Assembly: GCA_017506865.1 (NCBI GenBank) | Contig: JAFCMP010000523.1 | Coordinates: forward strand, 699,596-763,595 | From: Tribonema minus | Taxonomy: Eukaryota; Sar; Xanthophyceae; Tribonematales; Tribonemataceae | DNA length: 64,000 nt | Direction: 5' to 3' | Shown here: positions 1 through 64,000 of the stretch, one piece after another | How positions within the stretch are numbered: the first letter of the stretch is position 1 | Layout: every line of letters starts with the position of its first letter | Program-made: the position numbers and the translations under genes | The notes under the pieces: generated by a model | Database searches by the model: none | What the model saw: only the letters and a program-made list of their open reading frames with translations | Told to the model about the DNA's origin: nothing

Positions 1-209
1 CATGAGGGTTAGGGCTAGAGTTAGGGTTTGCATCCCAAACTCACTGTCTATCGGCATGGACCAGAAGCTCAAGCGCCATTCAGCATCTAAATATCTGCAT
101 TACTCGTGCAGGAAAAAGTAGAAGTGCAGAAGCAGATCAATTGTGAACATAACTAGAACTCTTGCCTGGAGTTCAACTGTCGAGGATTGCCAACGGCTTT
201 GTCACTCAC

Positions 210-3200
210 CATGCTCGCAAGCTCCGTCAGGCACGCCCTCACGTCCTGGCTGACCTTGCGCCTGTGGTCGAGCACTGATGGCGTGGGCTCGTTCTCGCTC
301 ACGAGGTCAATGATCTGACACACGCCGCGAGCAGCAGGGCAGCAGTGTAAGAAGCGTGTACCGTGTCGTATAAGCGCTGCTGTCATGTGCATGCTGATTT
401 TTTGTGGTCTTGGTCGTTGTGCAAGAGAAGTCCCCAGATTGTCAACTTCACATGGGCTGCAATGAAGGTCCATGTCTTTGTGAAAAATCGTCGATGTAGC
501 GCAACCACCTCTCCTTTATGGCGTCTGCTCGCGCTTCGAGGCTTCTGAAGTGTGACCAACATGGCTGGTGCCAAGCTCAAAAGTGCTTGTCTGAGTGCTC
601 ACACTGCCTGGAGTACACAAGCAACAAAGGCGATTTGCTCATGCGCACATGCAACAGCACGCACTGTATGAAAAAATGTAAGTGAGTAGCATAAGTGCAA
701 CTGCGTTACGCCAACCTCCGTTTCAAAAGCGTCTTACGACTGCCCGTTCACCGATATAGTCAGTGAACTGACCATGCACCGGCACAACACTACATATATA
801 CCGTATCGGCAATGTTGTTGGCGCCAGTGGGGCTGCCCGGAGCGCTGCCCAGCAGGTGCATGTTGCTGCTGCCCCTGCGCGACAGTATGCGGATGCTGCC
901 GCGCCTGCCAGCGGTGCCCAGTGGCTGCTGCGGCTCCTGATTTGCGGGGTACGCACTCTGCGGAGCGTGCAGCGGCAACACGCTGTGAGGCTGCATCACA
1001 TGTATGCCTCCACCAATGCCTTTGGTGGTATGATTCTAGTAGCAAGCGAGATGCCATCATCTGGGCTTTGTCACGCACCGAGCAAGCATAAAAAATGCGT
1101 GTAGCGGCTATAAGATGACATGGTGCAGGATCGCCATCACGCACTTCAAAGTGATTCAGAACGTACTCGTGCTCAATTCGCATACCACCGATGCTCTGCT
1201 TACCGATGCGGTACACATGGCGCAACAATGCTTGTCAGGTATATTTGAGGGCCTTCCTGCGTTTCATGTCCCTGTGTAATGTCGCACCTGAATGAACTCC
1301 ACGCCGCGCTCCCTGGGCCCATAGTAGATCAGGCGCCCTTGCCTCAGTATCATCACCCTGTTAATCTGCAAGTGGGGGGTTAACGCAGAAGGGAGGGAGC
1401 AGGAATCCGAGGAATCCGGTGGGCATATTGAGCTTTTAAGGCACAGAGAAGGCATTGTGCTGACTGAAATTCAGATGGGACACCTCGAGGGGGGGGGTGA
1501 CTTTTGGGGGACGGGCGCACTTGCAGTTGCGAATACCGTGAAACAAAGGGGTGATGAAGTAATTGATTTTTGTACAGGCGCAACTGGTGAGCGCTGAGGG
1601 TGGTGGCAAAATTCAAGTGCCTGTGCCTCCTGGTAGTCTCCGCGCATACTCATGCACTAGTTTACGAAATATCCATTAAACTCTAATGTATTCTGTAGCA
1701 TTCAAGACTGCAAGGGGTTGCCGCCAAGATGCTCAATAGGTGGACAGAAGATGTTCTGCAGTACTATGCTGGTCGCTTTCTAATTGGCTGAACATCGCCG
1801 GTGCCCAGCCAGCCTGTTGCTGAGTAATGTGACAGCACTTCAAAAACTTCTTGTACAGATCATTCCGCTCCTGCGCGCGCAGAACCGCCGCGATGCACCG
1901 CACACCGTGCTCTCCTAAAACAACGCACCTCGAGCAACCGCAACTCAGCACTGACCATCTCGAAGACCTCCGGGCGCGGCTGGTGAATGGTGAGCACAAT
2001 CGCGCGCCCGCCGCCCTGTGCAATGTCCTGGAGCACTGCCATCAGACGCAGCGATGCAGACGCATCCAGACCGGAAGTGGGCTCGTCCAAGAACAGAATG
2101 CTGGGCTCGTTGAGGAGCTCCACCGCCACCGCCAGGCGGCGCATCTGGCCGCCGCTGATCTTGCCGGTGACGCAGTCCGCGCAGGATGAGAGGTCGCAGT
2201 CCCTGCAGTAGTCAATGGCAGGTGAGTCAATGAGTGAGTGAGTCAGCGAGTATGACCTGAGCTTGCCCTGTGGTTGATGCTGGGTGAGTCAAAGAGTGAA
2301 TGAGTCAGCGAGTAAGTCCTGATTTTGCCAGTGACGCAGTCCACGCAGGACGAGAGATCGCAGTCCCTGTCGTAGTTGATGCTGAGTGAAATACAGAGTG
2401 AGTGAGTCAGCGAGTAAGGCATGATTCTGCCAGTGACGCAGTCCCGGGCAGGATGAGAGGTCGCAGTCCCTGTCGTTGCTGATGCCGAGTGAGTTACAGA
2501 GTGAGTGAGTCAGCGAGTACGACCTGAGCTTGCCCTGTGGTTGATGCTGGGTGAGTCAAAGAGTGAGTGAGTCAGCGAGTAAGTCCTGATTTTGCCAGTG
2601 ACGCAGTCCCGCGCAGGATGAGAGGTCGCAGTCCCTGTCGTAGTTGATGCCGAGTGAAATGCAGAGTGAGTGAGGCAGCGAGTAAGGCATGATTCTGCCA
2701 GTGACGCAGTCCCGCAGGATGAGAGGTCACAGTCCCTGTCGTAGGTGACGCCAAGTGAGTCAGGAAGTGAGTGAGTCAGGAAGTCACACGTGGTGTGTTG
2801 CCCATTACACAGTCTGTGCAAGATGAGAGGTTGCAGTTTCTGTGGTAGTCGATGCCGAGTGAGTCAGGGAGTGAGTAGGACTGGATTCAGTTGTCACAGA
2901 CTCTGACAAAACGTCGTCTTTCCCGGGGGGAGCATCACATGGGGAGCATACGTGGGTGAGTCATTGAGTAAGTGAGTGGGTCAGTGAGTAATGTGTGCTT
3001 TGCTGCACCAGCGCTGCATGAGGCCCGCCGTGCACTCTGCGCAACATGGTAGATTTCACAGAGTCATGTATTGCGAGCAACAACTCAGCGCTGATCGTCA
3101 TGATTGTTGTCTCGCCTCAAATTAAGAACCAAAAGTAAGCAGTTGGAAGTACTGCATGTGCAGCATATTGGCATAGTCTGGTACATAATGCAATCCAAGC

Positions 3201-6200
3201 CCATGCTAATCTGTGACAATTTGACCAACACAAATTGCAGTTTTGTTAAAACATTTATAAACTTTCAAGAGACATCAAAGCAAACTTGACAATCCTGCTG
3301 GGGCAGCCATTTCGGTCCTTGAAAGAGTGTACCGTTCGCGAGCGGGGGTGATGAAAAAAATGCACTCTGTGGTCCTGAACCCCTTCCCGTCAGTCTTGTC
3401 AAGCACAGCGTACCTGATGACTGTGGAGACGCAGTTGATTTGCTCTTCAAATGTGGTGTCCTTGGGGAGCCGCAGCAGTGCAGAGTAGCACAGGTTCTCA
3501 AACACCGTCAGGCTCTGAGAACGGACAACAGGCAGGACGTGCATGTGAGGCTTCCACTCTTCAAACCAGCACATTCAGACAATGCGCTAGTAGGATGATA
3601 GTGCATGCAGCATATCACACATGATAGTGCACACCACTGATTCACTATATATGGAGACCGTGGCCCCATGTGGCGTGAGTCTAGACTGGGAAGCATGTGC
3701 CACTGACATGCAGGTACACCTGCACATTTGCGAGTATGTTCAATACTCACATGGGCATATTCCCTGCGGCTGACAACATGGCCTGCCTAGCCTGCACCAA
3801 TATTACGAGCGGTGCCCATATGGCTGCGTCAACTAGTGACCTAGTGCCCTACTATGCGCCATGCGTAGGGAACGTGTTGCCGTGAATTTGTGGGTGCTTA
3901 TAGCAGGTCAGTGAGCGCTCAACTGCGCCCCCCATCATTGACAGGTAACAAGAGCGGGGTGGTGGTGACTAGTTAGGGTTTAGCTGGATGCCATTACCCA
4001 AATGCACTCCTACCCCTCACCAACTTGCAGTTTTGATGTTGCCAGTGAGAGCTTCAGTAGGCAGGGAAACCTCTTTTAATGACTGCCACTCCATTTCATG
4101 ACATGACCATGATGGTTACCAGCACATGCGTTTAATTCAAGGCATCGCGTTGCAAGTCAATCGGGCCGGCTGCTAGACCAGTCTGATGCCAAATCACCGC
4201 AGCTGACATGTGCACTGACTCACATTCAAGTTGGCATGCTGTTGTGGGGGGTGTGGGGGTTAGGGTTCTGGTTTATGGTTCCAGGGTTAGGGGTAGGGTT
4301 AGGTTTAGGATTAGGGTAAGGTGGTAATGCGTGCACCAATCTGAGCCATATACAGAACTTTATGCTACATGCACGCGCGCGCTTTGGATGCGAAGTGCGC
4401 AAGTACATAGTACACGCTTGAGTAACAGGATAACTGCACAGCACAGGGCTGCCAGGCACTCACCGTGATGCAGGGGACGAGGAACTGCCTGACGTAACCG
4501 CTGTGCCGCACGTAGGCGGACCTCACTTTGTCCAGCGACTGGCTGCCGACCTGCGCAGACATAGTTGAAGTTTCAGAATAACATGAACTTGACGTCAATG
4601 CCCGCTGGCTGTGGTGCCATTTTCCTACTGTTCACACAGCATCAGCAAAAGTTCATTACCTTGAGGTCTCCACCCGCTGTGGCGCATTGCGGCTTGTGAA
4701 TCTGAGTCCCGGTTCACTTACAGCTTACACAAATGGCCACACCTGCGCAGACATGTTGTGAGGTCACTGCTCTGATTGAACGCATGAAACAGCAAGCAAT
4801 GGTGCCAGTACATGCGCGCAGCGTGCAGGCAGCTGTTGCGCGCAGGTGCAGCACACTTTCAGCTGAATTTCACGGCGCAATATTTGCACACGAAGCACAT
4901 GACATTGCAATATCCCTGGCCTCGTTGCTGCAGGGGGAAAACGCCCACAACAGGAGACAACCCGCAATTTCTGTGAACCTGCCTGCTGTTTGAAAAACGC
5001 CACACTCATACCTTTGTTGACGGCCAACAATCATAGAAACTTGCTTCACCTTGAGGGGTCAACTTCATCTTCAAGTATCTGTAAAGTATGCATACCTGTA
5101 TGCTGCCTGAAAACACGCCGTGCTCACGCCTCCCCGTCAGCAGCTCCAGCAGTGTTGTCTGTCGAGCACAGCGCAATGCAGAGAAACCTTGAGAAGCTAG
5201 TAGAAGTAAATAACATGGTATCGGGCGGACACAGTCATTGACCCAGGGTGTCTGCACTTTAGCAGTGCATACCGTAACAAGGGAATAGTGCTAGACACAA
5301 GTGTGCGCGCGCCCACAGCGAGCTCGTACCTGACAGGCAAAACAAATGCCTCGAACACGGACGGCTATGCTGCTGGGGTGGGGGAGGACGCGAAGGTCAA
5401 GCACCACACCGGCACCTTGACGTCATCTTGGGCTTTTGTGCCATTCGTGCAGGAGTCGTACGGACGGCTGGGCAAGCAGACAAGCCTTTTTGTTAAGGAG
5501 TTGGCAATGCACTCAGCACTGTGCTCAGGGGGGGGGAAGGCAGATGTGTTACGCAAGGCCGGGTTAGCTAAGCGTCAGATCCTCATTGAGCTGAGCATAT
5601 CGCTGGCGCGGGAGTTGGCGGAGCGCGTCATGGCGTACACACGTGGAGCGCGAATGCTGGGCTGTGTTGCGGCGCCGGTATCCAAGCTCCTAGGGCACAG
5701 CGCAGACTAGGCTGCTGCGTTGACGCAAGCTTTTCGATTGCATAGGCAACCCGGCCTCCCTTGGGCCTTTATAAATACAAGTCCATACGTACATAATTGA
5801 CTGCCACTTGGAATTGTGCAAGCATATGTCACAATGATTTGCATTTTTGCCCGGCGTGCACATACTTTTTGAAGCAGGAAGTGTGACAACGTCTTACTGG
5901 CTAACAACTAATGCAGAATGCCATTTATAACGCACGGCATGTGCATCGTACGCAGTATGTGCAAGGTAACAATTGCAAAAAAATTTCTGACACGCTTCCA
6001 AGTACGAAAACGAATCAAAAGACCGTATACTATGTCAGCCCTCTGAAGCTACCATGTGCTATGATTTGTGCTCGTTTTGCAAAGTACGTCATCAGGCAGG
6101 AAGTCGCAGGAAGTCGCATCACTTCTGTGGAATGTTGCTCTCGGCTGCTCCCCCCCCCCCCCCTCCCCCCCACCATTCAGCCTGCATACTGCATGCATCA

Positions 6201-9200
6201 AATGCCTTTTAAGGCGTGCAGACTTCATGCACACAAAGCAGAAGTCACCTTGCCAGAGCCACTGGGCCCCATGATGGCGCTGATTTCACCAGGCAAAAAG
6301 CAGCCGCTGACACCATCCAGCAGGGGCTTGCTGCTAGGCACATCTGTAAGTGCGCACAAGAAGGCCAGTCAGTGTTTTGCTGCAAGCCGTGCTGTGTGGC
6401 ATGTTGTGGTTTTTGGACCTCAGGACCTATGCGCTTGCAGTCATTGCCGGCAATTGTAATTCCAAACAGTGTGATCCACTTCATTTCTCGCTGAAGCGCG
6501 GAGTCCGATGGCTTATTATAGCATGTCTTGTTTACAAATTTTTTTGGCAAAATATCGATACGAGTTGTCTGTTTTATTTTCCAATGCAGTGCCGTCTTGG
6601 CAATGTGCAGGGTGCGAAGGGTCACTATTCCAAATGCAGCGCCATGTTGGCAATGTGCAGGGTGCGAAGGGTCATTACAAAGCCTGCCTGCACTGAGTGC
6701 ACTCTAGAGAAGGGGCCACACCCCGAAACATTGTTGATGCATGCCTGAAGTCGAAGTTCGTCATCACCTCAACCAAACTTTCCTATTTCTGACGCGGTGT
6801 AACAAGCGTGATGAACATACACACATGCTGCAACTCCCAGCGCTTGCGATACACTCTCTGTCGTATCGCGTCGCTGTGCGCGCAAGCGCAACTTCAAGAG
6901 GTGACGCTGAACCTGCTGGTGTGGCAGCTCACGCAGAGACCAAAGTTGCATTGCTACTGCATCGTGATGCTGATGAATCTGCATTGTGATGCTGATGAAC
7001 CCGCTGTCCTGTGTCCGCTGAGCTGCCAGTCTCTAAACTGAGGATGAGCTGTGAAATCTGCGCGCACTGTGCGTTTCATGTGGCCAGTTGGGCACTGCTT
7101 TCATGGACATACGCAGGTCAGACCCTGTGAAAATTCACGAACACGAACATACATGCATGTATGATGTATGACGTACACTGCCGGGGGTCAATTACACGCC
7201 GCGCCCCGATTTCCCCCCAACCACCCCGCCCAAACAACCACACATCTGCATCTCCACCACCTGCTGAGAATCCGTTGGTATGTGCTCATGCACACAAGTG
7301 CTTACGCAGTGTAATCGACGTAACACATGCATATCGTCACTTCAAGTTGAACCAGTGTACCTCCGTTGCTGCCGGGCTCTGGATCGGGCCAGTAGTGTAT
7401 GTCGCTGAACGCCAGGCACATGCTGTTGGTGCTGCCACCAGGGGGCTTTGCCGTGGTGTTGAACATGGATCCCCAGACCTTGGCATCCTGCTTCTCCATT
7501 ATGGCAAGTCGGAAGCGCCGGCCACGGGAGATCTGCATGCCACGCATGCCATAACGGCCACAACGAAAAATGTCGATTTATCAGATGCTAAAAGTGGGCA
7601 CGCGTTCACTGCCAGAGTCAGCCAAATTACGTTGCTTTTCAGATTATCTTCCATGTGTTTAGCGCAAAACAAAACAACTGGGCCATCTTCTGAACTGCAG
7701 AGCTTGGACTGTGCAAACTCATCACCAGCCTGAGAGTCAGCCGATGACGTTATCTTCCCCATCTTGATTTTTGCGTGGCGCGTGAGTCCACTGATCTGAA
7801 ATACAGAAATTGAACTGCAAAAAGGGAATGTGCTCACTGGCAGCATGCCGCTCCGCGGTGGCCAGCCTTATGAACAGGCGGCTGCAATCAAGATCAAACC
7901 CAATCTACATTCATGCGGCAACGTGCTTAGATCTGCAAGTGTTGCGTTGAAGTCTTCCCCGTAACTTTCGTTACGAGTAGATGCTCTCAAAATAATTCTC
8001 TCTTTTTTTTTAAATCATTGGCTGTGAATCTTGAAATATTTGATGCAGTTCAAGCTTCACATGCTGAGCATGCTCCAAATCACACGGCCACCAGCTGCTG
8101 CCATTTGATTGGCCACCCGGGGGGGGAAGGGGGGGGGAGGTGCAGCTATATGTCACCAGCTGTAAATTAGTGAATTGCTGAATGTCATGGCAAGGCGATC
8201 GGTGATGCATGCTCCCACACCAGCCATTGTGACTACACAAATACTGGCCTCAGTCAACGTCCTTGTCCCCCCCGAGGTTCATCATCTCTAAAGTGCCTCT
8301 CAAGAAAGCCCCTGCAAGACGAGCGCCGAAAATTGTGCAGCTCCAGCACCTTATATGTGAGCACTTTGCAGTCGCAGAGTGGATGCTCAAATCTGCAGGT
8401 GCACAATTTGTTGAAGTTCAAGAGCTTGCTCACCACTCTGGCGCTGACGCAGAAGGCCGCAGTGAGCACTGCCACGGTGGTCCACACCAGCCAGCGGAAC
8501 GACTGCAAGTCGCGCTGCTTGCGCACGCTGTTCGTGGCGCCCTCGCTGGCGCGCCTGCAGTGGCAGCAGGCATGCACGCAAAGTAAAGATCAGTGCAAGT
8601 ACTGGCTAGCATGTGCACTTGAAGTTGCAGTTTGGCCGTGCTTTCAGCCCTCACGACCATGCTGCCATCGAAATCCAGAGACTTTGATTTCGGCACGCAA
8701 AGCCCACGTTTCAGCCTTGCGGCCATAATTCTTCCTGGACGCAAATGTGTATGCATACATGGTGGTGCAGTTTGACAAAGGTTTACGCCGTCGGCTACTT
8801 TCGACCGGTGCTACATACATAGCTGTACAACCGATTGTACTGGTTGGACTGCGGCTCTATGGATATCAACATGATCAACAACACAAGCTTGCGAATTGCG
8901 CTGACATGACAGCAATGCTCAGTATGTGAGAGCACACACCTGACCACCCAGGGGCACGTGGGGTTGCAGTTGACCCCGTTGCAGGTGTCGCGCAGGAACG
9001 TCACCGCGCCTGCAATCTTGCTCTGAGCGCTGCCCTCGAACCAAGTGGACAGCGCCGCCTTGAGCGTGACGTTGTTGGCTTTCACCTGCACACATTGAGG
9101 CTCCGGCGGTCCAATGTCAGTGCTGTGATTTAAACCTCCATTCCACCTGTCTCAGGGCGTCGGTGCCTTTCATACGTACTTTTACATAATATAGACATCA

Positions 9201-12200
9201 TAGATAGGTGCCGCTGTCTTTCTCACAGAATGAGAACGAGCACCCCGCAGTCAGTTGCCATTGACGTTGCCTCATGTGATCACTCACACCATGCTCATAA
9301 CGGTAGAGCGTTTTGCCTGCCTGTAGAGCACACCATCACGCTACACCCTTCTGTAGAGTGAGCATGTCAATTTGATCATACGTTTGAAGAGCATAGTCAT
9401 GTGTCCCGGCCCTTTCCTAGGACAGCTGCGGCGCCTGCCTCTGAACCGCGCGTCCCTGAACTATTGGGTGCAAAATCAAATGGCACCTGCACACGCGTTC
9501 TCACCTTTCCCCAGGAAGCAGGCGCCATGGCCAAGTCAACAGCAATGCCCGCCTGAGCGTTGGTAACGCTCTGCACCATGGACACGGGGTAGGTAGGTAT
9601 GCGCTGCTGCTCGGGCTCGTGCGCGTGCGCCCACTCGCATGCGTAGGACACGCTCGCAGTGCTGCAGCACGCGATCAGTAGCAGCATAGAGTGCACGCGT
9701 GACTTGAAGTGAGCAAGTGCTGTTTTAATTTCAGCAAAGGCCAGCATGGTGAAACGACAGGCTATTTTCAAAGTGTACACGGGCAACGAAAAGTGAGCAA
9801 ATGCTTTTTTCATTCCAGCAAGGTTTAAGGACCAGCATGATGAGTCACATGCTATTTGCACATAAGAAAGAAAGATATAATGGCAAGTTGGCAGGTGCAG
9901 GTGCAGGCTGCTCGTCAGATGCGCACTGACCGGCTTGCACGCCTGACGGTGCTGCAACAGTTGGCCACACAACAGCCAGCCCACTCATGACCATTTCAGC
10001 GCCACCTGAAGCTCCCATGTGGTCATCGTTCAACCTGACACCGTTCGGGAGCAGAGTGCGGTCAAAGTACCTCAACAAGCCTGAGCCGGCGCTTTCAATG
10101 CCAACAGGCGTGGGCTCCGGTAGCGGGCCTTACCTCTTCAAGTTGTCGCCTGCGGTGCCCTCGCGCTGCGGCGGCAGCGCGACGCACCCCGCAAAGTCAG
10201 GTACCGCCGCGGGCATGACCACATGGCTGCAATGACAGCAGAGAGGGCAGCATGAGCTGAGCACTGAGGTGGTGAGACCGTAACCTTACTCCTCACTTCA
10301 AGCCCATGCCAGAGTGCAACAACAGTTCAAGAAGAGCATGATAGAAGTGCTCTCAGCAAACAGACAGGCTTGGTGAGCGGAAGTTAAACACGGATTCTGC
10401 AAGGCCAGGCATCATGGCGGGCTGCACAGGGCTGCGGTGCACAGCAGATAACCATGAGCCCGCTTATGGAATACTTAAATCCATACTTCTATAATGATTT
10501 TGTCGACATGGCCTTCGTCACGGGGTCTCCACTGGTGTGAGTGGCATGCATGCCATATACCTGAAGTACTCGCAATCCACATCGTGTCATCCACGCATCA
10601 CTTTCAAATTTTGGACCAGCACAAGGCTGAGGGTTAGGGTTAGGGTTCAGGACGTGACGCCTGTTTAGCGGTTGTCTAACGTCAAGTTTCAGTGCCCGTG
10701 CGAGTTCATGCACCGCCTGCCTGCTTGCATTCAGTGCCATTATGTGAAGCGCCTGTTCACTACCCATTGGGCCCAGACACATCTACAGGTCAAATGGAAC
10801 AGTGGTCGCGTAGGCTCTACATTTGACTCGCCTGCAGCGGTGCAAGGAGAGACGCTACAGTGCTCAGCAACGTGCGCACAATGTTTGCTGAAGTGCTTGG
10901 TTTTGTTGTTCCTGTACCTGAAGCAGCTGGGCATGAAGAAAGAGGCCCTGCCGCCCGTTGCTGCAACGACGAGCGCGTGATAGCTGCGCTGCACGTCGTG
11001 AGCCATGCTGCCGCCAAATGTGCCTGGGGCATGACACATGCAGAGTCAGAATCAGAGTCAATGTCGCATTTGTCAGTGATCGGCTGTACAATCGGGACGC
11101 TGCTAGGACGACTGTGCTTGACAATGACCCCGGAGTGCAAGCAGCGGCAAGCTTTGAAGCGTGCGTGAAGAATTTGCAGGGGTATGAGCATGCTTGAAGA
11201 TTGTCAACAAAGCGTGATTGCAGTCGCACTCTGACAGAGCAGTTGCAGGCCTTGCCACGAAGCGCCTGGATTCCATATACTTCGAAGTACGTATGGACTT
11301 GTATTTATAAAGGCCCAAGGGAGGCCGGGTTGCCTATGCAATCGAAAAGCTTGCGTCCACGCAGCAGCCTAATCTGCGCTGTGCCCTAGGAGCTTGGATA
11401 CCGGCGCCGCAACACAGCCCAGCATTCGCGCTCCACGTGTGTACGCCATGACGCGCTCCGCCAACTCCCGCGCCAGCGATATGCTCAGCTCAATGAGGAT
11501 CTGACGCTTAGCTAACCCGGCCTTGCGTAACACATCTGCCTTCCTCCCCCCTGAGCACAGTGCTGAGTGCATTGCCAACTCCTTAACAAAAAGGCTTGTC
11601 TGCTTGCCCAGCCGTCCGTACGACTCCTGCACGAATGGCACAAAAGCCCAAGATGACGTCAAGGTGCCGGTGTGGTGCTTGACCTTCGCGTCCTCCCCCA
11701 CCCCAGCAGCATAGCCGTCCGTGTTCGAGGCATTTGTTTTGCCTGTCAGGTACGAGCTCGCTGTGGGCGCGCGCACACTTGTGTCTAGCACTATTCCCTT
11801 GTTACGGTATGCACTGCTAAAGTGCAGACACCCTGGGTCAATGACTGTGTCCGCCCGATACCCCGGTACCTTGAAGACGCTAGCGTCCTCATTGCGGACA
11901 ATAGAGACATGGTGCTGTCTCAAGATGCGCTGCAGGCACCGCTTTTGGGCAGTGTGTGTCGCGTTGTGCCCCCGTATGTGCTGGCTGGGGCAGCTGATCG
12001 CATGCGTGGAGGTGGGGCTCACATCACTGCACCGCCATGGGCACACCTCGCCCTGTATGCCCCACCCGTCTATGAAGATCGCAATCAAAATCATCGTGGC
12101 TGCTGCCATACTGGACATGGGCGCCGCACCCGGGCGGTCATTGGCAGTGGGTGGCACGCTCATCCACGCCATTGCCCCGGACGCACGCTGGCTGCGCAGC

Positions 12201-15200
12201 TGCGCCAGGACCCGTGCGCTAGCCTGTTGGCGGCGGCGGCTGGTGTCGCGCGAGTCACCAATAGGTGCAGCCTGCGTCGGCTTGCCCACGGCACCAGCCG
12301 AGGCAGCCTCTAGGTCCTCCACCAGGCAATCCTCGTATTGACGTCGAAGAACATTTGAAAGGCCGGCTTGTAGTCCGTGCGTGAAGTGACCGCGCCGGCG
12401 GCGGGGCACTACCTTCCTGCAGATCTCGTCAGCATAGGCCTCCCAGTCGTCGTCGTCGTCCTCCTGCCCGCCGCTGCAGCTGCTTTCTTCCGCGCTAGTT
12501 TGTGTTTTAGCGGGCGTGGAAGGGGCAGCCGCGGCAGCGGCTTGAGGGCCAGGTACGGTCGCCGCCGCAGCGGCCGCCTCGGCGCCAGGCACAATGCCGT
12601 GGGTGTGTGGGGCTGGCTCAGTGGTCACTGTCTCCGTGACGGCAGTTGCGGCGTAGATCGCTTGCACCGCAGTGGGGAGCGTCGACGCTGCGGCCGTCGT
12701 ATCTGCTGCCCACCGTAGCAACGATGCTGGGAGCTGCTCGGCCACAGCTGTGCGTGATTTTTCGCCGCCATCAGCTGTCAGCGCTCGCGTAGAGCGTCGC
12801 ACGGCCTCGATAATTGGCGGCAGTCCCTGGTCCTCGCGTATTGCGCATGAGTAGTACTGCTCTTGAAAGGGCCACAAAGCGTCATGTACCAGCGCTAGTC
12901 ATAGTATAGCCGGCGCTTGTCAAAGTATTCATTGCATACTGAACTTTCACATGACACCGTGGCCTACGGATTGGTCATGATTGGACATCGAAGTGTGCCG
13001 CCTTATCAAGAGGATAGACAAGTCTGAGACTAGCTATGAAGTACCTTTAGGTTTAGTACAACCTCCGGTCATGCACAATCTGAAGTAGTGCTGCCCAATG
13101 AACCTCAAGAGAAGGTGACTCACCCATCTCCCACACAGCGTCCACGACAGACGTGAACTTTGTCAGGTCCTGGTGGTTGACCTCAAATGCGTCAAAGGCG
13201 CTGCAGGAGCGCAACATACAGACACAAGCAGCAAAGCAGGGCGAGGCATGGCGCATGGCAACTGTTAATAGCATATCAATGGTGATGAGATGGAGGCTAC
13301 AGAGCAATAACCCTCCTCGGAAGAAAGTCATCGGATGCGTGCTACAGCCCCGTGCAAAAGCAATCAATGCGCTGCACAGAATTACTTGTGGACGTGAGCA
13401 CATGTTTTGTCATTCACTTCTTTTCGAAGACTTCAACATTTTAAAATGTGCACATGCACGGAGCCAACCAGTTGAAGTTGGCATCACGTTTTTTGTACAT
13501 ATCGCCACTTCTTCAGGCAATTCATCATACTCAAGTGAACAAACGCCACAGACAGTTTGCCAAGGCGAACACATTTGATTCAATTTAACCTGACAGAGCG
13601 ACATGTGCACGGGCGGGAGGCACAAAGTGATAATAATGTGGTGCAGTCAGTTCGACTTCTGCTATGGCAGGAGCATTTTCTGCGCCTGAAGCAGTGTGAG
13701 TTTATTGATCGATAGCAATCATACCTTGTGATGACAAACAGGTTAACTGGTGCAGCCGGCCTGTTGGACGTGAAGCTGGCAAAGCCGGCGAGGTTGAAGT
13801 AGCCCCTCTCCAGCATGCAAGCAGCCTGGCACACACAAGGCACTACAGGGTCAGCACGCAATCACCTCACCGTACGCTGAGTAGCAAACTGCAGGTTGCG
13901 TCTGATATCAAATGCGTCTGACAGGCTCGTGCACCACCAGTACTGCCAAACAACGCGCCTCTGACCTACAGTGCTCAGCATCTCACTCTTGATAATTGTG
14001 GCGGCAGTCAGCAGCTCATGGGTTCAATTGAGATGACTGTTGTTGTGGCGCTGCCAATTCAGCATCAGGCCCTAATGACACTCGCGCGTCATCTGCACAG
14101 CATGTTCACCGGCTATATTATATTCATTCCCCCCTCCCCCCCCCCCCCCCCTTGCCACCTAGCATTGTGCATGCCATAGGTTTTGGTACTCTCGTCTAAG
14201 TCCATCAGGGCCAATATTGGAGCGGCGGCTTTGCCATGACTGCATCAACGCTAATTACGACAGTGCAAAAGTGGCCGCTGCAGCTATGCTCAGTGTATTG
14301 CTGAATTTGTGAGTGTGCATTTGCCAGTGCCTTCCTGCAGCATGGGGCCATGTTCTCTGAGGTCCAAGGGCTAAAAATGCGCACCACAGTAAAGCTGCTG
14401 AGCATGGCCTCGTTTGTGGGAGACAGTGGATGCTCAAAGTTATGCGGCGCAAGGAATAAAGTAGTTTAGAGCAGCCTCATAAATCTTGGTGCTGCTGGAA
14501 TTAAAATGGCGCATTCATCAATATGCTTGTCTACCCCCCCCCCCTCCCCCCCCACTTCCAACCCCACCCCAATCCGTTACTGCAGTTATTTGTACCTGAA
14601 GGCAGCAAGGGCCGCCGTTCCATTTGTCGAAGCATGCCTTGGAGGACAGATTCTGCAGCAGGAGAGCAGCACAGTACCACCTTGCATAAAACGCAGTAAA
14701 AAACTATGCGTGCAACTCACGGTGTTCATGTTGATTGCAGACATGAAGGACGATAAGTTGACGGGTGCATTCTTTCATGTGTCTGAAAGTTGCACGTGCG
14801 CAAGAGCAACCGGCAAAACGCGTGCCAACTAGAAAACAGCAAGGAAAGCTTTACCAATCTGAGCAAATGGCTCATTTGCGAACCAGTCTCAATGGACTGG
14901 AGACATCCATTCTCAAATCATACTTCACTGGTTCATCGCAGCAGCGCAAATTCGTTCGGTCTTTGTTGGAAGTCACCACAATTGCAAGGCGCTGATTTCT
15001 TGTACGTCAAAATACTAAAAAAACACTCGAGGTATGCAGGTTTGGAGATAACGCGTGCGACAGATTTTTCCTTCGTATCAATAGAGGCACACACACGAGG
15101 AGAGTATGCGTGTGCACACCATGTTAATTATAAAAGTGCAAAACAGCATCATGTTTATTTCTGCAACACCAGCATCTCTCGGAGACCATTTGCCCAACAA

Positions 15201-18200
15201 AACGTAGGCATGTTTGCAAAACATGCCTAAACAGCATCATGTTTATTTCTGCAACACCAGCATCTTTCGGAGACCATTTGCCCAACAAAACGTAGGCATG
15301 TTTGTAAAGACAAATGGGCACTATCAAAATTTGAATGTCGAAATTCCCTCAAGTCTCTCCGGATGTATTCTGTAGAGTACTCGACTATTGCTGGCCGCAT
15401 CTTTTTCACAGATATGAACTTATTTGAGGGTAGTACCTGCAGGGTCATGTCAATGTTGGCCATGTAGCCACCGTGATTGATGAACCAGCTGCTGTCGAGA
15501 ACAACATTGAGCTCCGCCACCTGCATGCGCAATTACAGATCACGATGTTCACCAGCGTTTTGACCTGTGGTTTGCGCATTGCGCATGTCATGCTGATGAT
15601 GCGGCAGCCAAGCTGGCACATCTTCAAGTTTGGGCATACATACCCTTCCATAAAGTTCAACTTAGGACTGCAAGTGTTTGCGCATTGTGTATGTCATGTG
15701 GTGGACAAGGGCGACGCCGATGATGAACGATCAAGCTGGCGCATCCTGAGGCGTGCATACACTTCAAAAACTTCAAGGCTGCACTTCAAGTTTAAGGTAG
15801 GTCTGTAAGTGCTGTGTGATGTATAGTGAAATGTGCTGTCGTCAATGTGTGCACGAAACCTGTAGCACGATAGAGAGGCGTAAAAAACGTACGCACAGCA
15901 TGGCAGTGGCAGCACACTTTGCACTGCCCCGGCAGCTGTTTGATGGCACAGCGGACATACATTCACCTCTCAATGCAAAATACATATGGCCAACACGATG
16001 GCCAATGTCAGCAACGCTCAACACCTCACAACTCCCCCTACGTACCTGTGGCAGGCTGGAACGGAGCCACGTCATGTGGTTTATGACAGCGACGCCGCCG
16101 GCGCTAGAGCCATGCAGCATCAGGCGCGTATCCTCGTGCCAGTGCGCGCTGATCTCTGTCAGCGCCGCGCGGAAGATTGCCGTGCCGCGGAAGTGGAGGC
16201 CCCTGCGCAGGCACGCAGATAGTGACTACTTCAGCTTTCGCTTTGCAGTCAGCGCGTACCAAATGAAATAATTTTTGTAATTGATCGTGCGCATGCGCGC
16301 ATGCTTGTGAAGTGCTCAAGCTTGAACAGGGCTTGCACACTTTGGGTTTTATCGCTCTTTTCAAAGGTGCGAGCAGTGCTCAATGGCATTCAGTCGTGAC
16401 AAAAGGTATGTGTGGTGTTCAGTTGGCACCAGTGCAGCGAGCACACATGAGCCATGACATTGCCATACTTCTACGATGGCATTGTCATATAATGCATAGT
16501 GTAAACAGAGAGACCTGAAAGCTGGTGAGCAGATTCACCCTAGCAGGGGTGCTTCTGCAGCACGCTCCAAGGCTACAAGCTGACGGGGATTGTGTTTACT
16601 GGCGATACAGCCATTGCTCAAATTATCTCAGTATCTTCTATACGTTTCAAAGCATTATATCTGTATTACGTTGACATTTTCTTTGAAGCTGAACTCACCC
16701 TGTGGTCTCGGAAGCTGGGGCCTCTCCCAGCCACACATCCTGGCTGCGCAGACAATAAAAAAAGAACGTATGCTCAATAAGTATGGCGCGGAAGTGCAGA
16801 AGTCAGTTTGCCTTACAGTGCAACATTGTGCCAGTTTGCTGAGAAATAAAACTTCATCTGTGACCATCTCCAATCATCAGAAGGGTGACTCAAACATCAC
16901 CTATACAATACCTCAGATTTGCGGGTAAAGATAATTTGTTGTTGCAGGGAGAAAAACGGGTTAGGGTTAGGGTGGCGGTTAGGGGATCGATGAATTCATG
17001 GGAGCTTCTGTCATTGATAGTGGCAGCATTTGTTGCAGTCGGCTTTTGGACATTGCAGCATATGATTCGGGTTACAGAGCGGCCAATGCCTGAGCGTAGT
17101 GTGACACACGCAGGAATATTGTCGATTGTAGCTTTACGGCCTCCGCTGTACAACTTCCTACACTCCAAGACGGGCTGTCACAGTCCAAAATGTACGCAAA
17201 TGATACTTTGAAGTATGTAGCAATGCATGTATGCCACAAACGCGTTGTTCTTGTCCGCGGTAAGGGGATTCTCAGCCCCAGGAGGAGGAGCATGTTTCTA
17301 GTTGTACAGCAAATGTAAGCACGCATCACCGTACTGACAACCCATCAGAAGAATAGCTGCCTGATATACCTGCAGTATACCACAAACGCGTGGTTCCAGT
17401 CCGCGGTGAGGGGGTTCTCCGCGGGGTCCTGTGACAGCAGTGTGTGCCCCTCAGACTCCAGGGGGTATGCCTTCCTGTCGCTGGTGGTCCATAGCCAGGG
17501 GTACTCGTCCACCCTTTTCAGGCACTCCGGCAGCGTCCTACACCCTGATCATACGATGAACAAAAGACAAGCAGTCGCAATGGCTGCATTAAAGACTAAT
17601 GGCGGAGGTTGTGCAGCTCACCGAAGACAAACAGTCTCACTGGCTGCAATGGCAGAGGTTGTGCAGCGTGGCATTTCATTCTTCGCGAGTGGCGTGAAAA
17701 GCTGGCACGCATGGCGTCATTTGAGCTGGCGGGACCTCCAGGGCTGCAAATCCTGCTTCATGACGCTAGGCCTGTCATTGGCGCACAGGCATCTCCTGTG
17801 TTCACCATAGCTGGCCGTGATGGCTGTGCTGGCGAGTCACCGTCGGAAGTGAGAGCACGTGAAGTTGAGGGGCTGGGCCCTCTCTGCATGCACTGGAGTT
17901 GATACGGTTTAAAATGTACATCATCAAATGAAACAAAGAATATGTAAAAAGCCTTGACCGCTTTGATTGTCCTTAGAATCGAAAGGCCTATGAGAGTTGA
18001 TAAAGCGCGCTGTAAGTGAAGGTGGCCATGATGTGCAATGTCCACGGCTGAAAATTGACAAGTCCTCACAACAAGTGCTCAATTATAGGCTTGTGAGCTT
18101 AGAAGCAGCGCGCACGTACAATATGATGCTCCTGTCAAGTAAACCAGACTGGCTAGATCTGCTGTGGCTTGTGCACGCATCTGAGCACAAGCAGATGATT

Positions 18201-19287
18201 GGGACACGCCGAGCTAGAGCATATGCGGCGTGGCAAGACTGAGTTGTGTGTAAAATCGTGGCTTCAGTACACGTGTGAAACGCAATCAGCAGTGTTGCTT
18301 TAATGATTCTGAGGTTGACAAGCTAAATGCATGCTAATCCTGCTGTGAAGGGGCTGCAAAAAGCAGGCACCACTCTGGTTCAAGTTGTGTTCTAAGGCTC
18401 GGCAAATATTGTGGGACTTCTTGGGTCGCAAATTTTGCCCATGTGAGTGGCGCAGCCAAGGCAATTTGCGTGACCTGCTAGAGTCAGGCAGCGACACACT
18501 GGGCATGCTGGTAATAGTATGCTCGCTCTCAACAAAGGGCATAAGCGTGGATTGTTGGGAGGTGAGTCAACCCAGCGCTACTTGCAGCTATAGCAATGCT
18601 TTGAAGTACATGACTTCATGGTGGCCGCATAGTGATGCCGACCTGTATTTGGAAACATGACTCAACACTTGGCACAGGCATCTTGTGAGGAGAGTTGTTC
18701 ATGAACTGCAATGCAATATATCCTACATATAGCGTCAGTATCAAGCATGTGCTTCTCGCGGGCTCACAGAGAACATGGTGGTGTGGATTTAAATCTGCTC
18801 AGGCAGCAGCAGCACTCACATCGACGCCAATGCTCATGTGACTAACCAATCATTGACTTGACTTGCAATCAGCAACTCTGGCCAGAAACGTGTAGACTAA
18901 AGCTATGCTGACGATAATTTCATCTTGGCGTCCATATGTTCTTCAATGGCATGCATGCTTTAAACACTGTTGGCAACTCACATCAACCAGATACATTTCT
19001 GCATCCATGCAAACCTCACTAAGGCGTTTGACAGCTGTATCAGCGCCAATTAACAGCATGATAGCGGTGTAAAGGCACCTACCGCCTCCTCCCATGATGG
19101 ATATGGCCCAATCGCTGCTGCCTGTTGCACTATGCCTCATGTAGTAGGCCCCAGGCGTGCCGTCGCCACAGATTGCACCCAGGTTTTCCGCGTTTGTGAT
19201 CTGGTGCAGACGCATCAGATCCGCTGCGGCCGACGCAGCACAGCATCCCAGCGCCAGCAATGCTGACAGCTTCCTAGCTGGAGCCAT
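210..19287 (-). CDS. NOTUM/pectin-acetylesterase-like domain fused in frame to an ABCG half-transporter (3' end off window)
   Basis: Exons in order: 19287-19083, 17544-17370, 16743-16699, 16202-16046, 15520-15437, 14652-14596, 13960-13871, 13825-13725, 13200-13124, 11023-10918, 10226-10134, 10070-10035, 9661-9505, 9085-8940, 8554-8434, one or two short linker exons not fixed (candidates near 8260-8290 and 7745-7789), then 7532-7361, 6343-6249, 5158-5096, 4550-4464, 3514-3414, 2202-1956, 1365-1288, 957-802, 314-210. All listed junctions keep phase. Residues 1-22 are a signal peptide. Residues about 30-510 are a NOTUM/PAE carboxylesterase: GSSAGG (Ser175), SAFDAF (Asp308), CFSH (His367) and C-terminal CNPTCP. 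A membrane segment (about 531-548) leads to the ABCG nucleotide-binding domain: Walker A GPSGSGK, signature ISGGQ, Walker B FLDEP, H-loop TIHQP, and the NIADTIIDLV linker. The transmembrane half lies beyond position 1. The likely role is deacylation of a wall or secreted substrate coupled to export; the substrate is unknown. The joint at 8434-7532 is the weakest point. Confidence 0.82.
1956..2202 (-). CDS. ABCG exon with signature, Walker B and H-loop
   Basis: This 247-nt exon encodes RDCDLSSC, then ISGGQMRRLAVAVELL (ABC signature and following helix), SILFLDEPTSGLD (Walker B and D-loop) and AIVLTIHQPRPEVFEM (H-loop histidine). All catalytic positions expected of an ABCG ATPase are present, so this nucleotide-binding domain looks functional. 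Its 5' edge, the acceptor side, is the source of the repeat array at 2210-2860. Confidence 0.9.
2165..2870. repeat. Minisatellite made of copies of an exon acceptor edge
   Basis: Units of roughly 90-160 bp repeat a block containing GACGCAGTCC, GATGAGAGGTCGCAGTCCCT and runs of GAGTGAGTGAGTCAGCGAGTA. On the minus strand each unit re-creates a CAG acceptor followed by GGACTGCGACCTCTCATCC, the first codons of the ABCG exon that starts at 2202. Five or six decaying copies lie upstream of the real acceptor, inside the intron 2203-3413. Confidence 0.85.
4256..4322. repeat. Interstitial telomere-like tract
   Basis: Degenerate GGGTTAGGGTT / GGGGTAGGGTTAGG units lie in an ABCG intron. Similar short tracts occur at 5-31, 10627-10650 and 16960-16986 (all G-rich on the plus strand), and a C-rich one at about 37383-37402. 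Confidence 0.7.
5217..5792 (+). mobile_element. 3' fragment of a non-LTR-like retroelement in an ABCG intron
   Basis: This 576-bp segment carries the end of an open frame (5288-5710, ending LLGHSAD) and an AT-rich 3' tail ending TCCATACGTAC. It matches the minus-strand segment 11287-11862 over the same 576-bp length; I noticed only two mismatches by eye. It is 5' truncated, as target-primed LINE copies usually are, and sits in the intron between exons 6343-6249 and 5158-5096, opposite in orientation to the other copy. Confidence 0.8.
6588..6680. repeat. Short tandem duplication
   Basis: TTGGCAATGTGCAGGGTGCG followed by AAGGGTCA occurs twice about 52 bp apart, in the intron between exons 7532-7361 and 6343-6249. 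Confidence 0.75.
11287..12900 (-). mobile_element. Non-LTR-like retroelement copy, C-terminal part
   Basis: A 502-codon frame (12877-11369) has a low-complexity Ala/Thr/Ser-rich N-terminal half. The C-terminal half has a CPWRC...HAISC...H zinc-knuckle-like motif, RADTVIDPG, VLDTSVRAP and ESYGRLG blocks, the layout of the post-reverse-transcriptase region with a restriction-like (PD-(D/E)XK) nuclease seen in some LINE-type elements. No reverse transcriptase motif is visible, so the copy is 5' truncated. It lies in the intron between exons 13200-13124 and 11023-10918. Family assignment is inference. Confidence 0.65.
15143..15308. repeat. Recent tandem duplication of about 80 bp
   Basis: Two adjacent copies start at AACAGCATCATGTTTATTTC and run through CCCAACAAAACGTAGGCATG with only one or two differences. 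They lie in the intron 14653-15436 of the NOTUM-ABCG gene. Confidence 0.85.
17228..17285 (-). repeat. Decayed copy of the donor edge of the 17370-17544 exon
   Basis: The plus-strand text ATGCCACAAACGCGTTG, followed by a TCCGCGG-TAAGGGGATTCTC block, matches the last about 50 nt of the NOTUM exon (ACCACAAACGCGTGG, TCCGCGGTGAGGGGG) with scattered substitutions. It lies downstream of the donor in the same orientation. Confidence 0.7.
19083..19287 (-). CDS. First exon of the NOTUM-ABCG gene: signal peptide and start of esterase
   Basis: ATG at 19287 opens MAPARKLSALLALGCCAAS, a typical hydrophobic signal peptide ending in an AAA region. It is followed by CGDGTPGAYYMRHSATG and an IMGGGG stretch, which correspond to the DGSxxxYY and LEGGGWC blocks of pectin acetylesterases and NOTUM. 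Splicing at GGCG|GTAGGT to the next exon gives GGGGC instead of the usual GGGWC, so the family tryptophan is replaced by glycine. The mature enzyme should face the lumen or cell exterior. Confidence 0.8.
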
Positions 19288-20500
19288 GATTGTCGTTCGC
19301 CCTCAACGCCAAGTGCGTCTCGCCGCGGCTGCCGCTCCTACTGTGGCTGTTGCGATGACGGCAAGCAGTCCGTAACGTGGCTTGTTGTAGGAGCTGTGCA
19401 AGCACCACCTGCAACAGCACAGCGGCAACTGTTTCGATTTGCAGGTTTAACCAGCATTTTTTCGATCATCGGATTGGCCGAAGTGTGCCCAATGGTGGCG
19501 CCTCAATCGTAGCTGCCGAGGACTGACTTGACGTCACTGCATCTGCTGCTAGCACACGGAGAACCAAGAATCTCTACAGTACATTGGCAGTAAAGCCACC
19601 CCAACACAAATATTGCAATAGGTTGGAGAATGTTGGCAGCAACGATCAGCCGCAAGCGTCAGCTTGCTTGCTGCCACACGAGGGTCACATGTATTGCAAT
19701 AAATCCATTCCTATGCTGCCACTGACATGACGGTGATCCCCCCAAATGCAAGATACTTGAGGCGTTCAGCGCGAGCAGTATACTACTTGTACCTCTTGCA
19801 GTGAGCAGTGCGCCCCTGCCTGTGAGTCTATGACACTTACTATCGTATCAACTGGCAGTCTCCTGCAACTGCCACACGTGCACAATTTGCAAGCCTCGGG
19901 CAAGTGCAGTCGCGCCACTACCAGCAGTGAGCATCACCTGCAGCTGCAGCGGCAGACGCAACAAACGCATGGCATGCTGCATACTTGCCTCTTGCAGCCA
20001 TGACAGGGTTTGACACATTCACAAGTGCCGCCACAGCGGATGGACTCATGTGCATATTAGTGCTACAGCTGGCGCTGCGTTGACGTTCACACTTCAACTG
20101 CAGCAGTTTGTGGCGTCTCCGTGTGTGTTCCTGCTCTAAGTCATCTCAGCTCACGACCAGGCGATGCGCAATCAAGTAGAAGGTCATCCCGGCGCTCGCG
20201 AGGAAAAATCAGCAAACCACCAGCGTCTGATGAGCGCTGCTGAAACTGCTCGTCTGCTGACATTGACATCCAGCAGCAGTGCTCCACAAAACGCGCCCTG
20301 TCACAATCCAATTACGCATATCTCAGCAGCTCCCCACGGGTGTATGTACACAGGATCCCTCCCCCCCCCACCACCCCCCCTGTGCGCAGGCCGAAGCGCT
20401 TGCAGAGCATTCAACTTGGCTGCCCCCAGGCCCGAATCTTGGCCTGGCCCCGCCCCCCCCCAGGGACATGTGCGTGAGCCCCCCCCCCCCCTACATATCC
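19288..20500. other. Intergenic region upstream of the NOTUM-ABCG gene
   Basis: I see no convincing exon here. The stretch holds scattered C-runs (20366-20398, 20452-20462, 20480-20492). It probably contains the promoter of the minus-strand gene that starts at 19287 and the 3' untranslated end of the next gene, which stops at 20501, but no clear core-promoter motif is visible. Confidence 0.5.
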
Positions 20501-22521
20501 TCACTTGCGCACGATGACCACCTGTTGCGGTGGGTGCCGCGCCTCGCTGCTCGTTTGCGGGCAGTCGCAGCAGCAGCGGCAGGGGCAGCACAGGATCACC
20601 ACCAGCGCGTCGCACACGGTGGTGCAGATCTGGTCCAGCAGCTTGCATGGGCAGCAGAGGACGTCAGTACAGCACCCCATTCTGGCTTCGACTTGTGGTA
20701 GCTTGTGCGTTTACAGGTGCTGTTCAACTGCAGTGGGACGGTTGAAGGCAAAGGGGGGGGGCAGGAGAAAGGTCAGATCATCTTCGAAGTGGTGAAGCAC
20801 CACTTCACAAGCATTCATGTTGAAATCGTCGATTTCATGGCGGCGTGATGCAAAGCATGACCTGTGAATATGAGATTGTCCGCTGGCAGCTCGTGACAGT
20901 GTGACACAATGCGTTACATGTAATTACTAAAATTGAAAAAATATCAAGAGGGGAGAGAGTAGAGGCGTGAACCATTTTATATCTACTTGCTGTGCTGAGC
21001 ACCCCACCAGCTGTGCAGAGGTTGGACCAGGAACTGGTGGGCTAGCAACTCTAAGGCCAAGGAGGGCAGCGGACGCCGGCGTTGTACGCAGTCCTCCTGG
21101 CAATGATCCTTTCTCCGCAGCCAAACTGGCCTCCCGGTAGCAGAAACACTCCAATTATGGTGTGCAGAATGTGAGCACCTAGAAACTACTGAAAGCACCA
21201 TGTAACACGTGCGCAAGACCTGCGTACCACGCATGTGAATTGAACGCTTCCACATTTTGCGCGTCACCATATTGTCGTGTGAACTGCAAGTTGTCAGAGC
21301 CCGCGCTCAAGAACAGCAGGACATGACGTGAATAGAAACGTTTAGCTAACTCTTCACCTGTGATAAGGTGATACCTGTGGCGTGGATCAAAATCTTTTGG
21401 CGTTTGCGGAACTGCCCAAATTAATCGAATTATGGCTAGGGGCTCTTAAACTAACTGAGGTTAGCTACAATTATTGCATGAGCATACCACTAGAGTGCCT
21501 CAGAGCGCTTTGCAGATGTTAGAGAACAGGTGCAGTGGGAATTACAGGGCCCGTATGCATGACCCGAAAGGCTGCACAGCAGGCCATACAGTAAGACTGA
21601 CTGAGCGTACACTTTTTGGCGGTGGTACCTTACAGCAGCGCAAACGAATTGCACCTCCAAAAATATACGATATTGGACTTTGCCCACTTGACAACATGCA
21701 ACTGCCAGGGACAATCAACATGCACACTCATGGAGATGATGTCCATACGTCTGAAAGAATGAACAACATTGCAGAGTTGAGAACCGTGTGAGGTTGCGGC
21801 GGGCAAGGAACTTGCAGAGCGGCATCCTAGCATTCTTGCGTGCACTTTCAATCAGTGACGGCGTTTACAATTCATTTATCACATGCAACACATAAACGAG
21901 GCTGTCCTGCAGTGACCCAGGTATTGCTCACTACATGTGCCCAAGCTTCTGTAAAGTCCACCTACTCGAGCATCATGTTATTGAGTAAGAATACACATGC
22001 AAGCGCATGCGCAGTGGAGTCAGTGCTTTGTAGCGCCCAATGCTGATGCTTCTGAATAAATTCGAACCGTCGTCGTGTGCGGCACGGAAAATGACATCTA
22101 CATCAACACTGTCCTGCTAGTAAATTTGGGGGTAAGGGAGTACTTGCCGCAAAGCAGTGATCACCACCAGGTCTTTCACTTGCGCAGACCTGCACCAATC
22201 TGCTCACAACCGAGACATGCATCTATTCAGCACGCATCACCAACTCACACTGTGCAATACCAGGATGACACGGCTGAAAGAAAAGAATATGACACGCGAG
22301 CGAATTTCCATGTAGCGGCGCATTGACCTGCTATGATAATACTCGAGACGTGCTGCATCCTGTCGGCTTGATCGAGTGCAGAATTTGTGCATGTTTACGA
22401 AAAAATGGCTGGGTGGGTACCTTTCAATTTGGGATACCTATCTGAATCGAGCGGCTGCAAAACCACTTGCCTGACACTCCTGCAGCCCCAGCTTCTCCGA
22501 ATGCTGCAGGCGCTCCGTGCT
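20501..22521 (-). CDS. Unidentified minus-strand gene, exons only partly defined
   Basis: The terminal exon reads LLDQICTTVCDALVVILCCP and then a cysteine-rich tail (CRCCCDCPQ) ending QQVVIVRK and TGA at 20503-20501. Possible upstream exons are about 21013-21145 (Ala/Pro/Gly-rich) and 22521-22471, which encodes STERLQHSEKLGLQECQ between a CAG acceptor and a CAG|GCAAGT donor. The last piece weakly resembles the linker before a Qb-SNARE motif, but I could not find the SNARE helix, so no function is assigned. The exons may belong to more than one gene. Confidence 0.3.
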
Positions 22522-23018
22522 CTGATGTGAAAGCTCACGCTGAGTGAAAGCTCTCCGGAGAAAAGTCCTGAAAGTTCTCGAGTACTCGACGACTCAAGAC
22601 TTGCGTTCTGACAGGCGCCGTCCGGACCACAATCGGGGGGGGCAAAAAAAAAAAACCCTGACACACAATGCCGACAAAACCCACACGTACCGGCATGTGA
22701 CAGGATGTGCTGTACATAGTTTACAATGCCTTGTCAAAACGTGTTGCACAGCCATGCGATCCCAACATCAAGAAGGTGACGCTCTGCATGCAGCAGTGCT
22801 CATTTGAACATCCACGGGGGGGAGGCGGTGCAGGCAAAAGCACAGACGTGCAGAGTGGACACCGACAGACCAGCATCTTGCATTGAAGTGCAACATGCCT
22901 GCTCACCCAACGGCCTGACAATCACAGCAACAACATACACCTTCAGCTGTGGTGTGCAGCCTCACATGTGATCTGTGAAGTGGTCAAACCACGAAGCACC
23001 AGCCCACCCGCCAGACAT

Positions 23019-26000
23019 TTACACTGCATAGAATGTCGAGTACTTCTTGATCTCCACCAGGATGGCGTTGGTGGACACGAGATCCTTGGCGAAGGAGGGC
23101 TGCTTCCGCCAGTGCCGCCGGATGATCTCCTGTGGAAAGCCATCAGCAGAAAGCAGACGCAATGATTCATCATGTGCACATGGAGCTGGATGCTCGGTTG
23201 TTGGCATGCACCCCAGCATCGCAATGTACAGCTACAGGCAGCAGGAAGCTGCAGCATGCAGCAGCCGACATGCCATGCAGACCCGTTGCAGCGCTGTTTT
23301 GTGGACCTACCTATTTGAGGAGCCATTCAGAGGGTTGCCGCGTTGGCACGTGTTGACAACGCTGGCAGCACGGAGGTTGAAAAATTACTGATGATGACAA
23401 GCTACGTGCCGGCTCAAGGCAATGTACCTGCGGCACACTGCAACAGCGCTTGCTGTCCTGACCACATCATGTCCATGGCTGATTGACGGCCCTGCTTGCT
23501 CTCAGAGAGCTACACTGTCGTGCTAAGTATTGCAACAGGGAAATTTGGCATGAATGTGCATGTCCCGCAAGTGCATGTAGCGACGAATCACGAGTGCATG
23601 TCACACTGAGCAGGTAGTCTGCACATGTGCCCGACACCACAAGTAGAAGCAGCCAAGTGCAGATGTGAATCAGATATCACTTCGGTCGATGACTTTTTGA
23701 AGTAAACCCAGCGGCTGTCATGCTGCACTGCACCAAACAGAACAAAAAAGTGCGCTCAAAAAATGCTCCGAGGTACATTCGTTGACAGCGTGCCATGATA
23801 CCATCTCCTGCGCTTGCTTGAAATCATGTGTGGATGAACAGCGGTGTGGTGAGGGCATGGCCGCGTGCTTCCAAGTTCTTGGTGTGTGGAATGATGATGC
23901 TCAGCTCATGCCGCTCTTTCTATAACGCTCACAAATAGTGGGCCACGAAACATGCACAACTGCCTTCCAAGCACCGGGTGAAGCCTACCGAGAGCTTGCT
24001 GCAAACGGCATCTGCCGCAGTTGCCTGAAATCGGGTGTAAAAGAGCAGCCGCTTTTGCCAAATGCTACACGAAAAGGGGACCACGAAACGCGCACAATTG
24101 CCTTTCTAAGCACCAGCTGAAGCCTACTGAGAGCGCGCTGCATCGGCGATTGGCCGCACTTGCCTGGAATCGTGTGTAGAATAACAGCAGCTGCGTGAGG
24201 ACCTGCTTGAGGATCTCCATGCCATTGCGGAAGTTGGAGAATGACGCCAGCACGTCCTGGTTGATGGCCTGCATTTACACACACCAATGCCGTTGCACAA
24301 ATTTTCAGGGTGTCAATGTATAGTATTGTGTACTGCCATGGTGTACAGCGCTGGCTGCCTCGTCGTTCATCAACAACGGTACATGTTGCGATATGCATGC
24401 CTGGCGGATGGTCTCGGCGTCTTTGAAGGTAGTGTGTACTGACCAACTGTTCGAAGCCACGCGGTACTGCCGTGCTATACAACATGTACTTCACAACAAT
24501 TAGAAGCTGCAAGGTTGTAGATATTGTACAATCAAAGCAAATTCACACAAGCAATGGAGGAAGTGCAGTGCACATCGCAATGCGACTTGCCTGCTGGCCA
24601 CCCTGCGAACACGTATTACAAAAACTTCATCCCTTATCGAGCGAAGAAATGAGAATTTCAAGTTATAAAAAACTAATGATACAGCAGCGCTCACCTCGAG
24701 CGCTGACTTCCACGTAGCGGCAAAGTCTCTGACCAGTCCCTCCACCAGTGCTTCATCGACGCCGCCGCCCTCTGGCAGCGACTCGTTGGCCTGGACAAAG
24801 GCGATGAGGCGCGCGTACCTGCATGCGGAGTGGTGCGTCACCTTCAACTTCGAATAGTACACAGTAACAGCTACAGCATCCACACCGTTGCCGTCAGGCA
24901 CAGGAAACCCTGGCAAAACACAGTTAAAACAAGCGTAGGTGGGCATCGTAATACTGACAGAGTACCATGCCACGTACTGCTGCTTCATGGCATGCGGCAA
25001 TGCAACACATACTTCAAGTAGTACTGCACGCAGCACAAAACAAGCTCCAAACATACTGTTGCTTCAGCCCTTCCGCGACAAAGCTCTCGCGTTTTAACAC
25101 CATTGTGAGCAGGTACTGTGATACCAACAGGGCACCATGCCACGCACTGCTGCTTCACAACACGCACGATGCAACTCCTTAGGACTCTCACAGCGCCGAA
25201 CCACAGCGCCGAACCGCCCCTGCGTACCGTTGTTTCAGCTCCTCCTCGACAAAGCTCTCTCGTTCATGCGCCAGCAGCTCCTCAAATTTGGTCGTCTCGT
25301 CTGCCATGATGCGCCGCTCATGGAACACCGTCAGCACCTGGCATGCAGTGGGTGAAGCGAGACAGGGCAGGAGGTCCATGCATTATTATTGCTCTCCTTA
25401 TGAAATTGACGCCGTTGATTGGCGGGACACACTTTTGAGACAAAAGAGCCGTTGAGTCCATGGATGTGTGCACAATGCGAAGGCGTTGACAGGTCATGCA
25501 CAGACATCATCGGTAAACTTCAACAACAAAATAATTACCCCTGAAGCTGAAAGTACTGTCAAGCAGCATATCCGCAGAATCAGTGAGGAAGGTGACATCT
25601 GGCAAGAGAACACAACTATTTCGACACGGCGATGCATGAAAGACGTGATGGAATAAAGAAACGTGCAGGGTCCATCTGCCACACTGCGCCATTTGCAGAA
25701 CTCGAAGACCACCTGATGCAGCAGCAGTAAGACACATGACTAAATTGGTCTATTTTGATGTGTCATGACCCCAGCGTTGAATTGTCAGTACCCCAAATAT
25801 CCTGGCAGCACAGCCTCGTACCATCACCTGGTCCAACACGCACCTGTTCCTTACATCCCAAGTACTTCTACTTCACAAAAAAGAAGTATGTAACTTCAAC
25901 CGATTTTTCCACACTGTTGATGAGTTGACCACAGTTGATGACATACCTGGTCGTAGTTGTTGATGAGGAAGACAACTTGACTCTTCTTGCCATGAATCTG

Positions 26001-29000
26001 CAGCGACAACCGCTGCAGCAGAACAAACAGTGGCAATGGGTACAATGTAAGCACATAAATACGGGGAACGCGCGCCGCCAGCAGACTCAGTGACAGACCT
26101 GGTTGAGCAAGATGGGGTACCGTTTTTGTTATTATGTGGGGGGGCGTTTAAAGAGATCTGTTGACGAATCGTAAATATTGCACACTGCTTTCTTCATCGT
26201 GCATGAAGGAGGCTGTGGCTCAATTTTTATTATACAATTTGTTGTGTGTGTACAGTACCTTAAAAACTGTTTATGGCTCGGTCATTGTGCGGGGGGACTT
26301 GTCAGGCAATCACGTTGTGCATGGGGGAGGCTTCGATATTTTTCAAACATCATTTTTGGGATGAATCTTGGAATATTGTTTATCATTCGATCATATTGTG
26401 TCGGGGCCTGGTCAAGCAATCATGTTGATGAATGGTGAAATATTACACAGCGAGAGCGTGGCTGCCAGATCGTTTGCCGGGACCCCTTGCGCCTCGTGCT
26501 GGTTGCTCATGGGTGGTTCCATTTGTGCCAAAAATGCCAAACAAGTGTCAGCCTCTTCTATACCCAGCATTAGGCTGTTGATGGTATCAACCATTTTTGC
26601 TCTATCAGGCATGTCATGCCTGGAGGAGAATGTGGTCTTGTGTTAGATGCACGCTGAGCATTGCCAGGTTGTGCATGGCTGAAGGTGCCTGCGCTCTCAA
26701 AAAAGTTACGGGGCGTGCCATCATACCCACAAATGCACTCCAAGCGCACGCTACATACCTGCATGAGCTTGTCGACTTCCGTTCTGAGCACGCTCTCAGA
26801 ACACCAAATGCGGGGGCATGTCGCCATGCTCATGAGCGCACTGAAGTACATTTCTTGCCGAGCACATTATCACAAGCGTCATTCCTGCATACCTGCATGA
26901 GCTTGACGACCTCCGTTCTGAGCATAGCCAGATCATTGAGGAGCATCTCCTCACCACCGATGCCCAGCACCAGGCTGTCCAGCCTGAGCAGCATAGATGC
27001 AAGAACAAAAACTCACTGAGTTTAATAACAGATTACTCCAAATACGAAGTATCGATCGTTGATGAGCATCTCCTCACCGCCGATGCCCAGGACCAGGCTG
27101 TCCAGCCTGAGGACCGTAGATGCGGGGGAGAAGACCACTGATTATAGAGTGTCATGACTACTACAAGACTGAAGTGTCAATCCAGTCTAGCAATCGAGTG
27201 TCATGACTACTACAAGACTGAAGTGTCAATCCAGTCTGGCAATCAAAGAAAGGTCGGTTCAGCCGAGCCCGACATGAGGCTTCAGGCTCTGCCCAGCCTG
27301 CTACGTGGCTGCAACCACAGCAACAGCAAGCATCAACAGGTCATGTGCCAAGAAGCGCCTGCAATGAAGCGTGGAGAGTTTACTGTGATGGGCACTCGCA
27401 TGGCAATGATGCTGAAAATGTTAACAACAACAATAGTTGAAGGGATATGATTATTGTTGTTGTACCGCAGCAGTGCCCAAAAGCTGTGCCACAGGTGACA
27501 CTGCTCAAACAAATGAAATTGTTGGAACTATAAGAAGATGCGTACTTGTCGTGACCGTTATGCATACTGAACGATCCAATTTCATCAGTACGCAAAGGAG
27601 CGGGGTAGCGTGCAGCGCCCACCCGCTGTGCAACGCCATCTGTGACGCGGCGAACTCTACGAAGCGCCGCGTCACGGTGCACCCTTCGGCGACAACTCCA
27701 AACATCAATTGCACCTGCAAAGCCGCTAGGAGTGTACTGGCTGCCACAAATAATCAGTTGATGAACGCAACGCTCTCAGGTTTAGATTAAAGTCATCAAC
27801 AAGACTTAAACAAAGCAGTGGCAGCGCTCAAACGCTGCATAGCGCCGCGACGCGGTGTATTTTTTTATGACATCCACATGAAAGTTCATCGATTGCACGT
27901 GCAAGCCGGTCTGAATACCAGCATATTTGCTGTCACAACTGTCAGTAAGTGCATGCATCGCGCTGAATGCAAGATTGCATTGTGTAAAGCACAGTTGAAG
28001 AAAAGTGGCGGCAGCACTCACCCGCAGCGTCGCGTCACGGCGTACTCTTCAGTAACAACAACAAGCATCATCGAGAGCATGTGCAAGCCGGCTCCCAGTG
28101 TACTTGCTGTCACCGCTGTCAAGAAACGCACCGCGCTCAGAGCTAGATAGCGTTGAAAGTACGCTTGAAGGAAAAGCGGTGGCTGCAAGGCGGTGCCAAC
28201 AACCAGTGCAATTGCTGCAACTACTGTCAATGGACACAGCGCGCTCAGAGCTACAGTAGATTGCACTGATATAGACCACTTGAAGAACAGCGGTGGCAGC
28301 GCTCACCCGCTGTGCAGCGCCAGCAGCGAAGCGGCAAACTCTGCGTAGCGCCTCGTAACGTAGTGCGGCGTGAGCTCCACAGTGCCCAGCTTGCGCGGCG
28401 TGGCGCCGGATACAGAGCGCAGGTTTGCATCAAACACCATCTTGAAGCGCGGCCACAGGAGGACGTTGAACCTGTAACGCACGGGCGTGTGATATGTTGG
28501 CTGTGAGCGTTGCTGTGATGCGCACACACACGCGGCTGTGGACGTCGTCATTTAATTGTGTTGAAAGCGTATCTGTGCACTTCTGGGTGGACAACAGCGT
28601 GCACATGGATAGCAGCGGAGTTTGCTAACGAATGCCTTGTGTGTAGCAGGAAACGCGTTTAGCGGCCACAGGAGCAGCTGCACCTCATGCAGGTGGAAGT
28701 TGCACCAAAGATGGAGACAGAAGTGCATATTGATAATCAGCATGAAGCGCACATGCTGCAGCTCCTGAATACACAAACTGTGCAGCACAAATACCTGACC
28801 ATGATTGTTTGTATACTTTTTGAGTGTTTGGTGGCAAGCTTTAAGCTGTGGCCACGAGGGAAAATTAATTGATGGACATGGACCTACTGTGTGGGCGACC
28901 GCAGCGCTGATAGCTGAGGTACATGACTGTAGCTATTTCTGTAACTGCTCGTTTTTGCTCGCTCCTTCTTTTACTATTGATCATCAACATGTTTACGCTG

Positions 29001-32000
29001 ATACGTGATGTACCCCAGACACAGAGCGCCGCTTGCTGTCCATGCGAAAGCTCTGCCAGAGAAGCGTACATTTGCTTGAATTGTTCTAAATCTACAACAA
29101 AGTACTATTGCAGCTGTGAGGCGCGTGCAATACCGACACATGATCGGTTGACCGCCAAGTGAAGGAGCACCACAAGTTTGTTCGAGATCAACTCAGCCTC
29201 AAGGCCAAGCTGAGAGCTCCAATCATAGCCTCAGGGATAAAGCTGAGCCAGCTCATGAGGCTCTACCACAGCAGCAAGCGGAAGGGGGAAGGGGCGCTGC
29301 ACAAGACTTGACCCAGCATTACTACAGACATCGCACCCTAACTTTGCAGCCTGTGCCCTCAGCTAGAGTCGAAAGACTACTGTGGAATTAAGTTGACTTG
29401 ACTCGACTCGACTCATTCACCTGTCAAAGAAGGCCTCCAGCACGGGGATGCGCCGCCGCTGCATGACGAGTCTGCACATACACGCAGACCAGGTTGAAGC
29501 CAGGTCAGGGTCAGTGGTCGAGCAATGGGTCCGATGGACAAACCGTATCTCAATGTGCACCAGCATCTGCGTACTGCCTGCAGAAAGTTGCACAGGGGAC
29601 TGTGTTCAAGTCAGTGCCCCTCTGCATGATGTCGTGCGTGCAGCCGGCAAGAGCCTGTTTTGCTTGAAGCCAAATGAACTAACATCACATATCGTATCGT
29701 GGGCCCCGGTGCAGCAAACAACCAAAAACGAAACGAGATGCAACAATGGGAGATTAAGGACTGAGTGAAGCGCTTCCAACTGAGACACGCACTCTGCTCC
29801 CGCAAATCTACAGTGCACAGGCACATGCACCTTGAGAGTGTGTGTGATTTGCTTTCAGTGCAAAAGCAAGCAAGGCAGCGCATGCATACATCAGAGCGCC
29901 TGTGTACAACACAAATGCGCTTTGTGTGTGATGGTGCACATATACTTGAGGAAGCAACAGACAGTTTGGGCACGCGCTGCCCACATGAGCAGCAGCGGTG
30001 ACTTGCCTGTAGGCGTGCGTGAGCTTGATCATGAGGAGCAGGCCGATGGCGTCGTGGCTGGCAAACAGGTATGTCTCCAGGTTCTCAACGCACAGCGCGG
30101 TGGTGCGCTCAAAGATGCGGTGGAATGTGTCACGGCTCTGGCCCTGTGCAACCATACGCATAACAAGACGTTGATTAATGTGTGAATTCATTAATTAAGA
30201 TTTGAACAACGCATGGCGAGTGACAGGTCAGATTTCCTGAGGTCTCGGTGCGCATTGCAGTTGGTGGGTGGCACACAGGGCGGCTCTGGCCTTCTGTATG
30301 CATACCGCGTGAATGACACAGTGGTGGATATGAAGGATACAACAGCGAGTGGACCTATAAAACAGGTACGTCTCCAGATTCTCGACGGACAGCGCGGTGG
30401 TGCGTTCAATGATGCGGTGAAACGTGTCGCGGCTCTGGCCCTGTGCGACCACATGCATAAAAAATCATGAATGAATGTGCGCATGAATGCATTCACAGAA
30501 GGCATGCAGTGGAGTACAATCGGCGAGGGAATCGTCAGTGAACGGATATAATTTCAGAGTTGGCAGTGCACACTGGAGTTGGGGCCCCCGAACATCTGCA
30601 GAACGCTGCGGCTCTGGCTTTCCGTATGCAATACGGTATGGATGAAATGCTGATTCATGGGACACATCAGCAAATGGGCAAGGTGGGGCAATGCTTTAAA
30701 AAGTACGATTAACCAACTGGTCCCACACAAAAGAAGTGCTGGATGCATCAGCAACCAGCTCACCACAGCAAAGCTCTGCATGTACGATGTGTGCCGCAAA
30801 GCGCTACAACGATTGGATGAGAAGAGGCTCAGTCGTTTTCCAAGCAGCATATTTCTGACTCCAGTGTTTCGCAATGACACTTTACAGCACTAAGCAGATG
30901 TATGCACTGATGTAGCGCTACTACATTGCGTGTGTGCGGCGCCAGGCGTACCCGGAAGAACTCGAGCGTGAACAGGTATTCGCTGGTGGCGCTGTCGACC
31001 AGATGCTTGAGGACGCTCCGCAGCACCACCTCGTATGGCAGGCGAGAACCCTCCGCCTGCACGACAAGCATGAAGGACTAAATGTGGAAATTTGATAGAG
31101 AAGTACGGAGCGAAGCACGCAGCACGCTTGAAGAATACCTCCGTGCAGTTGTGACGGGAGCCCATGTACAAAGTCTGTGAGAGCAATAGAGGCATTTGAA
31201 GAGCAGCACCCGGTACGCATCAAGTATACCGCCATGCAATTGCACGAGCGCTCCGCCTGCTATGTGTCGACTGGCAGAGCGTCCCCGTGCGTTGTAGCAT
31301 AGGGCTAGCACGCAGCGTACTTTGGGGAGGACAGCAATGTCGTCTCACGCAGCAGGGGAGGGGTAGAATGCGATTCCTCAACACGATAGATTGATTATAC
31401 ATGCGAAAAACGCCAAGAGGGCGTGCTTGCATTTACTTGAAACATAAAATTTGCAGAGGCACTGTTGGCTCACGTAGCACCAACACCGCACCAACTGATT
31501 TGTGAAGACCTACTTCTATACATCCTGCAGCAATGAGGAAAAACTCAGTGAGTTTGGAAAAACATGACCTACTGAAAGGGTGCTAAGCTGGGCGTTGCCA
31601 CCAAATAAACTTCAAAACCTGCTTGAAGTGACTGGTATCAGCACTGCCCTCACCTGTGCCACATGGACGAGTATTGGAGCTGCCTCCACCATGTCCAGGA
31701 TCTGGGCACACAAAATCGGCAAAGAGCGCAGCCACAATGATTACTGCTGTTCTTAATTATGATGAAGAATTATCATTGCACACACCGTGGAATGGAATTG
31801 AGCCACACGCATGCAGACACGGAATGCATCGCCAAAGCCAAGCGTTACGTGCCCGTGGGCTGCTTCAGGGCAGGCCGCAACAACAGCAACAAAAATCAAG
31901 TGTTGGAGCATATGGCAGTTACACGCTCATTGCCGTTAGCACGCTTGACGGCTACGGCGGTTATCCCTGGCAGTACACAGGCCACAACACATTCACTTCT

Positions 32001-35000
32001 AGCAGCGCACGACTGGCGTCGGTCTTCTGTTGGCAGTCTACCTGTCTCGGTGTGGAGCAACAGGCTAGTCGGCGGCATCTCTCTACTAAAAGATAGCATC
32101 TAGCTGTGCCGCGCACCTCCCCCGTAAGCGCTGCATGGTGGCACGGCAGCGGCCGGCTGCGCATCACAGGCACGTGTCGTGGGTGAAGCCGAAGATGAAG
32201 CACTTCGTTCGAGTGCGTCGTTAAAACCCAAAGATGTTTTCATTGCTGGCTGAGGGTTAGAGTCTGAGTCAAGGGTCATGATATAAATGAATGTTATGTA
32301 CGTCCGTCTCAGGTCAGATTCAATTTGCGGGGGTGTATGTGGCAATCTCTGCGCTGGAGAAAGCAGGCGCGCACACCTGGCACTTGCGCACGGCTCAACC
32401 CTGGCTTGTGGATGCTACAAACATTCGAACAACATCAACGTGCACTCTGCTGGGAGAAAAAAACATTGTCTTGACGTGACACGTGTCTCAGACAACACCC
32501 CCATCTCCAGCTGTGAAGGAACGCATCACCTCGGTGGCAATCTCAAGATGCAGGTGAGGGTCCAACTTCAACCGCGACTGCGCACACGCAGCGCGCGCAC
32601 AGACCTTCCAGTAAACAAACACGCTGGCTGCATACAGAAATGCGAGCAAAACAAACAGCTCACCTTGTCCCGCTCACCAAGCGTGAAGGCATCGCCGCGT
32701 TTGGTGAGGTCGACCTTGTTTGTGAACATGGCGCGCACGGCCGCCTCCTCCACCGCTATGAGATCCGTCTTTGTGGCGATCTGCAGCGCTCAGATGAGTG
32801 ACAGGTGGGATATGCATCAGTATATCACATGCGCAGTATAGATGCCCCCTTGAACGCGACGCAGGTCTGCGCTTGCGGCGCCCGCAGCAGACTTGAAGCT
32901 GCGATGCATCGTCATTGACTGGCGATGCGCACGCTGTTATGATACAACGACAGCCGCGAAGCCGTAAGCTTGTGTCTTTTGCCCTCCTTGCCTCTCATCA
33001 AAAATCACCATGTGACCCTGCAGCAGCTATGTGAACAGCCCCTCGCTTCATACTATATGTAAACCGTTACTCGTGTCAACTTGAAGCCACGACCTAGCTC
33101 TAAGTGCCCTGTGGCTCAACAACTGACGTTGAACAAACCCCGTGAAGTTTGTGTTACATATACTATCATACCCTCTTTCGCTGCCTACCTCGGCATCAGG
33201 AGACCTGGCTGGCACTTCTTGAGAAGTCTTGCTGCCACGCCGCTTTACAAATGCCGCTTCCTAAATCACGCTTCCCCATAGGTCCACTCTGACCCTAGTT
33301 ACTCCCTACCCTCAGCCTCGACCTAATTCTAGGTGCCAAACCCGGCCACTGACCTCTAGCTCTAGCTTGGCCAGCTGGGCCTGGTACGCACGGAAGAGGT
33401 TGTAGATGGTCCGCCCCATGCTCTCGATATACACGTTGCGCACCTGCACAGAGGGCCAGCATGCAGCAATGTTGTGAAAACGAAGAAGGTATGTATGGTA
33501 CCAGTCGCACCCCTATGGACAGAGAGGGGTGTGCCACCTCCGAGCTGGCAAAATGGGCTGGACAGTGTTTAGGAAGACTTGTGGCGCTGAAATCATTTCA
33601 TCCCATTGCAGCCAACAAGGGAGCCATTGCTCTCAAGGTGCATGGCGCAAACATTAGAGGTGGCGGACAACAGGAAGACGCTTGTGGCAGTTGGACTGCG
33701 CAACAGAGCACGCAGTAACTATGTACAAATCGGCACACACGTTTACAGTCACCTTGAGCTGTGAAATATGCTTGCCTTGTCACACAAAGCATGAGATGCA
33801 TTTCAGCAGCGCAAGCAATTGTTGCTCCGTGCTCACGTGATGCCAAGTACCTGAAACTGTCACATGTACACAATACTGCAAATCATGTTTGGTGCTCAAC
33901 TTTCAACAGCTTCGCGCTAACTTGCAACTGCACGTGGTTGAAGCTCAGCACGCGCTGCTGCTTGAGCAATGCTGAAACGCAACTGGACGCAAGAAACCAC
34001 ATGCCACGCCTTTGTTTGTGATACTATTGAAGTTGAAGTTGCTCACCTCCTCTGCCGTCTCTGGTGCGTTCTCCGAGAGGAACTGAACCAGGTACTTGTA
34101 CTTGAGCAGGGCAGTCTTCTGTATGATCTGCAAGTTTGCGGAGAGTGATCGAGGAGCGGAATTATCAGCGATGTGGGCACTGCGGCAGCGGTTTACACCA
34201 CAAGTTATATATCGAAAAGAGCTAGCTGCAGCGTCAGGACATGTAAAGCAGATTATCTGTTGATCTGAAAATTCACGCCATCACTTGTTTGAGTGGCTTG
34301 TTTGCTTTGTGCACATACACTTTGAAATGAAGTACTGCAAAGTAGTAATGAGATGAGGCTGACGTTGAGTACGACGCTGTGGCCATGTACCAGATTCAGC
34401 AAGACGACACCCAGTAGAAATGACTCAACCAGCACAACAGAGTGCAAGGTGCACTGCAGTCATTTTCAAGTGGCCTTCCCGCATTTGGGCTCTGCAAGTC
34501 TCTGTAGCCATTGCACAGCACTGTGCAGGCAGTAGACAAAACTGTCAGCTCGAGGCCAGCAGCGACTGAAACTGCCCCTCCAAATTCACACGCTTTTGAT
34601 GTGGCCAGACGTGAGCTGGCAGGACAGACAAAGTCGAGCCTGACGCAACGCAACAGATCTGAGCCGCATCTTGGTCGCCGCACCACCAGGCGTATCGCTC
34701 GTGTTGGTGAACGCGGCATTGATGAGACTATGCCATGCCTAGGCATGAACACATATACTCAAAACGCCATCCTTCGCCAAGCAAGAGTAGCGGCCTCCAC
34801 ACCTGCACATTTGTCTTGGGCTTTCGCAGCTCCGATATCCTGGAGAGAAGGTAATCGCGGGCGCGCGCACACGCCTTGGCGCGCAGCTTCTCCAAGTGAG
34901 GCCGCACCTGCGCATCACATGCGAGGTTGGTGAGTTGAAGTTCAAGATGAGCAATTGGCGCACCAAAATGAAACGCCTCCTGCAGAACATATGGCTGCAG

Positions 35001-38000
35001 CCTGACGGTGCGCTTTCTTTGCAAAGTGACGCTGGAGGCGAGCATCTGTGCTGGCTTTGTGACTGGCAATTCACATGGCCGGTGGCGTCGGAACAGCTGA
35101 CACTGTGTGCACTGTGTATCCGCAGCCGCGCCAGCAGCGGCTGCAGCCCTGCACACACCATTGAAGACGGACTCCTTGCGCGCCTTTGCACGTCGCAACG
35201 TCTACAAGGCCGCAGCTTAGGGTCAGGTTTACAGGCGCAGCCCCATGGCAGTTGCGCAATCAGTTACATGATCAGCAGCCGCCGCGACACCTCGCGCAGC
35301 CACAGGTGTCCGCGGGCGCGACGTTTGTAGGCTGCCATCCACGATTTGCCTTACACATTGCACAGCTGCATGGCACACGCAACTTAGCTACAGCCCAGAG
35401 CCTCATGACAGTTGTACAAACCGCAACCGGCGCGTCACCTTGCACGACGCCGGCAGCAGCTGCTACCGTCTTCCACGACAGGCCCTACGCATCGCACCGC
35501 CGCGCGGTACACAAATCGCGGCACCTGGCCTCATGGCAGCTATGCAAAACGTAACCGGCACCTCACGTCATGCGTCGTCATGGTGTCTGCGGGCGCCAGA
35601 ACGGCAGGCCACGACCGGCCCCGCACATTGCGCATTTGGACAGAACATACACACTCACAGCAACAGCCAGAGCCCTCTATGGCAAACCCGGCAGCTACAC
35701 AAAGCATAACCGACGCCCCTCACCTCGCGCGCCGTCATCGTGTCCGCGGGCGCCACATCCAGGCTGCTGCCGTCCCCACACATTGCAGCACAGCCACACA
35801 CACTCACAGCTACTCAGCTACAGCCAGCGCCCCTACGGCACACGCGACCGTTACACAAAGCGTAACCGACGCCTCACCTCGCGCGCCGTCATCGTGTCCG
35901 CGGGCGCCACGTCCAGGCTGCTGCCGTCCCCCACCGGCCCCGTCTGCAGCACGTAGCGCAGCTTCGAGTTGAGCTCCACGAGCCTGTCCAAATAGCGCTC
36001 GTTAACCTCGTCGCCACAGATCGCCGACGCCAGTTCCGGGGGAATGAGAACGTTCTCCAGGAACTTGGCGAGGCGCGCCTCTGCAGCGCGCCTGTTCTTG
36101 AGCCGCACATTGAGTGAAATGGACTCGTCCTGCAGGTGCCGGATCTCGTCGGAGATTCCGCCGAGATCTGCCTGGAATCCCAGCAGCATCTGGAGAACGG
36201 AGGTAAGCGCAGCGGAGAGAGGGAGGGTCACTACTGGAAGCTGGCGTGGTAAGGAGCACGTGGGCTGTGAAGTTACGCGATGCACGTGATTGCTGCAACA
36301 TGCGCAGGCGACGATGCGTATGCCGCAAGCGCACCAGTGCGTGGCACCGCAACTGACAATGAGCTGGTGGCAGTTATTGGAACATGGACCGCGTTTATAC
36401 TCTACTTGTTGATTCGGTATCAGCACTCATAAGTTGCATGTTATTTGATGACGTACCTGCGACTTCATGCTGAGACTGGCCGTTACTTGCGGTTACCCTT
36501 CTCTTGATTCTCCCAGTAAATACTATGGTTTGTGTTCTGGCGTGACGTGTGGCGCCTGCGGGCTGCCTATGGCGGTCTACCTTTGTCTCCCTCCGCGCAG
36601 TGCGTGTGCGTATTTTCAACAGTTATGAGTGGTGGCATGCGGTACCGTCAAGGCGCGGCACATCAGCCTGCAGCAAACAGTGGATCGCACAATGATCTAG
36701 CGCCTGACCCAAGAACAATCTTCTGCCAACCAGCTGACTCGCATGAGTTGAACATGAAGTTGGTGACGCACCTCCTGCATGCGCGCCAGAATGGCGTCGC
36801 AGCCCTGTATCTCGTTGTGCAACTCCAGCACCTTGTCGCTCTGCGATACGTATTCGCGCACGCTGTCCATCTCCACCTGTGTCAGTGGCGCGCGCCCCGC
36901 AAATGGTGATTACAGTCAGAAGATATGCCCAACATGCGCGAGAGTGAGAGCTCAGAGGTTATGCTGTACAGATGCGTGGCAGCTGCACTGCTTACGCGAC
37001 AGCGAATGAGTCACTCATTGTACGCCACAAGGAGCGTCGCCACTGTACACTGCCAACTTCAACCTGCATGGGGTATGTATACGGGGTACTGCGAGAAGCG
37101 TACAAGTTGCACCTGCGCGCTGCCTGCTTTGCCATCGATTGATGATGGTGGGCCAAACACTGGAGCAGCTGAAACAAATGCGACGCGAAGATGTTGCAGC
37201 AACCATCAAGAAACCACATTTACTTGTGTTCACGTACAGTGCACACAGGAATTCAAGCTGCGGCATCGTCTAATTCTGATTTGGTTGTTGATTCCGCACC
37301 ACAGCATCTGTTGATGCTATTGGGGGCGTTTATGCACCCTTGTCCTATCCAATCACGGGTCTCATTTTTCGTTCTCTCAAACTTAACCTCAACCCTAATC
37401 CTATTTCAGTGTCTGAGTATCCCTTATTTTTGACCATGGCTGGCTTGTTGACGCACACGGCCATACATTATTTCGAGCTCGTTGCTAACGGCGTTGAGCA
37501 GGGCTAAACCTCCATGAATGTTCAGAAAGGAGTCAAATGCTGGGCTGCGTTGCACTCAACACAGATCCGCACCATCATGAACAAGCCTAGCAGATCATAA
37601 AGCCACTTGCAACCATGGCCACGCCACAATTATGTCTGCAGCGCTGCCAAAGGCCAGCAACACAGCTGGCCGCCACCACACCAGCCACAAAACGAGTGCG
37701 TCCAGTTGCAACAGCAGCCACCAAAAAAGTGCATCCAGTTGCAACAGCTGCAAGTTGTAGCTTGATCTCAGCAACTATGGGTGCATCTGTGAGGCATGGC
37801 ATCCTCAAGAATGCCAGCAAGCGCAAATGCAAATCTGTTGCTATTTCTGTCTGAGAAGACTTCCATGTCTGAAAAGCACATGTCTTGTTGTCCGAATTGA
37901 AAACTCTTGTACAGATCAAAAGCGTGAGACCAAATACAAATGAGTTATCTCAAATTTTGTGCTCCATTTGCAGCTGTTCTTATCATGCGGCCGTAAACAT

Positions 38001-38831
38001 TACACCGAGTCAGTTGTCGCATTTTTGTCAGGGTATCATGTACTCCAAAAGTATGCGTTTTTTGACCACCAATCCGACTTGTGATGGCTGGCCGAGCACG
38101 AGCAGGGCAACACTCTGGATCTGATATTTGAAGTTCAATGACTCAGATGTCATCAGGTGTGGTGTTGCACTGGTGTCTGAAATGCACATGATATTTAAGC
38201 ACTGAATGTCTCAGTGAAGTGAGCGCATTGGTGTCGCATGATGCAATTGCGGAATGAGATCTGTGCATAACTACGCAACATCTGAAGTGCTACTGCTGAA
38301 TGACAAGCATAGCCACTCTCTTGTGGCTTGATGCAGTACCGCAACGCTGAGAGCAGGCCACAGCAAATCTCTCGTGCGCAACATCTCGCTCCCAAGGCTG
38401 ATCTTGTCAGAGGAACCTTTAAAAAATGCAAGCGGTTCCTAGTTTTGCTGAAAGCTGAAAGACAGAGAGTCAACGCAGGGAAGACCTGCATATGACAGAG
38501 CAGACCTATGACATGCTCTGCCAACGGTGCGCTAATGCTGTGGGACAGGTCAGGTCACCTCTCTCAGCTCCGTCTCGATGTCCCTGGAGTATCCTCGCAG
38601 ATCCACACCCTGGCTCAGAGCCTGCCTCACAATGTCGTCCGTCTGGAACCTCCTAAGATCCTCATCGATACCATTGAAGTCGATCTCATCGCCATCGCCA
38701 TCATCCAGAGGCAATTTCAGCTCCACGTCCAAGTTGAGGGAGGACTCCACAGGGACAAGGGGGTGCTTGCTGGGAGTGAAGGCTTCATCGGCTTCTTGCA
38801 CGGTCGGACTGCCTGGAGGCATGTCCACCAT
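23019..38831 (-). CDS. VPS52: Vacuolar protein sorting 52 homologue (GARP/EARP tethering complex subunit)
   Basis: Eighteen exons splice in phase into 2196 nt (731 aa; human VPS52 is 723): 38831-38559, 36876-36772, 36189-35878, 34907-34803, 34127-34047, 33443-33354, 32780-32664, 31701-31654, 31056-30952, 30143-30007, 29471-29421, 28471-28307, 26983-26893, 26012-25947, 25337-25228, 24818-24695, 24268-24164, 23129-23019 (TAA). Family blocks seen in order: ALSQGVDLRGYSRDIETEL, LQDESISLNVRLKNR, ALLKYKYLVQFL, EAAPILV, EYLFTLEFF, LLWPRFKMVFDANL, YVTRRYAEFAASL, VVFLINNYDQ, ATWKSALEAINQDVLASFSN, FRNGMEIL, LVEIKKY. VPS52 is the shared core of GARP and EARP, which tether endosome-derived vesicles at the trans-Golgi or recycling endosomes. 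The ATG at 38831 has context ACCATGG. Two donors are GC (after 30007 and 24164). I see no defect; the gene looks intact. Confidence 0.95.
23983..24058 (-). repeat. Copy of the donor edge of VPS52 exon 24268-24164
   Basis: The plus-strand block GAGAGCTTGCTGC, CCGCAGTTGCCTGAAATCG and AGAGCAGCCGC matches GAGAGCGCGCTGC, CCGCACTTGCCTGGAATCG and AACAGCAGCTGC at the real GC donor. The copy carries GCAACT where the real donor has GCAAGT. Confidence 0.75.
25053..25098 (-). repeat. Copy of the donor edge of VPS52 exon 25337-25228
   Basis: Plus-strand text CATACTGTTGCTTCAGCCCT then CGACAAAGCTCTCGCG parallels CGTACCGTTGTTTCAGCTCC, CGACAAAGCTCTCTCG at the real donor. It lies downstream in the same orientation. 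Confidence 0.7.
26755..27120 (-). repeat. Both edges of VPS52 exon 26983-26893 copied into flanking introns
   Basis: The acceptor edge (CTCAG then GCTGGACAGCCTGGT, GGTGAGGAGATGCTC) recurs at 27060-27115 upstream. The donor edge (TACCTGCATGAGCTTG..CGAC-TCCGTTCTGAGCA in plus-strand text) recurs at about 26757-26800 downstream. A more diverged SLMLGIEEAD-coding stretch at about 26560-26595 may be an older copy. Confidence 0.75.
27150..27246. repeat. Perfect or near-perfect 48-bp tandem duplication
   Basis: GTGTCATGACTACTACAAGA and the sequence to CAATCCAGTCT are repeated back to back with a single visible change, in the intron between VPS52 exons 28471-28307 and 26983-26893. Confidence 0.85.
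27608..28310 (-). repeat. Tandem array of about 175-200 bp units derived from a VPS52 donor edge
   Basis: Units beginning near 27608, 27810, 28005 and 28180 repeat the CACCCGC / GCAGCGCC / CGTCACGG block that ends the exon 28471-28307, then a diverged spacer with GTGCAAGCC and GCTGTCAC and a CGCGCTCAGAG end. The real exon supplies the right-hand, best preserved copy. The array fills much of the intron 26984-28306. Confidence 0.75.
30360..30440 (-). repeat. Partial duplicate of VPS52 exon 30143-30007 with its own acceptor
   Basis: GQSRDTFHRIIERTTALSV followed by ENLETYL is encoded after a CAG acceptor, next to GQSRDTFHRIFERTTALCV in the real exon about 300 bp downstream. Over 27 codons I count seven synonymous and two amino-acid-changing differences. 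The copy stops shortly after the Tyr-Leu codons and has no strong donor, so it is probably a pseudo-exon of the intron 30144-30951. Confidence 0.8.
35425..35870 (-). repeat. Three or four decayed copies of the donor edge of VPS52 exon 36189-35878
   Basis: The edge text CCTCACCTCGCGCGCCGTCA, TCGTGTCCGCGGGCGCCAC recurs almost intact at about 35718-35775 and more diverged at about 35560-35640 and 35425-35500, spaced about 150 bp. All lie in the intron 34908-35877, downstream of the donor. Confidence 0.8.
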
Positions 38832-40985
38832 GGTCCTCCTCCCTGGTATGCAACTTCTCTGCGAGCTGTTTCGTGACCTGCAGTTCAAGTTTGCGCTTGA
38901 AGTTCCTATCCTTGTGCGTACGGGAGCCGACGTGCTCAGCTGCGCAGGCGCAGGTGCGAGGCGCCTAACTGTACGCACCAGGCGCGTCTCGACTTCGACG
39001 GCAAGAGCGTTCTGCAACAGGTTGGCGCCGCTCCACCACTGAGACGCTATTCCTGCCCCTGAGCTGTGCACACCTGGGCAGCTGTGCACTCAGGCAATTC
39101 GTCACCGTCAAAGCTGATACTTGGCAAACCCGGCGCCACCGTCAAGTTCCGTGGCCGCTGATCCAAAGGCGACCCAGAAGCACGCGGCCACATCTTTGCC
39201 AAGCATTGTTCGGTTGCAGCATCAAAGCTTGCTAAGTTCCTACTGGTACACCGTTTGTCGAGCTTGCGAATTAAACACATCAGCAACGCAGCAGTGCATC
39301 GGAAGCACACTGCGCATGTAGCGAGAGAAGCAAAAGCTGCCTGACATGCTCCCTCCCAGTGTTGTCAATGCTGTATTTCGCGGGTTGCAACACGGGGGTG
39401 AGACATAAGCGTGAGCTGTCGACACTTGCAGGCGCGTGCGAGTATATCACACATTCTGCGCTCATTTTCTTACATGGGCATTGCTGCACCGGTGTGCACA
39501 TTACTGCCGCTCAATGTTGGGGGTCACACCACAACTGCTTTTGGCGAGCAGCCAGCACTCATGAGCAGCATAAGCGATACTTCGGATCAAATGGCTGCAA
39601 ACGGTGACTGGCCTTGCAGCAAAATACAGCTGACAGTTGCTGTGGCAAGGGCGCAGTAAGATAAGCGATGTTGGTGCCACAGACGCAGGCATGCTCGCTG
39701 ATGTAGGCATGCTCGCTCGGGCTGATGCCAGTGTGCACCGCAATATGCTGGTGCGTCACTTACGGCAGCGATGCAGGCCAGGCCCGTCTCTGCAAAAAAT
39801 CACCCCGGGCCTTCTCGCCTCAGGCTTATCGACGACGTCAGTTGCAGCCAACAGCAAGTAGTCTAAGAGTCGCACCGCTGGCTTCCTCATGCAACACACC
39901 CCGTCTCTTTGCAAGATACCCGGGCCCTTTGTGTCAGGTGCAGTGGACAAGCTAGTGTTCCAGGACGGTGACACAGTACGAGTGCCAAACAACTCAGAAT
40001 TTTGCGGAAACATCCGTACACTGATGTACATCATGGTGTTTCCTGTCAGCTGACATGATGCCAATGCCATGCACACTCTATCTAGCCAGAGAAGTTCACT
40101 TCAAAAGCATGAGACGCTGAGACAACTAAAGCGGGTTGGTTTGCCATTGACAAAGCGTGTGCCGGCGGTTTGGTTTGCCATCGACAGCGTGTGTCGGTGC
40201 ACTCTTCTGCGCAAGGGGTATCATCATTACTATGGAAAACACCTCTGACAAGAAAGCTGTAAATGTACACACAGCCTATAGACTTAGGCGAGAGAGCCTG
40301 GCTCTCCATGTAACTTTGAATGTGTGTTGTACCTAAAGGTGGGCCCTGAGGAAGCTTCCTAGGTCAGCATTACAAGCCCGCATACAGCATTGGCATATCA
40401 CTGCATCAGGTATTTCGAAAGCATAGTGCAGGATTACACCTGCTACGGAGCGCACAAGCAGGATCCAGGTGCAGGGAGCAGCCAGTCCTCTAGCTTTGTA
40501 AGCCATAGTACTGGCGCGCATACGCTCAGCTCTCTCAGCAGTGCTACATGGCGTATTGTTTGCATTTGACGACACACATGGCGGCGTCCAAGGGCCTGAA
40601 CCGGACAGATGGAAGAGGACGCAGTGGGGGGGGGGGGGAGATGCTAGTTTATGCGATGTCGTTTAGAGGCGATCGTCAAAGCGCATTGCGACACTTTCAA
40701 GTTGTCGCAGATATAGTTATTTTACATGTCCAAGTACATTCTAGGCGGCAACATTGACATCTGTCTATCTGCCCGGGAGGAGCCAGCCAGCTCATTTCCT
40801 GATTACAGCTAATCAAGCATAGTTTGAGCATGGCCAAAGCGTGAGCGCACATCGCTGCTGAGGGTTGCAGTATCACAAGCAGGTGACAGCGACAGCGACA
40901 GCGACAGCCCGTTGCGCGGTGCGGCAATTCCAAGGAGCCAGCAGCAGCACAGCGGCCACATTCTTCCAAGGGAACGTGACGCATA
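38832..40985. other. Intergenic or unassigned stretch upstream of VPS52
   Basis: The minus-strand frame of the first VPS52 exon stays open upstream to 39089, and an exon-like block at about 39073-39150 (LPSISFDGDELPECTAAQ before CAG|GTGTGC) could be an additional 5' exon, but I see no initiator that makes this better than 38831. Plus-strand text at 39785-39815 and 39898-39925 (CCCGTCTCT..GCA, CCCGGGCC) is a diverged pair of repeats. A G-run lies at 40627-40638. Confidence 0.4.
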
Positions 40986-40986
40986 C

Positions 40987-41275
40987 CTTGCACACGAACG
41001 GCTTGCCGCCGCACCGCACGCACCGGTGCCGTGGCGCATCAGGCTGCTGCTGTGAAAGCTAGAAGCGCCGCGCGTTGTGGTCTGAATGGCGACGCACATT
41101 CGCACGAAGGCATAGACACGCGCAGCAGCTGCTGCTTACTTTCCTGGGCGGTGCAGTGACGAGCTACCAGGTACTAAGTAGAGAGGTGGACGCATCACGC
41201 ATTGAAGTTGAAGAAGGAAAGCGCGTCACCATGAGGCTCCGCTCCGTGATGTTGTTGGTCTGCGCATTGTGGTAC
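40987..41275 (-). CDS. Possible zinc-finger-like exon pair, unidentified gene
   Basis: Two candidate exons join in phase: 41275-41230 (YHNAQTNNITERSLM, between TGCAG and ATG|GTGACG) and 41046-40987 (QPDAPRHRCVRCGGKPFVCK before AAG|GTATGC). The CVRCGGKPFVCK cysteines suggest a zinc-binding site. I found neither a start nor an end. The first exon lies 30 nt upstream of the plus-strand start at 41305, so any upstream exon would overlap that gene. Could be a real minus-strand gene or chance. Confidence 0.35.
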
Positions 41276-41304
41276 CTGCAATACAGCTGAAACTGCGTAC
41301 GATA

Positions 41305-43975
41305 ATGAAGGTCGCTTCCCTGTTCGTCCTTGCGGCCGTTCTGGCCTGCGCCCTGCCTGCGGATCCTCCGCATCCCGCACGCCGCCACAGGCGTCACAGC
41401 GAGCTCGAGGCTCCGCGCCAGCAACGTGATCTCTGGGGGGGTGAGTACTGGTCGCTTTGCCTTTCTTGTCGAGGATGCTACTGGGCGCCGGCAAACGCAT
41501 GTAGCAAGGATGCTAGTCACAATCGACATGGGTGCTGTGCTTGAAGGACTTACCCCATCCTCCCCAGCCGTAGCCCTACCAGGGGTAGCCCCCCCAGCCT
41601 CCCCAGCCTGCAGAAAGGCAAAAAAGGGCAAGATTGCAGTTGAGACGGGCAAGTGCAGACGAGCCTTGGCCCATGTCGTCTGCAGGAATTTTGCTGCTGG
41701 TATCAAGAGATGATGGCGATGCGCATTGCCCTCCGTCTCTCACACTTTGCTACCGTGCATGATGGCGAAGATGGCCTCAAGATGGCCTAGGTCAAGGGTG
41801 GTGATGGGCCTGAAGATGACACGCTCTGACACACAGCGTTGTTGGCGCTCTGCTACAAGCATATTATCAGCTGACTTCATGTACAGATTTCTGAACCGCA
41901 TGTGCTGTCACATACATATCACCACACCAGGCCTAGGCATACTGCGCCTCACCCATGTCAGGTCTTATTTCACGCTGAGGACGGTGCATTGATAACGCAT
42001 TCAACAATGCCCAAATTATTTTGGTGAAGGCCATCATATGGATTACTTACTTTGTCCATATCAGTGTGTCACAAATCTTTCAAAATGCTGACTAGACTTT
42101 CGCCTTTTGTTCAGATCAATAGGCACCACTTTGTTTGAGTATGGTGTTTGCTCATACCATAAAAGAACTTGAAAGGGATTTGTATTTATAGAGTAGACAA
42201 AACAAGTTGAGCATCACATGCTTTCCACAATCAACACAGTTGCTCATTGCGACACAGTTGCTCATCGCATGGATAATGCATACACTGCCATACATGAGTA
42301 ATCTTTTTGTACATGGGGTGAGGGCACTGCATGCATGTTCGATGTATGCATCAAGACAAGCATCGCAGAATCAATCATAGACCTCAAGCACTTGCACAGC
42401 AACTGCATGACATGTCATGTCTTGCTTCACTGACGCAGGTGCTGGGCATCAAGGATGGCATGATGCTCTGTCACGACTGCTGTCAAATGTAAGTGATGAG
42501 TATGAGTAATTTTTGCTCAAAGTTTATGTCGGTTGATGCGTGGACGCACCAGGCAGCAATGATGAGGGTGCTTGTTGAGATGCGGAGATCACTGCAACAC
42601 CTGTATGTGCTTTCCCTGCGTTTAACACCTGTAGGCAGTTTGTTGCCTGATTTTTGCCCATGCCTTGAACGGGCTGAGAGAGTAGACCTTTCGCAGCTCA
42701 TTGCACGCGCACACGCTTCACAGAGTCTTGACCGCAGAATTACTCCTCATCTAGCCTCCAAACCCAGCAGTGATTCTTGGTGCCCAGGACTGTCAAATCA
42801 TCAATCAACTGCTGTTTCGATCAGCTGTCCCCTGTGCCTCGCAAGTTGAGGAACGCATTGGCTGCTCCTGCTGGGACATTCCGATTATGCCTGCACCACC
42901 CCCTCTGCTCCATCTAAACATGCTGCAGCTGTTGAGGTCTTTATGATTACAAGAAACCATTTTTGAGTCTCAGCAGTAGCTTAATGGTGGAGCCTAACAG
43001 ATTCAAGGAGCTGCTGCTTCTCTTTGCTATTGACCATCGGTCTTGAACCTTCATTCACCACAGCAGGGGGCTTGCTCTGCGACTGTGAGCGGCACTACAT
43101 CCGCCCAGCTGTACAGCGAGGCTAGTTACCTTTCATGCAGGGTGCCATCACCTTCTGTGCTTCCTATATTTGCACACAACACATCATTCAATTTGTGAGC
43201 TTGCGCTGCTGCAAGAGTAACTCCAGTCCTTCATGGTGTATGGCCTTGTTGTTGTTTGTTTGTACAAGAACTGTGAGGTTGCATCAGCCTTCAGGCCATG
43301 TCAGCCAAACTCGATGCCGTCACATTTGTGCCCCCCCATAACGTCACTGCTTGCTGCTGTTGCCATCATGAGCATGAAATTGCCATCACTGGGGGCAAGG
43401 TGCAGTAACTGTCATCAAACCTTGCAGCACCGGCAGGACGCGTCCTTCAATATTTGCGACAACAGTGGGTTCTTTCGTCTTTGCATCGGCCGGCCCTGGG
43501 CAAACCTGGGCCGAGGGCCAGCAGCGCGCTGTGGTGACTCTGCACCAGGTCACGTTACCTGCCCCAGAACTATGTTAGCTAGGAGCAGCATGCACCACTC
43601 TCTCTCCTTGCATGTGCTGCGAAATGAACTGTGTACTTCCTGTAGATTTGCTTGCAGGTGCCAATGACAGCAATGGCGCGATCAGAAACGCCCAGGACCT
43701 CGGCAGCCTCCTGGGCAAAATTCTGCGTGTGCGCGTTGTGCAGGAGCAGGCTACCACAACTGATGGCTTCCTGTATACAGTACCTGCCGACAACCCCTTT
43801 GCGCAGGCGCCACGGCCGGCAGGCCAGGCGGGCCCGCTGCACAGCATCTACGCGTACCGCATGCAAAACCCCTATAGTTACTTGTTTGACAGGTCAGACG
43901 ACACACTGTGGTGCGCAGACGTCGGGCAGGACAGCATTGAGGAGATCAATGTGATGCAAAAAGACGACAATGATG
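41305..43975 (+). CDS. Secreted sugar-dehydrogenase-like protein (HHIP/GSDH beta-propeller), partial model
   Basis: The first exon 41305-41440 begins MKVASLFVLAAVLACALPAD, a clear signal peptide, then an Arg/His-rich stretch, and ends at a GTGAGT donor. The exon 43658-43975 encodes NAQDLGSLLGKILRVRVV, TVPADNPFAQAP, SIYAYRMQNPYSYLFD and LWCADVGQDSIEEINVM, the characteristic blocks of the glucose/sorbosone dehydrogenase fold shared by soluble PQQ sugar dehydrogenases and HHIP-like proteins, and ends G|GTAAGG. Between them, 42441-42489 has perfect splice signals (GCAG acceptor, AAT|GTAAGT donor) and fits the phase of exon 1, but its sequence is not diagnostic. The expected following block (NYGW) was not found; a mobile element begins about 100 bp after the last donor. 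Joining the signal peptide to the GSDH exon is inference. Confidence 0.55.
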
Positions 43976-44049
43976 GTAAGGCGTGAGATGGTGCACAGTG
44001 CGGTCGCTTCTGCTCTTTGGCATGTGAAGAGTCCAACAAAGTGATTCCA

Positions 44050-45396
44050 TGACTTCCATCAAGTACACTGCAATGGGCCGCAGCCCAGTCGAACACGAGC
44101 CCACTCGCTGTGCCTGCCAGCGTTGCAGCCATCTACGCCGCCACAACCGACACAATCGCATCAGACGCGGATACAGCACCGCGCCCCGCCCTCGCAGCCC
44201 CAGAGCCCCACTGCAGCCTCGCAGCAGCTGCTGCTGTTAGCTCCTCCGTGCCCGCTAAACCCCCAATTAGCACGGAGAGGCAGCACAGCAGCAGCAGCAG
44301 CGACGATGGGGACGATTCTCAATCCCCCGCGCAAGACTTCACCTGCGGACTGCAGGCGCGTCTGTCACGCATACTGCGCCAGCGCCAGGAAGCAGACCTG
44401 GTGCACGACCTTGAGGTGACGGACGCCGACCCCGGTGACCCACACCTTCGACGACAGCAAATTGCGGGCAAACGGGCACTGGCGCAGCTGCGCAGCCAAC
44501 GCGCGCCCGGCGCCATGTCGTGGCTCAGCATGCCCCTGGGGGAGACAGCGATGTCCACTGCCGCAGCCGCGACCATGCTGCTGGTCAACCTCATGGTGGA
44601 CGGCTGGAGCATCGGCGGTGACGCGTGCCCATGGAAGTGCAACGACGCGCCCACGGGCACGCACGCCATCAGCTGCTGTGCACAGCACATCCGCGGGCAC
44701 AACGCAACGCACACCGGCCAGAAGTTGTGCCTCCAGCGCCTACTGCGGTCACACCATGTGTCTGCGGTCCGCAATGAAGACGCCAGCATCTTCAAGCGGC
44801 CAGGCCTCCGCGCGGACACAGTCATCGACCCTGGCTGCCTGCACTTCGGTGGGGACGCGTACAAGGGCAAAGGCGTTGTCCTTGACACGACTGTGCGTGC
44901 CCCGACAGCCAGCAAATACCTCGCGGGCAAGTCCAATGCAGCCACTAAGGACGGGCACACGGCGGACGTGGGGGAGAAGGAGAAGGTAGCTCACCACGAT
45001 GGTGCGCTGAGCTCATCATGGGTGTTTATTTTCGACAAAGGACCAACCTCAGGAACTTCAACTTTCAGCATAAGTTCAACTTTGCGCTGCAAGGCTTAGT
45101 ATGGTGCACTCAGCACTGTGCGCAGGGGGTAGGGGGGCGCAAATAAAGCGCAGAGCAACAGCCAACAAGAAACAGATAGTTGCGGCGCTGAGCAGGTCGT
45201 TGGCGCAGGAGCTCGCCGAGCGCGTCATAGCGTATGTACGTGGTGCGGAGATGCTTGGCCACAAAGCGCACCCGGTGTCGGCGCTGCTCGGACATGGCCC
45301 TGTTTGAACAGGGCCGCCCACAGATCCCTTATTTTTTCCACGCAAACAACCGGCCTCCCTCGCGGCCCTTTTTAATACGAGAATATGAGTACACTG
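44050..45396 (+). mobile_element. Diverged non-LTR-like element copy with 3' tail
   Basis: The frame from 44110 carries CPWKCND, HAISC, RGHNATH, RADTVIDPG and VLDTTVRAP blocks matching the element at 11287-12900 but clearly diverged in sequence, so this is a second subfamily. A separate downstream piece (45101-45307) matches the C-terminus and ends LLGHG. The 3' tail ends TTTTTAATACGAGAATATGA. It is 5' truncated, with no reverse transcriptase motif seen, and lies next to the last recovered exon of the sugar-dehydrogenase-like gene. Confidence 0.65.
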
Positions 45397-45483
45397 TAAT
45401 ATATTCAACTTACAAGGGCCCCGAGCGAGGCAGGTCATCTTTTGTGCAAACCAGCCATTGTCGAATGCTTTCCTGATGCCGAG

Positions 45484-45995
45484 TTTGTACTAGACTCTGA
45501 CCAAGCTTTACTCGAAACTCTACCAAGCTTTACTCGAAACTCGGTGTTTCAGACGGACCGAGTATACTCGGTGTGAACTTGCCGGTCTGCACAGGAGGGC
45601 ATAAAAAAATACTCGTTTGGGCTTTACTGACCGAGTCTCAGCACCGAGTTTCCTCCGCAGCAGCAGCAGCAGCAGCAGCAGCGGCGGCTCAGCAGAGCAC
45701 AGCGCAGACACCGACTTCCTGCGCCCTGGAATTCAGCATTTGACACTTCTGTTACCTCGACATTGTGTTGTGGAGTGACGCCTGCATGCAATACTCGCCA
45801 CACTCGGCAAAAACTCGCCTAAACTCGCCTGGAGTCATATGGTCAAACACTCAGTGGTGGCGTAAAAACTCGGACTCGGTTTTTCGGCTCAGCGGCTCAA
45901 CTCGTACTCGTCGGTCTTGCCACTACAAGCTTACTCGGTACATACTCACAGGGTATCGGCAGTTGTCATCCAAACTCGTACTCGGAGGGTAAGTA
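45484..45995. repeat. Block dense in ACTCG/CGAGT motifs
   Basis: By hand I count more than fifteen ACTCG and about four CGAGT words in roughly 510 bp, often as ACTCGG, AACTCG or TACTCGG, with no fixed period and in both orientations. A CAG run (45659-45682) lies inside. No coding signal is evident. The block directly follows the 3' end of the element at 44050-45396. Confidence 0.7.
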
Positions 45996-46139
45996 TGCAG
46001 ATTCGACAATGTCTGGTGCAAACATCGAAAACCTATGGGTGACACTGTAACAGTTCAGCAGAGCCTGTTCGAGCAGTGCTGCTACCGGGCTGCCGAGCAT
46101 CGTTGCTCTGGGTACATGCGCATGATTTGCTCGGCTCCT

Positions 46140-46475
46140 ATGCTAGCGACCTGCTCAGCACCGCAGTATCTGTTCCTTGTTGGCTGCAGCTCTGCTCGCT
46201 ATCTGTGCCCCCGTGCCCGTTGAGCACAGTGCTGAGTGTCATGCCAGGTCCTTAACACTTCTGCGCCCTTGTGCCGCCAGCTGCCCGAAGACTCCGGTAC
46301 AAAAGGGACGAACACCCGAGACGAGCTCAGCGCACCGCTGTGGCGGTCAGCCTTTTCCTTCCCCCACCTCCGCTATATGGCCACCCTTACTTGCCCGCCA
46401 TGTATTTGCTGTCCGCCCGGGCACGCACAGTCGTGTCTGCGACCACACCCTTGCCTTTGAGCTGGACAAAGTTGC
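46140..46475 (-). mobile_element. Old fragment of the same non-LTR-like family
   Basis: The minus strand carries HSALCSTGTG-like and AANKEQI-like text corresponding to the C-terminal part of the family, plus a decayed match to the VLDTTVRAP region around 46420-46450. The order fits a minus-oriented copy that has lost most of its length. Confidence 0.5.
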
Positions 46476-47095
46476 TACAAAGTATGATGATATGTTGAAA
46501 CGCACTCACTGCCATCACATCGCGTCTTGTGACCGCGATGGTGTGCGATGGCTGGTGGCACATGACCTACTGCTAGGACCGACATAACGCACACTGACCA
46601 CCGACCACAGTACCTTTACTTCAAGACATCAGCGCCCACTCCAGCTTATGGCTACTTCAGCGTGCCATTCCGCATTTTACGAGATACTTCAATATGAGTC
46701 GGCCATTGACTTTCATGATCGTGCTGGCGGGCCAATGTGTACAAAGCCGATATGGTGGCCTCTCAGGAAGAATAGACCAGTGTAAAGTTGACCAATGTGA
46801 CTTCAACTCATTCTAGAATTGTCTCTGCGAACTTCAGCCTGCTAAATGGTTCACCAACATTCACTGCATTAACGTGGAAGTCCGCGGCTGTAGCTGCCGC
46901 TGCTGCACAGCTGCCCCCATGCATAAGCCAGCTGGGCACTTCACACTCTGTGAGAGTATCAAAATCAATGCCTACTAGTATAGCCAAGGAAAGAATGAGC
47001 ACCAAGCGTGCTTTGCTGATAAAGCAACGCGAAGCTCAGCACACAAAAGTGTATTGACGACGCTCAGCACATGAAAGTGTGTGTGGGTCGGCACA

Positions 47096-47839
47096 CTATA
47101 CTGCCGTGACCTCCGTCTCAGTGGCTGCAGCCTCTCCCATCGACGAGTGGAAATATTCCGGCATGTTGTCCCTGAGGTCGAGGACCGCAAAAAATGATAT
47201 ATGGTCTATGAACATGGCGGAGGAATGGTCATGAAGCCCAAAGACCATGTGCCTTGAGGTTTGGCAAAACAAACTTGTACAATCACTTAGGATTTCCGCA
47301 CGCGTGATGGGCCACATGGCCGCCACACGGGAGACAGGGGGCTATAGGGATTATGTGGGGGAGGACTTTGGCGAGGGGCAGGAGCTGGGCAGGAGCTGGA
47401 CTGGGATGGGCCTCAGATAGTTTCGAAAGCTGTGATGTTTTGTTACGTATTGCGTATATTTGCTTGCTTTAGTCAGGCCAAGGGGTTGTGGCCCTACACA
47501 AATAATGAAAGTACAATCACACCCACAAGTGCTGCACAAGTTCATACCGCAATGACCTTGGGTCGACTTCATATGAGACACAGCCAATACGTAGTATGAC
47601 GTCATTGATGCTCATCCTCACCTGTTGTCATGTACACGAGCACATCTACTTTTCCACAACATTTTTGACAACGAGAGCTGAGGTGAGTGTGTATCAGAGA
47701 ACCAAACAGTATGGACTTACAATGTGCGTGTGTAGCTGCTTCGGCCATCAAGCGTCACTTTGTGCTTGAGGTCGCATCCCACCGTCAAGACGCTGCTGGG
47801 CAGGTAGGCAGAGGCAGCCTTCAGTACCTTGCGCAGCCC
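47096..47839 (-). CDS. 3' end of an unidentified gene
   Basis: Two exons join in phase: 47839-47721 (GLRKVLKAASAYLPSSVLTV, then CDLKHKVTLDGRSSYTRT, donor ATT|GTAAGT) and 47171-47096 (DNMPEYFHSSMGEAAATETE, then VTAV and TAG). The exon-intron signals and amino-acid usage support a real gene, but I do not recognise the family. Upstream exons should lie above 47840, in a region dominated by tandem repeats, and were not resolved. Confidence 0.45.
47280..47600 (+). repeat. Dispersed repeat, copy 1 (related to 58560-58890)
   Basis: It shares with 58560-58890 the order ACATG..GC, AGGGGGCTA, GGGGAGG, GAGCT-GACTG, TGATGTTT, GCTTGCT..GTCAG, GCCAAGGGGTTGTGG and AAGTACAATC. In plus frame the two read HMAATRETGGYRDYVGE and HMPATRQAGGYGDNSGE, so the repeat appears to derive from a coding sequence, possibly the tail of a transposon protein. 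It lies in the intron of the gene at 47096-47839. Confidence 0.55.
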
Positions 47840-48179
47840 CTGAGAACGAGTCGCAAAGTGACAGCATGGCAGAGCACAACATCAGTGGCGAATGGCAAGA
47901 AGTGGCACAGATGGCCAACCAGCCATCGAGATCATTCAGCCACAGCAAGCGTTCACTCCACTCGTTGAAGAAAGCTGACATGCGTTTATCTCAGCATCCA
48001 CTGACAAAATCTCTCTGTGGGTGAAAAGGAGCAAAAAGAAAGAAGTTAACAGAAATTGTGTTACGAAGACAACAGTGGGCCTGCCGTGTGACCTGCTCTA
48101 AGCACAGGTCTGACATCATAACACATGCTACAGTGTAAATGTGTGTATACTTTGCAGTACATGTATTCACAGCTGAAAC

Positions 48180-49640
48180 AGACATCTCAGGTGTTGCTGC
48201 TGCATCGTAGCTGATCACATGGGCGGCAATGGTGCGCGCCGACCAGGGAGCGTGACGGGTGATGCGACCACACATGCAGGGCACACAAAGCGGCAGAGCC
48301 ACCAGGCAGGGCAGTTGCGTGTCAGCGACCCACTGCAAAAGAGGGGAATGACTGGCCGCATTGTGTAAGAAGCGGCAGCAACTGCCGACCAGCTACTGGC
48401 ATGAGAGCACCAGCAAGCGTACGGGCTACAACGGATGAGGCTGCGTACAGTTCTCGGACGATACGCACACGCACTGACGCAGCCACCCCATTGGTAACTG
48501 GAAAAGCCAGCAGCAGGGCAGTGGCTCTGAGCAGCTTGCATGTATGAGGTGCTGCCTTGTGCAAAGAGTGCAGCTACAGACTATCGTGCTGCAGCATTGA
48601 GCAGCTACAGGACGGCACTGAGTCAGAGACATGCATGCAAGCACTGCAGTCAACACTCTGACACACACAGCACGGGGGGTCTTGACACATAACATTATCA
48701 TGAGGGCCAAGCAACCACGGTCGGTTAGAACACTTGTGACTGACAGTTACCGCAAGACGCAACTTCATGAGCCGCTTTCGCATCGTACCTGTTCGGATGA
48801 GCGTTCACGATGCCGTGCCGTCACGCGTGGTTGACGGGTGGAGGAGAGCACACATATGCAAGGGCATGGAAAGCGACAGCGCAAGCGAGTAGGGCATTAC
48901 GTGTCGGCAAAAAAAAGGAACGGCAGGGCAACACTGGCCAAAATTTTGCAGGAACTGGCAAGAACAGCCCCTCAGCTATTGGCACGACCCAGCTGCAGCA
49001 GACTTAACTGCATGCGACATGGAATCCAGCCACAAGCATTCAACACTTTCGTGGACTGCTGCCGCCACTACACGAGGGAAGGAGCTAAAAGAAAGGCCTG
49101 GAGCAGATTAGCCGGCTCTGAGCAGTTTGCATGTGCTGCCCGTGCGCCAAGGGCACGCCTACAGCCACGATCGTGTCGCATAGCATCGGCCGCTACAAGA
49201 CTGCACTGAGTCAATGATGTGCACAACCTCCTGCAGCGCAGAATGCGACATCAGGGATGGTAAGCGCAAGCATGGCCACGGTTGCTGCTCATAGAAAATG
49301 GCACTGGTACCATACGCATAGGGCTGCTGCATCACACCTGTTCAGGTGGGTGTCGATGATGCTGTGCCGGCCGGGGCGATTGACGGGTGACGGGTCACGC
49401 GCACATGCATGCAGGGGCACACAAAGCGGCAGCGCAAGCAAGCAGGGCATGTCTGCATGCCAGCGACAAAATGGCACTTGGCCTGCTCTTGCATATACTG
49501 GCAAGAATGGCGAACCAGCTGGTTCGCATGAATGGGGACGTGGTGGCTGCCATGGATCAGGCTGCATGGTTTCCTTGCACAATGAGCACACGCACTGACG
49601 CGGCACAACCTGCCAACCACAACCCGTCAAACACTGGCAG
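48180..49640. repeat. Three diverged tandem units of about 500 bp
   Basis: Units near 48230-48780, 48830-49250 and 49370-49640 share GACGGGTG/GACGGGTCA, a CACACA-TGCAGGG-CA block, AAAGCGGCAG(A/C)GC, CAGGGCA, GTGTCAGCGAC-like and ACTGAGTCA-type text in the same order. No reading frame is kept through all three. They probably arose by successive local duplication. Confidence 0.55.
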
Positions 49641-50195
49641 CCAGAGTTGGCCACTTCCAGTGAATTTTTAAGTTTGCCGGTACCAGCTGGTGTAACAACG
49701 ATCAAGAGCTCATGTAAGCATGAATATGGACATTCCAACACAAGAAAGCAGGCCCTGCATGACAGCCAGGCTTTGAACAAGGTCGGCAGCACCATCAGCA
49801 TGCATGAGCAGTACTCCAGACCTGGTCTGCGCCCCGGCCTGCAATGCTGGGAGAGGAGGGAGGATGCAGGCTTGCAGCGCAAACTGACATCTCGCCTGCA
49901 TGGGAGCGCCCATGCTATTGCAGCTGGTGCTCAGTCAACTTCCTCCAGCTGCATGTCAGTTTTGTGCTTGCCAAAAATGAATGAGACGGTCTTCAGCATG
50001 AAACCAAGTGAGCTGCAGACTTTCCGTTAGGACTCGCACATTGCGGCTTACCAATGACCAACGACAAAGACATTACCAGCATGACCCCCCAGAGGGAGGT
50101 GGGCTCGGGATCCTAAGCACTGCTGTTTTGAGAAAGCTCCGCTGAAAGTGTCCATATTAATCTGCTTTTTTTAGAGATAAGTTGCGCTCGAAGCG

Positions 50196-50376
50196 TTCAC
50201 TCTTGTTGCTGGTGCTGCTACTGCAGCTGTGGTGCCCAGCACTGCTTCAGGATTGCTGCTGCTGCTGCCTGCCGGGTCTGCTGCTGCTGCCGCAAGTGGC
50301 TGCTGCTGTTGCTGCTGCTGGTGCTGTACTGCACAGCAAGGCTTCAGGCTTGCCTCTGCTGCTGCTGCTGCATCGC

Positions 50377-50422
<46 letters not shown>

Positions 50423-50565
50423 TGCATTGCTGCTGCGGCTGTCGTTGCTGCTGCACAGCTACACGGCTGGGTTGTTGCTGCTGCTGCTGCTGCCGTGATG
50501 CTGCTACTGCTGTATCTCTACCGCTAGCTGCTGCTGCTGTGCTGCTGCTGGTGGTTGCCCCTGCC
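50196..50565. repeat. Imperfect CTG/CAG microsatellite
   Basis: A GCTGCTGCT-rich tract interrupted by TTG, CTA and CCT triplets spans about 370 bp; the purest part is 50370-50425. It keeps long open frames in several registers on both strands, which is expected for a triplet repeat and is not evidence of a gene. Confidence 0.85.
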
Positions 50566-51718
50566 TGCTGCAAGCGTACCCTCATGATGACTCGCCTACC
50601 GCCCTCGGACGGTCCCTCTAGGGTTGCAGCAGCATTTTGTTACAGATTACATGCATCGTCCCTATTGTGATGGGCGGCGATGGTGGCGCGCCAGTGGGTG
50701 CAAGACATATGCAGTGGCGCAACAAAGGCAACAGTGCGACCAAGCATGTATGCGTTGGCTGTGCCCCACACCATGTCACCTTGCAACAGCGCCGCCTGTT
50801 ATCAGCGCGGCTTATTATGCTGCAAACAACTGCCCAACCATCACTGCATAGCATCATCACAGAACTCCACTACAGCCGTCACAGCCGGCCAAACACACAA
50901 GCAAACAAAGTAGCATACAAAGGATGCGGCAACGTGAGCCGTGCATGGTACTACGGTCATTCCACATTTGCTTCATAGATAGGCGTCCATCATACTACGG
51001 CGTGTTCCACATCTCCTTGATTGCATCATCAGATCGCCGCAGGTAGTGGCAAAGTTTGGTCGGGTCTTCTGACTCTACCCATGTGTGAAACTCAAAGCAG
51101 CCTGGGGGATCTCCACCCTCCGCGTTCCATCCTTCAGTACAAGGGCAAGCCACTGAACCAGGCATGAGGCCTCATGGTACTCCACAGCTACCATAACCCT
51201 CTGCCGCCTGCCAGGCACAGCAGCAGGTGCTGGAGAGGAAAGGGGTCGAAATGCAATCTGGGGATACCGCGGTGGGGCCCATCGAAGCACGAGTGCAGAG
51301 TTTTGCTGAGAGCCAGCAAGTTGTGAGGATCCCGCGCCTCAGCGTCCGTGCACTTTTTCTAGGCCATATGTGTGCCTTGTCCACCCCACCACAGAACGCT
51401 GCAGGCTTCTCAATAGACATAAACACAGCCAGGGGCGATTCTAACGCAATGCCGTGGTTTGGGGTGGCAGGTGAATCCGCCACACTTGCCGCATCTTCCA
51501 GCGTTGCGGCCGGGGATTCTGTGAGCCCTGCATCATACTGGCTAGCGCTGACACGGTTGCCCAACTGTGCTGCAAAGGTACTGCTCACAACAACATCCCG
51601 CACTCTGCCGACAAGGGACCCCACCACCTCTCCTCGCCCCATCTTCCGCAGGTGAGTCTAGACATTCAGGGCCTGCTGCTTGATTTCAAACCCCAGGTGG
51701 AGCATGAGGTCATCGCCT

Positions 51719-51750
51719 AGCGGCCCTTTTTAATACGAGAATATGAATAC
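51719..51750 (+). mobile_element. Isolated 3' tail of the non-LTR-like family
   Basis: CGGCCCTTTTTAATACGAGA followed by ATATGAATAC matches the terminal bases of the copy at 44050-45396. Only this tail is recognisable here, marking a very short, 5'-truncated insertion. Confidence 0.6.
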
Positions 51751-51959
51751 TGACGAGTACTTGATGCAATCCTGGTGGGAGCCACCAATGCAGTACGCAG
51801 TGTGATCTTCCGCATCCTTGCAGATTGTAGCACGTATGCCTTTGAAGTGAATGCAGCCCACGATGCATGCCTGCACAACATGCACGGCTGCAACGCAGCA
51901 GAAACACACAAGAGATGCTTGTGAAAAACTAAGACAACCAGCCTCAGTACCCACCCCTA

Positions 51960-52200
51960 CTTGCAAGTGCAGGCGGTCCTCGTCCCCAGCCACAAGTACT
52001 TTGAGCTCACCCCAGTCCGACGTCGCGCCCACCAACGTCAACCGCATGATGCTTAAACTAAATCCTTCATGCAACTGCAACTACTAGTAGCACACATGAT
52101 AACCCTCCAGCTCCGAGCGCACCCCGTTCAAGCGCCCTGGCAAGGCCGCCGCGGTCCTCGAGCCCAGCCACAAGTGCTTTGAGCTCAACCATTTTGGCGC
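51960..52200 (-). repeat. Duplicated exon-like segment (GELKxLVAGxED)
   Basis: Minus-strand frames read DWGELKVLVAGDEDRLHLQ (about 52020-51965, before a GTAGGG donor-like site) and MVELKALVAGLEDRGGLARA (about 52195-52135). The two blocks share CCCAGCCACAAGT and CTTTGAGCTCA text in plus orientation. They look like a tandemly copied exon of an unidentified gene or transposon gene; neither can be extended with confidence. Confidence 0.45.
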
Positions 52201-52559
52201 TGGGCGCATCACTGTGAACTACACAAAACATCACGCTAATACCGCCTCTCACCAAGTGCATCATGAGCATATGTCCTCAGACTCAATGTATGCATGCTTG
52301 CGCGATGTGCTGGCATCTACATGCTCAGCACGCATGCTTGACACTGGTGGCGTCGACACACATTGTTGCATACGACGCCACACTAGTGAACGACGCTATG
52401 CTGGCAGCTGATGACAAGCTTGCTCTAGCACACTACACTTGCTGGTGGCTGTTGGTTGGGGCGCTATGCAGTTGCAGTCACATGATGCGCAGTGTCAGCG
52501 CGAACGACGTTTTGCTGGTTCGAGTGGGTTAAATTCAATACACACTGATCGGGTTTCAC

Positions 52560-53220
52560 AGTGTCAAGTGGAAGTGCAGTGGCGGCACTTTCTTCTTTGA
52601 CTGGTGCTGGTGCGTGTGATTTCAATTTGGCATGCAATCAGTTTGTGCTGCAATGTCATGCACTGCATCACACACAACCATGGCATACTTCATTCGAGTT
52701 TTACGACCGGGATAGCTACACCCTTGCCACTGTGGTTGTCGGGTCCTTCGGATACCTCGGACAGGAAGCAGTAGGGGTGGTGCGGCAGATGGCGAAAGCG
52801 TATGCGGCGCGCAACTTCACAGATAACCTTCGGATACCTCGGACAGGAAGCAGTAGGGGTGGTGCGGCAGATGGCGAAAGCGTATGCGGCGCGCAACTTC
52901 ACAGGTGATGACGGAGGGATGCCGTTCCACGCCTTAGAGGCGAGGGGCAAATCCTTTACTCGCGCTAGCTTGTCTGCAGCAGCACTGCAGCTGGCAGTCT
53001 CTGCCAGGGTTACAGTAGCAGTTCCTGGCGGCGCGAGTCAAGGATACATCGGCGGCAGTTGCATGCAGGAGAGGCTGGGGGATTGCCAGCGGCGCAGCAG
53101 TAGGACACTCAGGGGAGGGGTAGTGGTATTATTTGTGCAACTTGGAAGGCTAGTGGTTATAAATCGTGAGCATCACCGCATGCAACGCGGGACACCCACA
53201 TGCATGGAGTTGTGCTCCTA
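52560..53220 (+). mobile_element. Fragment of a retroelement protein with an internal 82-bp tandem duplication
   Basis: The plus frame reads SFEFYDRDSYTLATVVVGSF, then GYLGQEAVGVVRQMAKAYAA, resembling the ESYGRLGKQTSLFVKELA block of the element at 11287-12900 and similar post-polymerase regions. The segment beginning CCTTCGGATACCTCGGACAG occurs at 52745 and again at 52827 with no difference that I can see. It is a short, decayed piece of a different subfamily. Confidence 0.5.
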
Positions 53221-53331
53221 AAGCTCACAATAACAAACGAATTATATGAGGGGCACTCCTAATCAGGCTCCTGATTGTAAACTAGTAGTGAGGCCCTGTT
53301 GAGCTTGCCCTAATTGCCCCAATGCCTTCTG

Positions 53332-53665
53332 CACTCATATTCTCGTATCAAAAAGGGCCGCGAGGGGGGCCGGTTGTTTCGTGTGTGCCACGTGGAGGAG
53401 CTATCGGCGGCTCTGCTTAGGCAGAGTCATGTCTGAGCAGCGCCGACACCGGGCGCGCTGCGCAGCCCAGCATCCTTGCGCCGCGCACATACGCTATGAT
53501 GCGCCGCGCACATACGCTATGATGCGCTCTGCGATCTCCAGCGCCAGCGACCTGCTCAGCGCCGCAACTATCTGCTTTTGTTGGCTGCGGCCCTGCGCGT
53601 GATTTGCGCCCCCCTACCCCCTGAGCACAGAGCCTTCTGCACATAGCGCTTAGAAAGCAGGGCTG
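53332..53665 (-). mobile_element. 3' fragment of the non-LTR-like family
   Basis: On the minus strand this carries the AAANK-like, SYVCAA and GAAQT-like end of the family reading frame and the same tail, read in plus as TCATATTCTCGTATCAAAAA followed by GGGCCGCGAGG. A 20-bp block (GCCGCGCACATACGCTATGA) is duplicated at 53485 and 53506. Confidence 0.6.
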
Positions 53666-53669
53666 ACAG

Positions 53670-54941
53670 TACACTCACGGCCGGTGCACAGCAGCAGCAA
53701 CAGCAGCAAAAGCGGAGCAAAGCAAAAGCGGCTCACTCAGGGAAGTCGTGCTCAGCAGCAACATAAGTGTATCGTTGGCAGCGTGCACCTGGTCGCATGC
53801 TCTCCTGTCCCCCTCAGCGAGCTACGACCCCCCTCAGCACGTCGCACGTTATTACTAATGACTATCAATGTTGCCAGCAATGTACGCCGCTCACTACACT
53901 TTTGTAAGAGTGAAACGCTGTGAGGCTTCGATGATCATGGTTGACAAGGTTGCAGCTAGAGTGGGTTCAACCTCTTCCAGCATGCATATGCACGGCACAT
54001 ACCGAACAAGATCAAAGTGAGTCACTTCAAGTGACGTTCTAAGCGACCAAATCCTCCACAGCTTCAAGTTCACAGCTTTGGATCGGCAAGGTGCTGCATT
54101 CATTGAACTTTGCAAATGGTATACATGCGCGCACCTAAGTGTGTTCTGCCACTGGATGTGTGCCTCTTGGGGCATGTTCACATGTATAGGGTGCGGTACT
54201 CAATTCTCGTTGTCTAAACAAAGGGGAGGCGGGCAGGAGTGAAGACAGCTGCCCTCAGGCACACCACACAGTGATCATCAAGCAAACACCGTCTTTTGGG
54301 ATCTCACAATGACAGAAGCATCACATAGGAGCAGGGGAGACAGTTGGGGTCAAAGGCGAAACGATGGGGAAACCAGGTGGCATGGGTGCCCCACACGCAT
54401 ACCACAAAATGCACGAGCACCGGCTACGGGCGCATGAAAGCGTAGGTACGACAACACAAGGGTGTTGCGACCCTAGGTGCACGGCGATGAAACCATGGAC
54501 AATGACCGTGCGGATGTCATTGTGTGCACACAAAGTCTGCCTGGTGGCGCTGCTTTGCTTTGTACTCATAGTCTCCTATCTGCAAGAGCAGAGCAGAGCT
54601 ATGGTTGTCAGCAGCAAAAATAGGAAACTGTGAGGGGGTTGAGGGGGTTACGAGGCAACTACTTCTACGTAGTATGATCCTATACTAAACACACCAGACA
54701 GTGACCAAGTCAGCACCATGGAGTGTTATATTTCCAAAGATTAAAGGTACCTTATGGACACTGCTAAGACCCCCTGGCAAGTTGCGGCAGCAGCTGGGTG
54801 ACAGCGCATGACAACTGCAGCTGTGGAATGGCATCAGATGTAGCTCAAACTGAGCAATCACAGGAGGGCACGACTTGCCGGCAAATAGTTCTTGATGGCA
54901 TGCCAAACTCATATATTTGTTGCGTGGTGTTTGTGAGCAAG
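53670..54941. other. Non-coding stretch downstream of the nuclease-kinase gene
   Basis: It contains a CAGCAGCAA-rich patch near 53690-53715 and otherwise mixed sequence. Several short open frames occur on both strands but none has a family motif or a consistent splice context. Confidence 0.4.
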
Positions 54942-57900
54942 TCACGACTGCTGCTGCTGCTGCTGCTCTTCAATTCGCTCCAAAGCTTCTCGCGCAGTGT
55001 CTGCATCCTGCAAAGCCGTCACCACGCTACCTGCCGCGGCACAGCCCTTGACCATGTTCGCGAGTTGACGAAGGTCAGATTTGGCAGTGTAGCGGCCGTC
55101 CTCCAGCACTGCACCATTCTCCCACGCTCTCGGCACATTTTCCCCCAGGTCTACAACACTGCCCAGCTGCATCGCTCCTTCCAGATCTATGAGCACAAAC
55201 TGAGATGCGGTCGTCAAAATCACATTTGGCCAGCGCAGGTCGCCATGGCCAAAGCCTGCTCTGTGCAGTGCTTTGAGACCCTGGAGTATGCATCTGCGAA
55301 GAAAGGCAAGCGACGTGAGACAGCCGCCGAAAGATCAGTGGCTCATTTGTAATCGCACATATTCAGCATGTGTCGTTTATTTTTGTGTGCCTTGATTATT
55401 GTGAGCTTGAGGAGCAGAATTCCATCATGTGTGCAGCTTTTACCCTGGGGTACGAGCCTCATCTACCAGTGGAGTGTCACCCACTTTGTACAGCACGTCC
55501 AGTCCACCGCCCAGGCCTGCTCTGTTAGGGTCTTAGGTCAGAGAAAGGGGCATGCCTTGCTTTTTTACCATCCTGATCACATTAGACAGCATGGCAATCT
55601 GCAGCACACAGAAAAAGCCATTACAGCTTTGACAGCCATGCGATGCTCAAACCCTCCACTTGCCACACATATGTTGCAAGCACAGAGTGCAGAATGAGGG
55701 AACATCAGTGGCACGGTACTGCTGCACAGAAGGACGAGCATGATGCAGTGAAATGGAATGCAAGAGCAATACTCCAGAGGAAAGCAGCGCCGTAGACAGG
55801 CATGCGTCATCGGCCATTGGGGCAACGCTATGATTACTATTATTTTCCTTTGTCAGAAGCTTTCATGAACATCAAACAGGCATGCTCATGTTGCTCGATG
55901 ATAACAGGAAAATCCTGGATGTGCTGCTTGGGGACTTATTTTTAGGTACTCCATATATATTGCGATTCATTCAGATGCGCGCCATCAGAGGTGGAAGGGT
56001 AGCGCTCACTACTAAGTGAGCTGGGCACTGGGCAAATATGCAAAATGGTAGAGCTGCTACGCTGTTACAGTATCGGTCTCCGAGGCCAGCAGCTGTCGAG
56101 GTCATGGTCATGAATGATGGCCAAGCTGCTCTCAAAGGGGGCACAGCTGGGCTCCTTCCATCGACTCACCAACCGCCTTGTGCAGAGTCGTACTTGGTTT
56201 CAAGTGCTTAGGACTGTATTGGTACATTGCATTACTAAGTGTGTCGCATCACCATGTGAGTGATCTCTGTTGATATGAGCTACCTCTGTTGGCGTGCGTT
56301 GTGGTGCTGCGCTCCTTGGTAAATTGCAACAAAACACACACCCGAGTGGTGCACTTGACACAGTTCTGCCATGCGCACTGCGCGCCCAAGCGTTGCTCCC
56401 TGAAGATGAGTGTTAGCCGACATTACGCCGCTCATTGACCTATCAAGACAAGTTGACAGCCCGTTCTCGGCCTCATGCGTTCTCCGATGCTGCCAATCGC
56501 TGCTGCTGCTTGGTGATGGCTGGCGCCCTGCCAACCGTTGTAGACACCAATGCAGGCTTCGAACACACCAATCTGCAATTGGCCAAGTGGTCCGTCGGAT
56601 ACAATTTTGCAAAGGAGTGTAATTGACAACTTCCACCATATGCTCTAGTCTAGTATGTAGTACCTGAGTAGTGTAACTGTTGTTTCCATTGGTGCCTCTG
56701 CCAATTTCGATGTAGGGATTTCTTCCACACTGTGAAGCCATAACAAATTGCGCTTTCGACTGCAGAAACTGGGTAAATTTCCAATCGTCTTCCTGTCATA
56801 ATAAGGCTGGAACGCAAAGGGTTTCATTACGACAGGGTCTCACCTGACGGCGTTGTACAGCTCCGACAGCTCAGCTGGTGCGCTGCTGAGGACTGCCCCT
56901 ACTGGCGAAAGAGCGACCTCATACACCCGTGCAGGATTGTGACACTTCCCTGCTTTAACCTGTGGTCCCTTGATGGCCTGGACGATGCATGAGTGGCCCT
57001 TGACGGATTCATACACCCGCTCCAGGAAGGATACCTTCTGATTGGTCATTGGGGCCTCCTCCGTCAGGGCGACGCTCTTGACGACATGAAGGTTGTTGAA
57101 GGTAATGGTTGTACCAGCCGATTTGCAAAACGAGACGCCTATGGGGATGAAGGACGCTGGTAGCTGCTTGGACTGTAGGCATATAATGCTGGTCAGCAGG
57201 ATGATGTGGTGCACGCAGCTCAGTACGCCGCTGGTCGTCTGCAGGTTCAGCTCGGGACCCAGTTTGATTGCGGCGGCCGGTGCACCACCGCTGTTGCCCC
57301 CCTCCTTGGCCGTTCGAGGAACTGCACAGAACTGGACCTTGTTTGCGGCTAGAGCGTAGCACACAAGGTATTCCACCTGCACAAAGTAGAGCAACACAGC
57401 TCAGATAGGACTTCGAATGCACGATCGATGCAAGTTTACAGTGCAGCAAAGATGGGGTACCAGAGCCATTCTGCTGAACACGATGCTGTTGTGCAGTTCT
57501 ACCATCGTCATAGAACGTAAAAGGAGCAAATGCATAGCGCAAATATGAAAGCGTGCTGGATCTCCAAAAAATGCAGCGGTACAAGCTTGTACCGACAAGG
57601 CGCTGCATCAGGTGCATCTTCATAGGGCCTGCGAATATGCTGGCACTGACATGGCAGGCAAGCGCAAGGCGCAGTTTGAAGTTGCATGAACAGGCACGTC
57701 GCGCCACGGTCACCTGTGAGAAGGATGCACACCGCCGCGATCACAACTTGTGCAGTCATGATTGGTTATAGCTGTGCTGCCAGGCATACATGAATACCTC
57801 AGCCATCGTGGGGCGAACAGGGCATCTTCAACTGCTTGATGAAACCGCCTGATGCAGAAAGAGTTGCAAGGCGGACATGGGCCACAATGACAGCTGCTGC

Positions 57901-60900
57901 CACTTGCAGTGAGCACGGAGCATAGTACAGGATACAAGCAAAAAGAGGTCGCTGTTGGGGATGTACAGCTGGAGCGCTTGCAGAGTTCTCCATATAATGC
58001 TAATGTTGTGGGTCCGACAGCAACCCGGGGTGATTAAGGGCCGACAATCACAAATCTCGAAACTGCGGCCAAGCACTGAGTGTGGAGCACGGCATGCCAG
58101 ATCTTACCAAAGCCTCATGACAAGTGGCCATGCTTTCTGTTTATGTGCCTGCATGTGACTTCACTGCAAGCTGCTTGACATCGTCTGTGGATCTGCAGGC
58201 AGGCCCTGTGCCTGGTTCCTTCGCTCAGCAGACACACAAGTATCCTGGGCCAGGTTTTGCGTGGATGATGGACGAGAGTCTTGTGTCCTGTGTTGCTGCC
58301 TCATCTCGGATGCTCATGTAGAAAAATGGCTTGTTACGGTTAGAGCAACATCCATAAGCACACAAGTACAATGATCAGAATTGCTACAAACTTGCCACCA
58401 AGGCAATTAGGTTGTTCGGCAACCTTGGCGACGAGGGGTGGAAACTACGGGGCGCTATGGCAGAGGAGTGGTCTACGAGAGAGGCAGCGCCGTGTCCAGC
58501 CCGGCCACATGCGCTCAAGGGCATCGGGATGTCGCGCATCAGAGCGGCGCTGTCAGCCTCATTCTGCGCGTATGATTGTTCACATGCCTGCAACGCGGCA
58601 GGCAGGGGGCTACGGAGACAATAGCGGGGAGGCCCCTGGAGGTGGGGATGAGCTAGACTGAGGCAAGTTGTAGATTGTATAGCCAATTTGCTGCGGTGAT
58701 GTTTGTTGTGCAAGGTCTGTCTGCATTTGTAGCTTGCTGGTCAGAGCCAAGGGGTTGTGGACCGAAGCCTTATAAAAATGCAAGTACAATCTTTGGCCAG
58801 AAAACATGTCTGCCCAGTGTCAAGGTACTTCATAAAGTGCGCATCCCCTTTTGTGGCCATCAGGAATAGCCATGGCTTCTCAAATCAAACAGGGATGGGG
58901 TACCTCAGTATGACGGAAAGAACAGGACCTGTTTGGTTGCACAAATGATCGACTTGCTCAGCCTGTCTGGTGTGGGTCAATGACCCAACCACGTTCATGA
59001 ACCGTTTTCGCCAAATGCCGATTATCTATGTTTACTCTGAATGGTTCCCAACCTCAGTCAACCAAAAATGACAATGAGCGTCACGGGCATCACATAATGT
59101 CCTCATAATGATGCGACTGGTGCGCATCTTCACAAAGCACCGCTCGTGACCTGCGCATGTGGTTCCAGTAGATGTGAGCACATTTGTGGCAGAGCCACGT
59201 CCTACTCTAGCAGTGTGTGCGTATTAAATGCCACACTGCTAAGACATGAACGTGGGCAGAGCTGCTAGTGGGGCGTGATCTTTGGCGGCACCGGTGCACA
59301 TACACATGTTGGTAGCCACGAAGTACACAAGCGAAATGTAAACATCCGCATGGCTTGGCAGTATGCATGCCATCCACCGCAGAACGAGCCTACTGTGCTG
59401 CAGAGCCACCTGCCCGCACCACGAGAGATGCAGCACTGCTCGCTGCACAATCGATGAAAGATACTTCGAGGCCTGATGTTGGCAGCCACATCCACCAACA
59501 TGCATGTCATGGGCTCCCGCACGTGTCTGCCTGGCAGCACAACCACGGAGTGCACCACAAATTTTGTCACGATCAGCAGTCCAACAGTGAACCGCTAGTA
59601 AACTCTTGAGTTGAATATGTGGGTGTGCTGCTGTGTGTTGTAGAATGGCAACCTCTCCTCATCGTAAGCAAGCACTCTGCTTCGAGCCACTTGAGTTCAC
59701 GCTAGACCATGTAAGGTTTTCGCAGGCAAGACGCTGTCTGGTATGCTGGCAAGATGCTGTCTGGTATTTCCCAAACGAGCCTGGAAGCTGTCACTTCATT
59801 GAATACTGCAAACTAATTGGGTAAAGCCAGTGGCAGGTCACACAAGAACGGCGTTATTGATCACCTTGAGTGATTACAATGATAGATGAAACCAAAAGTA
59901 ATAGTAGTATGATAGGTCACTGCTGCTGCTGCTGCTGCTGCTGGCATGCTCCATGGAAACTATATCTGATTTCAGAGGGGTTTTTAGTGTAACGTCATCG
60001 TTACGTCTTACCTTGCCATGATAGTTGTTGCTCCACTCCGCCAGCTTGCTGACCAGCTCTCCCAAAGCTGTCCTCATTTCTTTGTATAACTTCTTATCCT
60101 CGCCCTTGAGCAGCACAGCGCCGTCGACAGACCACACAGCGTCAGGCCGGTCATTGCCCGTTGTGAGGGAGTCCTCATGACAGTTCCGCTTGCGCTTCAG
60201 GGAAGTGTCAAAGCGCCGCGCAACCCAGTCACTGATAGGGACTATGAGGCTGTCAAGGAATCCTGCAGCAGGCAGCAAGCAAGGAAGCACAGAATTGCAG
60301 ACTTCGTCATACATATACATACTGCCATGTAAAGGTTATGTATGAAGCACGAACCCCTCTTTCTACACGCTGCGCCTTGACTTTGTTGTAATGGTACAAC
60401 ATGAGATGGCAACTGATGATGATAGCGAAGTGTGTCTGTAAGCCGGTGGTGCCAAGCGCACTCTGATTTCATTTGACGGAATCAAACACGGCTGCACGCT
60501 TATTCATCAGCACCCACACTCATATACACACCCCGTAGACAGATAACTGAGTGGCGCATTCAAAAGGTGCAGCGCTAAAGCGGTTTCAGTCAAGTACGTG
60601 TAACTTGTGTGCTGATTGCACAAGAATAGTGCAACTGTATACCATCCGCCAACACATTCATACACATGGCGCTGACCGCTACTGCAAGCCAGGCACTGGA
60701 CATCTTCAACTTGCACACTGGGAGCCACACTGGCCAATTCAATCTCAGAGCTGATACAACACCCACTTGAGCAGAGTCTATGTTCGCGCTTGAACGCTGA
60801 GAACCACAGTCATAGAAGCAGCACAGCTATCTGCAATGAAGCTAATCAGATGATGGCGACATGCTTGTATGTACAGCATAGGGTAAGCTGCAGGGCTGAC

Positions 60901-62541
60901 ACCGATCACAAGCAACATCAGTGCCAACTAACTACTGTAACAGTTACTGTCGTCATAACAGCTTGCCAAGGCGTCTGTGCATCATAGGCCCAGGCAAAAG
61001 CCGTTGGAGTCGGATATAATAGCTATGGAACAGCACCACCAGAGTAAGACACACAGCACAAACATTGGGGTGATGCGAATATTGCTAGTGTTAAATTGGC
61101 GGTTCTTCTGCGAAGACAACCGCTTTTGTGCTATTTGGACATGTGTGCCACAAATTATGAATACCAAGATATCCGGCCGCAGTATTTGGTCCATCTTTGG
61201 TCCATCTGCTTTTCCATGTCAAGTGTGAGTCACAGTAGCAGCGTACAACTCTGCTTTGAGCATGCACTCGCAACGCAATCCCTGACGCCAACAGCATAAT
61301 CTCAAATGACACTTGTGTAGCAGGGCGTTCTGCTCACAGTTCCGGTCAACGAGCTGTGGTGCAGAACGACCCCTGACACCGCTTCTACCGACTGCTGCTG
61401 CCGTAGGTGAGAGGACTGGACCGCAGTAGGAGAGGAACTACACTGCATACGCAACCACATCCTTGACCGGAGCTGTCGTGGTTTGCTCATCTAAGCTATC
61501 AAGACCATTGCTGCTGGAACTCGCGTGCTTGGCCAGGGAACTGAAGGAGCGCTGACACACGTGAGAGCTTCCAAACTTTACATTGATCATCTTGTGGTGC
61601 GCGCTTTAAGGCTTGTAAGCACAGCGATGTGCTTGATACAGTTTACTCGGTTCGGTTACTTGCGCAATCTGTTGGGGTTCTCCTCACAGCGACCGGTAGC
61701 TAGCGATGGTAACTTGCGCGCCTGTGTAAGAGGTAACTGAGAGCCTTACGCACTCCTTGTGCGTTTCCGTGTATATGTCTAAGAAGATATGGCTTGAGGA
61801 GCTAGAGATGGCGCCTGCTTTTCCACGACACTTGTACATGTCTATACAGAATACCTTTCAAGAAAACAAGGCGCTGTGGGGTCAACTGAGCACAAGCAGG
61901 CTTTAGCATTGTTGCCAGAGAGACGCGTAGGCAGTGTTGCCGCTGGTGTTATGATGCCACAAGCATGCTGGCGCTCAGCTGCGTCAGGCTTCATGCAGCA
62001 GTGTCCTGACCAATGACGGCTGAAATGGCCACCCTTGCAAATAAGCCGGCTACAATGCTATGTACCAGAAAGCACGTGACTTACTGCATCAACAGCATGC
62101 AGTGCGTTCGCAATGTCCATCGGCCATGTACATGGCATCACACAGCAGCAAAGGTGTCATCCACTTGCCTGCCAAAGTGATTTCATCCGTGGGCTCCACC
62201 AGAGGGGCACGGCGCAGCGCAGTGCTAAGGCAGTCACCCAAGCCTCTGGCATGACTCAAGGATTCTGCTTGGATGCGCGCTTTGAGTTCGGAATCGCTCA
62301 TGGTCAGGCTGATGAACAGTGGATCGCTAACTGGCAGCAGCGCCGCGTTGCCGTCGCGATGGCGCAAACACACGTTACCAGCGAACATCGATTGGAGCTC
62401 CCCGAGAGTCGGGACGCAGGCGGGCAGGTCGAGGCTGTTAAACCAAGAGCTCGTGGTGTCTGATACACCTGCAAGCGAATCGTGCAAACCACAGGGACGG
62501 GCATTAGGCTGCAGGCAGTCATGAAAACCCATCAGTTGCAT
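54942..62541 (-). CDS. Crinkler-like nuclease-kinase protein (PD-(D/E)XK-like domain plus protein kinase)
   Basis: Five exons join in phase into 1587 nt (528 aa): 62541-62169, 60262-60012, 57376-56844, 55521-55444, 55293-54942 (TGA). Residues about 163-180 contain RPDAVW and LLKGEDK, the PD...ExK arrangement of the restriction-like nuclease domain in Crinkler-type proteins, followed by LVCYALAANKVQFCAV. The C-terminal half is a kinase-like domain: ALHRAGFGHGDLRWPN (catalytic loop, Asp about 430), LIDLEGA in the DFG position, YTAKSDLRQL. A lysine equivalent to VAIK and a glycine-rich loop are not obvious. The protein ends in six glutamines (a CTG/CAG run). The first donor is CAG|GCAAGT. Such proteins are common in algae and oomycetes, act inside the cell and are proposed to damage DNA or signal in defence or conflict; the role here is unknown. 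The start could lie in a further upstream exon. Confidence 0.75.
58560..58890 (+). repeat. Dispersed repeat, copy 2 (related to 47280-47600)
   Basis: See the shared word order given for 47280-47600. This copy lies in the large intron 57377-60011 of the nuclease-kinase gene. Its plus frame ends ELD and TGA about 58661, where copy 1 continues further. Confidence 0.55.
59920..59944. repeat. Pure CTG run
   Basis: About eight CTG triplets in a row, in the intron just downstream of exon 60262-60012. A second run at 54950-54969 encodes the terminal glutamines of the nuclease-kinase. Confidence 0.9.
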
Positions 62542-63524
62542 TGAAGGGGGCTCGGCAAAGCTCTTGGCCCAAACTCCACAGATGACAACGGTGGCACTGC
62601 TGCTTCTGTACCAATGCCAGCAGTGGCATTGCAACAAGGAGCAACGAATGTCACGGACATACAGCTATAGATGGCCTATGCATGATGAAGCACCATGCCA
62701 CCAGCAACGTAGCATACTGTTTGACGTCGAACATAACTATAAGCTTGCCTTCTGCACAGACCTTGACGTGGCCATCATGCGCCATCAGGTGCTGGGGACC
62801 CACGAGGGCTATAGAGCGACTCGTTCTTTGAGCATGGTGTGCGCATCGTATGCTTTCCCCTTGTTGCGTGTTGCAGACGGCAACTCGTCAAGAGCTAAAA
62901 CTGCCAATGTGAACCGAAGGTGCTGCAACCTGCGATCTGAACCGACTGTTTAAGGTCCTTGGATGTTGCTGTCCAACGTGATCTAGGGATGCAGGCAAAC
63001 ATTCAGCTGCCCACAAAGACAAAGCACAATTGAAGCCGTGGGCATGTGCCTGTGTGAGCAGGAGCGAAGCGACGGGAACTTCCATTTTTTGTCGAGCAAC
63101 ATCTCCCTACACTTGTTTTGGGGCTCCTAATTGGCTTTACTGGAAGAAAAACATTGTAGGCCGTATCTACCATGCTTGGTTGTCTTTCTCATTCTTGCTT
63201 TTGGTGTATGGAAAACACCAAGGTGCAAGAAACTGTATGTTCACGTCTTTCCGACTTGCTACCATCAAATTCAAGCCCTGCACGACCCAGGAGACAGTGG
63301 TGCGCTGCGCCATGCGCTGTGCAAGCTCTGAAGCAAAACAACAGCACTGGCAACGCCTAACGCACCTATTTCTTGAGCACCCCTGTTCAGCTGTGGGACG
63401 CCGAACCTGTATTGTGTTGTGCTGTACAGGTTTTCAGCCCTGAAGCGAATTCTAATAAATGTAGTACATTTCAACGCAGAGCAAGTGCAAGTCGGTAATG
63501 TGACACCTCAGCCACGACTATGCA
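62542..63524. other. Region between the nuclease-kinase start and the next gene's stop
   Basis: Presumed promoter of the gene at 62541 and 3' untranslated region of the next gene. The minus frame of the first nuclease-kinase exon is open to 62637. I see no further supported exon. Confidence 0.4.
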
Positions 63525-63716
63525 CTAGTCTTCTGCCTGCGTCGGCACATTGACACCCTGCAAACAGCAAGAGCAAGTGAGAGCAGTGTGTGTGTTTGTG
63601 GCAGCGAAGGTACACAACTCTCACCTGCGGCCACTTGCACGGTTCCTTGAACCAGAGTTGTGCAAAATTATGTGTCAATCCTGCTGCATCCAGAAGGGCC
63701 CGTTCATTCACTTTGA
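63525..63716 (-). CDS. 3' end of an unidentified gene (continues beyond the right edge)
   Basis: Two exons join in phase: 63716-63625 (KVNERALLDAAGLTHNFAQL, then WFKEPCKWPQ, between TCAG and CAG|GTGAGA) and 63557-63525 (GVNVPTQAED and TAG). The splice sites are strong and the composition is protein-like, but I do not recognise the family from 40 residues. The rest of the gene should lie upstream, to the right of the window. Confidence 0.5.
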
Positions 63717-64000
63717 CTGATGCGCAGAGCCGCAGGTGTTACAGTTGCAGCCATCAATCATGGCGGGCTCTTTTACTGACCACCGCAACTACATCTGTTG
63801 TCCGACAATGACATTATCGCTCGATAGGCAAAACACAACAATCGACAAAGCTTTCTACCGTGGCAAAGCGTGTTTGAGTGAGGAACGACGCTCTCCAGAT
63901 TTTCTGCCAGTCCTCAGTACAAGTTTGCAAGCCAGACAGTAAGAAAACTTTGATGTTGACCTGAGGCTGACACTGACTGTATGTGGTGTTGATTGCATTT

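Follow-up and report, generated by a model that had tools for sequence, protein, structure and literature searches.

The minus strand of the analysed window, a stretch of 64,000 nucleotides of Tribonema minus DNA, carries a 34-exon chain with an uninterrupted reading frame of 1417 codons, in which a PAE/NOTUM-type esterase is followed by an ABCG transporter. Both halves are real and intact. We consider the chances evenly balanced that this chain is one gene encoding one esterase-ABCG membrane protein. The local splice and codon signals at the join fit two separate genes better than a fusion.

The exons have been placed manually from the sequence and then checked by script. The chain runs from position 19287 of the window to −7629 (L003:2367), beyond the left edge, with a single stop, located at its end (L003:2367), and with neither internal stops nor frameshifts. 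The introns are GT-AG in 32 of 33 cases and GC-AG in the remaining one. The first-pass annotation had the exons in phase from the ATG at 19287, and for the exons where they were placed the script check bore this out. Its length of 550 codons for the first fifteen exons matches approximately the position of Met550, whereas exons 1-14 and exons 1-15 comprise 538 and 595 codons, respectively. Exon 7 (13871..13960, 30 codons, phase 0/0) is uncertain and optional, with an acceptor score of −0.1, and skipping it keeps the frame. An earlier exon candidate at L003:8794-8776 was dropped, as it breaks phase.

Pfam domains were matched along the chain in the order PAE, ABC_tran and ABC2_membrane. The PAE match (PF03283) spans residues 19-215 (E = 1.4e-39; 136.6 bits, cut-off 26.6) and covers positions 3-196 of the 355-position profile. 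ABC_tran spans residues 604-754 (E = 3e-23; 83.4 bits, cut-off 25) and ABC2_membrane residues 925-1126 (E = 2e-7, above the cut-off). The PAE and ABC_tran matches exceed chance, since their bit scores lie far over the Pfam cut-offs.

The esterase begins in exon 1 (19083..19287, minus strand, as are all exons of the chain) with the ATG, a hydrophobic signal-like start at residues 7-25 (hydropathy 1.74) and the PAE N-terminus. The PAE domain continues through exons 2 (17370..17544; GGGGC, AENP and YCS), 3 (16699..16743; QDVWLG), 4 (16046..16202; nucleophile elbow GSSAGG with Ser175), 5 (15437..15520; LDSSWFINHGGY), 6 (14596..14652), 8 (13725..13825), 9 (13124..13200; Asp308 within SAFDAFE), 10 (10918..11023; FFMPSCFS) and 11 (10134..10226; His367 within SHVV, the Ser codon being split by the junction). 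Exon 12 (9505..9661) is an insertion relative to NOTUM, exon 13 (8940..9085) encodes the CNPTCP block, and exon 14 (8434..8554) ends with the hydrophobic segment LVWTTVAVLTAAFCVSARV (hydropathy 1.76), in phase 0.

When the whole esterase part was aligned with human NOTUM, whose C-terminal portion we have verified against PDB, Ser175, Asp308 and His367 fell exactly on the NOTUM triad. These residues and the CNPTCP block (position 489) are thus where the first-pass annotation had put them, and the PF03283 match together with the triad alignment agrees with its NOTUM/PAE class. The N-terminal half of the esterase matches NOTUM in PDB (E = 3.7e-24). The C-terminal half searched alone gave no significant match in Pfam (only DUF6457 at 0.024, below the cut-off) or in PDB (only Spondin-1 at 0.96). 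Aligned locally with NOTUM, this half scored 75, more than any of 1000 shuffles, which averaged 32; in a semi-global alignment, 7 of 1000 shuffles equalled or exceeded its score. Calling the protein NOTUM-like holds for the fold family and the triad but not for the Trp-Tyr pair that follows GG in NOTUM, which is Gly-Gly here. This pair has a role at the lipid pocket of NOTUM. Because the GGWYC of NOTUM aligns with GGGGC, a NOTUM-like lipid pocket is unsupported. Catalytic activity is probable, with a pocket unlike that of NOTUM. An exon-by-exon search of the 158-Mb assembly found, within its limits, no PAE gene other than this one.

The transporter part begins in exon 15 (7361..7532), which opens with ISRGRRFRLAI, a flank that reaches Met550 (ATG 7499-7497). 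Walker A lies in exon 16 (6249..6343), and the nucleotide-binding domain (NBD) extends through exons 17 (5096..5158), 18 (4464..4550) and 19 (3414..3514), exon 20 (1956..2202; signature SGGQ, Walker B and H-loop) and exon 21 (1288..1365; NBD end). Exons 22 (802..957) and 23 (210..314) form a linker, and exons 24-34 lie beyond the window, in L003, with the transmembrane domain, a C-terminal tail and the stop, which makes the transporter a complete one. None of its ABC motifs is disrupted (Walker A GPSGSGKTT at 621, SGGQ at 727, Walker B ILFLDE at 746, H-loop at 784). Both the intact ATPase and the transporter class had been proposed on first reading and are upheld here, the NBD (604-754) being followed by ABC2_membrane (925-1126). 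In PDB, the ABCG part matched Pdr5 (2e-48), ABCG25 (9.5e-44), ABCG1 (1e-43) and ABCG2 (4.5e-38).

If the chain is one gene, a signal peptide would direct the serine esterase into the lumen or to the outside, the one helix behind it (residues ~518-540) would cross back, and the ABCG half-transporter, ATPase and then transmembrane domain, would come after the helix. By analogy with ABCG half-transporters in general, dimerisation would give the pump two esterase domains on its exit side, and these could clip acyl groups from the cargo or from nearby membrane material or matrix. We infer the exon 14 to exon 15 splice, the topology, the dimerisation, the substrate and any coupling. Such an ABC exporter with its own exit-side serine esterase would be a single molecule that deacylates and exports a lipid, a lipidated protein or an acylated glycan. 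It would have arisen when an Adp1-like ABCG acquired the single PAE/NOTUM gene detected in this alga, which replaced its Cys-rich lumenal part; we regard this fuller proposal as tentative, falling somewhat short of an even chance.

Several observations favour one protein. The frame stays open across all 34 exons, from ATG to stop, and ISRGRRFR behind the hydrophobic segment would fit a stop-transfer signal with a basic cytosolic flank. Reading through past exon 14 adds 59 codons before a stop at 8256, and this tail looks non-coding, as its score (−0.27 bits/codon) is below that of all 34 exons (lowest 0.05). Intron 14 is of ordinary length (901 nt, rank 26 of 33, median 590), and the nearest coding-like blocks of the neighbours are more than 0.9 kb off: upstream at ~4.9 kb, or at ~1.25 kb should a small Cys-rich ORF there count as a gene, and downstream at ~1.1 kb. 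Blocks of the upstream neighbour match Vps52. The small ORF is short and very Cys-rich (MGCCTDVLCCPCKLL..) and lies just upstream of the esterase gene (window ~20500-20680, minus strand). A further argument for one protein is a 958-codon frame on contig C37, where an ATPase is preceded by a Cys-rich N-terminal region and then a hydrophobic segment. In CpG and skew, intron 14 was not separable from the other introns. It contains no AATAAA or ATTAAA, which is uninformative given base rates of just 0.18 and 0.22 per kb.

The join itself argues the other way. With the splice sites of this gene as the reference, the donor of exon 14 scored 5.9 (rank 26 of 33; 52 of 1227 decoy GT sites were as good) and the exon 15 acceptor only 3.0 (rank 30 of 33; 321 of 1243 decoy AG sites were as good). 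An alternative in-frame entry to exon 15, at 7487, scored 1.8. The 33 bases (11 codons) before Met550 have an intron-like coding score of −3.15 bits, a value as low being found in 2 of 128 exon 33-mers and one as high in 27% of 2992 intron 33-mers. Hence, the single esterase-transporter chain of the first-pass annotation stands as a possible in-frame chain, but its exon 14/15 splice is unconfirmed and the acceptor is weak. The fusion is further disfavoured by a strong acceptor close to the exon 14 donor, by in-frame ATGs at 7547, 7538 and 7499 (the last with A at −3 and G at +4) that could start a separate ABCG gene, and by the distance from Met550 to Walker A, 71 residues, which would be that of a normal half-transporter.

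These signals suggest two tandem genes, a reading to which we assign slightly less than an even chance: a secreted PAE/NOTUM-type esterase would end just past exon 14 with a hydrophobic tail, as a GPI-type or single-helix anchor, and an ordinary ABCG half-transporter would start at Met550 or at ATG 7538/7547, with in-frame ATGs at the usual distance from Walker A. The acceptor at 8392 scores 9.9 and lies 41 nt after exon 14; splicing to it gives a terminal exon (8387..8392, minus strand) that ends the esterase with Ile-stop. A second strong acceptor, at 8311 (9.7), gives GLS-stop. An internal acceptor of at least 9.7 within 150 nt of the donor occurs in just 1 of the 32 other introns, and intron 14 holds three internal acceptors of at least 9.0, with 0.66 expected from the other introns. 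The weak acceptor and intron-like codons of the fusion junction point in the same direction, and AtPAE10 and AtPAE12 have predicted GPI anchors, according to PMC5465549. Against two genes, the intron before the stop would be just 41 nt long and the terminal exon only two codons, and the sole other intron that short (45 nt) hinges on the uncertain exon 7, the next shortest being 318 nt. A 3' UTR, a promoter and a 5' UTR would also have to fit in ~890 nt, and the tail has an Arg near its end, which is unusual in a GPI signal. That a misassembly placed the two genes side by side, or that one of them is a pseudogene, we regard as very improbable. Two rDNA copies of the assembly differ by many indels, and repeats such as the young retrotransposon fragments in introns 9 and 16 could mislead an assembler; however, 1417 codons without frameshift or stop and canonical splice sites speak against an artefact, as does intron 14, where no repeat copy was noticed by eye.

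The young LINE-like fragments lie at 11369-12898 of the window (intron 9), at ~5220-5790 (intron 16, other strand) and at ~8620-8690 of L003, the latter flanked by a 12-base repeat, and by eye they have a common 3' end. A 349-residue piece of the element gave 116 scored matches (of 2385 first-look candidates), each with 99-100% identity, some of them in open frames of ~2980 codons or more. The two rDNA copies (C300 and C303; L047, L048) are many small indels apart, which suggests decayed copies or long-read errors left uncorrected. Within 43666-45036 on the plus strand of the window, a coding-like block at 43666-43947 matches GSDH (E = 5.4e-06), and the next one (44074-45036) by eye resembles the retrotransposon ORF.

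As to the role of the esterase, two rbcL-like pieces were found in large contigs, C334 (L044) and C112 (L045), the latter sitting by eye in an intron of an apparent XPD helicase gene. The translated rbcL piece matched the PDB Rubiscos 25hn (4.8e-34), 6ftl, 5mz2 and 1bwv ~50 bits ahead of others, such as 1gk8 (2.6e-17). We take 6ftl and 5mz2 to be diatom Rubiscos, 1bwv to be red-algal and 1gk8 to be that of Chlamydomonas. By its sequence, the plastid rbcL is red-type and the alga is not green. Therefore, pectin need not be the substrate of the esterase. In appearance, the 18S fragments of the assembly are ochrophyte-like. In stramenopiles, a PAE/NOTUM orthogroup is tied to phagotrophy as a digestive enzyme, as described in PMC8163842. 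Thus, the plant and wall-polymer framing given on first reading has to be used with care, given the red-type plastid and this digestive association. The esterase, fused or not, could serve a mixotrophic alga in digestion or in the lysosome instead of acting as a wall enzyme, which we hold to be plausible though doubtful. The same paper has the Pectinacetylesterase/NOTUM orthogroup marking a phagotrophic lifestyle among 30 stramenopile genomes, and the red-type plastid also favours such a role, but a membrane-bound form at a transporter would be atypical of digestive enzymes. Roles at the wall, on lipidated proteins and in digestion may each apply.

We have searched for relatives of both halves. 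The best NBD match in the assembly outside this gene was on contig C37 (45%). There, at C37:278000-286200 (L031), a 958-codon stop-to-stop frame contains an NBD and, as judged by eye, a hydrophobic segment and an N-terminal region rich in Cys. The Cys-rich region is EGF-like by eye and gave no Pfam match; further pieces suggest, again by eye, a full-size ABCG. The layout of an N-terminal part, a helix and an ABCG thus probably exists elsewhere in the assembly, with the caveat that this stretch may be of other origin because its G+C is 0.68, against 0.53 for the window. In an NBD tree of 7 rows, with no Adp1 or ABCG24 row, the tie to the C37 Cys-rich paralog had support of 69/77 and there was no clear grouping. 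A motif scan of 19 ABC loci found LDEP in four, one being the window's own gene, GLDA in this gene and both C37 ABC segments, and GLDS in C522; because the tree lacks a clear grouping, we have not used these motifs as clade evidence. Pattern scans, which reach close relatives only, found no relative among viral contigs with the PAE and NBD parts, nor among genome contigs with the PAE part. The plasmid scan returned two Burkholderia esterases, whose identity (27.0 and 24.6%) was too low for Asp and His to be placed. No relative with an esterase-ABCG fusion was found in the viral, plasmid and genome contig collections, which do not comprise eukaryote genome sets. In the titles and abstract openings of the open-licence literature searched, a PAE-ABC or PAE-ABCG fusion is unreported; if one protein, the combination would be without precedent there.

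Compared with known systems, the esterase belongs to the fold family of human NOTUM (PDB 4uyz, 4uyu; a CE13 carboxylesterase), with which it has in common the Ser-Asp-His triad and the motifs YCS.DVW.G and CNP.CP. It differs in the Gly-Gly in place of Trp-Tyr and in ~70 additional residues after the catalytic His. Human NOTUM is secreted and unfused. With the plant pectin acetylesterases (CE13, PF03283) the likeness is the PF03283 match above the cut-off and the Ser/Asp/His order, but the plant motifs GCSxG, NxayDxxQ and HCQ, as given in PMC5465549, are absent, GSSAG, TSAFDAFE and SHVV standing in their places. Like canonical ABCG transporters, the second half has an NBD followed by a transmembrane domain and intact ATP motifs. 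In plant ABCG24 and ABCG28, the NBD is preceded by an additional lumenal part and a single helix; the comparison with such N-terminally extended ABCG proteins, made on first reading, holds. The yeast Adp1 clade is likewise similar in combining extra sequence with an NBD-TMD half-transporter, and its fungal members bear added unique sequence, most commonly EGF, according to PMC9426558. Where the added part of Adp1 and ABCG24/28 is EGF-like or Cys-rich, a PAE domain is found here instead, so that the extra part would be an esterase if the two halves are fused. If they are two genes, a PAE/NOTUM esterase lies beside a normal ABCG, which is of modest interest; if they are one protein, the Adp1/ABCG24-28 layout would have gained a novel variant, and ABCGs with an added lumenal part would gain a testable job, in which the added part acts on the cargo.
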